Shown piece by piece: positions 1-64,000 of a stretch of DNA of 64,000 nucleotides. The translations under genes were made by a program, and so were the position numbers. Within the stretch, counting starts at the first letter, position 1. Each line of letters opens with the position of its first letter. The notes beneath the pieces are model-generated. The model ran no database searches, had not been told where the DNA came from, and saw nothing but the letters and a program-made list of their open reading frames with translations. This DNA is from Raphanus sativus (Eukaryota; Streptophyta; Magnoliopsida; Brassicales; Brassicaceae), in assembly GCF_000801105.2 (NCBI RefSeq), contig NC_079516.1:19786611-19850610 (forward strand). Direction: 5' to 3'.

Positions 1-1199
1 GTTGTTGTAAGAAAGATAAAGCAGAGCAAGAAAGATAAAGACACAGGGAGATTTAACTTGTTGGGGTCACGATGTGAAACCCTACTCACGCCGGGAACTT
101 GTTACCCCGGAATCCACTAGAATCAACCTATATAGGGAGCTCTCTCTTGAGCTTACAATCCCTAATGCTTTACAGCTCAAGCTACTGTCCAAAACCAGTC
201 ACTTTCATCTCTTCTGTATCTCTGCCTTCTGTCTATTGTTCTTTCCTCTTTTGATCAAGCATGCTTTTGTAGAGACAGAACGTTACATCTTCATCAAAGA
301 AGAAACAAACAAACACTTTGGCGCCAGCTGCATCTCTTTAATGTCTTGAACGAGATGGGCTTCGAGTCTTTGGGCCTTGTGGGTTTATCTCAATCAAAAC
401 TCTGATTGCTTGAGAGTCACACTTGTCTTCTCCTCTCAACCTGAAACTCGAAGACAAACTCTCACATACAGAACACTTTACTCTTGCACACTGTACTCCC
501 GAGTGTAATTTAATCAAGGTGAGAACATTTTGACAAGATAGGTTCCTGAACGCTTCAGCTTACTTCAAACGAGAAGCAGCACTATGAAGAGATTGATTTA
601 GAAAGAAAAAAAACAATGCAGAAAGGACAGACTGTTATTGGTGGGCCTATGATTTTTGTTTGGGTGATTGAAGATGTCTGGTGGGAACTGTGGTTTGAAG
701 CAAAGAAAGGAACTACACAAAGCTTGTTTTGGGATTATTAAATGTTCAGTAGAAAGTATATGGAAAACAAACATGATACGGTCCGTATCTTTAGGCTTCT
801 ATTTTTTGTGTGCACTCAACCTGCAAAAGAAAAAAAAACACCGTACACATGTTTAGTTGATGTGAAAAGTTAACTTCATCCAAGATTATATTATATCATA
901 TTATCATGTGAGGTTGAGAACAAACCATTATGCTTTTGCTTTGTACATGTGGAATCCCTTGATAGTAAGTATTTTGTATAGGATATAGACGAAGGAAAGA
1001 GTCTATTTATATGCACTATATAGTTGCTAGCTGTTATATGCATCATATATTTGTATCCAACCCCTGCAAAAAAGAAAAACACAATTGATAGATCAAAACA
1101 AAGTGTTCTAGACTAGTTTTGAATGACATGTGACAAGTTTACTCAAGAGCATACCAAAGTGTAACTTCCATTGTAACTGTCTCGAGGAGGAAGGCTCTT
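1..1199. other. Unassigned stretch upstream of the RING gene
   Basis: I recognise no gene here. Short open stretches exist (for example plus 74-349 and 668-856), but none has a recognisable domain or convincing splice structure. Around 660-850 the plus strand can be read as a short Trp-rich peptide followed by a stop and an A-rich tract; this could be the 3' end of a degraded gene, but I cannot name it. The part nearest 1199 probably holds the 3' UTR of the minus-strand RING gene. Confidence 0.3.
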
Positions 1200-2130
1200 C
1201 TACAAACGCTTGCGGCATATGGGACAGACTCTGCATATAGTGTTAGGTGATGACATCAAGTCAGACAATAGGAGATGAGATGAGGGGGGGAGAAGGAAGT
1301 AGTGTTCTGTTTTACCCGTTAACGGTTGTAAGCCATGGATTCACACAATTGGCATGGAAAGTATGAGTGCATGGCAATGTCATGATGTTGTCTCCTTGTT
1401 CAAAGACCGAGCGACATATGCAGCACTTAGAATCATCCCCTCCCTCAGTTTCTGTGTTATGCAGAGTCGTTGGTAAAGCATCTACTTGCTGAGGAGTAGC
1501 TGGAATCATCCGGTCTGGAGTTCCTGGTGGCGTGTCTTCCTCATCTGACCAGAACACCCCATTATCGACAAGATGACGAACACCATCAAAAATCGCTTGA
1601 AAAGGCTGGAGAATCGTCTGGAGTAGAGAGTAGAGCGCGTCCAGCTGCAACACAGAGAATAAAATGATCCCATAACTTCATTATCCATCTTAGGAAACTA
1701 GAATTCCATTGCTTTATTGTAATGAATCGAACTTAGAAATCTAAATCGAGAATCTCGCATTGCAGTGAATCATCCATCTTCCATAATAGCAAAATTTCCC
1801 GCAAAAACAGAGAATCGGATCAGTAATCTCAAGCAAGAATAGAAATCTGGAATCTTGCATTGAAATGCAAAACTTTCCATCAAAACTCAAAATCGAGAAT
1901 CGAAAATCCGAAAAACTCCAGTCTCGATCTTCTCAATTAGGAAACTAGATTACAGAGAACCTTCAATCAAATCCTAAGTTCGCGACCTAGTTTTTTCTCC
2001 ATAAATGAATGATTGATTAAACGATTACTTCCTTATTCACTAACGAAACAGAGTACTAATTAATTGGAGAGAGACAGCGATGGAAACTGAGATTCAATCA
2101 GAGAACGAAATTTCTTACGATCGCCGCCAT
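1200..2130 (-). CDS. RING-H2 zinc finger protein, probable E3 ubiquitin ligase
   Basis: Three-exon model on the minus strand: 2119-2130 (12 nt, MAAI), 1316-1644 and 1200-1230, with introns GTAAGA...TTGCAG and GTAAAA...ATGCAG. The joined frame is open for 123 residues and ends in TAG. The N-terminal half (LDALYSLLQTILQPFQAIFD) looks helical and amphipathic. The C-terminal half is a RING-H2 domain: CCICRSVFEQGD, then CTHTFHANC, then VCPICRKRL, giving the cysteine-histidine order C-C-C-H-H-C-C-C. The last CPIC pair lies in the 31-nt terminal exon, so the finger is only complete after splicing. RING-H2 proteins of this type recruit ubiquitin-conjugating enzymes; the substrate is unknown. The very short first exon is unusual but keeps frame. 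An alternative start inside 1653 would add intron sequence and lacks an ATG. Confidence 0.72.
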
Positions 2131-2472
2131 TGTCGCCGGTGAGAGCTTTCTTTCTCTCCTATCGCAGAGTAAGCTCAGTAAGCGGGAAGCGTGAAGCCTT
2201 TCAAAACAACAGCTTCCATATATCACAAACGGTGTCGTTTCTGTGTTTTGTTTATTTGTTTTATTTTTTAATTCCTTTTTCTTTTCCCATCTCTTTTTTT
2301 CGAACTTGTTTTACAAGCAATTCACGTCAAACCACGACTTACATTTCTTCAGTGAGAACATTTTCTTTTTTAAATATTCAGTGAGAACAATATTTGATAT
2401 TTGAAAAAAAAAAGAAATTGAAATTACTTGCACTATATAAATTCGATTAAATCATCAAAATAGATATATTAA

Positions 2473-3190
2473 TTAGTAGTCAAAATAATTACGAGGCTTG
2501 TCCCAAATTACTAGTTTGTGTGTGTAACTAAGACCGACCCCCAACAATCCCCTTTTCTCTCTAACCTCTCGTTTCCTCCTCGTGTGTATTGTGCAGCTCC
2601 GGTGCTCTCCTCTTCCTCTCCCTCGTCTTCCCCTTTGCTGTATCACCGTTTCGTCTTCTCCCAACCTCTTTGTCTATGGTCTGGGTTAGGGTTTCTGTTC
2701 CGTTGAGGTCTCCGCTCGTGACGTCTCAGCTTTCTCGTGGTGGTGTCGTTTGGCTTCAGCAACGGACGTTTTGTTGCTCTTCGGTGTGTCGCAGAGTTGA
2801 GGGCGTTCTGTCTCAGAAGCCGTGTGAGCTCCGGAGGTTCCTTAACTTTAGAGGCGTGTCTTGGGTGGGTGATGATGCGCCTCCTCTCTATTCCGATGCG
2901 TGAGGCTAAGCAGCCAGCTTGAACAGTGGTCGTCTATGGCTCCTCTCTTCATTGCTTTCTTCTCCTGCCTTGTCTTGCTTTGGTTGCCGGTTGTTACACT
3001 TTTGTGCTCTCCTGTTCGTCGTGACTTGCTTCTACGGTTGACACCAGTATGAGCACTAGCAATTTCAGTATACTGCCTCTCGGTTCTCGATAGGTGGCAA
3101 ATGATAGCCGGTTTGGACGTGCTCTGAAACGCCTTGTGTCATCATTTGACTAAACCTCACATCCCACTGCCCTTGCTGTTCACTTGACCA
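2473..3190. other. GC-richer, pyrimidine-rich segment of unknown origin
   Basis: This block is clearly less AT-rich than its surroundings. It reads open in more than one plus frame for 60-100 codons without any domain I know. It lies just before the PI31-like fragment and contains TC-rich tracts like a plant 5' leader, so it may be a captured leader or transposon part. The stretch 2131-2472 before it is the AT-rich divergent promoter region of the RING gene, and I see no other feature there. Confidence 0.3.
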
Positions 3191-3199
3191 GCTTTGGTA

Positions 3200-4034
3200 G
3201 TGTGGTTGGTCATATATGTTGGGAAGTATGTTGATGAGTCGAGAGAGGATGGTGATTATGATGCACAGTTCAAGGATCTTGGGAAGTTCGTCAGTGATTT
3301 ACAGAATCAGATTCTGTACAAGGTTGATGAAGGGCTTAAACCTAAACCTGTTACTCTTATGAGCCAATCCAGGTAATCATCCCCTTGTTCATAAGCTGTT
3401 GTTAGATATTTGGGTTAGGAACGAACGTGGGATTCAGTTGTAGTGTTGCAGTTAACATAGGTTCGTTCAGATGGATGTGACTTGAGTTTCTCATTCATCA
3501 GAATATTTTATTCAATAAATGTGCAGAGTCTACTAATGTTCTGTCTTAATTTTTATGAAGAAAGTTTTACCTTGGTTCATGTAGTTCTCATCGTGAAACT
3601 TCATATTTTTGGAAGCCTACGTTAGTTCTTGGACAAGAATGATATATATTGTTCTTGGAGTGTATCCTAAAACATCCATCTTTATCTTTGGTTGCTTGCA
3701 GCTCGGAGACAAATGAAGAGACTGAGTCTGGAGATTACGTTAGAAGTCCTGGTCCATTAGGTCCTCAGATTCACCCCTCAGGGTAAATACATCGACCACT
3801 TCTGCTGCTTACTTTAGTTAATTGTGTCATATGATAGTTTTCTTATAACATATTAGAAAACTAAATCGCTTTCTCATTTTACTTGTTAGGGTGGTAGTTC
3901 CTCCAATACCAGGCCCAGGTTACAGCGATCTCATCCCTGGCCCAGGTGCTGGAGTATACCCGGTCAGGGGTGGTTTAGGCGATGGAAGCATGCTTGTAGG
4001 ACCAAACCATCCTCGCATGTTCCCTGGAGAAGGC
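3200..4034 (+). pseudogene. Proteasome inhibitor PI31-like (PTRE1-like) gene fragment
   Basis: Three exon-like blocks with good junctions read as the C-terminal half of a plant PI31-type proteasome regulator: about 3200-3372, 3702-3782 and 3890-4034. The first block holds VGKYVDESREDGDYDAQF and SDLQNQILYKVD, the end of the N-terminal FP domain. The next two hold the Pro/Gly-rich tail with GPLGPQIHPSG, VVVPPIPGPGYSDL and GDGSMLVGPNHPRMFP. PI31 proteins bind the 20S proteasome and modulate its assembly or activity. The N-terminal FP domain (about the first 110 residues of the family) is missing, no ATG precedes the first block, and the conserved end of the tail is replaced after 4034 by unrelated sequence. 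I judge it a truncated pseudogene. It could still be transcribed from the leader-like block before it. Confidence 0.7.
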
Positions 4035-5185
4035 AAGTCATATATGTTTTTGTGTTTCTCGAAAGTTTTCCATTCAATCATTATTTCTCAGATATGGAAA
4101 TTCACGCTTTCTGTACAATTCAGTCTTATTTTTGTTTCCTTCTGATGTTAGGTAAAACTGAGGCTGAAGACTCATAACCAAAATGTGAAACATGTGCTCT
4201 CTATGTACAGATCTGAGGAAGTGTTTGACCAGATCGATACTGCTCTGTCTAAACAGCTTCAACAGAGGGAACACTGATCCAAGTTCACTTTCAAGTTGAA
4301 TCATTCTTGGGAACGGACAGAAGAAAAGTCTGAGAAAAAGAAAGATCGACACAAAAAATAAGAAATTGAGTATGTTTTATTGTTTTGAACTTTTTTTCTA
4401 GGTAGTTAAAACTTGAATCTTTAAAACTTGTATCTGTTGCAAAAGACAGGTTAGAATAACTAATTTTATTAAGTTTATTATGTCCAAAAAAATTATTATG
4501 TACTTTACAAACATATTTTGTTTGTCAGTAAATATTGAGGTGTAGAAATATATAACATTACACTTTCCATCATTTATATTTAAAAAGTTTTTAAAACATT
4601 TATCTTCTTGTTTTAGATTTTGAAAACATTTTATGTTTCATAAAATTCCTTTCGTTTTTCTCATATTAAAATAATAATATAAAAATTACTAATGTAGAAT
4701 GTGCATGTATAATAGCACTATAAAAAATATTCATGTAAAAAGTGCAGCTAGTTTATATATAATTTAATAATCTAGCTAGACTTAATAATTTTTCGTAATC
4801 TTGAAGGAAGTTAATAATACTATCTTACACATAGTAATATTTTGACAAATTCTAAGTTTTATTAGTAAAACCATGTACAAATGTAATATTTTGTAGCAAA
4901 ATAGATGATTTTATACCATGAATGTCACTAAAGAAGAGTATTATCTAAACCGTTTACCAGAAATAAATAATTTTATAGATTCTTCTTACTATAGTCTTAC
5001 GATTCACACAATCAACCATTAAAGCTAACAATTCATTAAATGATAAATATTCTTAAAACTATAGAAAATAATCATCTAAATAGTTTTAATAGTTTTATTT
5101 ACTGTATACATAGTCTACTAATAGATAATATATGAGTTCTATATATCAAATATACATACTACTGGCAATTTATAGGGGTTTCAGA
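4035..5185. other. AT-rich intergenic DNA with a short foreign coding-like stretch
   Basis: After the PI31 fragment, 4211-4277 reads RSEEVFDQIDTALSKQLQQREH and a stop on the plus strand. This is not part of PI31 and looks like the end of another gene, which I cannot identify. From about 4350 on the sequence is very AT-rich, with no recognisable gene. Confidence 0.35.
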
Positions 5186-5345
5186 TTACACATAATAAAA
5201 CCAAATAATCCTAGTAGTTCAAATTATACATAATAAACCCAATAGTCCTAATATTCTAAATTACACACAATAAATCCAGTACTTCTAGAAGCCGATTACA
5301 TATAATAAATCTAGTAATCTTAGTTGTTTGATTACACACAATGAA
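5186..5345. repeat. Degenerate minisatellite, unit about 41 bp
   Basis: About four to five diverged direct repeats follow one another. Each contains a core like ATTACACATAATAAA, then an AT-rich spacer with TAGTAATCCTAG-like sequence. Unit lengths vary slightly and identity is moderate, so this is an old array. Confidence 0.55.
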
Positions 5346-5533
5346 AACATAATAAAGAAAACCACCCGGATAATCTTGTATGGAACATCTGCACCAACCT
5401 TGTGATGAACCAAATCTATCAGAGTGTTAAGAATTGGTGTGTCAAAACTACCGGGATAATATTGAGCCAAAACATATGCAACAATTTGTGGTATGTCTCT
5501 CCTTGCAGTGTTCTTGTAGTAACAACAGAACAT
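5346..5533 (-). other. Unassigned minus-strand open stretch
   Basis: The minus strand reads TARRDIPQIVAYVLAQYYPG and LVHHKVGADVPYKIIRVV, with protein-like composition unlike the AT-rich flanks. A frame further upstream (5533-5720) also reads as peptide but contains stops. It may be a decayed transposase or host gene fragment. I cannot name a family. Confidence 0.25.
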
Positions 5534-5880
5534 CTATCTATGCTGCTCGATGTTACTTCTAACCATCCATCGATCTGAATTCATTAACTTTGCAACACGC
5601 ACAAACCACTTGCAGCCTTTTTGGCTCCTCAACATTTTATCACATAACTCTTAGTATCCGACTTAATTTTATCATAATCAAGATAAACTTGTGTTAAATG
5701 CTACGTTTTGGATTAACCTGTAACATTAACTGTTATAGCCCGTTTAGAAATAGTATGGTAAAGGAAAACCTCTATTGTATTGATAAAAGCCAAGATAATT
5801 GGTATTAAATGTGTAACAGTTGATGTTTGTGTTTGAAACGCACTGTTTTGAAGAAGCGATAGAAAAGACGATAAAGGCGA

Positions 5881-7455
5881 TTGAAGGTTACGACAGTCTC
5901 CGGCATGAGTACGGCGGATCCGCCGGGGTTACCTTCATCTCCTCGGAGTGTGGGTCGATCTCAGGAGGATGTGCAAGGGTCTAATCACGAAGTATCACAA
6001 GATCTAACCATTTCAGTTTCGAAGATTTCAAAACAAGGCGCTGTTGAAGATTTGGGTTCGAAGAGTATCGCGATGGGAGGATCGGTGGATCTGTCACCAA
6101 AAAAGTTCGATTTGGAGAAGAAGGATAAGGGATCGTTCCAAAACACGATTGCTGGAGGATCTAAAGGATCGTGGGTTGGTGCGGTTCAGGGTCAAAAAGT
6201 ATTGAAGAAATATAAGGTGGAGGTCACGATGAAGGATGGTATTGGATCAGTAACGGTACCGGAGGAGATTACGAAGGATGTCACGCCGCTGTGGGAAGAT
6301 TTCCTTATTGGAAAATTTCTAGACACAACCCCACATATTGCCAAAGTTCATGCGATAGTCAACAAAATCTGGAACCTAAATGATAAAACCCAGAGGATTG
6401 AAGTGTTTGAGGTTAACGCAACCTCTATGAAGTTTAGGATTATGAATCAAGCTGATAGAAACAGGATATTGAGACGTGGGATGTGGAACCTAGCGGGGAT
6501 ACCAGTGGTTTTGACAAAATGGTCGCCTGTGACAGAGAAAGAGAAGCCTCCTGTTCAGTCAATTCCGATGTGGGTGCACATTAAAAACTTTCCTATCAAT
6601 ATGATCTCGTGGCAAGGGTTGAGTTTTGTAACGAGTCCTATTGGTAGTCCAGTCAGGTTGCATCCAGAGACAGCTCAATGCTTGAATCTTGATGTTGCAA
6701 AGATCTTTGTTAAGGTGGATTTAACCAAAGATCTACCTAAGAAGATGAACTTCAACATTCAAGGAGAGGATGTGCTGATTGAGTATGTCTACCCGAAGTT
6801 GCCAACAAAATGCTCAAACTGTGGTACGTGAAGGCATTCGGAGAAAAGCTGTAAGAATGGGAGAGAAAGTCAGATAGAAGAACAAAGAAAGGATTTGGAA
6901 GAAGGGGAGTTGGTAGAAAAACAAAAGGAGGAAGAGGAGATAATTCGTATAGTGGCAAATGAGCCATAAAACAATGCTCTCACTGAAAAGGAGTTCTCAT
7001 CAGTGATAGCAACTGAAGATAAAGAAATAACAATGGAAGCTGATAATGTAAAGGAGAAAAATACGGAGATGACAAAAAAGGGAGATGAGGAGAAAGAAGT
7101 GGAGAAGGTAGAGAAGATAAATGAATGGTCAGAAGTTACTCCAGGGAAGGCTAGTCGATCCCCAAGTAGAAATTTGGAATTTGAGAAGCTACCTTTGCTC
7201 ACAAATTCAAGGTTCTCAGTTTTGATGCCAACGATGGAACAAGAGGAGGAGGAAAATGAGCAACATGATAAGGAGGATCATTTGGCAGAACAGTCTGAGG
7301 AAGAAGCTTGTAAGGAAACTGAAGAAGCGATTCCTCGTAAAATTCTGCCTCGTAAGTCAAAGCAGAATCATAGATACTTGAAGGTCAAAACAAGTCAGAA
7401 AGCTTTGGATGCTGATCCGAGCTATCTGAATAAGAAGAAACCTCGACGCCAATAA
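5881..7455 (+). pseudogene. LINE ORF1 protein, broken
   Basis: Codes for the RNA-binding gag-like protein of plant L1 elements. The first open part (ATG at 5905 or an earlier in-frame start, to 6831) contains the DUF4283-like region with DFLIGKFLDTTPHIAKVHAI and RILRRGMWNLAGIPVVLTKW. It then enters the CCHC knuckle KCSNCGT, where a TGA stops it at 6829-6831; the next codons (RHSEKSCKNG) complete the knuckle in the same frame, so this is one nonsense mutation. A further in-frame stop lies near 6967. The Glu/Lys-rich tail continues at 7003-7455 in the same frame to a stop one base before ORF2. Confidence 0.85.
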
Positions 7456-7456
7456 T

Positions 7457-10400
7457 ATGTCTGGTTTTTACTGGAATGTTAGGGGCTTCAATCAGTTTTC
7501 AAAGCACAAGGTGGTTAAAGAGTGGGTGAGGAAGTGTGGGTTTCAGTTTGGTTGTTTAATCGAGACTAGAGTAAAGGAAAATAAAGCTAAGAAGATTCTG
7601 GAGGATGTTTTTTCTGGATGGTCATACATAACAAATTATGATCATCATCGGCTAGGGAAAATTTGGGTGATTTGGAGTCCGAAAGTGAGAGTCACTCCCT
7701 GCTTTCAGAGTACTCAGCTAGTTACTTGTTCAGTTTTGTTGGATGGAATGGTGGATGAGTTTTATTGTTCTTTTGTTTATGGATTGAATTCGGTAGAAGA
7801 AAGAAAGGAGTTGTGGAGTGATCTTATGGCTCATCAAGACTCTCCTATAATAAGGAAGGCTCCGTGGATGGTAATGGGAGACTATAACGAGATTCTGAGT
7901 GGGATGGAGCATTCAGTAGAAAATTCTTCTTATGAGACAGGAGGTATGCGAGAGTTTCAAGATACTGTGACATATTGCTCGTTGGTTGATATGTCTTATC
8001 AGGGGCCACAGTTTAATTGGTGTAACAAGAGGGAAAATGGGGTTATTTGCAAAAAGTTGGATATAACTCTGATAAATGAAGAATGGATGAAAAAAGTTTC
8101 CTTAGTCTTATTGTGTTTTTGAAACGGGTGGGTGTTCTGATCATCAGAGATGTAGAGTGATCATCAAAACTGAGCTAATGAAGCCAAAGAAGCCTTTCAA
8201 ATTTGTGAATGCGCTTGTGGAAATGTCGGAATTTTTTCTCCAAGTCAAGGGGTTCTGGGATGAAACAACTCCTTTATTTAACTCTACCTCAGCTCTTTTC
8301 AGACTATCTAAGAAGTTGAAAGCTTTAAAGCCAGTTCTGAAGAGTTTAAGCAGAGAGAAAGTTGGAGATATAATAAGGAAGACGAGGGAGGTGTATAAAA
8401 ATCTTTGTGAAGCACAATCTACGATGCTAACAGCTCCTACTCAGGAAAACATTCATGATGAGGCAGAGGCGTATAGAAGATGGGTTTTTCTGTCAGCTCT
8501 GGAAGAGAAAGTAATCAGTCAGAGAGCTAAAGTTCACTGGTTAGAAGTGGGGGATGGAAATAACAAAAGCTTTCACAGGGCTGCAAAAATTAGGGAGATC
8601 TGAAATTCTATAAGAGAGATAAAGAGGCCTGATGGTACGATTGCTGACAATCAAGATGATATAAAGCAGGAAGCAGTGGATCATTTCTTTTCCTTCTTAA
8701 ATCATGTTCCGGAAGATTATAGAGAGTCTAATGTGGATGAGCTAAGGGATTTATTAAACTATCAGTGCACTGAAGAGGATAGAGAGATGCTTCAGAAAGG
8801 GGTATCTGCTGAGGAAGTGAGGAAGGTAATCTTCTCAATGGCTTCAGAAAAATCGCCAGGCCCTGATGGTTATACAAGTGAGTTTTTCAAAGCTACTTGG
8901 GATATCATAGGACCTGATTTTGTAGTACCAGTTCAGGCTTTTTTCGACACGGGATTCATGCCAAAAGGTATTAATTCCACCATCTTGGCTTTAATCCCAA
9001 AGAAGAATGATGTTGTAGTTATGAAAGACTATCGTCCCATTTCGTGCTGTAATGTAATCTATAAGGTTATATCGAAGCTTTTGGCAAATAGGATGAAAGG
9101 TTTGCTTCCTCTCTTCATCTCTCTAAATCAATCGGCGTTTGTGAAAGATAGATTGCTCATGGAGAACGTCCTTTTAGCATTGGAAATGGTTAAGAACTAC
9201 CATAGTGAATCTGTTACTGAAAGGTGTGCGATGAAGATTGATGTTTCAAAGGCCTTTGATTCAGTTCAGTGGTCTTTTCTGCTGTCAGTGCTGGCTGCTT
9301 TGAACTTCCCGGAGAAATTTATTTTATGGATCAAGAAGTGCATTGAGTTAGCTTCGTTTTCAATTCAGATAAACGGAGAATTAGCTGGCTATTTCAATAG
9401 TAAGAGAGGTATGCGCCAAGGGTGTGCTCTTTCCCCTTATCTCTTCATCGTTTGTGTGCAAGTTCTTTCTAAGCTCCTTGATAAAGCTGCTATTGAGAAG
9501 AAAATTGGCTATCACCCGTATTGCAAAGATCTTAACCTGACACATATATGTTTTGCTGATAACGTGTTGGTGTTCTCAGATGAGAAGAAGACTTCAATTG
9601 AAGGGATTTTAGCAGTGTTTCAAGAATTTGCAAAGGTTTCTGGCTTGAATATTAGCTTGGAGAAATCTACTCTCTATTTGGCAGGTGTTAAAGCAGAGGA
9701 TAGTGTGACTATATTGGAACAATTCCCTTTTGATTCGGGATCTTTGCCAGTGAGATATCTGGGACTTCCATTACTCACAAAAAGAATGAATTCTCAAGAT
9801 TATAGTCTGCTCATTATGCGAATTAAGAACCGTATTACATCGTGGACAGCAAGGCATTTGTCATTTGCTGGGCGTCTCCAACTGGTAGGATCTGTTCTTT
9901 ACAGTATCACCAACTTCTGGATGTCAGCATATAGACTGCCAAGTGCTTGTATCAAAGAGATCAATAGCCTCTGCTCAGCTTTCTTGTGGTCTGGGCCAGC
10001 TCTTTCAACTCACAAAGCAAAGATTGCATGGGAAAATGTCTGCAGGCCAAAAAATGAAGGCGGGTTGGGATTGAAAAATCTATCTGATGCAAATAGAGTT
10101 TCTTGTTTGAAGCTAATATGGAGGATTATATCTGAAAAAAATTATTTATGGGTTTGCTGGATTTGGAAGTATCTTATCAGGAAGGGATCGTATTGGAGTG
10201 TAAATGAAAGGAGTTCTCTTGGCTCTTGGATGTGGAAGAAACTTTTGAAGCTAAGACCCTTGGCTAAGCAGCTGGTGAAGAAGGAAATAAACAGCGGATC
10301 CAACTCTTCTTTCTGGTTTGATTGCTGGTCTCAGATTGGAAGTTTGATTGAGGTTACGGGGGATAGAGGCCCGATGGATCTTGGCATCCCTATCAACAGC

Positions 10401-11116
10401 ACAGTGGAAAATGCTATTCAGCTCTATAGAACTAAAAGACATAGAGCTCCAAACCTTCAGTTGGTAGATAAAGAAGTCATGAGGTTAAAAAACAGAGGTC
10501 TTAATGATCAGGATGATTTGTGTCTTTGGAAGAGAGAAAATGGTGATTATAAGGAAGCCTTCTCTATGGTTCAAACCTGGAATATCATCAGATCTCAAAA
10601 TCCGAAGGTCGTTTGGTTCAAAGGAGTGTGGTTCTCTGGTTCAACTCCTCGGTTTTCTTTTCTGGTTTGGATTGCAGTTCAGGATAGGCTAGCAACCGGA
10701 GATAGAATCAGCCGATGGAATCCTCAAGCTGATGTGAAATGCTGGTTATGTCAAGCGCCTCTAGAAAACAGAGATCATTTATTTTTTGACTGTGGCTACT
10801 CGAAGGAGGTCTGGTGTAGTTTGGTAAAGAATTTGGCTGGAAACAGGAGTGTTTATGAGTGGTCAAGGGTGCTCCGAGAAGTTGTGAGAGGGCTTTCTGG
10901 GAAAACAGAGATTTTCTCTATCGCTATTGTTTTCAGGTTGCTGTGTATGCGATTTGGAGGGAAAGAAATGTGAGAAGAGTTGGAGAACCTTCTCAGACAG
11001 CTGCCGGTCTCATAGTCAGATTGGATAAAATGGTTCGAAATAGAATCACATCTCTGAGGAGTAAGAAAGGTGAGAAGTATAAGAGAGCGATGGAGGTTTG
11101 GTTTGGAAGAAGTTAA
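7457..11116 (+). pseudogene. LINE ORF2: endonuclease and reverse transcriptase, broken
   Basis: Starts MSGFYWNVRGFN, the typical start of the APE-type endonuclease. GDYNEIL and the terminal NWCNKRENGV block are visible up to 8122, where the frame breaks. Coding continues at 8157-8603, with a stop just after, and then 8676-10973. The reverse transcriptase has [50 protein letters not shown] and GMRQGCALSPYLF. The catalytic FADD box reads FADN here, so even a repaired frame would lack one metal-binding Asp. The zf-RVT region (WLCQAPLENRDHLFFDC) follows, and a last frame-shifted part ends at 11116. Confidence 0.9.
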
Positions 11117-11569
11117 AGCTATGTTTTCGAGTTGGCTCTTTCTTAGTCTATGGTATGGAGCAGTGAGGATCATGGCGGTTTCAAAAAGAGTCCATCAATT
11201 GAGGAGAATTTTGGGAAGGCTAAGGAAGTGTGTTAGAGAGGAAGTTGAGGCTGTTTTGCTTTTTTGCTTGTCCCCTAACTATGATTTTCCCACTTTTTCC
11301 CACATTAGAGTTTTGTCCCATTAGAGTTTTCTCTAATGTGGATTTTAATGAGGGGAATTTCATGGCATTTCCAAACTTGACTTGTTCCTTATGGTTAAGT
11401 TTGAGGGGGATTTTGGGTTTTCTTTGAAGTTTAGATTCTAAAAGAGTTTAGCTTCTTTTTTTGCTTGAGTTTGTTTCTTTTAGATTCAATTATGTTGTAC
11501 TTGTTGTAAAAACATTTTTTTGTTTGAATAAAATTTAACATTCTTTCAAAAAAAAAAAGTGTAACAGTT

Positions 11570-12171
11570 ATATATACAAGTATCTACCATTCAAATATTT
11601 AGATTAACAGCTACGAGACTCATGGTAACAATTAAGATTTTATGTTATAGTAACCGTACAGACCAAGTTTACGGTTGTTACCGTTTAAAAGTATCCCTCA
11701 CATAATTTTTTTTTTATATAAGTCCTCTAATCTACTTACAAATATCTTTAAAGGCTCACTTAACTGCCACGATTAAAGCCACGTATAATTAGAACAACTG
11801 AATTGTAATTGTTACTTGGGCCATCACCAGTTTAGAGGTAAGAGGTAGGTTTTGGGGATGAAGTTTCAAATTTCAAAAATTTAAAAAAAAATATTTAAAA
11901 TAAAAAGAAACTATTTTGGGCAATTTATTTTTTAGGATTATTTTTATTTTGGCTATTTGAAAGAATTACTCTTTTAATTCAAGATTCTTGTAATCTCATT
12001 CAAAAGATAAAACTGTACATGAGATTTGTCTAAAAAAACAAGATTACAACAGGGAAAATGAAGCAAGCCAACAAAATCTAACTGTTAAAAAAAGCTAAGT
12101 GTTCATTAAAAAAACTAAGTAATAAGCTATGAGTTAAGTTTTATGTAATATTATCAAACTTTAACAACTAA
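11570..12171. other. AT-rich spacer before the Helitron pair
   Basis: No gene seen. The last about 25 bases (from TATGTAATATTATCAAAC to the A at 12171) match 33083-33108, upstream of the truncated amidase copy. They therefore belonged to the ancestral upstream region of the amidase gene before the Helitrons inserted. Confidence 0.5.
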
Positions 12172-14134
12172 CTAGATTCTGACCCGCCCTTCAGAGGGCG
12201 GGTATATTTTTTGTTGAAAAAATTAAGTTTATGTCATGAATATTTTTTATCCTTGATAAATTATATTTGTTAAGAATTTTATGAAATTTATCTAAAATTA
12301 TTTTATGAATTATTTTTGTTATTTTAAATATGACCAAAATTTTGAAGACTCCAAATAATTCTGACTCGTATTATGATTTTTGTTTATTAACCTGCTGTTA
12401 AACTTGTGAATGATTTCACAGTGATTTTAGTATTTTAATTTAAATAAAAAGTTCAATATTTTTAAACTATTGTTTTTTTGCCATAGACCCGTTATATATT
12501 GATAAAATCTGTTTTTGTATATTTTATGAAGTTTATATGATTTTTTATTTTAAATGAAACTATTTTTTTAATATTTGAGAACATTCGGTCTTCAGAATCT
12601 AGATTCTGACCCGCCCTTTCAAAAAGACATGTATATTTTTTGTTTAACTTTTTCTAGATATTTAATTGTAATACTTGTGTTTTTTTCTTAATCATATTTT
12701 TTCTAGATATTTAATCAAAATATATATTATCAAATAACGGTAATTTAAAAATTGATCCGGTATACGTTAAGGATGGGTTGCGGATCGAACCCGGCCCGCT
12801 GGCCCGCTGACCCGCTAATCCGCAGGTTTCAATTTTGTTCTGATAAAAAAATCTGACCCGTATAAACCGCAAACAAATAATTTTGTACCCGTTCCGCTTA
12901 ATTTTGCGGTTTTCTGCGAGTTGTATTTTTTTAAACAATAATTCTTTAATATAATAATTGTAAAGATATATAAAAATATATTTATAATAAACCTTTTATC
13001 TATTATCAAAATTCATATACAGTTATATATTTTGATTTGAATAAAATAATATTTGAAACTTAAATAAGATATATGGTTTGAAAGTTGAGGTCGGATCATA
13101 ATTTTAATTTGTTTTTTTCGTTTTGGTCAAAACAATACAATAATTTAAATATGTAATTTCAATGCCAATCAAAAGGATTTATCATTGTCCAAGTTCCCGT
13201 TATTTTCTCATGATGGAATATTATTTATGAAAATGTAACATCAGTATTTATATTTTGAAACATCACATGTATTATCACTCCTAAATAAGAATGTGGTTGA
13301 ACGTTCTGTTTGAAAATATGTATATTTAGTTTGGGTTCGAAGAAACTACATATAACATATAAGCCTTATACGTATATCCATTTATTAAATTTGGGTTTGT
13401 AAAAAGAAAAAAGTTTGGGTTTGTACAAATTGCATATAACTTATAGATCTTGTACAACTATTTGTTATGTATATTCGTTTAGTTAGTTACGTGAACATAA
13501 ATCTATGAATTTTAATAGCATAAATATAAATTTAAAAACTTTAACCTATGATAATAATATAAATCTATTTAGACCTGTTAACCTATTAAACTAATTGGTC
13601 TCTTGATCCGGAAAAGATCTTTTAGTTTTTATTTTTGTTTTTTCATTAATGGCATAATCGTTATTAAATCTTCTTCTTCCTAAAGACATCTTTTTAAGTT
13701 TCCTGCAACTTTCTCTAAGGTTATCATCCAAGTGTCTTCAACAACAACTATAACTTATGACGATTTGTTATAATCGACTTGTTAGCTTTGACCCAAGTTC
13801 CCTGAAAAATTTAGATGAAACGTTTGTTGATCAAAAAAAAGGATGAAAGATTTGTTAGCTTTGTATGAGAAATAATCACTTATCACGATTGTGTTTTCTA
13901 ATTATAAAAAGACTGCTAAAAAAATAAAAAACTGTAAAAGAAAGTAAGTGATAAAACATGGGCCACACATATATTGTATGCTCTTGATGAAAATAAAGAA
14001 GTTAGTAGGTTACGTACGGTTAAATAATATTCTAGTGCAGTTATATTTACTTTATATTGTAGATGCAGTTATAAAATTTAAAAAGTAGATACAACTTTTA
14101 TCAATAGGGCAAACTGCAGAATTAATAGAATAGA
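12172..14134 (-). mobile_element. Non-autonomous Helitron A (minus orientation)
   Basis: Read on the minus strand the element begins TCTATTCTATTAATTC at 14134 and ends with a GC-rich hairpin (CCCGCCCTTCAGAGGGCGGG, plus strand near 12183) about 10 nt before a terminal CTAG at 12172. These are classic Helitron ends: 5' TC, 3' hairpin plus CTRR, host A on one side. A second 3'-like end (CTAG at 12599, CCCGCCC with a damaged hairpin) lies inside, suggesting that the 12172-12598 part is an added or nested 3' segment. No Rep/helicase is encoded. A CCCGC-rich block near 12780-12930 is shared with Helitron B. Confidence 0.8.
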
Positions 14135-16986
14135 TTAGATTTTGACCCGCCCTTAAAAGGGCGGGTATTTTTTTGTTTTAATTTTTTTTGTTTTATATTT
14201 GTTTTTTCTTTCTGATTATATTTGTATTTTTGTAATCATATATGTGTATAAATTTTAATCAAAATATATTTTATTAAATAATAACAATTTAAAAATTGAT
14301 CCGGTATGCGCACGATTAAGGCTGGGTGATATCTCATATTTTTATAGGTTTTTAGATTCATATTTTAGTTTATTTTGATCATTTTAGGTTGCATTTAGAT
14401 GTATCTATTGCATTTGCATACACATTTGCATATAACAGGGTTTGGAGTGCACAATTAAAAGTTTTGGATCAATTCGCGAGGACTTATATGCAATTTCTAA
14501 AGTTCCGGGGTCAGAAACAAAGTTTCCAAAAGTGCAGGGACCAAAGTTGCAAATACTTCACAAGTCACCATTGAAGCTCGTTGCTTCACGATCTGGCCGC
14601 GACGATCCGCGCCGGCGAGGCTTGATTCGATCTCCGACGGCTATAACGGAGAGAACTGATTCCGGCGACGATAACGAGCTTGGCTACGGTGGAGATTCTT
14701 CACGGAGGAGCTCGGCCACGAAGCTTGGTTTCGGCGGTTGCAGACGACGAGCTCAACCACCACCGCGAGCAAGACGACGACCATGACGGTGAGACTGAGG
14801 ACGAACTTGACACTGAGCTAAGCATAAGAGAGCTTGACGCCGATTGAGGAGAAGCTCGACCAGTGGAGCACGAGCTCGATTCCAGTTAAATCCACGGAGG
14901 AGATAGGCTGAGAAAACGACTGTCAGAGCGGCTTGGCGAAACTGGTTGGTGAAGTCGCCGTATCATGAGCGTGAGATGGAGCGGGAGGTTGCAGCGACGT
15001 GATGTCATCGCTCGGCATGAAACGATCCTTGCAGCGGCCAAGTGGAGCGGGAGCAGAGACCGCTGTGGAGAAGAAGATACGCGAAACCAAATGGTTGACC
15101 GGTTTAGTCCGGTTGACTTCGGTTAACTCCGGTTTAATCTTACTAAACCAGCTCGAAATTTACCTCTCTATATATAGTTTTAGATCCTAAAAACCCTGAT
15201 GTATCTCATTTTCTCTCTAGACTTTGCCTCATTTTGTAAAAGCTTGAATCTTTTTATCATTCTAAGGAATTTTTTCATCTTATATCTTGTTTCTCTTAAT
15301 CATTAACATGATTAGCCTTGAATCTCATATAGATTTGAGGTTTATCATGGAGATTAGGGAGTAGGCACATTTTGGATTCATGGGTTAGGGTGATTAAGGG
15401 TGATTAGTGAAGATCTAGAGTGTTTAGTGTTAGATCTACTTATTTTTTTGCTTGTTGAGGGTTCTTAATGCTATTTTAGTCTTGATCATACTAAAATAGA
15501 TCCCTAGATATTTCCTGCCCGAAAGGTGTATGATGAAATGTCTGAACCAACTCTTCAATGCTTTTAGTCTACTTTGCCAAAGAGATTTGTTGTTAAAGAG
15601 GCTAAGATTGCTATTAGACTTGTTCTCCATGTTTGCTTTAGTAACATTCAACCTAAGAGATTAGATGCTTGAGTTGCTTTAGCAAAAGAACATTCATCTA
15701 GAGATAGAGCTTGTTTAGTGTTGTGTCTAGGCATAAGGAAAGTGTTTGATTGATAGCTTGCCACTCTAGTTTGGATCTTAGTCACCCAAAATCAAGTCCC
15801 TAGTCCCATGAGTCCACCTTAGCATTTGATTGAGTTCTTGCACTAGTTTCTAGATTGGATTTGAGATCACCTTGTTCATATTAGTAGGTTCTTAGCTTGT
15901 TACCATCATCCATCTTCTCGTTTGCTTAGATTAAGAGAGTTTGTGTATTCTTAGTGCTATAGATCTCTAATTCTCTGTGGTTCGACAATCTTTTATACTA
16001 TCATTTGACTTGGAAGCCTTGAAAACTTCCAATACCACTGGGTTGCAGGTCGAACTCACCTCGCTGATCTGCCAACCTGCGGGTTTTCAATTTTGTTTTG
16101 TTAAAAAATATGACCCGCACAATCCGCAAACAAATAATTTTGTACTCGCACCTACTCTGCTTAATTTTGTGGTTATTTGCGGGTTATATATATTTTAAAA
16201 TCATTATTTAATTTAATTATTATAAAAATACATTTATATTAAAAACTTATACATGATTTAAATTTTAAATTAATATTTTTAAATTCCTATATTTTTTGTA
16301 AAATATCTAATTTTTACTTTTATTTTTTAAATACTTTGCGGGTCGACGGGTAGCCGCGATCCAAAATCCACCAACCCACATTCACCCGCATAAAATACTC
16401 ATAACCCATATCCGCAAATCGATTTTTCAAATAGTTGGACCAAACTTATGATCCATTCTTAAAAGGACAGATATATTTTTGTTTTATATTTTAAGAAATA
16501 TATTTGTTTTAATTTGAAAGTGTGGTATATTCTTTGTTTTACTTTTTTGAGAAATTTAATTTTTATATTTGTATTATTTTTGTAATCATATTTGTATTTA
16601 ATATTAGTTTAATATAATTTTTGATTACTATATTAAATATCTCAAATTGTATAATTATACATTTGTACCACATACATATAAGAAATTATTTTAAAATAAA
16701 TTTCTAAAATTTTCAATACATTAGAAAAATATACGTGATGGTTACAGAAATGTATATGTATATTAAAAAGGTGTAGCCGAAAAAACATATACGTGGTACA
16801 AAGTTTTAAAAAAATTTAACAGGTTTGTGGGGCCACAACATACGTGGTGGTTACGGAAATTTCGAAGCAGTTATTAATCTAGTATATTAGAAAAGTATGT
16901 AATGCTTTATACGTGGTGAGAAATGAAAAATAATAGATGGACATAACTTATATCAATTGGTCATGTTGAAGAATTAATAGAATAGA
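14135..16986 (-). mobile_element. Non-autonomous Helitron B, abutting Helitron A
   Basis: Minus orientation. The 5' end TCTATTCTATTAATTC lies at 16986. The 3' end has hairpin CCCGCCCTTAAAAGGGCGGG at about 14146-14165 (plus strand) and a terminal CTAA at 14135. It directly abuts the 5' end of Helitron A, so the two sit head to tail as a tandem. Body sequence (AAAAATTGATCCGGTAT and the CCCGC-rich block) matches Helitron A, so they are one family. It carries a solo LTR at 14327-16037; without it the element would be about 1.1 kb. Confidence 0.8.
14327..16037. repeat. Solo LTR, probably Ty3/gypsy, nested in Helitron B
   Basis: A 1711-bp unit starting TGATATCTCAT and ending CCAATACCA is flanked by the 5-bp direct repeat CTGGG (14322-14326 and 16038-16042). 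Helitron A has the uninterrupted version of the same site (GGATGGGTTGCGG), so the unit is an insertion. It begins TG, ends CA and contains no internal region, hence a solo LTR left by recombination. The GC-richer part at 14560-15120 and TCTGTGGTTCGACA near its end resemble Tat/Athila-type gypsy LTRs; that lineage call is tentative. Open stretches inside (for example 14442-14786) look non-genic. Confidence 0.82.
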
Positions 16987-17294
16987 TTTAGTTCCAGGCG
17001 GGAGAATCGCTTAATGATTATTATCTCTTCCAAGTTTTACTTTACCAAATGACGTACATTTAAACTAATTGATTTTCGTCTTCTGTTTCACGTGTTCTTA
17101 ATTAACCGAATCATGAAACTTCCTAGAAAAAGAAAAGAAAAGAGAAGGAAGGCCAAAAGAAAAAAGGTTTTTTTACCCAAAAAAAAAGAAAAAAGGTTTA
17201 TTTATTTGCCACTAATCAAACATTGAGCTGTAAGAAAGAAACCATTGGCGACTAAGCGTTGACCCTCTATCTCTCTCTCTATCTCTCGGTAGCC
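16987..17294 (+). promoter_or_regulatory. Promoter and 5' UTR of the amidase gene
   Basis: About 300 bases conserved with 33109-33345, the upstream part of the truncated amidase copy. That conservation marks it as the ancestral promoter. It contains CACGTG (17090-17095), a possible G-box, and a CTCTATCTCT pyrimidine leader just before the ATG. The Helitron pair now sits immediately upstream and has displaced any more distal promoter by 4.8 kb. Confidence 0.5.
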
Positions 17295-19221
17295 ATGGTT
17301 GCTCTGCGTTTCATCTTCTCATCATCTTTTCTTCTTGTTCTTCATCTTCTTATTCCTCAAGCTCAGCCTCGCTCTCTCATTAAGCCCACTTCCACATTCT
17401 CCATTCAAGAAGCCACTGTTGATGACATCAGAGTTGCTTTCAAGGATAAGAGACTGACATCAAAACAGCTCGTTGAGTTCTATCTCAAAGCCATCTCCAA
17501 ACTCAACCCGATGCTCCACGCCGTCATAGAGACGAACCCAGATGCGTTAATCGATGCAGAGAGGGCAGACAAAGAACGCCAGCTCAAAGGCGTCACTAAG
17601 CTTCCCATGTTGCACGGTATACCGGTTCTGCTCAAGGACAACATATCCACGAAAGACAAGCTTAACACAACGGCTGGTTCCTTTGCTTTGCTTGGTTCGA
17701 TCGTCCCTCGAGACGCGGGTGTTGTCAAGAGACTCCGAAGATCTGGTGCTGTGATCTTGGGCAAAGCCAGTTTAAGCGAATGGGCTCACTTCCGATCTTT
17801 TTCCATCCCAAATGGTTGGAGTGCACGTGGCCTCCAAGGAAAGGTCAGTTTCTTTCTTTCCATCACATTCATTTCTCTGCTAACAAAGAAAACTAATTCA
17901 GCAAATCTTTAAATGCTGCAGAATCCATATGTTTTATCAGCAGATCCATCTGGGTCAAGTAGTGGATCAGCTATTTCTGTAGCAGCCAATCTTGTGGCTG
18001 TATCACTAGGGACTGAAACTGATGGTTCCATTCTTTCTCCATCGAGCCAGAACTCAGTGGTCGGGATTAAACCAAGTGTCGGGCTCACAAGCAGAGCCGG
18101 GGTGGTCCCTATCTCCTTGAGACAGGACAGCGTTGGGTGAGACTAAGAGCACCCACTAGTCCCTTTTCATATTAGATGGTGTTTTACATCATGCACATAT
18201 ATTAAGAAATCTATTTTTTCTCATAAATTGGAATAGAGGGAGTATTGATTTTGTACCATTTTCCAAGTTTCTATATTTATGTGTGCTTGCAATTTTAGGC
18301 CAATATGCAAGAGAGTTACAGATTCTGTTCATGTCCTTGATGCTATTGTGGGTTATGATCCATTGGACGAGGCCACGAAGACCGCTTCTAAGCACATACC
18401 CAATGGCGGTTATAAGCAGTTTCTGAGAGCTAATGGCCTCAAGGGTAAAAGATTAGGCGTTGTATTTGGTTCTCTTCTTGATCATCACATCAAAACACTA
18501 AGGTAATATTTCACTATAAGTTTGAATTTAGTTTATCATATCAAACCAACCTAGAACTCATAGTATCTAAACTATAGCTCTGTTTTTTCTTGGACGTAGA
18601 CAAGAAGGAGCCATCGTCATTCAAGATTTAACGATACCATACACAGATAACGGTGAAATAATTGCACTTTTGGCTGAGTTCAAAACCTCTCTCAACGCAT
18701 ATCTTAAAGCGCTTGTGAAATCGCCAGTCCGATCCTTAGCAGACGTTATTGCCTTCAACAAAAAATTTGCTAAAAAGGTACCGTAAGCGTTAAGATTGAA
18801 TTCACCATTTCTTCGGTGTCTGAACGGAATGTTAAGTCAATATTTTACCCCCAAAAAATGACAGGAAAAAGTGAAAGAATGGGGACAAGAGGTCTTCCTT
18901 GAAGCAGAAGCAACCAATGGAATGGGTGAAAAAGAGAAAGCAGCGTTGCTTACAATGGAAGAATTTTCGAGGAATGGAATCGAAAAGCTGATGAAAGAGA
19001 AAAAGTTAGATGCAATAGTGACATACGGTTCAACGTTGAGCTCTGTTCTCGCCATTGGAGGGTATCCAGGAATCACTGTCCCTGCAGGATATGATAGTGA
19101 AGGAGTTCCGTTCGGGATTAGCTTTGGAGGATTGAGATTCTCAGAGCCAAAGCTCATTGAGATTGCTTATGGCTTCGAACAAGCAACTCTCATTAGGAAA
19201 CCTCCCAAATTCAAAGCTTGA
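17295..19221 (+). CDS. Amidase-signature family protein, secreted or vacuolar (At4g34880-like)
   Basis: Five exons with clean GT-AG junctions: 17295-17843, 17922-18136, 18299-18502, 18600-18777 and 18865-19221. The joined frame is 1503 nt, 500 residues, with no break. The start is the ATG in GCCATGG. Residues 1-27 are hydrophobic (FIFSSSFLLVLHLLIP), a likely signal peptide. The amidase signature follows: catalytic Lys in PVLLKDNIST, Gly/Ser-rich DPSGSSSGSAISVAAN, and the nucleophile Ser in LGTETDGSI. These enzymes hydrolyse C-N amide bonds by a Ser-cisSer-Lys triad; the plant substrate is unknown to me. The C-terminus (FGGLRFSEPKLIEIA) is typical. It is convergent with the AIM24-like pseudogene 120 bases downstream. 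A truncated copy of this gene lies at 33.1-33.6 kb. Confidence 0.93.
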
Positions 19222-19555
19222 GGGAGGCACCTGCAAAGTTGATATTTTGTGGTCCGTTGTTTAGGACCTTTATTTCCTTCTTTTGGGCTTAGTTTTTTCA
19301 GGGAGTCACATACCATTCTATCCAAAAGTTCAAAACCAGAGCTAAGTAGAAAACAATGCTATCTGTATCATCAATCTTAGATTTTCTCTCATGTCGGAGA
19401 AATGATTACCCCGAATACTGCTCGTCTCAGAGGAGTATTGTATTTAATTTGGGCATCGACTGAAGGAGTGAGAGCAGCGATGCAAGACACGTCAATGGTG
19501 AGAACTTCTCCTAACCTCCAGAACTTTTTGTACAACTAACATGTTATAGATATAG

Positions 19556-19938
19556 TGATAGAGTATAGATCTATGCTTCTCGTAACAAACTCTTCTTGTA
19601 TAGATTCAATGAATAAAGGAAGTACAGCTTTGTAGAATGATCTCGAGTTATACTCTCATCACGAGTTCACTCTCGATCACTGATCTCATAGCGATCAGGT
19701 AGTACAGACTCATAACGTCTATAACAGACTACAACAAAGCTTACCTTCACTACACACACTACTTCTTATTTATACTACTCGATAATAGCTGTAACCGAAT
19801 AACGGCAAATACTCTAAATGAACCAGAGGTTCTCTCGATGATTATTCAACACGTGATACTCATCACTCTGTAACTTCTCGCTCACTCTTCTCTTCTCCAC
19901 CCTTCCTCTTACGGTAATACACTTTCTTGAGTCTATCA
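19556..19938 (-). repeat. 3' LTR of the gypsy element
   Basis: 383 bp, TGATAGA...TCTATCA. I find no difference from the other LTR by eye. The polyprotein frame runs 76 bases into this LTR and stops at 19863. Confidence 0.95.
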
Positions 19939-22900
19939 ATACTCCCCCCAACGAAATCCAGCTTGCCCTCAAGCTGGTAAGATGGAAAACTCGTACGGAA
20001 CTCTTCCAACGAAACCCAAGAGTCTTCCAAAGACGACTTGTCCTGCCAATGCACCAAGAGTTCCAACTCGCCTTTTGTACCATAACGTTTGGCCAGAATG
20101 TCCTGAGGAAGGACAGTGTCTTCTACTTCAGTGATACAACCAGGTGGTAAAACCGCACTCTGATCATGGGCGCCCAAAGCCAGCTTAAGTTGTGAAATGT
20201 GAAAAACCGGATGTACACGAGCTGCAGATGGTAACTGGAGTTTGTAAGCTGTTGCTCCCACTCGCTCCAACACCCGATATGGACCGTAAAATTTAGCAGC
20301 AAGCTTCTGGCAAAAACGTTTAGCTACCGTCTTTTGCCTATACGGTTGTAGCTTCAGATAGACCATATCACCCACCGCCAATTCAATATCACGACGAGAT
20401 TTATCTGCTTGACGCTTCATAATGTCCTGTGCTCGTTGCAAATTGTATTTTAAAGAATCTAGCATCTCATCGCGTTCCTTCAAAGCAGTCTCGAGCTCGT
20501 AATTAGCAGTAGACCCATCTTCAAAACGGAGAAGGGCAGGAGGATCTCTACCATACAACACGTTGAACGGCGTTGTTTGAAGAGATTTGTGATATGAAGT
20601 ATTATACCACAATTCTGCCCAGGATAGAAAAGAATGCCAAGAGCGTGGGTGTGTAGAGCTAAAACATCTCAAATATGTCTCGAGACAACGGTTTAATACT
20701 TCAGACTGACCGTCCGTCTGAGGATGAAATGCTGTGCTATACTTGAGAGTCGTACCCGCCAGACGAAAAACCTCAGTCCAAAACGCACTCAAGAAGATAC
20801 GGTCTCTGTCAGAAACAATGCTCAAAGGAAAACCATGAAGTTTAACAATTTCGTTGATGAACTTCTTGGCCACATCTAACGCTGTGAACGGGTGTCTGAG
20901 ACTAATGAAATGAGCAAATTTGCTTAAGCGATCAATCACCACAAGAATCACGTTGAACCCGTTCGATGTCGGTAATCCTTCGATGAAGTCCATTGTAACA
21001 TCCTCCCAAACATGGTGTGGGATCGGCAGAGGCTGAAGTAAACCAGCTGGAGACAGAGTCGAATGCTTGTGTGTTTGACAAGTATCACAAGCTGCCACAT
21101 ACTCCTGTATATGTTTATACATGCCTTTCCAAAAAAATGAACGTTGAATCCGTTTCACTGTCTTCAAAACACCAGAGTGACCACCCACTTTTCCATCATG
21201 TGCCTCTTGCAATATCACCGAAATGAACTTAGAAGACTTCGGTATCACTAAACGCCTCTTTGACCACAATCTGCCTTCTATAACTTGATACTTTGGAGAA
21301 GTCAAAACACCCTTTTGCACCTTCTTGATCAACTCTTGAATGCCAGTATCATTTGCAATCTCAGTATACAGATCTTCCCACTGTAACACCTTTGGTACCG
21401 TCAAAGCGAATAGAATGGAAGAAGTAACTAAGGATCGAGATAAGCCATCTGCGACCTTGTTTTCAGGACCCGGTTTGTAGAAAATCTCAAAGTCAAATCC
21501 CAGAATCTTCGTCAACCACTTCTGATACTCAAGATTAACTTCTTTCTGTTCCAGTAAGAATTTCAAGCTTCTCTGGTCCGTGTGAACCTGAAATTTGCGA
21601 CCAATGAGATAATGCTTCCATTTCCTGATGGCCATCACAATAGCCATTAACTCACGTTCATAAGCAGGTTTCAGTTGCTCCCGAGGAGTGAGTGCATGAC
21701 TAAAGTAAGCGATAGGTTTTTTATTTTGTAGTAAGACCGCTCCCAAACCAAATCCTGAAGCATCCGATTCGATAATAAAGGTTTGAGTGAAGTCTGGTAA
21801 TGCCAAAACTGGGGCGTGAACCATAGCATGTTTCAACTTGTCAAACGCTTCTTGAGTTTCTTGTGACCATGCGAACTGATCCTTCTTCAGTAAGAAAGTT
21901 AATGGTCTTGCTATGACGCCATAATCTTTTACAAACTTTCTGTAATAGCCGGTTAGGCCCAAAAACCCACGTAACTGTCTGATAGTCGTCGGAGAAGGCC
22001 ACACTGTCATTGCTTTAATCTTGTCAGAATCCGTTGCTACCCCCTTAGCAGATATGATGTGACCCAAATATTCCACCTCAGACACTCCAAACGTACACTT
22101 CTTGCGATTAGCATACAAAGTCTGCTCTCGTAACACCTCCAAGACTTGGCGAAGATGTTTCTCATGTTCTTCTTCATCCATGCTATATATTAATATATCG
22201 TCAAAGAATACAAGAACGAATTTCCGAAGAAATGGCTTGAAAACTTTGTTCATGAGAGCTTGAAACGTTGCAGGCGCATTTGTGAGGCCAAAAGGCATCA
22301 CTAGGAATTCATAGTGCCCCTCAACTGTTCTAAAAGCAGTCTTGTGAACATCTTCTTCTACCATTCTAATCTGGTGGTAACCCGATCTGAGATCCAGCTT
22401 CGTAAAGATTGAGGCTCCGTGTAACTCGTCAAGAAGTTGATCGATTACTGGTATTGGATACTTATCCAATACTGTGGCACGGTTTAAAGAACGGTAGTCG
22501 ACGCAAAAGCGCAGGGAACCGTCTTTCTTCTTGACCAACAGTACTGGACTGGAGAACGGACTAGTACTCGGTCGAATGATACCAGTAGAGAGCATATCAT
22601 TGACCATCTGCTCCATTGCGACCTTGCTAGCGTGAGGGTAGCGATATGGCCGAACAGAGACTGCTGAAACTCCCGGTTTGAGAATAATGGCGTGTTCATT
22701 TCCTCTAAAATGTGGTAGAGCCGTTGGAATGGCGAACACATCCTCAAACTCGTCGAGTAACAGAGAGAACTTTGAACGAACTTCCGGAATCGTAGATGTT
22801 GCTATAGCAGTAGTAAGTTGCACTTCCCTTCCAAGCTTACTACTAGTATAGACTGGAGTCAGAGACTTGAAGGAGAACTTGGTGCAATGCAGAGACTTAT

Positions 22901-24587
22901 CACCTAACAAAGTCACCTTGTTCCCATTATAGACAAACGAAAGGATCTGCTCCTTCCAATCCACTTCGCAAATGCCTAAGGTTTCAAGCCACTGAATCCC
23001 CAGTATCACATCTATGTTTCCCAGTTCAAGAGAGGTGAAGTCACTTATAAAGTTGGTGTGATTTAGAATGAAGTTGACGTCTTGGCAAGTTCCCAAAGCC
23101 TTGACTGTCACTCCATTCCCCAACAACACGTCCAAGCTGCTGTCTACAGAAATTTTCAATTGCAGCTTGTTCACAACTTCAGGTGAGATGAAGTTGTGGG
23201 ATGCCCCGCTATCGAGCATGACAATCACCTCTTTTCCATTGATAACTCCCCTCATCTTAGTTGTCTTAGGAGAATCAATGCCAAGGTACGAGTTTAGTGA
23301 TAATGTGCGAAGTACTTGTGGTGTTTGTGAGACCTGACTCTCTTCGTCATCATAATAATTAGGCACCTCAAGTTCCATTCCATTAACCACTGTAAGCACT
23401 CGTAACATCTTGTTAGGACAATCCTTGTTGTGAGCCGGAGACCATGGTGCTTTACATCTGAAACAGATTTTATCCTTCCTCATTTGATCCAATTCTGCAT
23501 CAGTGTGTTGCAGACGAGGTCTCATGTTGTTACGTTGAGATCCGATGTTTTCTTTATTTGCAGCTGAATCGTTCTTCTGTGTCTCATGTTGAGATTTGTT
23601 GTGGTATGTAGCAGCACGCTGTACCTGTCTCTGATAGCCTCCCCGCCCTTCACTAGCGGCCGAGCTAATCACGCGACAGAACGTTGTGCTCTGCATCTTC
23701 AGAACCGCCAGCTTGTGTTGAGTCAAAGTAACAGGCTCCTTCATACGAATCACTTCTTTCATATCTTCCTTGAGTCCATTAAAGAACACCTTGATCAAAT
23801 TCTTCTCGTCCACTCCTGTAACTTGGTTTCTCAATGCTTCAAACTCGTTCACATAATCCTCTATCTCTCCTTCCTGCTTCAAACGGAACAATCTCGCTCC
23901 TGGATCGTTATCAATAGATCCCCCGAATCTGTCTAACATTCTCTGTGTGAACTGATCCCAGTTAACAAACGGATCGCTTATCGTCTCTCCATTGAACCAC
24001 TGCAGTACTGCACCTTCCAAACTCAAAGACACTAGATAGAGCTTTTCATCCTCATTATAGTTGCCAAACCTGAAAAACCTCTCCACACGAGATATCCAAT
24101 CGAAAGGCAACGCACCAGAGAATACAGGCATTTCAATCTTTCTTAGCATCTTATCACGATTCGCAATAGTATCCTGAATTCCCCGATAACCTAAATGAGC
24201 TGGAGATAGTTCCGGTGGAATAGGTATCGGTACCTGATCTATCGGAGATTGTGAAGATGAGGCTATCGCTTTCCCCGGTCGTTGATTAAGAACGGCCGTT
24301 TCTTCCGATCTAGTCAAGAGATTGGTGATATCGTTCATCTTCTGTTCCAATCCTTCGAATCGTGAAACAGAATCGGCTCCGATCGACTCGATCGTCTTCT
24401 CTAACGAGTTGACCTTCGTCGCCATGGAATCGAGTTTCGTCGTCGTCGATCTGTCATTACGAGCTAGCTTCTCGTAATTGTGTTTCGTCAGCTCCATTTC
24501 TTCTTGAATCTGTTGTAGATCCATCGATTTCGATGACTCGGTCATCAGTGCTTTCTCTCTTTCGCCGCCATTGCGCGTTTCCACCAT
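19863..24587 (-). CDS. Gag-Pol polyprotein of the gypsy element, intact
   Basis: A single uninterrupted frame of 1574 residues from ATG 24587. Order seen: coiled N-terminus; retrotransposon gag ([27 protein letters not shown]-like region, residues about 160-300); CCHC knuckle [16 protein letters not shown]; aspartic protease [12 protein letters not shown]; reverse transcriptase with [17 protein letters not shown] and the catalytic FFDDILIYS (YxDD class); RNase H with [13 protein letters not shown]; integrase with the HHCC finger ([18 protein letters not shown]) and D,D,E core residues ([31 protein letters not shown]); then a chromodomain ([18 protein letters not shown]). The basic tail after the chromodomain is encoded by the LTR. 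All catalytic motifs look present, so it may be active. Confidence 0.95.
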
Positions 24588-24632
24588 CTTCGTCGACTCG
24601 CGTTGGCTCCGATCACAGTTTCACCGCGCCAG

Positions 24633-25015
24633 TGATAGAGTATAGATCTATGCTTCTCGTAACAAACTCTTCTTGTATAGATTCAATGAATAAAGGAAGT
24701 ACAGCTTTGTAGAATGATCTCGAGTTATACTCTCATCACGAGTTCACTCTCGATCACTGATCTCATAGCGATCAGGTAGTACAGACTCATAACGTCTATA
24801 ACAGACTACAACAAAGCTTACCTTCACTACACACACTACTTCTTATTTATACTACTCGATAATAGCTGTAACCGAATAACGGCAAATACTCTAAATGAAC
24901 CAGAGGTTCTCTCGATGATTATTCAACACGTGATACTCATCACTCTGTAACTTCTCGCTCACTCTTCTCTTCTCCACCCTTCCTCTTACGGTAATACACT
25001 TTCTTGAGTCTATCA
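24633..25015 (-). repeat. 5' LTR of the gypsy element
   Basis: 383 bp, apparently identical to 19556-19938. It would hold the promoter for the minus-strand transcript; the gag-pol ATG lies about 45 bases inside the element from its inner edge. Confidence 0.95.
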
Positions 25016-25888
25016 TATAGCAATGTCAGTTCTTATGGGGGACGAGGCGAAAACTACGAACAAGCGTTTTGGTTGAGATAACAACTCACCTGTGCCACCA
25101 GCAAGGATAAAAGCAAGACCTTGTCCAGATATGCGATGGTAAACGGAGTTGACAATCTTCACATCATTGACGGTAAAAGGAATCCATCTGGCTAAAACAA
25201 CAAAAAAAAAAAGACAAGGTTCTTAATTATGCAGCTCTGTAGAACCTTCATCTGAATCACGAGAGTTATGCATCGGAACAGAGACTTTACCTGGCATAAG
25301 ATCTCACCTCCAAACATTGCTAAATCGATCTACATACATGGTAACATAACAACCAAAGATCACCAAAACACACACAAAAGATGTAGAATCGTAGCTAATT
25401 AAATAAGGAAGAGTAGATTGGTCCACTAACCGGTAGCGAACGAAATAAGGTGCAGCAACACCCACAAATCCATCGTTTGGCCCAGTATTCCGAAGAAGTA
25501 GGCTGGTTACAGTACTCTTTACGGAAAATCCACTGCAAGACCCTAACTTCTTGTTCAGGATATGTATTTTCCATTTCGCCCGAGCCAGACATGTAGCACA
25601 TAGAACCTTACAAAGCAACGTATCAATCAAAAACCAGTCACACAAAAAACTGAACATAGAAGTAAATATTTTTTTTGCAGAGGGGAGGTACCAGGATTAG
25701 AAATGACTCTCTCCTCTGACTTCAACATTATCTGCCAACAACGGATTAGAAGAGTTAAAAAGGAGGGAGGATATAGCATTTTTAATCTCGAAAAGAATGA
25801 AAAGATGAAGAAGCTGGTTTGTTTTACCTGACCAACTTGAGTTTCACCACCCAAAAATCTGAAAAGGTGTGACTCTATCTTGTTGAAT

Positions 25889-27220
25889 CTGCATCACATT
25901 ATCATCACTTATGAGACAAACATTGTTACCAAATGGCATAATCACATCATCTTAGAGAATACTAACTGGCCGGATCAGAATGAAATTCTGAAGCGACAAT
26001 AAATTAAAATGAAATTCTGCAACTCCTACTTACAATGAACCTCAAAGGTTATCAGATTACAAATAGATTACACGACTCCAGAATGTCTCTTGGAAACTAG
26101 TGAGGAAATTGAAGAGAGAGAGAGAGAGACAAGAAGATAACCTGGTAGATATAGGGCTGGAATGGAGTTGAGAAAAACGGTGCGGCCATCGTGTGGTGAA
26201 GCACAAACTCTGAGGAGGTTCAACACCCCCACTAAATTTCGAAAAATTCACAGAGTACGAGGTGGAGGTGATTACGTGGAAAAGTTTCATTGGTTTAGAG
26301 GAGCAACAATCTCCCCTTAGAGGCTCCATACACTCCCCTTACAGTAGTACTAACTAATAAACATATGATTTTCTACCAAAGAAAAGAAGAATCATAATGA
26401 CGATAAGAAACACGAAATAGAGAAACAAAAGCATTGTTAACTTTCTGGACTCTTATGACCCCAATGTTACTTCGAACACAAAAATATCTTCTTATCACAT
26501 TTCTCGCATCCTCCTTCTTGTCTTTGCTGGTCTCAGGTTGGTCTCACTGATCAGTTGAGCCAGATAGGGATGTCGATTACCAGCTTAGCCATCCATGCAA
26601 CGGTTTCTACTTCACACTGCCTGTGGCTTGAAGAAAGAGCTCGTCACGTTTTTTATGGGGCTGATCCCGCTCTAGGGAAAAATCTATTTGTTCAATTGAC
26701 AATATGCGCGCCAAAGAAATTTGACACAATGTTCTTGGACTTATTAAAATGGAGATTGCTCTGATAATTTTACTTAGTCTAATGTTGTACCACTAGTGAT
26801 GGTTTCCTGTTTAATCCATTTCCAATCATGTTAGTTTGATCAAAGGATAAACAACAATCCATTTCATTTTATTCAAAAACATTTCAAACTAACAAACTCT
26901 ATTTTCTAGCTCCTAACAACAAATATTAGTACACAAAAAAACGAGAATTAACCCATCCTAAAGGCAAAATAAAAGCATACAAATACAAAGATAAATTTAA
27001 GAAAAATAATAATTTGTTTTTTTTTTCCCTTCCTTTTCACTTCTTTTTCTTTCCTTTTCTCACCCTATTTATCAAAGACCCTACTCAGTTAAACAACCTA
27101 ACAAAGCAGATCTTATTTTACTGTGACCAAAGAACCAGTCTAGTCTGTAAACCCCAAACCAGAGAGACAGAGATATCTGCATGCAAATTGCTATTTTCAG
27201 ACCGCCACTTTTGCAAATCC
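25889..27220. other. Intergenic region with two unassigned coding-like stretches
   Basis: On the minus strand 26142-26329 reads MEPLRGDCCSSKPMKL and onward to a CCAG|GTTATC junction; it could be a first exon of the AIM24-like gene, but its sequence does not resemble the family's start. On the plus strand 26555-26764 reads LEERARHVFYGADPALGK and FVQLTICAPKKFDTMF, protein-like but unrecognised. A GA microsatellite lies at 26113-26130. The part at about 26870-27220 is probably the 3' UTR of the MYB gene. Confidence 0.35.
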
Positions 27221-28487
27221 TTACACCGCATGTACCACGTTGGAGATGTCTGAACTATCAGAGCTAGGATTCGGGTGAAATGCTGATTGTCTCGTACCTA
27301 GCTTCAGCGAAAGAGACTGATCAGATTCTCCATTCTTCTTCTTTGACTCTCCAAGGCTAAGCTTAGACATACCAAGAAGCTCATCCACATTAATAGGAGC
27401 TTTTGAGTGCACTGCAGTTGGTCTAAGAATCTGATGAGTTTCCTCTTTCTTGGTTGGCTCAGGAACAAAACCAGCTGGCCATATTGGGTATGGAAACGGG
27501 TAGTACGGTGAGAAGTAGGCTGGGTATAGTATAGGGAATGACTGTAGTTGTGGTTGCAGCTGTGTGGTTTCTTCTAGTATTGACGAAGAAGAAGAAGCAG
27601 CAGCAGCTATGGAGGTTGGTTCACCGGTGGTGGAGTTTGTTGAGTCCATGGATTCACATTCATCGATCTCCAAGATTGATGGTGCTTGACGGGAGGTAGA
27701 AGCAACTGTCTGATGAACAGAATCAGAACTTTGCATTAATGTTTCCACAGGAGCGTTCTCTGTTTCCGGTTCTTGCTGATCCATCGGTATATCTTCTCCC
27801 TGCAAAGATAAATTACACATATGACTTATTTAATCAAACACACACCATAGCTTATGAACCATTTTTGATTCAGTATCTCTAACCTCAATCATATAGGCGT
27901 AACGAAAGAAGGACTAACCTCATCAGGAATCATATCAAAGAGACTAGAACGTCTTTTGCGACGAGACACATTAGATTGTCTGATGAAATACTTCTGAGCA
28001 TGGCTAGCAACCTGTGTCGGTGTCCTCGTATTCACATAGTTTCTCGAAATGCCACGCCAATCACCTTTACCTAGCTTCTGTAAACCTAACAAGAACATCC
28101 TATGTTCTTCCTCTGTCCATGGAGTTCCTACAAACACACAAAATCTCAAGAAACGAATTGGATTCAACGGGATATTGAATCAGAGAGTTGGATAGATAGA
28201 TAGATACCTTTCTTTCTCTCACGGCTAGAGGAAGAGCCAGCAACGAAATCCTCAGAAGCGTAACCATCACCACCACCACCACCAGCGACATGGTCAGGGA
28301 CATCACCAGGAGAACCCGACCCATGCCCACCCGATCCAGAGCCCGTGTAGTGGCTAAGATTGCCCATACTTGCACTTTTCCTGATCGAACCTTCGGTGAG
28401 CCTTACACCGAATAGCTTCACACCACGATTGGGACATGTCCGGGAGTTGTGACCGTTGTGATTGCAGTGAGAGCAACGACGAGTCAT
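27221..28487 (-). CDS. KUA1: MYB-related (1R, SHAQKYF) transcription factor, KUA1/MYBH-like
   Basis: Three exons, 28208-28487, 27919-28127 and 27221-27799, give 355 residues in an open frame. Residues 1-20 hold a CCHC knuckle ([14 protein letters not shown]). Residues 94-145 are the MYB repeat with [19 protein letters not shown] and SHAQKYF (135-141). A basic [11 protein letters not shown] follows. Near the C-terminus lies the EAR-type repression motif SLSLKLG, and the end reads [14 protein letters not shown]. This closely matches Arabidopsis KUA1/MYBH (At5g47390), a repressor that binds TATCCA-type elements and promotes cell expansion and delays leaf senescence by limiting peroxidase genes. 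A Ser-rich run and a Gly-run (GGGGGDG) differ from what I recall of the Arabidopsis protein. Its place beside the AIM24-like gene supports orthology. The symbol is by similarity. Confidence 0.94.
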
Positions 28488-29094
28488 GGCCCCAATACTA
28501 TTTTCAATCGGATCTGATTAGAGTTGAAACGTGTTCTTCGAACGCGGATCGGATCTTAGCTGATCGCAGAAGCACAGAATCTAATTGAGAGAGAAGGAGC
28601 GAAAGACAATAATATCGGCTTATCTGGTCGGATTTATTACAAGACTTCGATTTATCCGACCGTACTCACTGTAAGATATTTATTTTATTTTCTCTTCTTT
28701 GCTATTGCTATGTTTATTATATATAATCGAAAAAAATGTTTGGTGTGTCATGGGTGGATTTTTTCTTCTTCTGTTTTATATGTTTCCACATTGAATTAAG
28801 GTCAATGTCAATGTGTCCACTTTAGTAGATTTATTTTTGTGAAAATATATAAATTAATTGAACTGGTTAGTCAAATTTAGCTATTACTATTTAATGGTAA
28901 CGTCATTTTTTAAAAAAAAATTGCAAGGATACAGACTGTCTGCAATTTTGTAAATATTATTTTACTATATAAAAACAGTTTACCTGTCTTTTCTTTTCAA
29001 TATCATTTGATATGGAGTACATCTTGTTTTTAAATCAGTGCCACAACAAATCAAAAAGTGTGACTTTTTTTTTGTTTAGAGGCTTTCAAGTTGT
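28488..29094 (-). promoter_or_regulatory. 5' UTR and promoter region of the KUA1-like gene
   Basis: The first 150 bases upstream of the ATG are GC-richer and purine-rich on the minus strand, as expected of a 5' UTR. Beyond about 28700 the sequence is AT-rich with no recognisable gene or clear TATA assignment. Confidence 0.4.
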
Positions 29095-30563
29095 AACGTT
29101 TTCTATATAAACATGCACTATTCATAAGATGCTAGTTTCTAAGTTTATTGCTTTTATAGTTGTCCAAGTGTTTCTGAGAGGCTTATTTTCTAAGCTAAAG
29201 CTAGATAATTTCAAATCACTTGTATGATTTTTATAATTACACTAGGATTATAATGGATACTAGATTTTTACCCGCGCTTCGAAAGCGCGGGTATTATTTT
29301 TCACTTTTATAAAAAAATATTATTTGTTTGTAATTATTGAATGTATTTATCTTAGTAAAACTTTCTTTATAATAAATTCGACATATTAGAGTGTCTCTGG
29401 TAAACTATATGTTTTTCTGATTTTATTTTATTACCTCTTCAATCAATATATTTATTTGGCTTGTTGTTAAAATAAATTATTTTTGAACATAACTGTATAA
29501 TATTTTTACAGCGATATTTTGTTTAAACAATGTGACATATTTCTATATTAATTAAATATTTACATTGTAATTTTATACAAATCAACATATTTGTCTAGTT
29601 TGTTGTTAAAAAAAATGATTTTGAATTCAAATGTACAATACTTTTTTTTTCAGTTCTTATAATTTTTTTAAATAAATTTCTTTCAATATAAGCTATATCA
29701 AAAATTAGTCAACTAAAGAATCTATAAACAATTATTTACATAGCAATATAACATATTTATATATTAATTCAGTTTACATTTTGACATGCACGCCTGCACG
29801 AATTTGTATTTTTGTATATAAATTATTTATTACTGCCATATTTAAAATGAAAGTTTATTGCTATATTTTTAGGTTGCTACAAACCAACCCGGACCGAAAA
29901 TGATCCAACTTGAACCTCCTACGACATTTATAATAATCGAATGATATTTATTTAATTTAAAAATCTAGGAGAAAAATATTGTGTATCACAAAAACATATA
30001 TGATCAATTAGTGATTTCCTAAAATGTAGAAAGTTTAAATGGATTTGCTGATTTTATTTGGAAAAAAATAAAAATACAATCCAAGTTTCCAAACTATTTT
30101 TTTAACTACAATCCAAGTTTCCAAACAAACTTAATCTTTATAAATATTATCTAAGTAACCAAACACTCCAATTTTGTACTTGAGTTTTAATAATATAGAT
30201 TCATAGAAACCCAATCAACATTTAGCCACAAGATTATTTACCTAATCAACATGTCAAATTATGTAACAACCCTTGTTGCTTTCCTTGTTCCATGTACATA
30301 ACTTGACTAGATCTTTAGAAGTTACAAACAATGTTAAAGAATATAAAATCTGTTAGTTAAATATCACAAGAAACTAGATAAATGCTAACAACTCACGCAT
30401 AAGAAGATGGACGTTGGTCTTAGCTAGAGACTTAGACTATTAATAATAATACATTAACAATGCAATTTATACATAAAATAATATTCAAAACCATTTAGTA
30501 AAAAGAAAAAATTCAAAACCAAAACTAGACCTCCATAAAAAACACTATATAAACCTTACATAT
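29095..30563. repeat. About 510-bp duplicated segment, copy 1 (interrupted by a Helitron)
   Basis: From AACATGCACTATTCATAAG to AAACCTTACATATAC this matches 47705-48213 with roughly 90-95% identity, apart from the 940-bp Helitron. The sequence is non-coding. It may itself be part of an undescribed repeat, since similarity stops abruptly on both sides. Confidence 0.85.
29260..30199 (-). mobile_element. Non-autonomous Helitron, 940 bp, with exact empty site in window
   Basis: On the minus strand it starts TCTATATTATTAAAACTCAAG (first 20 bases canonical ATREP-like) at 30199. It ends with hairpin CCCGCGCTTCGAAAGCGCGGG, 10 nt and CTAG at 29260. The host reads GGATA|TTCATAG, and the paralogue at 47.8 kb has precisely GGATATTCATAG with nothing inserted, so the element entered between A and T with no target duplication. 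No coding capacity is seen. Confidence 0.95.
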
Positions 30564-31189
30564 ACTAGAAACAAACACTATATAGACCTTACATATATAT
30601 ACTATAGTGAAAATGTGATTTCAGTTTTTGATATAACAAACGTCCCACATGACCATTTTCACCACTAACCAATCTCCTTATATCCGTTGTTGTGCAATCT
30701 TTGTCACATCTCGGAATTTACTATGCAAAAATAATATGATCAAAGCATTATAAGAGTGTTAAAACGAAATACACCACTCTTAATTAGTTCTACAAAAACA
30801 AAACTAAATACACCAATTTTGTTTATGACGAAAAAAGGACGAGCGTACAAAAACATATGACAAAAATAGATTATTACAACGGACAATGAGTGGGAAAATT
30901 GTCATTTAAATCACGAACTTTCAATTTGGTTGGAAAAAAACATGAAATTTTCCTTGGACAAAGCAAATATTGACAGGAAGTGTTAAAACTTTGCAAACCC
31001 ATAAGCTATAATAGTCATTTTAAATTTTAATTTAGTTTGACTAAACCAAATTAACACGACTTTAACTCGGTTAACAGATTGATTAGACCATGACGTTAAT
31101 TCGGCTAACAGATTGATTAGACGGGGTTAAACGCTGTCTCTAATCTCCGTTAAGTTCAAACGATGTCGTTTTCTTTTTTAAAATAGCAT

Positions 31190-31256
31190 CTGAATGGAAT
31201 CGAACCCATGACTGAAAACGAGCCCATTGGAAGGCAAACCACTAGACCACTTGCAT
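31190..31256 (-). other. tRNA-like sequence in the left MULE arm
   Basis: The minus strand has an A-box-like TGGTCTAGTGG and a B-box GGTTCGATTCC at tRNA-like spacing, followed by an A-rich end. Acceptor and anticodon stems do not fold convincingly, so I call it a tRNA-derived relic and not a gene. Confidence 0.55.
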
Positions 31257-31903
31257 TTTTTAACTTGAATGAATACTAATAGATATTATTATGAAACCTC
31301 AAAATCATCTTCTCCCATCCTAAATCCCTAAATGATGTTATAAATATTAAATCTTGTAAATAACCTAATAATTAAAAAATTTCGTTAGTATTATTAAAAA
31401 TTAAAAATTATAATTATTATTAGTTTATTTATAATATTAAGTTTTTATATAATATTAAGTTTTATTTATAAGTATTATTAAAAATACTACTTATAAATAA
31501 TTAAATGATACTAAATGATTTTTAATTATAGTTTTTAATTACTTATAATACTAAATGATTTTAAATTATAATTTTTAATAATACAAAATGATTTTTAATT
31601 ATAATTTTTAATAATACAAAATTATTTTTAGTTTATAAATTTTAGCTATACTAAATGAATTTTATTTATACTAAATTATTGATAATACTAAATGATTTTT
31701 AATTATAATTTTTAATAGTACTTATAAATGACTTAATAGTTATTATAAGTTTTAATATTTTTAATAATGCTCACGAAATTTTAATAATTAATAAATTATT
31801 TACAATTTTTAATATTTGTAAAATTATTTCGGGATTTAGAATGAGAGAAGATGATTTGGAGGTTTCATAATAATATCTATTAGTATTCATTCAAGTTAAA
31901 AAA

Positions 31904-31966
31904 ATGCAAATAGTTTGGCCTTCCGTCGAGTTCGCCTTGGATCACGGGTTCGATTCCAAAAATGGC
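31904..31966 (+). other. tRNA-like sequence in the right MULE arm
   Basis: This is the inverted partner of 31190-31256. The B-box GGTTCGATTCC is intact, while the A-box part (TAGTTTGGCC) has decayed. Confidence 0.5.
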
Positions 31967-32157
31967 GTTTAACACCGTCTAATCAATCCGTTATCCGAAT
32001 TAATGTCGTGTTTAATTTGGTTTAGTCAAACTAAATTGAAGTTTAAAATAACTATTCAAACTAAGTTGGTGGTTTAAACGGTTCAATGGAAAGTTCGCGT
32101 TTTTTTAACTAAATTTGAAAATTAACGATTTAAATGATAATTTTATCGATAATGAAT

Positions 32158-33085
32158 GAATGGGCTTAGTCATTAAGATTAATAGGTTCCATGTCCCAAA
32201 AGCCACGTAGATAGGAAGAGAGCGGCTTATCCAGAAAGTAAAATATTCATTTTGTGTTGCTGGTGAGATCATATAGGATTCTCTCAGAAGTATTCTCAAC
32301 CGCTCACGTGTCACGTTTTCTCGATGGCATATTCTATCGCACCTTCGCATAATTGGAACTTCCTCAATTTCTTTTGTTTGTCGTTAGACCGTCCTCAACT
32401 CTACACAATTTCTTACTCTTAAATAGAATTTGAAGGAATACAATCTCTAATGTATTCCTATATTTTTATTTCTTAAAATAGAGAAACTCTATAATAAAGA
32501 TGGAGTTTACTCATTCTTCTATAGTAGCAATCTCTATTTTAGAAGAAAAATTATAATAAAGATGAAATGAATTTGATTCTAAATGTTATTGTAGAGTCAA
32601 ATACAAAGAAGTGTTGAAAATGCTATTGAAATAATCTAACTCTATTTTATCTTCTATTTCATTATGAAAGAAAAAATGAGACTATTCTATAAACACAATA
32701 ATGATTTTATTTTTGGTTTATTATTCATTTTATTTTAAAATAGAATATAATTAGAGTAAACTTAACTTTATAATAGAATTATTCAATTTTGAAAAAAAAA
32801 ATGGAGTGATAAGTTGAAGATGCTCGGTAATCATTATATGTAAAACATTTTTCACCTAACATTTAATTTTATACTAAATTTCTTTGCATAAAAATACAAA
32901 TTTATTTATTTTTAAATTAAAAATTAAAAAATTATTTCTTTAATCTTCATTGACCATATATTTTTAAAATGGAGTTTGAAACCAAACTTCTTTCCAGAAA
33001 GATAGATGAATATTTAGGTGAAATTCAGTGTAGATCCCATTTTATTCATTTGTGATTATTATAATATTACTTCTATGCAATATTA
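32158..33085. other. AT-rich spacer without recognised gene
   Basis: Strongly AT-rich, with short repeated motifs of the kind AATAGAGTAGAAT near 32400-32760. I see no coding region that I can support. Confidence 0.4.
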
Positions 33086-33585
33086 TATTATCAAACTTTA
33101 ACAACTAATTTTAGTTCCAGACGGGAGAATCACTCATGATTATCATCTCTTCCAAGTTTTACTTTACCAAAAGACATTCATTTAAACTAATTGATTTTCG
33201 TCTTCTGTTTCACGTGTTCTTAACGGAATCATGAAACTTACTCGAAAAAGAAAAGAAAAGGAAGGCCAAAAGCAAAAAAAGGTTTATTTATTTGCCACTA
33301 ATCAAACTTGGATCCGTAAGATAGAGACCATCTACAACTTAGCGTGGACCCTTTCTTCTTCTTCATCTTCTTATCACTCAAGCTCAGCCTCACTCTCTCA
33401 TTAAGCCCACCTCAACATTCTCGATTCAAGAAGCCACTATCGATAACATCAGAGTTGCTTTCAAGGATAAGAGACTGACATCAAAACATCTCGTTGAGTT
33501 CTATCTCAAAGCAATCTCCAAACTCAACCCCATGCTCCATGCCATCATCGAGACGAACCCAGATGCATTAATCAATGCAAAAAAG
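33086..33585 (+). pseudogene. Truncated duplicate of the amidase gene with its promoter
   Basis: 33109-33345 matches the promoter of the amidase gene at 16987-17250, and 33346-33582 matches its first exon (SIQEAT, VAFKDKRLTSK, LVEFYLKAISKLNPMLHA). The segment with the ATG and most of the signal peptide is deleted, and similarity ends after the codons for DALINA. The rest of the gene is absent, so it is a dead fragment. Upstream, the join AACTAA|TTTTAGTTCC at 33108/33109 is the empty site of the Helitron pair found at 12172-16986. The tRNA-Leu gene starts only about 20 bases beyond its end. Confidence 0.9.
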
Positions 33586-33601
33586 AAGTGTTAATCAACA
33601 T

Positions 33602-33605
33602 GACG

Positions 33606-33676
<71 letters not shown>

Positions 33677-33681
33677 CGTCA
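33602..33681 (+). tRNA. tRNA-Leu (anticodon UAG)
   Basis: An 80-nt class II tRNA. Acceptor stem GACGGTT pairs with AGCCGTC, discriminator A. D arm GCCGAGTGGTCTAAGGC, anticodon stem-loop CCAGA-TTTAGGC-TCTGG (anticodon TAG), extra arm TCCGAAAGGGC, T arm GTGGG-TTCAAAT-CCCAC. A T run follows at 33687-33690 as a Pol III terminator. CCA is not encoded, as usual in plants. It reads CUA leucine codons. Confidence 0.97.
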
Positions 33682-33733
33682 AATCCTTTTAATATTTTCA
33701 TTCCTTTCAAAAAAAGGAAGAAATGTTTATGCG

Positions 33734-33927
33734 TTAATTGTGGCAATTGTAGACCTTCTTCTTTCTCCTGCAGCTTGTCTGTTTCTCCATCACCACCTCT
33801 CTTTTCATCCTTCCCAACTTCTTGACCATCTGATCTGTACTACTCTGAATCTTACGCAAAGTACTCAAATGCTGTGTTTTACTCTGAATCTGGTCCAAAG
33901 GATTCAAAAGCTGCTGCCAAAAGTCGT
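33734..33927 (-). pseudogene. Array copy 1: isolated last exon of the tandem family
   Basis: Only the last exon remains, starting at the acceptor CTGCAAAAAG-side junction at 33927. It reads DDFWQQLLNPLDQIQSKTQ, then SSTDQMVK, nearly identical to copy 2 (34403-34722). Then the tail switches to the basic frame (MEKQTSCRRKKKVYN) because of an indel. None of the upstream exons is present. It lies between the tRNA-Leu gene and copy 2, and looks like a recent partial duplication of copy 2. Confidence 0.8.
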
Positions 33928-34402
33928 CTGCAAAAAGAAACCAACACACGTTAAGTTTGGGATTCAGATAAAGTCACAAAAAGAGAAACAGAGAGGAAAG
34001 TTGAGAGTAGTTTAGTTAATTCTCGTTGTTGTAATGGTTTGATGATATTAGTGTGGCTACTTGGGGTCATTTGTAATTTTGGATGATTGGCCTTCCCAAG
34101 TTATAGTGCCTATGTATGATGTGACATTCAAGTATTTAAATCAGAAAAGATCGGTTACAAACTACAACATTAACCGAATTATGAAAAAACTCCATTAGAT
34201 TTAACTTGTTACATGTTTATCTCTTCTCAACAATACAATGTTTTTTTTTTAACTGCGTAGCTAGTACTAGTAGTAGCGTCTAGGATGGTAATAAGAAAGC
34301 AAGCAACATGTATGTGTCCTCCGCAATATGTTCTGGTAATCAAAAAACTATGCTAACATAAGAACTGTCCATTTGTAGATTCTGATCCTGCAGCTTCTCT
34401 GC

Positions 34403-35435
34403 TTATTCGTTGTCACCTCCCTCATTCTTCTGCATTTCTTCATCGTTACCTTCCTCTTTCTTCTGCAGTTCTTCATTGTTACCTTCATCTTTCTTCTGCA
34501 GCTTCTCTGTTTCTCCATCGCCACCTGCCTTTTCATTCTCCCCAAGTCGCTGTCTCTTGGAGGATCCCTCCGCAGCAGAAGGATGTGGTCCAAATTCATG
34601 ACCATCAGTCAGTAGCTTGACCATCTGATCTGTATCACTCTGAATCTTACGCAAAGTACTCAAATGCTGTGTCTTACTCTGAATCTGGTCCAAAGTATTC
34701 AAAAGCTGCTGCCAAAAGTCGTCTGCAAAAAGAAACCAGCACACATTAATTAGGTTTGAGATTCAAATAAAAGACACAAAAAGAGAAACAAAGAGGAAAG
34801 TTGAGAGTAGTTTAGTTACTGGGGTAAGCTGGTGGTGGAGATAGACGTTGCTGCTCTTGCTCTCCCTGTATAGCTGAAGTTCCCTCTCGTGGCGAACCTA
34901 AGCAACAATCAGAAGATAACCAAAAAAAGACAAAACTCAAGACCAAAAAGAGAAGGATACTTGTGCGACAAGAAACGAGGTGTTTTTTCTATTTCCGTAC
35001 TTGATGCAACGCGCTCACAGGTCCTTAGATTGCGCTCACGGGTCCTTTCATTGTGTAATATGAAGTAATCTGGATTGTTTCGTTCAAGGGCAGACCAAGC
35101 TACACAAAGATCAAGATTCGAATTACTCAAGGGTTACCAAATAGTTAATGATTTGGTGAGAGAAGAAGTTTTACCTTTCTTGATATCTTTACGTGTGAAT
35201 TGATACCGAGTCTGTAGATATCTCAGTGTTTCATCCTTGCTCATGTAGTTACCAATGCAGTCCTTGACCATGAGATGAATCCGAATCTGAGAAAAGAAAA
35301 GAAGAAAGAGTTTGCTGCAATAATCAATCGTGGGAAAGGATTCATAAACCCTAGGAGATTCTTGGATGGATCAAATCTTACGTGTTTATGCATTTCCTCT
35401 TTCGGAGTACCGCCAGGGAAAGAAAGACCTGCCAT
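34403..35435 (-). CDS. Array copy 2: plant-specific TIGR01589-like protein
   Basis: Five exons, 35382-35435, 35175-35286, 35001-35099, 34820-34897 and 34403-34722, join to an open frame of 220 residues. Residues 1-18 (MAGLSFPGGTPKEEM) are a variable lead. Residues 19-85 fit the uncharacterised plant domain TIGR01589 (A_thal_3526): VKDCIGNYMSKDETLRYL, then AWSALERNNPDYFILHNERT. A Pro/Gln-rich linker follows. The last exon is a helical, coiled-coil-prone stretch (FWQQLLNTLDQIQSKTQHL), an NLS-like SKRQR and an acidic repeat tail of 11-residue units such as LQKKEEGNDEE. The function is unknown. The NLS and acidic tail suggest a nuclear or chromatin-associated protein, which is an inference only. 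No defect is visible. Confidence 0.8.
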
Positions 35436-36477
35436 TTTAGGAGAATGAATTGGCCTTCTTGGAGAAGAAAGAAAGAGAGAGAGAGCGAGAGAGCAACAAT
35501 TAGTGAAAGTGGTTTAACGGAAAGGAGATGGAGAAAAGGGTTTAATTTGCTCGTTTGATTGATTATTTATGGACTTTTAAATAATCATCATTTAAAAAAA
35601 ATAAAAATAATCATCATTTTGAGCCTTTTTAGACTACTGACTCATTAAACCTACCGTAAGTAGCAAGAAAGTAACTTTTATCTACGTTGACTAATATCAA
35701 ACCTACATTAGTCTTTTAATACTAGTCTGTTAGACTGCTAATTCTGGGCCTTTTTAGTCCATTAATTCTTTTTGAGCTGATGTAAATAGCAGGGAAGTGA
35801 CGTTTATCATTGGTAAGTGCTTCTACTTCTAGGTTCAGATTCCAGCTTTTTCCTATTGTACTGTCTTTACCCAGCAGCTGAAGGTGGGAAGCGGAAGGTA
35901 TTCGCATAGAAAAGTACAGAAAATTTTATAATCTATTCATATATTCATATAGGTACATAATTATACTAATACTTCCCGAAATATCTTATACAAATATATA
36001 CCTTCCTATGCTAGTAGAAGGCATGAGCCTAACTTGTTACATTGTTTAGTATATAATAATAGATATGCTCAACAAGTCTCTATGCTTCATGGTTCCTACT
36101 CATTAGATCATCATTTTAAAGGTTTTCTGCATGACAAACACTTGTGCTACTTCTTCTTTTTCGGCTATATTATGCCACACAACACAAATAGTCGATTGAA
36201 TTTGATATAATGAATATATTTCTGTAACTTGTTTCATTTGACTCTTCTCAACAACACAAAAGCCTCGAGAGAGCCCAGCAAGTAAACAAAAAAAATTGCT
36301 CCCCAATGTCTTTTTTTTTTAAACTGCGTCTAGAATGACAATAAGAAAATAAGCATCATACCAACATGTATGTGTCCCTCTGTTATACTCTGGTAATAGA
36401 AAACTATGCTAATGTAAGAACTGTCTTCCATGCGATTATTTGGCATTTTGTAGATTATATTCCTGCAGCTTCTCTGG
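35436..36477. other. Spacer between array copies 2 and 3
   Basis: The first about 110 bases are the purine-rich 5' leader of copy 2 (AGAAAGAGAGAGAGCGAGAGAG on the plus strand, shown in part). The remainder is AT-rich and partly similar to spacers before other copies (CTCAACAACACAAAGCCTCGAG-like sequence near 36245 recurs near 41835). No gene seen. Confidence 0.45.
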
Positions 36478-37770
36478 TTATACAGTGCCACATCCCTCAT
36501 TCTTCTGCAGCTCTTCATCGCTACCTTCCTCTTTCTCCTGCACTTCTTCACCGTTACCTTCATCTTTCTTCTGCTGCTTCTCTTCTTCTTCTTTTTTACC
36601 TCTCTCTTCTGCCTCCTCAGCTCGCTGTCTCTTTAGTGATCCCGCAGTAGAAGGATATGGTCCAAATCCATGTACATCGGTCACTAGTTTGACAAGCTGC
36701 TCTGTATTACTATGAATCTGACCCAAAGTATCCAAATGCTGCGTATTACTCTGAATCTGGCCCAAGGTATTCATAACCCGCTGCCAAAAGTTATCTGTAA
36801 AAAGAAGCCAACACACAATATGAGATTCAAGAAAGGCGCAAAAAAGAGAGGAAAGTTAGAGAGTATTTGTTTAATCACTGGGATAAACTGGCTGCTGCTG
36901 AGGAGCTTGAATTTTTTGGTTCTCTATCGCATTAGCATTAGCATAAGCAGCATCTTCTTGTGGTGATGCAACAGGAACATTCAAATCAGGCAACAAAGCT
37001 AACAACACAAGCAAAGACAATGTCAACAAACAGTATTGGGTGAGAAACTCAAAGAACAAGGAAACGTTTAGTTACTGCGAGAAGTAGGAGGAGGAGGAGA
37101 TAGACGGTGTTCTGGCTTTGTCCCAAGCGGTTTACGTCTCCTTGCTGAAGTTACCTCTTGTGGTGAAGCTACGCAACAATCACAAGAGAAATAAGAAAAA
37201 AAAATAAACTCAAACCCAGTTCGGTTTCCTTTGTTTTACACTCTTCTTGGATGACTAAACCAGTAGCAAGACCAAAAATTTTTTTTATAAAAACAAAAGG
37301 AAACTTGCGCGTCAAGAAAAGATTAGGGTTCTGTTTGCGTACGTTGTGCAACGGGGGGAGGGATTCTTGCATTGCGCTCACGGATCCTTGCATCGCGCTC
37401 ACGGATCCTTGCATTGTATGCTATGAATAAATCTGGATTCGTACTTTGAAGACGATTCCAAACTAGAAAAAAAAAAATTAAAGATTCGAATTATCGAAGG
37501 TTTTTGCATCCCATTTAATGATTCGGAGAGACGAAGTTTTACTTACCTCTGTTGGTATCTTGAAGTGGGATTAGATACTCATTCTGTACAAATCTCATAG
37601 TATCTTCCTTGGTCATGTTCCTTTCAATGCAGTCCTGGACGATGTCACAATACTGAAACAGAGCTATGAAAGAAGAAAGAGTTTGCTTTTATCAATCGTC
37701 GTAAAGGATTCATGAACCCTAAGAGATACTCGGATCGATCAAATCTTACGTAATCAGGTAGACCATCCAT
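36478..37770 (-). CDS. Array copy 3: TIGR01589-like protein with extra exon
   Basis: Six exons, 37750-37770, 37547-37652, 37343-37462, 37076-37168, 36879-36998 and 36478-36794, give 258 open residues. The lead is short (MDGLPDY). The conserved domain reads YCDIVQDCIERNMTKEDTM, then VWNRLQSTNPDLFIAYNARI. The 3' part of exon 3 carries an internal duplication (RERDARI, RERNARI). An additional exon encodes LLPDLNVPVASPQED, which resembles a DLN-type EAR motif, and a Gln/Pro stretch. The last exon has the FWQRVMNTLGQIQSNTQHL helix, KRQRAEEAEERGKKEEEE and an acidic repeat tail. Function unknown. Confidence 0.8.
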
Positions 37771-38450
37771 TCTCTGAAACTTTCACGGGTCAAGAAGAAG
37801 ACTCGATCTGAAATGGCGTTCTTGGAGAAGAAAGAAAGCGAGAGTCTGAGAAACACAAGATAGAGAGACGGAGAGCGCGAAACTAATCTGCTCATATGAT
37901 TGATTATTTATGGACCTGTTAATATTATTTTGGGCCTTTTTATGTTTGGCCCATATGCTCTTATTAGGCTGACACATTATTTATTCACTAAACCTACAGT
38001 ACCTAGCAAGATGATTTATTTTTTGAATGAAACATAGATGTTGGTCTAAGACTAACAAGACCAAAGCCTCAACAAAACCAGCAAGAAACATAAAATTTCT
38101 TCTCCCCAATGTTTAAGCATCATACCAACATGTCTGGCAATAGCTAACAGTAGTTTCTATGATGACAATAAGAAAGTAAGAAATCAAACCAACATGTATG
38201 TGTCGTCCTCTGCAATATGTTCTGTTAATCAAAAAAACTACGCTAATGTAACAACTGTCAATGCGTTTATTGTGACCTTTATAGGTTCTGATCATGCAGC
38301 TTCTCTGCTTATTGATTGTCACCTCTCTGATTCTTCTGCAGTTCTTCATTGTCCCCTTCGTCTTTCTTCTGCAGTCCTTCATTGTCACCTTCCTTATTCT
38401 TCTGCAGTTCTTCATCGTTACCTTCCTCTTTCTTTTCTGCTTCTTCATTG

Positions 38451-39466
38451 TCACCTTCCTCTTTCTCCATGATCTGCTGATTCATTGCCACCTTTCTCAT
38501 TCTCCTGCAGTTTCTCTCCTTTTTCATTTTCACCTCTCTCTTCATTCTCACCAACTCGCTTTCTCTTCAAGGATCCCGTAGCAGGAGGATGTGGACAAAA
38601 TCCATGACCATCAGACAGTAGTTTGAGCATCTGTTCTGTAGTACTCTGAATCTGACCCAAAGCATTCAAAACCTGCTGACAAAAATCGTCTGCAAAGAGA
38701 AGCCAACACACACACAAGGTTTGAAATTCAGGAAAGGAACAATGAAACAAACAGAGGGAAACATTGAGAGTAGTAGTCTAATTACTGGGAACAACTGGCT
38801 GCCGCAGAGTGGTTTGAACGTTTTGGTTCTCTATAGCATTAGCAGCTCTGGAAGGTCCCGCTGGACTAGGATGAACAGCATTAGCTTCTTGTGGTGATGC
38901 AGCAGCAGCGTATCTCTGGACATTCGAAGAATTCCACAATGCTATAAACAGAAGCAAAGACAACGCCAACAAAAAACATCAAAGGTTTGAGATTCAGGAA
39001 AGCGCAGAGGGGAAAGTTGAAATTTGAAACTTGTGTGACAAGAAAAGATATTCTACGTTGTGCCTTGCGCTCACGGATCTTTGCATTGTATGCTATGAAT
39101 AAATCTGGATTCGTCCTTTCAAGATGATTCCAAACTGGACAAAATAAATATAAGTGTTTGAATTTATTGAAGGCTTTTTAATCATACTTATTTAATGATT
39201 CGGTGAGAAGTTAGCTTACCTCTGTTGGTATCATAAAGTGGGATTAGATACTTATCACGCACATAACTCAAAATTTCAGCCTTGCTCATGTTGTTGTCAA
39301 TGCAGTCCTCGAATATGACACAAAACTGAAACAGAGCAAAGAAAGAAGAAAGTGATTGCTTTAAATTCAATTGTCCGAAAGGATTCTTGAACCCTAAGGG
39401 ATCAAATCTTACGCGTTCATGGATTTTCTGACTCTCAGAACCTAGAGGAAGAGGAAGACCTGCCAT
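38451..39466 (-). CDS. Array copy 4: TIGR01589-like protein, tail shortened by frameshift
   Basis: Five exons, 39413-39466, 39220-39325, 39057-39134, 38786-38941 and 38451-38689, give 210 open residues. Starts MAGLPLPLGSESQKIHER. The domain reads FCVIFEDCIDNNMSKAEIL, then VWNHLERTNPDLFIAYNAKI. A middle exon has SPQEANAVHPSPAGPSRAAN. The last exon has FCQQVLNALGQIQSTTEQM and SLKRKRVGENEERG, then ends NESADHGERGR. Past the stop, another frame continues the family tail (KKEEGNDEELQKN) down to 38309. So an indel has removed the acidic repeat while leaving a clean stop. It may still be functional. Confidence 0.75.
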
Positions 39467-40340
39467 TTTCCGAAATTTTCACAGGTCAAGAACCTCTCTC
39501 TCTGCGATCTATATTGGTGTTCTTGGAGAAAAGAAATATATAGAAGTTATCTAAGATCCTAGATATTACAAATGGCTATCTTAGATATGTACATATCTTT
39601 ACTTTTTGTTGTTATCTCTAGAATATACTCCCTACAATATCTCTTTCTCCAAATATCTATTCTGTTATATTATCAATTTATCATCTTATTCTCTTACTAT
39701 ATTGGTTGATTCAGATCCCTAATATTCTATAAGGACTGTGGACCTGTAGTAACATTTTTTTCAAAACGTATGATTTCTATTTCTTTCAAATAGCAAACAC
39801 TGCTATCACTATCAATCTCCAAGAGACTGCGCATCCAATAATGTCCATTGGAAGTTGTCTAAGGCCAAGAGATGGCCATACATACAATCCAGAAGACCTC
39901 AGGGCAAAGGAAGGCTTGGCTAAATAAGTCTCTAGGCCTCATAGTTCCTACTCACTAGATCTCTTTTTTTGCATCACAAAAAACTCGTGCCTCTTTTTTT
40001 TGGGGGGGTTATATTTGCCACAAAAAGTAGTAAATGGATTGAAGTTTGATAGAATGAATATATGTTCTTTTACTTTACATGTTTATCTCTCCTGAACATA
40101 TGTTCCTGAACTTGTTACAGGTTTTGTCTATTCTCCACACTACAAAGTATCCAGAGAGCTCAGCAAAAAAAAAAACAGTAAAACAATTTCCCCAGTGTTT
40201 CTTTAACAGTAGCTAATAGAAGTGTCTAGGCTGACAATTAAAAAAAAAAGAGTAAGTATTATACCAACATGCATGTGTCTCTGAAATATTTTCTGGTAAT
40301 AAAGAAAAACTACGCTATCCATATGCGTTTATTGTTGCGG
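39467..40340. other. Spacer between array copies 4 and 5
   Basis: AT-rich. A stretch near 39540-39720 (TATCTTAGATATGTACATATC) recurs in the spacer upstream of copy 5 near 41215-41440, so spacers were duplicated with the genes. No gene seen. The similar 41121-42027 spacer also holds no gene that I can support. Confidence 0.45.
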
Positions 40341-41120
40341 TTATAGATTCTTATCCTGCAGAATCTCTCCTTCTCCATCTTCCTTTTTCTCCTGCAGCAT
40401 CTCTTTCTTCTGCTTCTTCTCTGCTTTTTCACTCTTACCTCTCCCTTCTGCCTTCTCAGTTCGCTGTCTCTTTAACGAGACCGCAGCAGAATGATGTGAT
40501 CCAAATCCATGAACATCAGTCAGTAGTCTGACTATCTGTTCTGTATTGCTCTGAATCTGATTCAAAGTATCCAAAATTCGCTGACAAATCTCTGCTGCAA
40601 AATGAAGCCAACACGTAAGAACACAAATAAGGTTTGGGAAAATTGAAACTTAAAACTTGTTTGACAAGAAAAGATATGTGTGTTCTATTTGCGTACGTTG
40701 TGGATTGCGCTCACGGATCCTTTCATAGTATGATATGAATAAATCTGGATTTGTCCTTTCAAGATGATTCCAAACTGGAAATATAAAAGATCTGAATTAT
40801 TTTTATAATCAGACAGACCAATTAATGGTTCGATGAGAAGGAGTTTACCTACGTTGGCATGTTCATACGGGATTAGATACTTATCCCATAGATGTCTCAC
40901 AGTTTCACCCTTGCTCATGTTATTTTCAATGCATTCCTCAACTATGTCACAAAACTGAAACAGAGCACAGAAAAAAAAAAGTGATTGCTTTAATCAATCT
41001 GTCATAGTAAAGGATTCATGAACCCTTAAGAGATTCTTTAATTCTTGGATCCATCAAATCTTTTTTTTTTTTTTGTAAACTGGATCCATCAAATCTTACG
41101 TAATCAGAAAGAAATGCCAT
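40341..41120 (-). CDS. Array copy 5: short TIGR01589-like protein
   Basis: Four exons, 41100-41120, 40849-40954, 40697-40774 and 40341-40594, give 152 open residues. Lead MAFLSDY. The domain reads FCDIVEECIENNMSKGETV, then VWNHLERTNPDLFISYYERI. The Pro/Gln linker exon found in copies 2-4 is missing; the last exon (QRILDTLNQIQSNTEQI, SLKRQRTEKAEGRG, Lys/Glu tail) is joined directly, still in frame. A poly-T stretch at 41061-41074 lies in intron 1. This is the smallest open copy. Function unknown. Confidence 0.75.
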
Positions 41121-42027
41121 TTTCTGAAACTTTCACAGGTCAAGAAACCTCTCGCTCTGCGATTTATACTGCCTTCTTGGAGAAGAGAAAGATAAATAAG
41201 TCATCTAGGATTCTAGATATCACAATGTATATAAATTTTATTTTTTGATGTCATAATATCTTGGATATATGTACATATATTACTGTCTGTTGTTATCTCT
41301 AGAATATACTCCTACAATATCTCTTCTATAAATATCTTTTTTTTTTTAAACACATTTTTTTTCGAACCACTCTTCAATAAATATCTATTTTGGTTAAGAT
41401 CAATGAAATATATTATCATCTTATTCCCTTTCTATATGGTATCATACCCATAATATCCTAATTCCTAACGACTGTGGTAGCCATATTTTTCAAGAACAAT
41501 ATTGTCGCGTGTAGCTTAGTGATTATGTTGTTTGCTGACAAAAAAAAAAAGATCTGAATATAGCTGAAAAACTAAAAGAAATGGATTGGATTGATCTTTG
41601 TAAGAATGATGAAGCCTGGAAGTTGTCTAATAGATAATCCAGAAATTGTGAAAAGCTTGGCTCAATAAATCTATAAGCCTCATAGTTCCTACTCATTAGA
41701 GCATCTGTTTTTGGTCTTTTTGCATCACAAAAACTTGTGCTCCAATTTTTTTGGTTATATTTTGCCACAAAAAAATGTAAATGGATTGAAGTTTGATAGA
41801 ATGAAAATATGTCCTTAAACTTGTTACATGTTTATCTGTCCTCAACAACACAAAGCCTCGAGATAGCCCAACAAGTAAGCTGAAAAAATTGCTCCCCAAT
41901 GTTTTCTAAACTGCGTAGCTAGTAGTAAGCAACATGTAGAGACTCTCTGCAATATGTTCTTGTAATAAAAAAACTATGCTAATATAAGAACAGTCAATGC
42001 GTTTATTGTGGCAATTGTAGACTCTGA

Positions 42028-43223
42028 TCATGCTTCTTCTTCGTTCTCTTCATCGTTACCTTCCTCTTTCTCCTGCGGCTTCTCTGCTTCTCCATCTTCA
42101 CCTCCCTCATTCTTTATGCTGGTACTCTGCTTCTTCATCATCACCTTCCTCTTTCTCCTGAAGCCTGCCACCTCTCTCTTCTGCCTTCTCAACTCGCTGT
42201 CTCTTGGAGGATCCCGCAGCAGAAGGACGTGGTCCAAATCCATGACCATCAGTCAGTAGTTTGAGAATCTGTTCTGTAGTACTCTGAATCTAACACAAAG
42301 TATTCAAAACCCGCTGCCGTAAATCGTCTGCAAATAGAAGCAAACAAACACAGAATGTTTAAAATTCAGGAAAGTCACAATGTAAGGTTCTCTGCGTCTC
42401 TGTTATTACCTCTCACTGGTTCATTCTCAACTCGCTGTCCAAATGCATTTCCATCAATCATTACTTTTAGCATGTCTTGAATACTCTTGATCTGATCCAA
42501 CCTACTTAGCATCTCCTTCAAATTTTCAGTTTCTAAAGAAGCAAAAAGACAATAGAAGAACACAAAGGTTTGTTTGAGATTCAACAAGGCACAATGAAAA
42601 CAGAGGAAAAACAGAGGAAGTGAAAGTGGCTGCTGCACAGGAACTAGGGCATTACGAGTAGCAGATTCATGCGGCACATGTGATGATGATGAAGAAGCGT
42701 CTCTCTGGGCGTTTTGAGTATGAGCCACTAACAAGGAAACAAACGCCAACTTCGACTTTATCATGATACTGAAACTTGTATGCCAAGTAAAGTTAGGTTT
42801 TCTATTTTGCGTACTTGATGCATCGCCCTGAATGTTATCTGCTACGAAGGAAGCTGGAAACGTGCGTTCTAGACTACCCCAAACTACAAAAAAAAAAAAG
42901 ATTCAGTTTACTGAAGGTGTTGCATCGGACCCATTAAAAGTGATTCGATGAAAAGGAATGTACTTACCTATGTTGGTCATAGGAGATTCGATTTGAAACT
43001 TATCCAGTAGATAACTCGCAGTTTCGTCCTTGCTCTTGTGGTCGTCTATGCATTCCGTTACTCTGCGAAAGACCTGAAACAGAGCAGAAGAAAGAAGAAA
43101 GAGACTGTTTTGATCAATCTTAGGAATTGGATTCATGATTTCTTAGAGATTCTTGGATCGATCAAATCTTACGAAGTAGCAGTACTCCTGCACACTCTTA
43201 CAACCGCCAGGAAAAACAGCCAT
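42028..43223 (-). pseudogene. Array copy 6: most diverged, broken copy
   Basis: Exons 43173-43223 (MAVFPGGCKSVQEYCYF), 42968-43073 (RVTECIDDHKSKDETASYL), 42815-42883 (VWGSLERTFPASFVAD) and 42613-42727 (AHTQNAQRDASSSSSHVPHE) keep frame. The C-terminal part is disturbed. A helix exon near 42412-42535 (ENLKEMLSRLDQIKSIQ) is followed by a second, family-type last exon at 42028-42330 that has a stop in its start (NTLC, stop, IQST) and frame changes in the repeat tail. It could make a protein ending at the first helix exon, but I lean to pseudogene. The AG microsatellite lies just upstream of the ATG. Confidence 0.6.
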
Positions 43224-43263
43224 TTTCTGAAACTTTCAAAGATCAGTGACGTTCTTGGAGAAG

Positions 43264-43270
<7 letters not shown>

Positions 43271-43351
<81 letters not shown>
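43271..43351. repeat. (GA)n microsatellite
   Basis: About 40 uninterrupted GA dinucleotides. It sits about 50 bases upstream of the ATG of array copy 6, in its probable 5' UTR, where other copies have shorter purine-rich tracts. Confidence 0.98.
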
Positions 43352-43353
<2 letters not shown>

Positions 43354-43750
43354 TGAGTAACGATTCGTTTGTTATCAAAGAAGATGAAAAACTGTAGCCA
43401 ATGTGATTAATAATGCTCTGAAACTTGGTGAAAGGGGTTTAACGGAAACGAGATGGAGAGATTAGTTTGCTTGTTTGATTGATTATTAATCTGTTAGACT
43501 GTTATTTTGAGCCTCTTAAAATATTTCATTAAACCTAGCGTAAATAGCAAGAATGTGACTTTTATCTTCGGAAATTTAAATGGTGGAAGGAGAGGTTGAG
43601 TTAATGACTACTGCATGATCAGATTGCAACTCCCAACGTTAGCTTCTTCGTTTTATTTAATTTTATACGATTAAAAGTAAATAAGTGATCCATTCTATCA
43701 GGTTGAGAAAATCATTGCATGCGTCGTATCTCTACGAGTTGATTCGATAA

Positions 43751-44233
43751 TTAAAGATAATAAAGATTCTTGTTCAACACAATCATCAGTATACCTTTTT
43801 CAATATTGCATAAACAAGCATATAACATATGAGGTGTATTTTGCTCTTTTCTGCGGTTGAAACGGTTTTGTTTGGAATACGGTTGGTTTTGGAGATAAGG
43901 TACGACGTATTTGACGACATCAGGAATTGACATTTGGAGGTGTTCGCCTCCTACACTCACAAAGTTCACTTTTCCAGCATCCTCCAATGTTTTCAAACCG
44001 ATCCAATCCTCTGTGTAGAGCTTTGTCCGTTGAGCAGGGAGAAGATTTTCGGAATCACCATCCGAGTAAAACCCGAACCAAAGTTGAATCATTTGGAACG
44101 ATGATCGTATCGTTTTCAAACTTTAAAACAAAACAGAATCATCATGTGAGGATTCGATTAGTTACTTTGGTTTGGTCTCTGATTGTTAAGCTTCGGTAGA
44201 TACTTGCAATTTTCCAGGTACTCTGTCATATCC
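43751..44233 (-). pseudogene. Palmitoyl-protein thioesterase C-terminal fragment
   Basis: The last part of a plant palmitoyl-protein thioesterase (alpha/beta hydrolase, At5g47350-like). It begins after an acceptor at 44233 with DMTEYLENCKYLPKLNNQRP, then FENDTIIVPNDST, then, after a frameshift, WFGFYSDGDSENLLPAQ, TKLYTEDWIGLKTLEDAGKV and VVKYVVPYLQNQP. Family members remove palmitate from Cys residues in lysosome-like compartments. The upstream two thirds, with the catalytic Ser and Asp, are missing from the window. The frameshift plus an interior deletion make it a relic. It matters as a synteny marker. Confidence 0.75.
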
Positions 44234-45114
44234 TGAGAAATGAAGACCACATATAAGTCCAATATAAATTTTTATTCAAGAAAAAAATAAGTTCTTTTTC
44301 TTATAAAACCACTAGGAGCAATATGATCCTGCATATTCATTAATTAGAAAGATTTTAATTAACAGCTGATTAAGATCGTTAATCTTGGTTGCTAGATAGA
44401 TAGATAGAGATATATATTTACCTAATTGGGTATATAGCATCTACTACTTCACAAACCAATCCAAACTTTATCCCAAAAAGACAAAAAAAAACAACTCAGA
44501 ACTGTCATTGATTGAATAAAATCAAGGGAAAACATTTTAAAAACGAGATTAAAGGAAAATCAGAAAAGATTACATCACACATAGGAGGAGAGGAGACTCC
44601 AGCGTGAGGACCTTCTAAAGAGCTGGAGGTCCACCATCACAGAACTTAATCAAACCTCTAGCCACTAGGTCCCCCTGTTTCATCACTCATCATCATTATC
44701 AATCATCCAGAAAATAAAACGGGTAACGATAAAAAAATTGCCTTTCTTGGGACTCAAGAAAGTATCAAGCACCTGAGATTGTCCAACAATGTTGTATCAT
44801 TGACTCAACTCTTTTCCTTCACAGTCTCACACGCTATACCCGCTTGTTTCATAAGTGGCATAGACCATGAATCATGTGCTCCATTTCCAACTACTATGGA
44901 TTTAAAAGATTTTTTTTTTTGGCTCAAACCATATTCATAATCATATAACAGAAGCAAAGAAAGATAGAGCGTTGTGTGGATTTACAGGAAAAACAGGAGA
45001 GCCAGAGGTTAGTGAGAAGAGTGAAGTCAGCTTTGTCCCCGTCAGAACACCTGAACATGCAGCTAACATTCCATGAAGAAATATAAACGGAACTAAAACC
45101 GACTTGAACCAATG
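44234..45114. other. Intergenic region without recognised gene
   Basis: Contains a short TAGA microsatellite near 44393-44410 and moderately AT-rich sequence. I cannot support any gene. Confidence 0.4.
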
Positions 45115-46600
45115 CTAAGATCGTAATGTGGTTGGGAGTTGAACTGAACTGAAGTTGGGACTCCCAACCACATTACGCTCTTTCATTTCATTAAGACCAG
45201 GAACACTTCCAGGCTTTACGACACCTATTTGAGTAATAACTGACTCTCCATGAGTCTCTCTTAGGTTGATAGGATCTGAATAGGAAACAATTCCACCCCA
45301 AGGAGAAGCAGAACCCACTGATCTCAAAGAAGTAGAAATCTTTGGAGCTAAAGCTTCTGCTTGTGCTACCATCTGTTCTTCCTTTTGAATTTCTAGCAAT
45401 TAGTTTGGTTTAAAGCCAGGGGCAGGCTTTCAAGCACGTCCTGGTTGCGTTCGTGTGTTTTGCAGAGAAGACTCATTCACACCAGATTATCCCCTGACTG
45501 AAATAGCTTCAGAACTCATTAGTACATTACTCGAAGGTGCAGTTGGGGAGTTCCGGAAGAGGTTAGTATCATTGTCTATCGAAGTGTCAGCTGGAATTTA
45601 TATTATTACCCTTTATCTCAGAATCATCAGCATTTCCTATTTTAGGTTGCTTTGCCTCCTGCAAAGAAGACTTAGAAGCTGCCTTAACCGGCTCAGTAGA
45701 CTGCTTGTTACCCCATTGCTTCTTGGACTTCTTTTCAGAAGTCTTCCGTCCTCCAGAAACTTCATTACTTTTAACTTCTGTTGAAGCATACACATTACTT
45801 GTCTCTTCCTGTCCAGCATACACATCTTTAGTCCAGTAACTTACTGTCACTTGTTTCAGGAATGGGGCTTTCATTGTTTGGAAAGCTCACAGGTCCTTCC
45901 ATACCAAGTGTAGTATGCTAGGCAAGAGATCAGACTTTTCTGAGTGCAAACTGTTCATGTAATCCTTAGGAATTGTTCTTTAATAGTCTGTCTCTTAAAT
46001 CTTTTTTATGGTATCATCGATTTAATCTGCAGGAACTTCTCCTCAGCTCATCCTAGGGTCAACATTACCAAATAGCTGGTGTTGAAGGTGCAGAGGATGG
46101 AAAACAGGAAGCGGCATCTGCTGATTGACCTGTGTCATATCCTTTGATTATTGCAGCCTAAGAGCATCAAAAGTTTGCTGCAACTTTCCATAAGATGGCT
46201 CTCCAAACTGTTATTGAGGATGCTGCTGGTCAGCAAGAACCTGAGAAAAAACTGTTGTTGCTGTCGTAACAACTTCTGTTGCTCTTCTCGTTTTCGTTGT
46301 TGCTTAAGGAAAATCATATTTTCAAACACTGGACGCTGTTGCTGTGAAGAAACGGGTGTCTGAGCATTCATTTGCAACAAAAGCTGTTGAGAGAGTCCAG
46401 AGACGAGTATCATATCAGGGGGTAAAATGCCAGCTGGATTATTTTCAATAGGTATACCAAGTAAACCTGCCAAAGGTGAGTTCTGCTCTGGCTGCCTTTG
46501 CTGTTGGACCCCAAAGGAAGTCTTTGGAAACTTCTCGCATGGTGCAAATCATCTTTTTGATTGGAATGCGACAAAGTGGCCTTACTTGCCAGTTGTAACA
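45115..46600 (-). pseudogene. GYF-domain protein gene fragments
   Basis: Three collinear pieces on the minus strand read like the C-terminal half of the plant GYF-domain translational repressor family (At1g27430/EXA1-like). They are 46200-46480 (LAGLLGIPIENNPAGI-like, ILPPDMILVSGLSQQL, ENMIFLKQQRKREEQQ), 45590-45870 (VKSNEVSGGRKTSEKKSKKQ, NKQSTEPVKAASKSSLQ) and 45115-45400 (EIQKEEQMVAQAEALAPK, SASPWGGIVSYSDP, ITQIGVVKPGSVPG). Frames differ between pieces and stops intervene, and the GYF domain itself is absent. I therefore call it a decayed fragment. Intron positions are unclear, so I cannot tell a retrocopy from a duplicated gene. Confidence 0.68.
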
Positions 46601-46620
46601 TTCTTTGTTACTTTGTGATC

Positions 46621-46985
46621 CTACTTAGGATCATCCTTCTTCGGTTTTCTCAGACACTCACTCTCTGTGTAGTTGTTCTTTTTGCAGAAACCACACCATT
46701 TTTTGCCTCTCCGGCACTTTGAATTGTCTTGTGTAAAACCAGAATTTCTCTGTTTAACACAAATATCGTTTGTTCCTTCATTTGTGTTTTTTTCTCTTGC
46801 AACCAGCATTGCTTCATGATCTTCAAAATCCCGATCAGCTCTGCCATTTTTTTTGAAGTCAAATTGCTTGTTTGCTCCAATACACTGGTTATGCTATCGA
46901 ACTTGGTTGGGAGAGAGATGAGTATCATTTGTATGAGTTGGATGTCAGTCTTCTTTTCTCCATGATAAGTTAATTGATTTGCCAA
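46621..46985 (-). pseudogene. Ty1/copia gag fragment
   Basis: Minus strand, two overlapping frames. ILISLPTKFDSITSVLEQTS and KKMAELIGILK match the UBN2/gag region of copia elements, and CGFCKKNNYTESECLRK is the CCHC-type knuckle with its His lost (Tyr-Thr-Glu-Ser-Glu). No LTRs or pol are seen nearby. Confidence 0.7.
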
Positions 46986-47204
46986 AGAAGTGATTCTAAT
47001 CAGCAGTGATTAAGGTAGGTTCAGTATGATTAAAGTAAATAAACAGGGTGAATAAGGCAGTTGTTCAGATGGTTGAATAGATGTTTGTAAACAATAATGA
47101 GAAAGCGTTAAGACTTAGGATTTCTATTTAGGTAATCAGGATTATAATAACATAGAGACTAAATTGCATGAAGGATATCTGAGAGCTCAACTTAAGCAAC
47201 AATT

Positions 47205-47712
47205 TTGTGTTGTCCAGACCATAAGAAGCATATTGGGATGACCATCCCAATAATGGAGAGAGATCTTTACCCACGTGAGAAAGTGGGTAAAGTTCGTCGT
47301 CTCTTCAAGATGATGTTCAATGAGGTATTAGTTGATGTTGAAGCGAGAACTACTACACGTGTGGATCATGACGTTAGGAAGATGCTTAAGCAGCAGAATG
47401 TGTGTCAACACCGAAGACATGGTTGGAGAAGTTCTTGGTATCATGGTTGGTGACGAGTTTGACTACAAGGCAGAGATGAGCGTTGTTGGTCTACACTTTG
47501 GGCTGATAAGTGGGATCGATTATCAGGAAATGGGACCATAATTGATTTTGGCGACAAGCATTCGTCAGAAGGAAGGCAGTATAATAATGTTTTCAAGGGT
47601 GACAAGGTGCTTTACTCTGTGGTAGGAAAATTTTTGTTGAAAGGTAACAAAGTGCTTGTGAATAGCATGAAACACAAAACTACGGTTAGAGTCATTCGTG
47701 CACTAAACATGC
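47205..47712 (+). pseudogene. SUVH-type SRA (YDG) domain fragment
   Basis: Plus strand pieces read VRRLFKMMFNEVLVDVEART, then DMVGEVLGIMVGDEFDYKAE, VVGLHFGLISGIDY, and after a frame change NNVFKGDKVLYSVVGK and GNKVLVNSMKHKTTVRVIRA. This is the order of the SRA/YDG domain of SUVH histone H3K9 methyltransferases, which reads methylated DNA. Pre-SET and SET domains are absent. At least one frameshift and a stop (after EMGP) are present. It ends where the 510-bp duplicated segment begins. Confidence 0.72.
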
Positions 47713-48213
47713 ACTATTCATAAGATGCTAGCTTCTAAGTTTAGTGCTTTTATAGTTGTCCAAGTGTTTTTGAGAGGCTTGTTTTCTAAGCTAGATAATT
47801 TCAAACCACTTGTACGATTTTTATAATTACACTAGGATTATAATGGATATTCATAGAAACCCAATCAACATTTAGCCACAAGATTATTTACCTAATCAAC
47901 ATGTCAAATTATGTAACAACCCTTGTCACTTTCATTGTTCCATGTACATAGCTTGACTGGATCTTTAGAAATTACAAACAATGATAAAGGAATATAAAAT
48001 CTGTTAGTTAAATGTCACAAGAAACTAGATAAATGCTAGCAACTCACGCATAAGAAGATATATATTGGTCTTAGAGACTTAGACTATTAATAACAATACA
48101 TTTAACAATGCAATTTATACATAAATAATATTCAAAACTATTTAGTAAAGAAAAAAAATCAAAACCAAAACTAGACCTCCATAAAAAATACACTATATAA
48201 ACCTTACATATAC
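47705..48213. repeat. About 510-bp duplicated segment, copy 2 (empty site)
   Basis: Uninterrupted paralogue of 29095-30563. It contains GGATATTCATAG at about 47845-47856, the pre-insertion sequence for the 940-bp Helitron. Non-coding. Confidence 0.88.
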
Positions 48214-49928
48214 CAATAGCGACTGTGCAATAACATCTCTAATCCGTATCATGTTCCACTGTAGACCGCATTACTTTATAGAATCTGACAATAACATCAC
48301 ATGTAGTTTGTCGATCGACTTTATCTCAACACATACTGAAACTAGCAACGTGAACATACACTTGACTACTCGTGTCTGACCAATTAGAGATTAGTTGTGT
48401 GTTTATGTCATATAAGTTTTATCTACTTTTACTATATTTCTGTAAATTACTTTTCACATTATGTATTTCTCTAGTTATATTTATAAACTATTTCTTTATT
48501 TTAACATCATTAAATATATTAATAACAACATCTGTTTCCAAACAATAACATAATCAAAATTGCAAATCTAAAAGTGCGACTTAATTAGTTCAACTTAGAA
48601 TTACTTTGTAATTGATTCAGTTACACCAAAATTTACAATTATACAAAGTCTTACAAAGTTTTCGGAAGTCATAGAGAAATAGATTCAAATTTTATAGTTC
48701 GGGTCTGGATGGTCCGCGATATAGTTCTGATTAAGTTGTAATTATGCAAATTTTTATTCGTTCTGTAGTTCTCTAATAATTTTTCTGACTTGAATAAAAA
48801 TTTATTTATTTAACATTTTAGGCAGGAGTATCTCATAATTTTTTTTGTCGGGGAGCAATTGATTCAAAGTAATTATGTATTGGGATAGCGATTGGTAAAT
48901 ATATATCAGCCGTTTATTGCTTATCTCGTGAGAGACTTGATATCCCTATTTCTTTCCTTTTTCTTTGTCAAAAACTTGAGACGTTTTCAAATTTTGACTC
49001 ATGGATTGTTAATTTGTTATATTCGATAATGCTACTTCTTCTTCTTTTGTGGACTGATAAAAAAGCCAACTGTTACGAGCCAAACCTGTCAAGATCCTGC
49101 ACAAAAATTTTCTTCCTCTCAAACCTTGAGAACAGTTAGCAACGCACTATTGGGGCGGATTTTTTTTAAAGAGTGAAGTTAAAAATCTCTCTCCTACAGG
49201 AGATCTGCAATTGGTGGCTGATCTACAAAGCTATAGTCTCTTGCTTTCAAGCCAAATATGGGTAATATTTTCTTCTTTCTAATTTGTCTCACCTCTTTCA
49301 ATTTATAGTTCGATTAGTTTTTTAAAATAATTAAAGAGAGGGCTTGGGTTTTCTATTCGATCTCTCTGATTCATACCAGTTTCTTGACTTCCTTAACAAA
49401 AGTAATTAATGAGACTGGTTTGCAAATTGCAATGATTTGAAACATGTGTTGGCCATAAATCCACTTATGCATATCAAACCAATATTTAAAAAAAAAAAAA
49501 ATACAGTTCCTCTATGGATAGATTTTAAATCCACGAATGCATACCAAAAGATTGAGCATATTAAATACAGATTATACTGTTATTTTTCAATAATTTTTTG
49601 TGTTCAGTCTTCTCTCTCTATTCTTAGTTCAGTCTTCTTCGGATCAGTGATCCTCTTGTCCACCACCAAAACCTTATTATATTTGTACTATAACTGTTAT
49701 CCAGATTTGCATTCAATCGCTGATTAATTTGCTATAATATTTCAATAGATCAAGGCTCGAGCCAAAGAAAAACAGAACGGTAACATGTAGCAAAGATTTG
49801 AAACTCTCTATAAACACACAATTTTAAAATGTGTGCAAATATCTTATTAGTTTCTTTTTTGTTTTGGTTTCTTGTATTGAAAAGAGGAGTATTCACAGAA
49901 ACTGGAGAAAAATCTGGAGGATTTGGAG
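48214..49928 (+). promoter_or_regulatory. Upstream region of the CNL receptor gene
   Basis: No coding gene seen. A GT donor-like GG|GTAATA at 49263 and an acceptor-like TATTCACAG just before 49900 would allow a 5' UTR intron of about 0.6 kb, common in this receptor class. Codons 49902-49928 read EYSQKLEKNLEDLE, like the conserved N-terminal coiled coil of RPS5-type proteins, but an in-frame TGA at about 49894 precedes them and no ATG is joined in frame. The very N-terminus therefore seems lost. Confidence 0.4.
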
Positions 49929-52406
49929 ATGGAAGTGGAAACTCTCAATTCAATGATAAATGAGTTGTTGAGAAGGGTGTCAAAAGAAAAGGACAGAGGT
50001 GTACAAACGGTACCCGAAGTGGAAGAATGGATTTCAAGGGCGGAAGAGACCGAATCGAAGGCCAGTGGTCTCCTCGATGAAAGTATTTCAGGATGTCACG
50101 ATTTATCTACCTATGATGATTGTTCGAGGATATCTGAATCGACCCGTCGTTATAGCGAGATGGTGTCTACGACGTTGAACGAAGCTAAAGATGTGAGATC
50201 CAAGGGAGTATTTAAAGTAATAGTTGAGAGAACAACTCCCTTGTCTTACGTCAAAAACATGCTCCCGCTTCACCCAATTGTTTCTCGAAAAATGTTGCTC
50301 GAAAAGGCGTGGGAATGCCTTATGGGGAATGGATGTGGGAGTTTGGGTTTTTATGGTGTAGCTGGAGTCGGGAAAACCACCCTTCTTACTCAGCTTAAAA
50401 ATAAGTTGACAGAAGATGGAGATGCATCTAGTCTTGTGATCTTTGTTCCTGTGGGGCCTGAAGAAGAGGTCGAGGAGGGTATTCAACATGAAATCTGGAA
50501 AAGATTAGGCTTGTCCATGGGACAAATTGATAAAGAGGAGAAAGCATCAGAAATATTTGAGATCTTAAGTGTGAAGAGATTTGTGTTGTTGTTGGATGGC
50601 ATACATAGGAAAGTGGATCTTAAAGAAATTGGAGTTCCATTTCCGAGCAGCAATAACGGATGCAAAATTGTGTTCACCACTCGTTCTCGGGAAACATGTA
50701 GAGGCATGAGGACTGATACCGAAGTCGAAGTTGAATGTTTGAGTCCAGAAGAAGCATGGGATTTTTTTCAGGTGATTGTTGGAGAAGCTACGTTGAAAAG
50801 TCATCCGGACATACCCCAGCTGGCAAGAATAGTTTGTGGGAAATGCGGTGGTTTGCCTGTTGCTCTCTGTCTCATCGGCGAGACCATGTCACGCAAAACG
50901 ACTGTACGAGAATGGCATCATGCAATTAGTGTTTTGGTTTCATCTACCACAGAAGATGAGCTTCTTCCCAATTTGAAGTTTACGTACGATAACCTGCATG
51001 GTGAGAGTATCAGGTCGTGCTTCTTGTATTGTGCTATGTTTCCGAGAAGTTGTGATATAAGTAAAAAGGAGCTGGTAGACTGTTGGATAGCCGAGGGAAT
51101 GATTGAAGAAGAAGAAGACAGAGAGATAGCTGAGATCAAGGGGTATGAAATGATTGCTGATTTGGTTATGATGAGATTGTTGATTGATGATGAATCTGGA
51201 TATGGTGTAACAATGAATGGCATTGTTCGTGAAATGGCCTTGTGGATAGCCTCTGAGTGCGGGAGGCAGAAAGAAAAATTTGTGGTCGTAGGAGGTATGG
51301 GAATTCATCAGATGCCAGAGGTGAATGATTTGAGTAAAGTTAGAAGGATGTCAGTAACATCTACTCAGGTTAATACCATATCTAACTCTCCTAACTGTCT
51401 TCATCTTACGACCTTCTTCCTCCAAGAAAACAGCTTAACATGGATCTCGCATGATTTCTTTCGGTGGATGACCAGCCTTGTGGTTTTGAACCTATCGCGC
51501 AACAGAGAACTTGATGAGTTGCCGGAACAAGTTTCAAGTCTGGTGTCGCTGAGGCTTCTCAACTTATCAAGGACAAAGATAAGTCGGTTACCGCTCGGTC
51601 TGAAAAGGCTTAAAAGGTTGATACACTTGGATTTGGAGTACACATCTCTTCTCCGAGAGGTTGAAGTGATTGGTTATTTACTGAATCTACAAGTGCTACG
51701 TTTATTACGGTCTGTTCCTATGGATCTCAGCTTAATGGAGGATATACAGCTTCTGAAGAGTCTGAAAGAGTTGAGTCTAACCGTGAGAGGAGTTGATGTT
51801 TTGAAGCGGTTACAAACTATCGACCAGTTAGCAAGTTGTATCCGACATTTACATCTCACAGGGATTACAATAAAAGATGGAGGAACACTACTGCTGAACT
51901 CTATGTTGAGCCTTCGCGAACTTGATATTCGGATGTGTGATACCCCGGAGACCATACATTTTGGCAACATTCAGAAGATTCCAAATTTACTGAACATACG
52001 CAGAGTGGCTCTTTCTTGGTGCACAGGTCTCAGGGACTTGACATGGTTGCTATTAGCCCCGAATCTTAGCGAACTAAGGGTACATGAATGTCAGCAAATA
52101 GAACATATAATAAACAAAGAGAAAGCCACGGGTGGTATGAGCGAGCAGCCCTTCCGAAATCTAACTAGGCTAGGCCTAGATAGTTTACCTCGACTGGAGA
52201 GCATCTACTGGACTCCTCTACCCTTCCCAGTTCTGAAATATCTTTACATAAGAGGTTGTCCAAAGCTGAGAAGACTTCCATTTAGCACTAAAGGGCATCA
52301 AGTGCGATCGGATATTTACCAAGAATGGATCAAAGGAGTTGAATGGGAGGATCAAGCTACGAAGCAACATCTCTCCAATTATGATGACAGGTCTCTTCTT
52401 CTCTAA
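49929..52406 (+). CDS. CC-NB-ARC-LRR immune receptor (RPS5/RPS2 class), possibly fused to kinase
   Basis: Unspliced it is 825 residues from ATG 49929. An RPS5-type CNL with a shortened coiled coil (EVEEWISRAEETESKASGLL at about 30-50). NB-ARC: P-loop GVAGVGKTT at 143-151; kinase-2 LLLDGIH, where the second acidic residue (223-224, usually DD) is Gly; RNBS-B KIVFTTRS; GGLPVAL at 307-313; RNBS-D CFLYCAMFP; and, in place of MHD, MNG at 429-431. LRRs start near 480 and run to about 790. CNLs recognise pathogen effectors and trigger cell death. MHD changes can cause autoactivity, and loss of the Walker B acid would impair ATP hydrolysis. A donor AG|GTCTCT at 52390/52391, just before the stop, can splice in frame to 52520, linking it to the downstream kinase (1240-residue fusion). 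Neighbouring genes suggest orthology with At5g47250/At5g47260. Confidence 0.9.
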   Translation: MEVETLNSMINELLRRVSKEKDRGVQTVPEVEEWISRAEETESKASGLLDESISGCHDLSTYDDCSRISESTRRYSEMVSTTLNEAKDVRSKGVFKVIVERTTPLSYVKNMLPLHPIVSRKMLLEKAWECLMGNGCGSLGFYGVAGVGKTTLLTQLKNKLTEDGDASSLVIFVPVGPEEEVEEGIQHEIWKRLGLSMGQIDKEEKASEIFEILSVKRFVLLLDGIHRKVDLKEIGVPFPSSNNGCKIVFTTRSRETCRGMRTDTEVEVECLSPEEAWDFFQVIVGEATLKSHPDIPQLARIVCGKCGGLPVALCLIGETMSRKTTVREWHHAISVLVSSTTEDELLPNLKFTYDNLHGESIRSCFLYCAMFPRSCDISKKELVDCWIAEGMIEEEEDREIAEIKGYEMIADLVMMRLLIDDESGYGVTMNGIVREMALWIASECGRQKEKFVVVGGMGIHQMPEVNDLSKVRRMSVTSTQVNTISNSPNCLHLTTFFLQENSLTWISHDFFRWMTSLVVLNLSRNRELDELPEQVSSLVSLRLLNLSRTKISRLPLGLKRLKRLIHLDLEYTSLLREVEVIGYLLNLQVLRLLRSVPMDLSLMEDIQLLKSLKELSLTVRGVDVLKRLQTIDQLASCIRHLHLTGITIKDGGTLLLNSMLSLRELDIRMCDTPETIHFGNIQKIPNLLNIRRVALSWCTGLRDLTWLLLAPNLSELRVHECQQIEHIINKEKATGGMSEQPFRNLTRLGLDSLPRLESIYWTPLPFPVLKYLYIRGCPKLRRLPFSTKGHQVRSDIYQEWIKGVEWEDQATKQHLSNYDDRSLLL

Positions 52407-52519
52407 ACACTTTTATTGTTTTTTTTTTCTCACTCTTATTCGTTGCTGAAACTGAAAAGCAGTTGTGATTTGATCTTGCACTGGTGATACTCCGTGTTAA
52501 TTGTTGTAAGCGGGTGCAG

Positions 52520-55500
52520 GGATTTTCCGAAGATTCCCGAAGAGCAGAAGATGGATGGTTTGGCATCTGAGTCACATCCAATCGAAGAGATAGTCCTGGT
52601 AGAGACTTTAGGAAGCGGAAAAGGTACCACTACAAACAGCATCACCGAAGAGGTTCAGTCGGGAACACACGCTACTGTAGAACACACCCAAACATACAGA
52701 TATTTAACGCCAGATTGCATGATCAGCAATAGGATTGACAATCGTGGTACGTTTTTTAACATAATTAAGGATTGATTGTTTTTTCTTCTTTTTGCTAACA
52801 TTGAGAAAGCAGCATTTGTAAATGGTAAATACTAGGAGTGTTCATGCTTTCTGCGCAAAAATATAAGTTTTAAATATAATTTTTTTTTCATTTGGAACAT
52901 TATTATTTACTGTAGGTTCGGAAAGAAATAAAATGATGTATTTCCTGTAGCTTTATTCCTTTTAATTTTGTTTAACAATCTTACTTTGATTTTTATTTGA
53001 ATTTCAGTAGAATTAAGATTATATTTTATAAAATAACTTTTTAATTTATATTAGATTTCATTATTATTATTTTTAAAGATTTCTTGTATCGCCTAGTTTT
53101 TAAGTATGTCTATAGATATATAAAAATCCCTATAAAATAGTATAGTATTCATTCACCATGCAAGAAAACGATATAATATTCATTTACTGTTATAAAAATT
53201 GTAACAGTCATTTAGTTATGTGTTTTATTTTTATTTTTTTAATTTAGTTCTCAATTTTTTGTTAAAAGACTTTTTCGGATAACAACACAATATATATAGG
53301 AATTATCTTTTTATTTTAAAATATATTTTTAGATTTTGGATAAATCTTAATATTATTAATTTTAACCAATTATCTAATAAAAACCAATTATTTTAATAAA
53401 AAAACTTTTTTTGTTTTTGACTAATATATATATTTTATTCATTAAGAATATAAATAATAGTAATCTCTCTAATTTTTAATATTAGGTGTTGGACGAAAGG
53501 CAGTGCAGCCGAGCGGGGTGATAGTGACGCCAAGTCTAAAGAAGTTTTCATTAGTGGATCTTAAGACGGCGACAAAAAATTTCCGGCCGGAATCAATGAT
53601 CGAAGAAGGTGGATTTGGACAAGTATTCAAAGGATGGTTGGAAGAGAAGACGTTAGCTCCGTCCAGGGCCGGCGTTGGAATACCAGTAGCCGTTAAGAAA
53701 TCAAGCCCTGATAGTACTCAAGGTTTGCATGAATGGCAGGCAAGTACATATTTTCTTTTCCTTTTCATATATTTTTATTCAATTATTGAACTCGTTATAA
53801 GTTTTTAATATAGAAAATATAAATTGAAAATAGCATTTTTTATGTATATATAGGCGCGAATTAGGGAAAATAATCATTTCATATAAGGATGTATTTATGA
53901 TAGAAATAACAAAACAAGTAGACTGGTCATTTTGTTTCTAATGACTGATATACTTATACATAAATGTAAATTAAGCCAATATATGGAAACCTTTTAGCTT
54001 GCTACTTGTCGTATAGTTGCTCAATATAATGATAACTTTGAAAACATATATTCAACAAATAATAGTCGAACAAATTATATGCTAGTATTAGTTCGGCATT
54101 AATTTAGGGTCTCCTTTTACAAATGTATCAGTTTAGGGTTATAAATGTCGATAACAAAAAAAGAAGACAAACGTATATAAAATATTTGAGCGGCATGTTA
54201 TAAATGATTACTTGATATAATAATAATAAAAGAAATGATGTATTTTTAAAACATAAAACTTAAATAGTTGTACTGAAAGAGATTATGTTTAATCATTTAC
54301 AGATAAATTTCATTGGGCCGGTCTCTTCCATTTTAATACATAAAAGAAGAAGTCAATGTAACATTATGCCAAAAAGTAGCGGAAGAAGAAGTCAAATAAC
54401 TCTCACGTAACTGCATTAAATCAGGAAAAATACGTATATCATTTATGTCGATGCGTCAAAATTGTTTATTCTCAACTTTAATAAAAAAAATTAAGAACTG
54501 GTTATTAATTATTTATTATTCGGTTCTTAACCTTTTTCTATTCTTAAATTACGCTAAAAATCTCATTCTAAAAATTTCCATTAATCATGCTTTTATGTGC
54601 AGTGTGTACGGTCTTAGCTTGAAACTCGGTTATATGATATACTAGTGATATTCCGGCGCTGCGCGCCGGATTTGTATGTTTTTTTCTTACTTAAATTTAT
54701 AGTTTATTATATGGTTTTAGTAAAAAAAATATGTAAAATGAAAATATGTAAAAAAAATAATATTTTCTGATCTTTTTATAATGATTAGTGACCGTAATAT
54801 ATTATTTTGTTTGAAGTTATTTAGTTCAAAGTAAAATAGCATAAGTAGTTGTTAATAATCGATTTAATAAAAATAGAATAAAAATTAATAGTCGTAAAAA
54901 AGTTTTTAGTTAGAATCTTAAATACTCGTGTCATAGACTGAGCTTTCTTTCAATAAATGTTTAAAAGTGTTAAACGTGAGAAAGTTGATTAACGCATGTA
55001 GAAGGACCATCTGAGAAAGGAGATGATGCATAAGAAAACTGCTACTTTAAAAGTAAGCAATCATTAACTCGTAAACTGAAATAAGAAATCGGTGTACTTC
55101 CCATTAATCAACAACATATCAACCCCAATATCTTTCTCCTTTCTTAACATTTCAAGCTTGCCAAAATTGTTGTAGCCTAGTTTGAACATCTCTACACTAA
55201 TTTGTCTTTAACTCCGAGCAATGAAACTGGAAATTCGACAATGATTGAATTGGAAAAAGTAAAGGAAGTATCGTCCGAACTCTCACACCATCTATACATA
55301 TATAATGAAACTGAGAAAGCATGAACTAAAGAACCATTCAATAGGAGATGGTGGGATGAATGTGATTTCTGGATTGATTATATGAATGATTACGTCGATT
55401 GCGTTAAAGAAGGAGAATTGCAGAGGCTATATTCTCCATCGTCAACATCAAATACAAAAAAATCCTATAAACCAATATTTTGAAACCCGACCCGGACACT

Positions 55501-58500
55501 GAATCAAATGATTTACCTAATCACTGGATCAGTAGATTAACCACAGATGAATTGCGGGTTAATAAATAAATTAGTTTTATCATATAATAATATATTAGCT
55601 ATGAAAACAAATATATATATAAACTAAAGTTAAGAATTTTAAGTGTACATACAAAATATTAAGAAATAGTTTAGACTATTTTAAAAAGTTGTAACATAAG
55701 AATTATGACATCTAAAAAAAATCAAGACATTTTCAAATCCAAAACAAACCAGAATTAAAACATTATTGTAATAAATTATCAATAACAAAAATAAACTAAC
55801 ACCAGATCACATCAACTAATTTTGGTTTTCTCTAAATTTTAAAATTTACCAACAATTTTTTTCTAAATTTGTCATTTCATCATTTTTGGGATATTTTTCA
55901 GTAAGAGCATTCTCTAATTTATTATAATCAATCTCGCCATGTTTTTCTTCTTCAACAATCCAAACTAAACTAAAGTTAAGAATTTTAAGTGTACATACAA
56001 AATATTAAGAAATAGTTTAGACTATTTTAAAAAGTTGTAACATAAGAATTATGACATCTAAAAAAATCAAGACATTTTCCAATCCAAAATAAACCAGAAT
56101 TAAAACATTATTGTAATAAATTATCAATAACAAAAATAAACTAACACCAGATCACATCAACTAATTTTGGTTTTCTCTAAATTTTAAAACTTACCAACAA
56201 TTTTTTTCTAAATTTGTCACTTCATCATTTTTGGGATATTTTTCAGTAAGAGCATTCTCTAATTTATTATAATCAATCTCGCCATGTTTTTCTTCTTCAA
56301 CAATCCAAACTCTATTTTGTAATTCATATGATCATATGATTTTTTTTTTGATCTGTAAATTAAAAATGCAATGATTTGTATTAAATTAAATAAAAAAACT
56401 ATTTACTCACCTTTCTTGCCAAAGTAAATTGTAGTATAGGAGAATAATAAGTCTCATCGTGCTTCAGTCTGTTTTACGGACGTGCAGCTCAAGCACAATC
56501 ATGACTCACTTTTTTTGCAAACATAAATTGTAATATAGAAGAAGAGGAAGACGATAATAAAACTGAAATTTCAAAATTTTAATTAGAAATTTAGAATATA
56601 GACGATAATTTCAAAATGTAACTTAAACTAAAAATAGTAAAAATAAAAATTATCTATTGGTTCAACCAGTGCTGCAATAAAACCCAAACTCAATTTCTAT
56701 TGGATCACAGATTTATCAGTTCAATTACGGATCTAAGTCAGATTCAAAACACTCTTATAAATGCTTGAACATGTATAAAGAAAAGTTTAACCTCCACTCG
56801 CCCCATTTATTTGACAATTAATACCAAAATTCATTAAATTTAAGTTGAAAAAATATTTTAATTATTAAAAAGAAAAGTTTAACCTCCCCTCCCCTATTTA
56901 TTTCACAATTAATACCAAAATTCATTAAATTTAAGTTGAGAAAATATTTTAATTATTAAAAAGAAAATGTCACATGGCATTTTTCTCCCCAAGGAGATAA
57001 AAAAGCCTACTTTATTAGTATAGATCTATATTAAATAACAGCTGTGAAAGATCAGGCCACTAATACTATTTATAATTATAGTAATAACTTATTAGTTATT
57101 AAGATATGGAAACAATAAACAAAAAATAAGTAAATCTTGACCTGGTTTTCGACGAGATATGAATAAATATCAATATGAAGATATACGAGCTTTGACCATT
57201 AACCTTTCAATTTTGTAAAATACTAAACAATAATATATTTCATTAAGTTTTTTTTTTTTGAAAGAATGTTAAATTTTATTCCTCAAAAAAACCTTTTTAC
57301 AAATAGGTTGCTACCCATGATTGAACAAATAGTTTACTAAACAATTTTTCCCCTAACCAAACCAAAAAACGATCAAACTCTAGTTCCAAACCAGAGCTTT
57401 AGTCCATCCTCCATCCCTTTCACTCTCTTTGACTTCAATAAGCTCAGTTTGTTTCTAATACCCTTGTCAATCATCTTCTTTAAAACAATCACAGGAGCCA
57501 GCTTCTCACCATGTTTAACCCTATTCCTCTCTCGCCAAACTCCATACATAGCTGCGTGGAGAGCATAGCGGAGACAGAACAGCTTCTTTTGGTCCATATT
57601 CCTCCCCTCCGAAATCAACTGCATATTTTCAGCCCATGTACTTGTGAACGCACTTCCCATGATCCCCAACACAAGACTCCTCCACAGTTGAACTGAATAT
57701 GAACATTCAAAGAAGAGATGGTTTCGACTTTCCCTTGCATTTTTACAGAGCACACATCCATCATCAACACCTAGATTCCAACTAGCAATTCTATCCATCG
57801 TGGAAAGCCTGTTTAGATTCGCTAGCCAGACCATGAACGCAAACTTTGGAGTTGCCTGAGAAAACCAAACACCTCGAGTCCAAACACACTTTTCTTTCTC
57901 ACCTCTAGTGAGCTTCCAAGTTTCAGACGTTGAGAAGTCATTTCGAAAACCCGCCTCTCTCTTCCACATACTCTCATCCTCCACATCTTCAGTCATACTA
58001 TCTTTCATAGCACTGAGCTTCTCTTCAATAGTATTAAGGATCTCTGTTCTGTGCCTCCTTCTTCTACGAGCTTTAAATACAGCTTCTTCAACCGTAGCTT
58101 CCTTACGGATGCCCAAGTCAATAAAACCTCTAGCACCCAACCGATCAAATAAGACTCCAATTTCACTCCAGTTGTCGAACCAAAAGGAAGTATGACGACC
58201 ATTTCCTACTTCTTTTCGATAGAAACCTTTTGCAATCTCTCTTAGCTTAAGTAACTTCCTCCACATCCAAGAACCATTTTGAGACTTCACATTCACTTCC
58301 CAGAAACTTTTCTTTTTCATAAGATTTTCCTTTATCCATTTGCTCCATAATGACTTCCCATTAAGCAATCTCCATATCAGTTTCAAGCCACAAACCAAGT
58401 TCACTTCCTTAAGAGCTCGAATACCCAAACCACCTTCATCTTTTTGCTTGCACACTTCACACCATGCAACCTTTGCACCAGTGGTTTTGAGAATCGGACC

Positions 58501-61275
58501 TGACCAAAGAAAAGCCGCACAAAGCTGTTCTACCTCTTTCATACACTTGCTTGGTAACCTGAAAGCAGCAGACCAGAAATTCACAATACTCATAATCACT
58601 GCTTGTATCAACTGCAATCTTCCTGCATATGACAGAAACCTGCTTGTCCATGTATTTATTTTGCAGCGAATCTTTTCCACCAACAGTTGATAATCCTGCC
58701 TTCTCATGCTTTGGGTCATTAAAGGTAAGCCTAGATACCTCACAGGAAGAGTTCCTACTGCCAAAGGGAAGTTTAACAAGATTCTTGCCCTTTCCTCTGC
58801 TTTCACTCCTGCCATGTAGATTGTAGACTTCTCTATGCTTATTTTCAATCCAGACCAGACCGCAAATTCATCAAACACAGCAAGCGCACCTTCTATAGAC
58901 TTCTTTGATCCCTCAACAAACACCATAAGATCATCTGCGAAGCACAGGTGGGTGAGAGACAAAGAGCTGCAACCAGGATGAAACTTGAACTTCTTTTCCA
59001 CAACCGCCTTGTCTATCTTTAAGGACAAGATATTCATACAAAGAACAAAAAGGTACGGTGAGATTGGACAACCCTGCCGTAACCCTCTTTTGCTTTGAAA
59101 ATATCCTGCAAGTTCCCCATTCACTTGCACAGAAAATGAAGGGCTTGTGATGCACAATCTTATCCAGTGAATAAACTTTTCAGGAAATCCTAAAGCTTCT
59201 AATCCTTTCAGAACAAATTCCCACTGAACAGAATCAAAAGCTTTAGAAATGTCAATTTTCATGACACACCTGGACGAGACTGTCTCCTTGTGATAGTCTT
59301 TTACTAACTCTGAAGCCAAGAGCACATTCTCCATTAACAACCTCCCTTTGATGAAAGCCGACTGGTTCTCACTGATGATATTAGGCAGCAGCTTCTTCAG
59401 TCTATTCGCAATAATTTTTGACACCACTTTGTAGATGACATTGCAGCACGCAATAGGCCTATAGTCTTTCATTTCCATAGAATCTGTCTTTTTAGGTACA
59501 AGAGCCAAGATCGTTGAGTTCACACCTTTTGGTAAGAAGCCAAACCTGAAGACCGATTGGATAGCTACCACGAAGTCCCTTCCAGTGATATCCCAAGACT
59601 GCTTAAAGAACTCACAGGAATAACCATCCGGCCCTGGAGACTTATTTGCAGGCATCGCAAATAACACTTTCTTGATATCTTCTGTAGTTACCTCAGCTTC
59701 AAGCATAATACAATCATCTAAGCTGCATCTGTACTCAAGAAGCTCTCGCAATTCATCCACTGTAGTGCCTTTGTATTCATCAGGACACATGTTTAAGAGG
59801 TTTGAGAAGAAACTCTCAGCTTCCTTCTTTATCTCCTTATGCTCTGAGACTGTACTTCCATCAACACATCTAACCTCTCGAATCATATTCTGCGCTTGAC
59901 GTGACCTTATTGCGTTATAGAAAGCTTTGTTGTTGTGGTCTCCCACATCCAACCAATGAAGTTTTGATCGTTGCTTTAGAAAATCTTCTTCCAGACTTGC
60001 AACCTTCAACCAATTCTCATAAGCTATAGCTTCCTCTTGAACTGCTACTTCACTTGGGTCTTGAAGCGTTTTCTTCTGCTTATCACATAACACCTCATAA
60101 GTCTCTTTTGTACTTCATTAAGTTTTTCATAATAATTATCACTAATTTTTTTGAACCCAGTCATATGGGATGTAATTGTTAATGTGTATATATATATTGC
60201 AAAATTGCAGTGTGAAGTGAGATTTTTAGGGAAATTTCATCACCCAAATCTGGTCAAGCTCTTGGGTTATTGCTGGGAAGAAAATCAGTTCCTCTTGGTG
60301 TACGAGTATTTGCCTAAAGGAAGCCTTGAAAATCACCTCTTCTCAAGTCCAATATTACTCACACATTAATCACTTCATCTTACAAATCATCTTTCTTTCT
60401 TCATATAGTATATTTAAGATGTGCATGTAATGTTATTGCAGAAGGAGAGGCGTTAACATGGGATACACGTTTGAAAATTGCCATTGAAGCAGCTCAAGGA
60501 CTTACTTTTTTACATAACTCCGAAAATAGTGTTATTTACAGAGACTTCAAGGCGTCAAACATTCTTCTTGATTCCGTACGGTGTCGTTGCTTGTCATCTC
60601 TATCTTTCACGTTTTCTGCATGCATGTTTCTATTTTAGTTAACACTTAACAGTTGTTTCGTTTCTTACAGAACTTCCACGCCAAGCTTTCTAACTTCGGT
60701 CTAGCGACAAATGCTCCGATTAATGGATCCTCCTACGTGACCACACGTGTCATGGGCACACATGGTTACGCAGCTCCCGAATACATGGCTACAGGTAAAT
60801 AAAAAAACGGACAATTTTGTTTGGAAACACACATGTAACAACTCGTCGTTTCAATCTTGTATAACAATGTTTTTTTAATGTTGTTATAGGTCATTTATAC
60901 GTGCGGAGTGATGTTTACGGATTTGGAGTGGTCCTCCTAGAGCTATTAACTGGTCTAAGAGTATTAGACCGAACCCGACCTTCTGCGCAACAGAACCTTG
61001 TCGAATGGGCTAAACCGGTTCTGACCCAGAAAAAGAAAATCCAGAAAATGATGGACCCACGGCTCGAGCACAAGTATCCAATTATGGCGGTGACTAGAAC
61101 CGCTGCACTAATTCTACGGTGTCTCGAGGCTGACCCCAAGAACAGACCGCCCATGGACGATGTACTTAGAGAACTGGAAATCGTGAGGACTATCAGAGAC
61201 GAACTAAAAGAAGAGAGGCGTAAACGTAGCGTTGGTGGGAACTTGATAAACCTTTTCCAAAGCTGTCGGTTTTAG
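52520..61275 (+). CDS. RLCK-VII (PBS1-like/PBL) kinase with NFG motif, probable C-terminal part of NLR fusion
   Basis: Exons 52520-52746, 53486-53739, 60211-60346, 60442-60575, 60671-60794 and 60890-61275 join without a break. A 75-residue acidic region with no myristoylation-type MGxC start precedes the kinase. Kinase motifs: glycine loop [16 protein letters not shown] (ATP-binding Lys); [10 protein letters not shown] (alpha-C Glu); [11 protein letters not shown] (catalytic Asp kept); then NFG instead of DFG (AKLSNFGLA); [15 protein letters not shown]; and [19 protein letters not shown] lacks the Mg-binding Asp, so catalysis is doubtful. The 6.47-kb second intron starts with a GC donor (CAG|GCAAGT) and contains a Helitron and a LINE. 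RLCK-VII kinases act just below immune receptors. If separate from the CNL, translation could begin at ATG 52551, giving a kinase without the family's usual N-terminus. Confidence 0.82.
55621..56312. repeat. Tandem duplication of a 346-bp unit
   Basis: Two nearly identical units, 55621-55966 and 55967-56312, inside the Helitron. Few differences are visible, so the duplication is young compared with the other repeats here. Confidence 0.92.
56781..56968. repeat. Tandem duplication of a 92-bp unit
   Basis: AAAAGTTTAACCTCC...TTAATTATTAAAAAG is repeated with a few substitutions near the 5' end of the Helitron, plus the start of a third unit. Confidence 0.88.
57025..57238. other. Residual original intron sequence between Helitron and LINE
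   Basis: AT-rich. With 53740-54641 and 60128-60210 this leaves an ancestral kinase intron of roughly 1.2 kb. Confidence 0.6.
57239..60127 (-). mobile_element. 5'-truncated L1 LINE in the kinase intron
   Basis: Minus orientation. The 3' poly(A) appears as a T run at about 57247-57259. The target duplication TTCATTAAGTTTTT is at 57239-57252 and 60114-60127. The 5' end lies within ORF2, so endonuclease and ORF1 are missing, the usual result of incomplete reverse transcription. The protein resembles the plus-strand LINE at 5.8-11.6 kb (for example NSTILALIPKK versus [11 protein letters not shown]). Confidence 0.93.
57373..60093 (-). CDS. LINE reverse transcriptase (ORF2, 5'-truncated but open)
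   Basis: An uninterrupted 906-codon frame. It holds the end of the endonuclease-RT linker ([20 protein letters not shown]), the reverse transcriptase with [52 protein letters not shown] and an intact FADD (CFADDLMVF), then the zf-RVT region ([18 protein letters not shown]) and the C-terminal [14 protein letters not shown]. The absence of stops over 2.7 kb argues for a fairly recent insertion. It is antisense to the kinase gene and cannot retrotranspose alone without its endonuclease. Confidence 0.93.
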   Translation of the reverse strand: MLCDKQKKTLQDPSEVAVQEEAIAYENWLKVASLEEDFLKQRSKLHWLDVGDHNNKAFYNAIRSRQAQNMIREVRCVDGSTVSEHKEIKKEAESFFSNLLNMCPDEYKGTTVDELRELLEYRCSLDDCIMLEAEVTTEDIKKVLFAMPANKSPGPDGYSCEFFKQSWDITGRDFVVAIQSVFRFGFLPKGVNSTILALVPKKTDSMEMKDYRPIACCNVIYKVVSKIIANRLKKLLPNIISENQSAFIKGRLLMENVLLASELVKDYHKETVSSRCVMKIDISKAFDSVQWEFVLKGLEALGFPEKFIHWIRLCITSPSFSVQVNGELAGYFQSKRGLRQGCPISPYLFVLCMNILSLKIDKAVVEKKFKFHPGCSSLSLTHLCFADDLMVFVEGSKKSIEGALAVFDEFAVWSGLKISIEKSTIYMAGVKAEERARILLNFPLAVGTLPVRYLGLPLMTQSMRRQDYQLLVEKIRCKINTWTSRFLSYAGRLQLIQAVIMSIVNFWSAAFRLPSKCMKEVEQLCAAFLWSGPILKTTGAKVAWCEVCKQKDEGGLGIRALKEVNLVCGLKLIWRLLNGKSLWSKWIKENLMKKKSFWEVNVKSQNGSWMWRKLLKLREIAKGFYRKEVGNGRHTSFWFDNWSEIGVLFDRLGARGFIDLGIRKEATVEEAVFKARRRRRHRTEILNTIEEKLSAMKDSMTEDVEDESMWKREAGFRNDFSTSETWKLTRGEKEKCVWTRGVWFSQATPKFAFMVWLANLNRLSTMDRIASWNLGVDDGCVLCKNARESRNHLFFECSYSVQLWRSLVLGIMGSAFTSTWAENMQLISEGRNMDQKKLFCLRYALHAAMYGVWRERNRVKHGEKLAPVIVLKKMIDKGIRNKLSLLKSKRVKGMEDGLKLWFGTRV

Positions 61276-62840
61276 AACTTGATAAACCTTTTTCAAAGAA
61301 AATTGCTTTAGATGACAAACAAGTGATATTTTCCTTGTGGATGTTGAGTATAAATAGATTCCAAGTGTTTAAGGTAGGTGTGGACATTTGGGACATACGG
61401 AAAAAGATGTCTACTTCCAGCTGTCCAATTGAATGTGGAAACAAATCCAACACATGAAGATTTATATGCTGAAGAACCTCAGGTTGAAATGGAAAAAAGT
61501 ACCAGCTCAGTCTACTGTTGCGTCAAATCAATTGGTGTTACCAACTGAAAATTCAGAGTCGAACTTGGTTTCAGATGAAGAAACACGAGAAAAACTTACT
61601 GAACAGACTTTGGAATCTACTAAAGAAAGTGATGGGCCTAAGGATTTCTCTACTCCAGCAAACAACCTCACTGAAGCTACTATTTGGAAGAAATTTCATC
61701 CCTTGTTATTGTTTTCGAGGCCAACTTGGTTTCATGGGACAATTTATTAGTCCCACAATACTCTCCTGCACATGGCAGTCCTGTTCAAATTGCTTGTAAT
61801 ATGAGAAAGATGATGAAAGAGGATATATGAGTGATGCATGTCACGGCAAATCTCAACATCTCATAAGGTGAAAAACCAATAAAACCAATCCAAAAGTTTC
61901 AAGATATAGAATGGAAAACTGTAAGAGAAATGAGTAAAAGAGGTTGTCGAGGCCATGGAAACCACCTTCCATCTCCCTAATTGTTTTATCCTTTTCTTGT
62001 TTCATTAAGCTTATGAATCATAAGTCTTCTCCTTTTTAAGCAAACGCTTGGTCTAATATGAGGCATGTCTCATCATATTTTCTCAAACTTTATGGTTGTT
62101 TCAACAATACCTTTTACGTTTTTATTATTTTAATTTGAAAGTCCTTTTACAAAAAACGTATCGTTTGTGGATCAGGTCATAACAACCGTGTTAATGGATA
62201 TGGTTTACCGCACTTCCATAGAACCGAACCGGTCGTATCGAATAGTCTAGTCATATACACATTCATACGTAAAACCTTTATTATATTTAAAAATAAAATA
62301 AAATGTATTCCTTTTTGTAGTTTTTGTTTTTACATTATCAGAATTAATAAAAAAAACAATATATCAAAAAATATTTTAGTGAAATACTTTCTGTACAATG
62401 ACAGTTTTAAATTTCTCATCCAAAACAATTTCATTTTTCGTAATTATAATTCTCATTTTTCTCTATGTATTTATTTTTGTAGTTTTTACACCAGAGTTAG
62501 TGAATATAATATAGCGAAAAAAACAGTAAAACGTTCTATGTACAATGACAGTTTTAAATTTCACGTGCAAAAACAAAATTCAATTTTTAATTATAATTCT
62601 GGTTTTTTCTTCCTTATGTTGCAAATCCAATTGCTACTTAAAATATTTTTCAATGACCATGATGTCCCTATTGCTTAGATTAAATAGAACACCACATCGA
62701 TTCTTCTCTTTTGCTTCCTTTATTTTTTTCAATTTTTTTGAATTTTGAATTCCTTTTCCATCATTCTCTCTCTTTCAAATCCATTTGCAATTCCTAAGAG
62801 AATTTTCATATTGATTGTCAAAAATATTAGTTATTTTTGA
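61276..62840 (+). other. 3' flank of the kinase gene with an unassigned coding-like stretch
   Basis: The first 60 bases repeat part of the end of the kinase exon (GAACTTGATAAACCTTTT occurs at 61240 and 61276). At 61433-61750 a plus frame reads VASNQLVLPTENSESNLVSD and EKLTEQTLESTKESDGPKDF, protein-like, acidic and unrecognised; a parallel frame reads THEDLYAEEPQVEMEKS. It may be a captured gene fragment. The rest, from about 62100, is AT-rich with nothing recognised. Confidence 0.35.
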
Positions 62841-63528
62841 ATTATAACTAGGCATGGGCACGAATCGGATATACACAGTCTTTTAAGGTATTTGTGATTT
62901 GCTTCGAATGTTACGGATATCTAATTTTCCAATTTGTTTTGCTTCGGAAAAATACGGATATTCGGAAAAGCGGATATCTAGGAAATAAATAAATATTTGC
63001 GGATATGTCATTTGTTTTGATTAATACAAATAATCTTAAAAATTCGATACAAATTTGTTTTGTAAAATATTTTTTGACATGATATAAAAGATAAAAATTA
63101 AAAGAAGTAGTGGATCTACCTATTTTGTAAATTTTTAAACTTACTTAGAAATTATAATAACATAAAACTTAAGAAAAAATTATAATTGTCATAAATGTTT
63201 TCTCTTCCTTTTATGTAATAATTTTATATAAGTAATAATGTGAATATAATCTGTCAAATCATATGTTACAATAATAATTATATAATTTTATACATTTAAA
63301 ACTTTAAATATAATCAAAATACATGTATTTATATATTGACGGATTGGATCAGATATTCGCTTTCCAAAATTTTAGTATTTGTGATTTTCTTCGATTTTAA
63401 CAGATATTGAATTTTAGTATTTACTTTGCTTCGAAAACTTATGAATATCCGGAATTTTCAGATCTAATAGCAACGAATAAAGAATCAAATCAAATTTAAC
63501 CGATAAAATGCTCGGTACTAATTACAAC
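62841..63528. mobile_element. hAT-like MITE, about 672 bp
   Basis: Body 62849-63520. Its ends TAGGCATGGGCA and (reverse complement) TAGTACCGAGCA share 7 of 12 positions. The flanking 8-mers ATTATAAC (62841-62848) and ATTACAAC (63521-63528) differ at one base, fitting the 8-bp duplication of hAT elements. The interior is rich in CGGATATTCGG-like motifs, common in Brassicaceae hAT derivatives. No transposase. Confidence 0.62.
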
Positions 63529-64000
63529 TCACCCTCTTTCCTCACCCTCTTTCCTCTATTAAACTTGTTTTAATATTCAGAATCCTCATATCTCTGCAAA
63601 TTGAACTCTCCATTCTCTCAATAATTTGTAATTGTTGTGTCATACTACTGATTTACAACAGGTTTAATGATTTTTCTGGTTAAGAAACCCTCGCCTTCTC
63701 CCTCCTCTTCATCGAGCTGCATGCTCTTCAATCTCTGCCCCAATGTGCAGGCTCGCTCCATTCGTTGACCGAAAAGTTCGTAGGAAGGAAGAAGCGTGAA
63801 GAAAAGGAAGAAGATTAAGCATCATTGATGCAAGAGAGGAAAAAAACAATTTGTATCTGGAAAACTGGTAATGTCCACTGAAATGAACATTATGGATAGT
63901 TTCCTTTTTGCCGACTCTTTAATTTTTTGACTTTTTAATTTGATTGCTCTGTATTTTTTTACTTGATTGTTTTCTTGCTTTAGTAGATTGTTGAAGACAG
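63529..64000. other. Window end, possible 5' region of another gene
   Basis: Repeated TCACCCTCTTTCCTC, then a pyrimidine-rich stretch 63680-63770 like a plant 5' leader. I cannot define a coding start before the window ends. Confidence 0.3.

Follow-up and report, generated by a model that had tools for sequence, protein, structure and literature searches.

RPS5-PBS1 and ZAR1-PBL2 are the textbook examples of NLRs that keep watch over an RLCK-VII kinase that is a separate protein. Effectors repeatedly target RLCK-VII kinases (PMC12170986, PMC3739749), and PBL30 and PBL31 serve RLP23 signalling (PMC12170986). The kinase domain is already common as an integrated domain (ID): NLR-kinase fusions form a large published class of 161 proteins, B. 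napus and B. rapa included (PMC4759884); a Pkinase ID occurs in 105 species in a survey of 305 angiosperms (PMC12787737); and the 69 ID-bearing NLRs of the B. napus NLRome include some with protein-kinase domains (PMC11884775). Kroj and colleagues caution that erroneous annotation may account for some fusions (PMC5067614), and the same caution applies to the fusion considered here.

We have analyzed a window of 64,000 nucleotides from Raphanus sativus (C6:19786611-19850610; positions without a contig name are window positions) in which an RPS5-type CNL is followed by an RLCK-VII kinase. The initial annotation, which proposed that the two are fused, knew of no description of such an arrangement; this was too strong a statement for NLR-kinase fusions, already a published class, but a fusion that joins an RPS5-type CNL with an RLCK-VII pseudokinase was indeed not found in our literature search, which covered mainly open-access journals and main texts, and we do not claim that it is absent from print. 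The locus is a credible but unproven NLR-ID candidate, the main rival being an adjacent chimeric kinase gene; that a duplicate RLCK-VII kinase is joined by splicing to the CNL, and that the resulting 1240-residue protein serves as an integrated bait, is a reading we prefer tentatively, at slightly less than an even chance.

Gene structure and the proposed junction

Splicing of the seven exons in Table 1 exactly reproduces the in-phase frame originally claimed: 49929-61275 yields a single open frame of 3723 nt, encoding 1240 residues and a terminal stop with no internal stops, in which Pfam places the NB-ARC/LRR domains first and the kinase after. The donor AG/GTCTCT at 52391 and the acceptor GTGCAG/G at 52519/52520 are likewise both present as described. 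Of the features that define an NLR-ID, NB-ARC plus LRR is found by Pfam, and the additional domain (kinase PF07714, residues 933-1208, 8.9e-45) is readable in the spliced frame, conditional on the proposed junction.

Table 1. Exons, introns, and associated features of the CNL-kinase locus (window positions)
Feature	Position	Strand	Description
Exon 1	49929..52390	+	CNL: partial coiled coil, NB-ARC, winged helix, LRR; 820 codons plus 2 nt
Last codons of CNL frame if intron 1 is unspliced	52391..52406	+	Stop at 52404-52406
Proposed intron 1	52391..52519	+	129 nt, 43% T; weak donor CAG/GTCTCT
Exon 2 (bridging)	52520..52746	+	75 complete codons; contains ATG 52551
Intron 2	52747..53485	+	High-copy repeat inside at ~53210-53479
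Exon 3	53486..53739	+	Kinase N-lobe; glycine loop EEGGFG, lysine VAVKK retained
Intron 3	53740..60210	+	Conserved GC donor; swollen by LINE (~57253-60113) and further insertions
Exon 4	60211..60346	+	Kinase
Exon 5	60442..60575	+	Kinase; catalytic loop YRDFKASN retained
Exon 6	60671..60794	+	Kinase; DFG changed to NFG; activation segment retains TTRVMG
Exon 7	60890..61275	+	Kinase C-lobe; native tail swapped from 61238 for inserted sequence, which provides the stop
Remnant of native kinase tail and 3′ flank	62154..62449	+	69% identity to chromosome-7 gene; displaced by insertion

The junctions differ in what can be said for them. Among 18 GT/AG pairs examined between the CNL and exon 2, six are in frame and open, and two of these use the donor at 52391; the phase match between 52390 and 52520 is a one-in-three event, no more than expected by chance. 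The kinase exons, by comparison with their relatives, are clearly real beyond chance: three paralogs can be aligned to exons 3-7 without a single gap, and the donors and later acceptors of these paralogs occupy the same positions.

The CNL part

The assignment to the RPS5-type CNLs was borne out by Pfam matches to NB-ARC (PF00931, 5.8e-55, residues 122-342), WH_DRP (PF23559), PF23598, and LRR_RPS2 (PF23247), and by alignment to nine CNL paralogs; the best solved relative is 9h2l, a 948-residue NB-ARC protein. Among the 64 matches listed from the same genome, the closest full-length CNL is 45% identical, and near-full-length CNL frames such as L039 and L004, which we take to be RPS5-like and whose N-terminus, where shown, is of the MG...CDQ kind, are 40-45% identical. 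Against the nine paralogs, the window CNL reads i) MNG at the MHD position, which is MHD in eight and LHD in the ninth; ii) LDG where all nine have LDD; and iii) GLPVAL where the paralogs have GLPLAL. An MG start and a CDQ motif, found in 4 of 4 CNL paralogs examined, are absent: similarity to the paralogs starts inside the coiled coil at ~49870-49890, the first in-frame Met is at 49929, and an upstream MG exon was sought without success. We also considered a trace of the lost N-terminus in a stop-containing frame upstream of 49890, and dropped it when 41 to 103 of 500 shuffles equaled its score. Judged by MNG, LDG, and the lack of an MG N-terminus, the CNL is degenerate.

The missing N-terminus and the MNG motif suggest a sensor that would need a partner. 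We looked for a paired, head-to-head NLR among the genome matches only, and found that the nearest RPS5-type match on C6 (19871249-19872868, minus strand) lies ~32 kb past the window CNL stop in convergent orientation; this CNL match, part of L024 (C6:19871249-19873253), is split over more than one open frame.

A truncated copy of an RLCK-VII gene

The kinase was compared with the whole 433 Mb assembly (6413 contigs), 100 of 2857 candidates being scored and 123 matches listed. Its closest relatives among PDB sequences are BIK1 (3.2e-111), PBL2 (1.5e-106), and ScRIPK (2.7e-99), followed by SymRK (2.1e-66), in agreement with the original RLCK-VII assignment. Relatives of the last exon among the matches listed lie at C7 13.409 Mb (91%), C7 8.510 Mb (86%), and C2 1.892 Mb (83%). 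These genes (L019-L021) open with an exon that starts MGN, and their second exon, which is longer, runs unbroken into the N-lobe VG(R/K)KAV...PSG stretch (MRKKAV in L021). Similarity between the window and L019, the chromosome-7 paralog, begins at ~53483, where the exon-3 acceptor has its AG, so that no native promoter, MGNCC exon, or start is left; the native start, the first exon, and the 5′ part of the second are all absent from the window kinase. Thus, on the evidence of these alignments, the window kinase is a 5′-truncated duplicate of the chromosome-7 RLCK-VII gene starting MGNCC. This also explains the earlier remark that the kinase has no MG start of its own: none precedes it, while L019 has one (ATGGGGAACTGTTGTCC), and the acylated MG(C) N-terminus present in native L019 was lost by truncation. 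We presume from its MGNCC start and its end at RRTGRTG that the native chromosome-7 protein resembles PBL31 (AT1G76360).

Otherwise the window kinase keeps the native gene structure, including the GC donor of intron 3 (CAG/GCAAGT; 53739/53740), a GC-AG intron conserved in all four kinase gene copies (window, L019, L020, and L021). Exon 7 is interrupted at 61237 by ~0.9 kb (61238-62153) that replaces the native tail. A second partial kinase copy, which matches the window at ~91% identity across exons 4-7, lies beside the native chromosome-7 gene at C7:13400914-13402421.

Kinase motifs

Two changes are confined to the window: the DFG aspartate is Asn (NFG), and the first G of the glycine loop is E, both positions being intact in 3 of 3 paralogs (L019, L020, and L021). 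The lysine of VAVKK, the YRD, and TTRVMG are all kept. The NFG change is of the pseudokinase-like sort that had been claimed, and catalysis has probably been lost. The label "PBS1-class" did not survive; neither the GDK cleavage motif nor SEMPH or STRPH, described as PBS1 motifs in PMC5511198, occurs anywhere in the 1240 residues, and PBS1 identity was rejected on these grounds. Uridylylated ST or TT residues are described in PMC3739749 as highly conserved across RLCK-VII, and by analogy the TT of the window may be such a site.

Coding constraint and the possibility of decay

Over 327 codons, window and L019 differ with dS 0.142 and dN 0.031 (ratio 0.222), and paralog-paralog kinase pairs have dN/dS 0.143-0.166. 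When changes were polarized with L020 and L021 as outgroups, dropping 8 unassignable positions, 33 fell on the window branch (17 nonsynonymous, 16 synonymous) and 12 on the L019 branch (6 and 6); a neutral simulation of 33 changes gave 17 or fewer replacements-plus-stops at P 0.0012 to 0.0142, depending on transition bias. Counting both branches, 983 nt of kinase exon have no indels, and the aligned intron sequence, 828 nt long, has 21 indel events. The DFG-APE segment of 29 codons holds six of the 17 replacements on the window branch (binomial P 0.0025, for a region picked after looking). Coding has been largely kept, as the absence of exon indels and the 17 to 16 ratio on the window branch indicate, and so for much of its history the kinase remnant was translated, if with constraint rather relaxed, the window-branch pN/pS of 0.33 being about twice the paralog-paralog dN/dS; the constraint may predate truncation. 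Contig C4054 repeats window 51586-60547 with differences confined to intron 3 and none in shared exon sequence; it is perhaps allelic, perhaps a redundant contig.

These data bear on whether the locus is simply decaying, both parts being recently dead or dying and the joined open frame a coincidence of young pseudogenes. The CNL has lost its N-terminus and reads MNG and LDG, the kinase has the NFG and glycine-loop changes, its last exon bears an insertion and its third intron a LINE, and its pN/pS is about double that of intact paralogs, all as decay would have it. Against this, i) the 3723 nt contain not one stop or frameshift; ii) the exons have no indels versus 21 in introns, and replacements are below the neutral expectation; and iii) from stop to stop the CNL has 841 open codons, though its nearest full-length relative among the matches listed shares only 45% identity with it. 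We regard decay as rather improbable, the least probable of the readings weighed here.

Repeats and insertions

A LINE-like element in kinase intron 3 (57253-60113, minus strand) has a 913-aa open frame, stop to stop, and a 14-nt target duplication, and L019 retains the uninterrupted counterpart of the site. Also within the intron, a ~345-bp unit at 55620-56311 is present in two copies in the window and three on contig C4054. Between 52300 and 53485 we found 128 genome matches, 126 of them at 53174-53485 and the other two being the window itself and contig C4054; the sequence at ~53210-53479 is a high-copy dispersed repeat, often in arrays and ~79% identical to its best relatives, that ends beside the kinase break point.

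Elsewhere in the window, an unbroken 1585-aa open frame at 19863-24620 (minus) looks by eye like a gypsy-type retroelement polyprotein, and several open frames at 5875-10973 (plus) look LINE-like, also by eye. We take the frames at 17256-17912 (plus) and 27221-27829 (minus) to resemble an amidase and an MYBH-type transcription factor, respectively.

The bridging exon: one gene or two

Exon 2 is the crux, compatible both with a fusion and with a pair of neighboring genes. Genome-wide, neither the DNA of exon 2 nor its peptide has a relative except itself and contig C4054 (the next peptide match has E 1.66), and no match was found in the CNL loci or, apart from the window and its copies, in the other loci compared. 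An origin as a native CNL exon was rejected for want of any match in CNL loci or genome, and one as a native kinase exon because native kinase exons differ and, again, nothing in the genome matches. The codon score of exon 2 in the proposed frame (0.322) exceeds those of its five other frames, and is equaled by 9 of 486 overlapping stop-free 75-codon non-coding windows, which is borderline and only suggestive of coding. Base composition breaks at 52392, 52752, and 53485, near the exon 1 end, the exon 2 end, and the exon 3 start; on its left side, however, exon 2 has its break at 52445 rather than at the proposed 52520. Folding of intron 1 RNA is unexceptional in value (z = -0.23).

If there are two genes, a diverged but ordinary CNL ends at 52406, and a chimeric kinase gene follows it, having gained a first exon and a start of its own (ATG 52551, 409 residues), with 52391-52519 then serving as CNL 3′ end and kinase 5′ leader; the kinase would then be soluble, a pseudokinase that might act as a decoy inherited together with the CNL yet unjoined to it. 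The CNL stop is where one would expect, since it lies 17 residues past EWED and the nine paralogs stop ~10 to 36 past it (some loci end near the frame's end); a CNL that ends where such CNLs end has no need of a second exon, and this counts against fusion. In addition, ATG 52551 is the first ATG past that stop, has the context AAGATGG (A at -3, G at +4), and lies in a frame open through into exon 3; and an in-frame join to the CNL is expected one time in three anyway. However, just 144 nt separate the CNL stop from ATG 52551, little room for a 3′ end, promoter, and leader, and the frame is also open for 21 codons upstream of that ATG, from 52488. The mere ~113 nt between the CNL stop and exon 2 likewise count for fusion, as do the composition breaks near the exon ends, the unchanged exon sequence of contig C4054, and the six replacements in the DFG-APE segment; the weak donor, the lack of any relative of exon 2 in the genome, and the missing CNL N-terminus count against it. 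We consider two separate genes unlikely, if less so than decay.

Discussion

To return to fusion, the locus could have arisen when a DNA-level duplicate of an RLCK-VII gene, cut inside the native second exon, came to sit downstream of a diverged RPS5-type CNL. A kinase remnant with neither promoter nor start would most simply be kept translated if the CNL were spliced to it by way of the orphan exon 2. The kinase, which lacks the DFG aspartate but keeps its fold and the acceptor residues of its activation segment, might act as an integrated bait: effectors able to bind or modify the activation segments of RLCK-VII kinases would hit it and so relieve the attached NB-ARC/LRR. The degenerate CNL, with no MG/alpha-1 N-terminus and with MNG and LDG, would be a sensor relying on another NLR for execution. 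The gene structure, the truncation, the coding constraint, and the residue losses are seen in the sequence; what we infer beyond them is a joint transcript, a bait function, and dependence on a helper. A fuller history, to which we give somewhat less credence than to the spliced bait as such, is that of a recently formed integrated-decoy receptor, in which an RPS5-type CNL, deprived of its death-inducing N-terminus and of MHD control, took in at its C-terminus a truncated RLCK-VII kinase, which was then silenced (NFG) with its fold and effector-modifiable activation segment kept.

If CNL and kinase are joined, guard and guardee have been made one molecule, with the native donor kinase still in the same genome for comparison; a natural covalent version in the same receptor class would offer a way to ask whether integration frees a kinase from its own signalling role; and the locus would bear against the generalization, made in PMC4759884, that catalytic residues are conserved in NLR-fused kinases. 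If the genes are separate, the locus is still a clear example of a truncated RLCK keeping its frame beside a CNL.

Comparison with known systems

The papers cited allow the following comparisons. i) The published NLR-ID Pkinase class (Sarris 2016, Kroj 2016; PMC4759884, PMC5067614) has, like the window, NB-ARC/LRR and kinase in one frame, and C-terminal fusions are described; the catalytic lysine and aspartate are conserved in all of the set (PMC4759884), whereas the window kinase lacks the DFG aspartate, and the published fusions come from annotated proteins, whereas that of the window is a predicted one. ii) Barley RPG5, a cloned CNL with a serine/threonine kinase (PMC5067614, PMC9528084), shares the order of CNL then kinase, but is a grass CNL. 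iii) PML5 and other CCG10-type CNLs (PMC11467418) belong to the same class as the window CNL and also have a partly missing coiled coil; PML5, however, retains its acylated first residues and loses 113 inside, whereas the window CNL misses the first residues. iv) The window copy departs from the PBL30/PBL31/PBL32 group in its truncation, its missing acylated N-terminus, and its NFG. v) RPS5/PBS1, and ZAR1/PBL2 with the pseudokinase RKS1, are NLRs watching RLCK-VII kinases, with pseudokinases as adaptors (PMC12170986), and the window likewise combines an RPS5-type CNL with an RLCK-VII kinase; the window kinase lacks the GDK and SEMPH of PBS1, and in the known systems guard and guardee are separate proteins.
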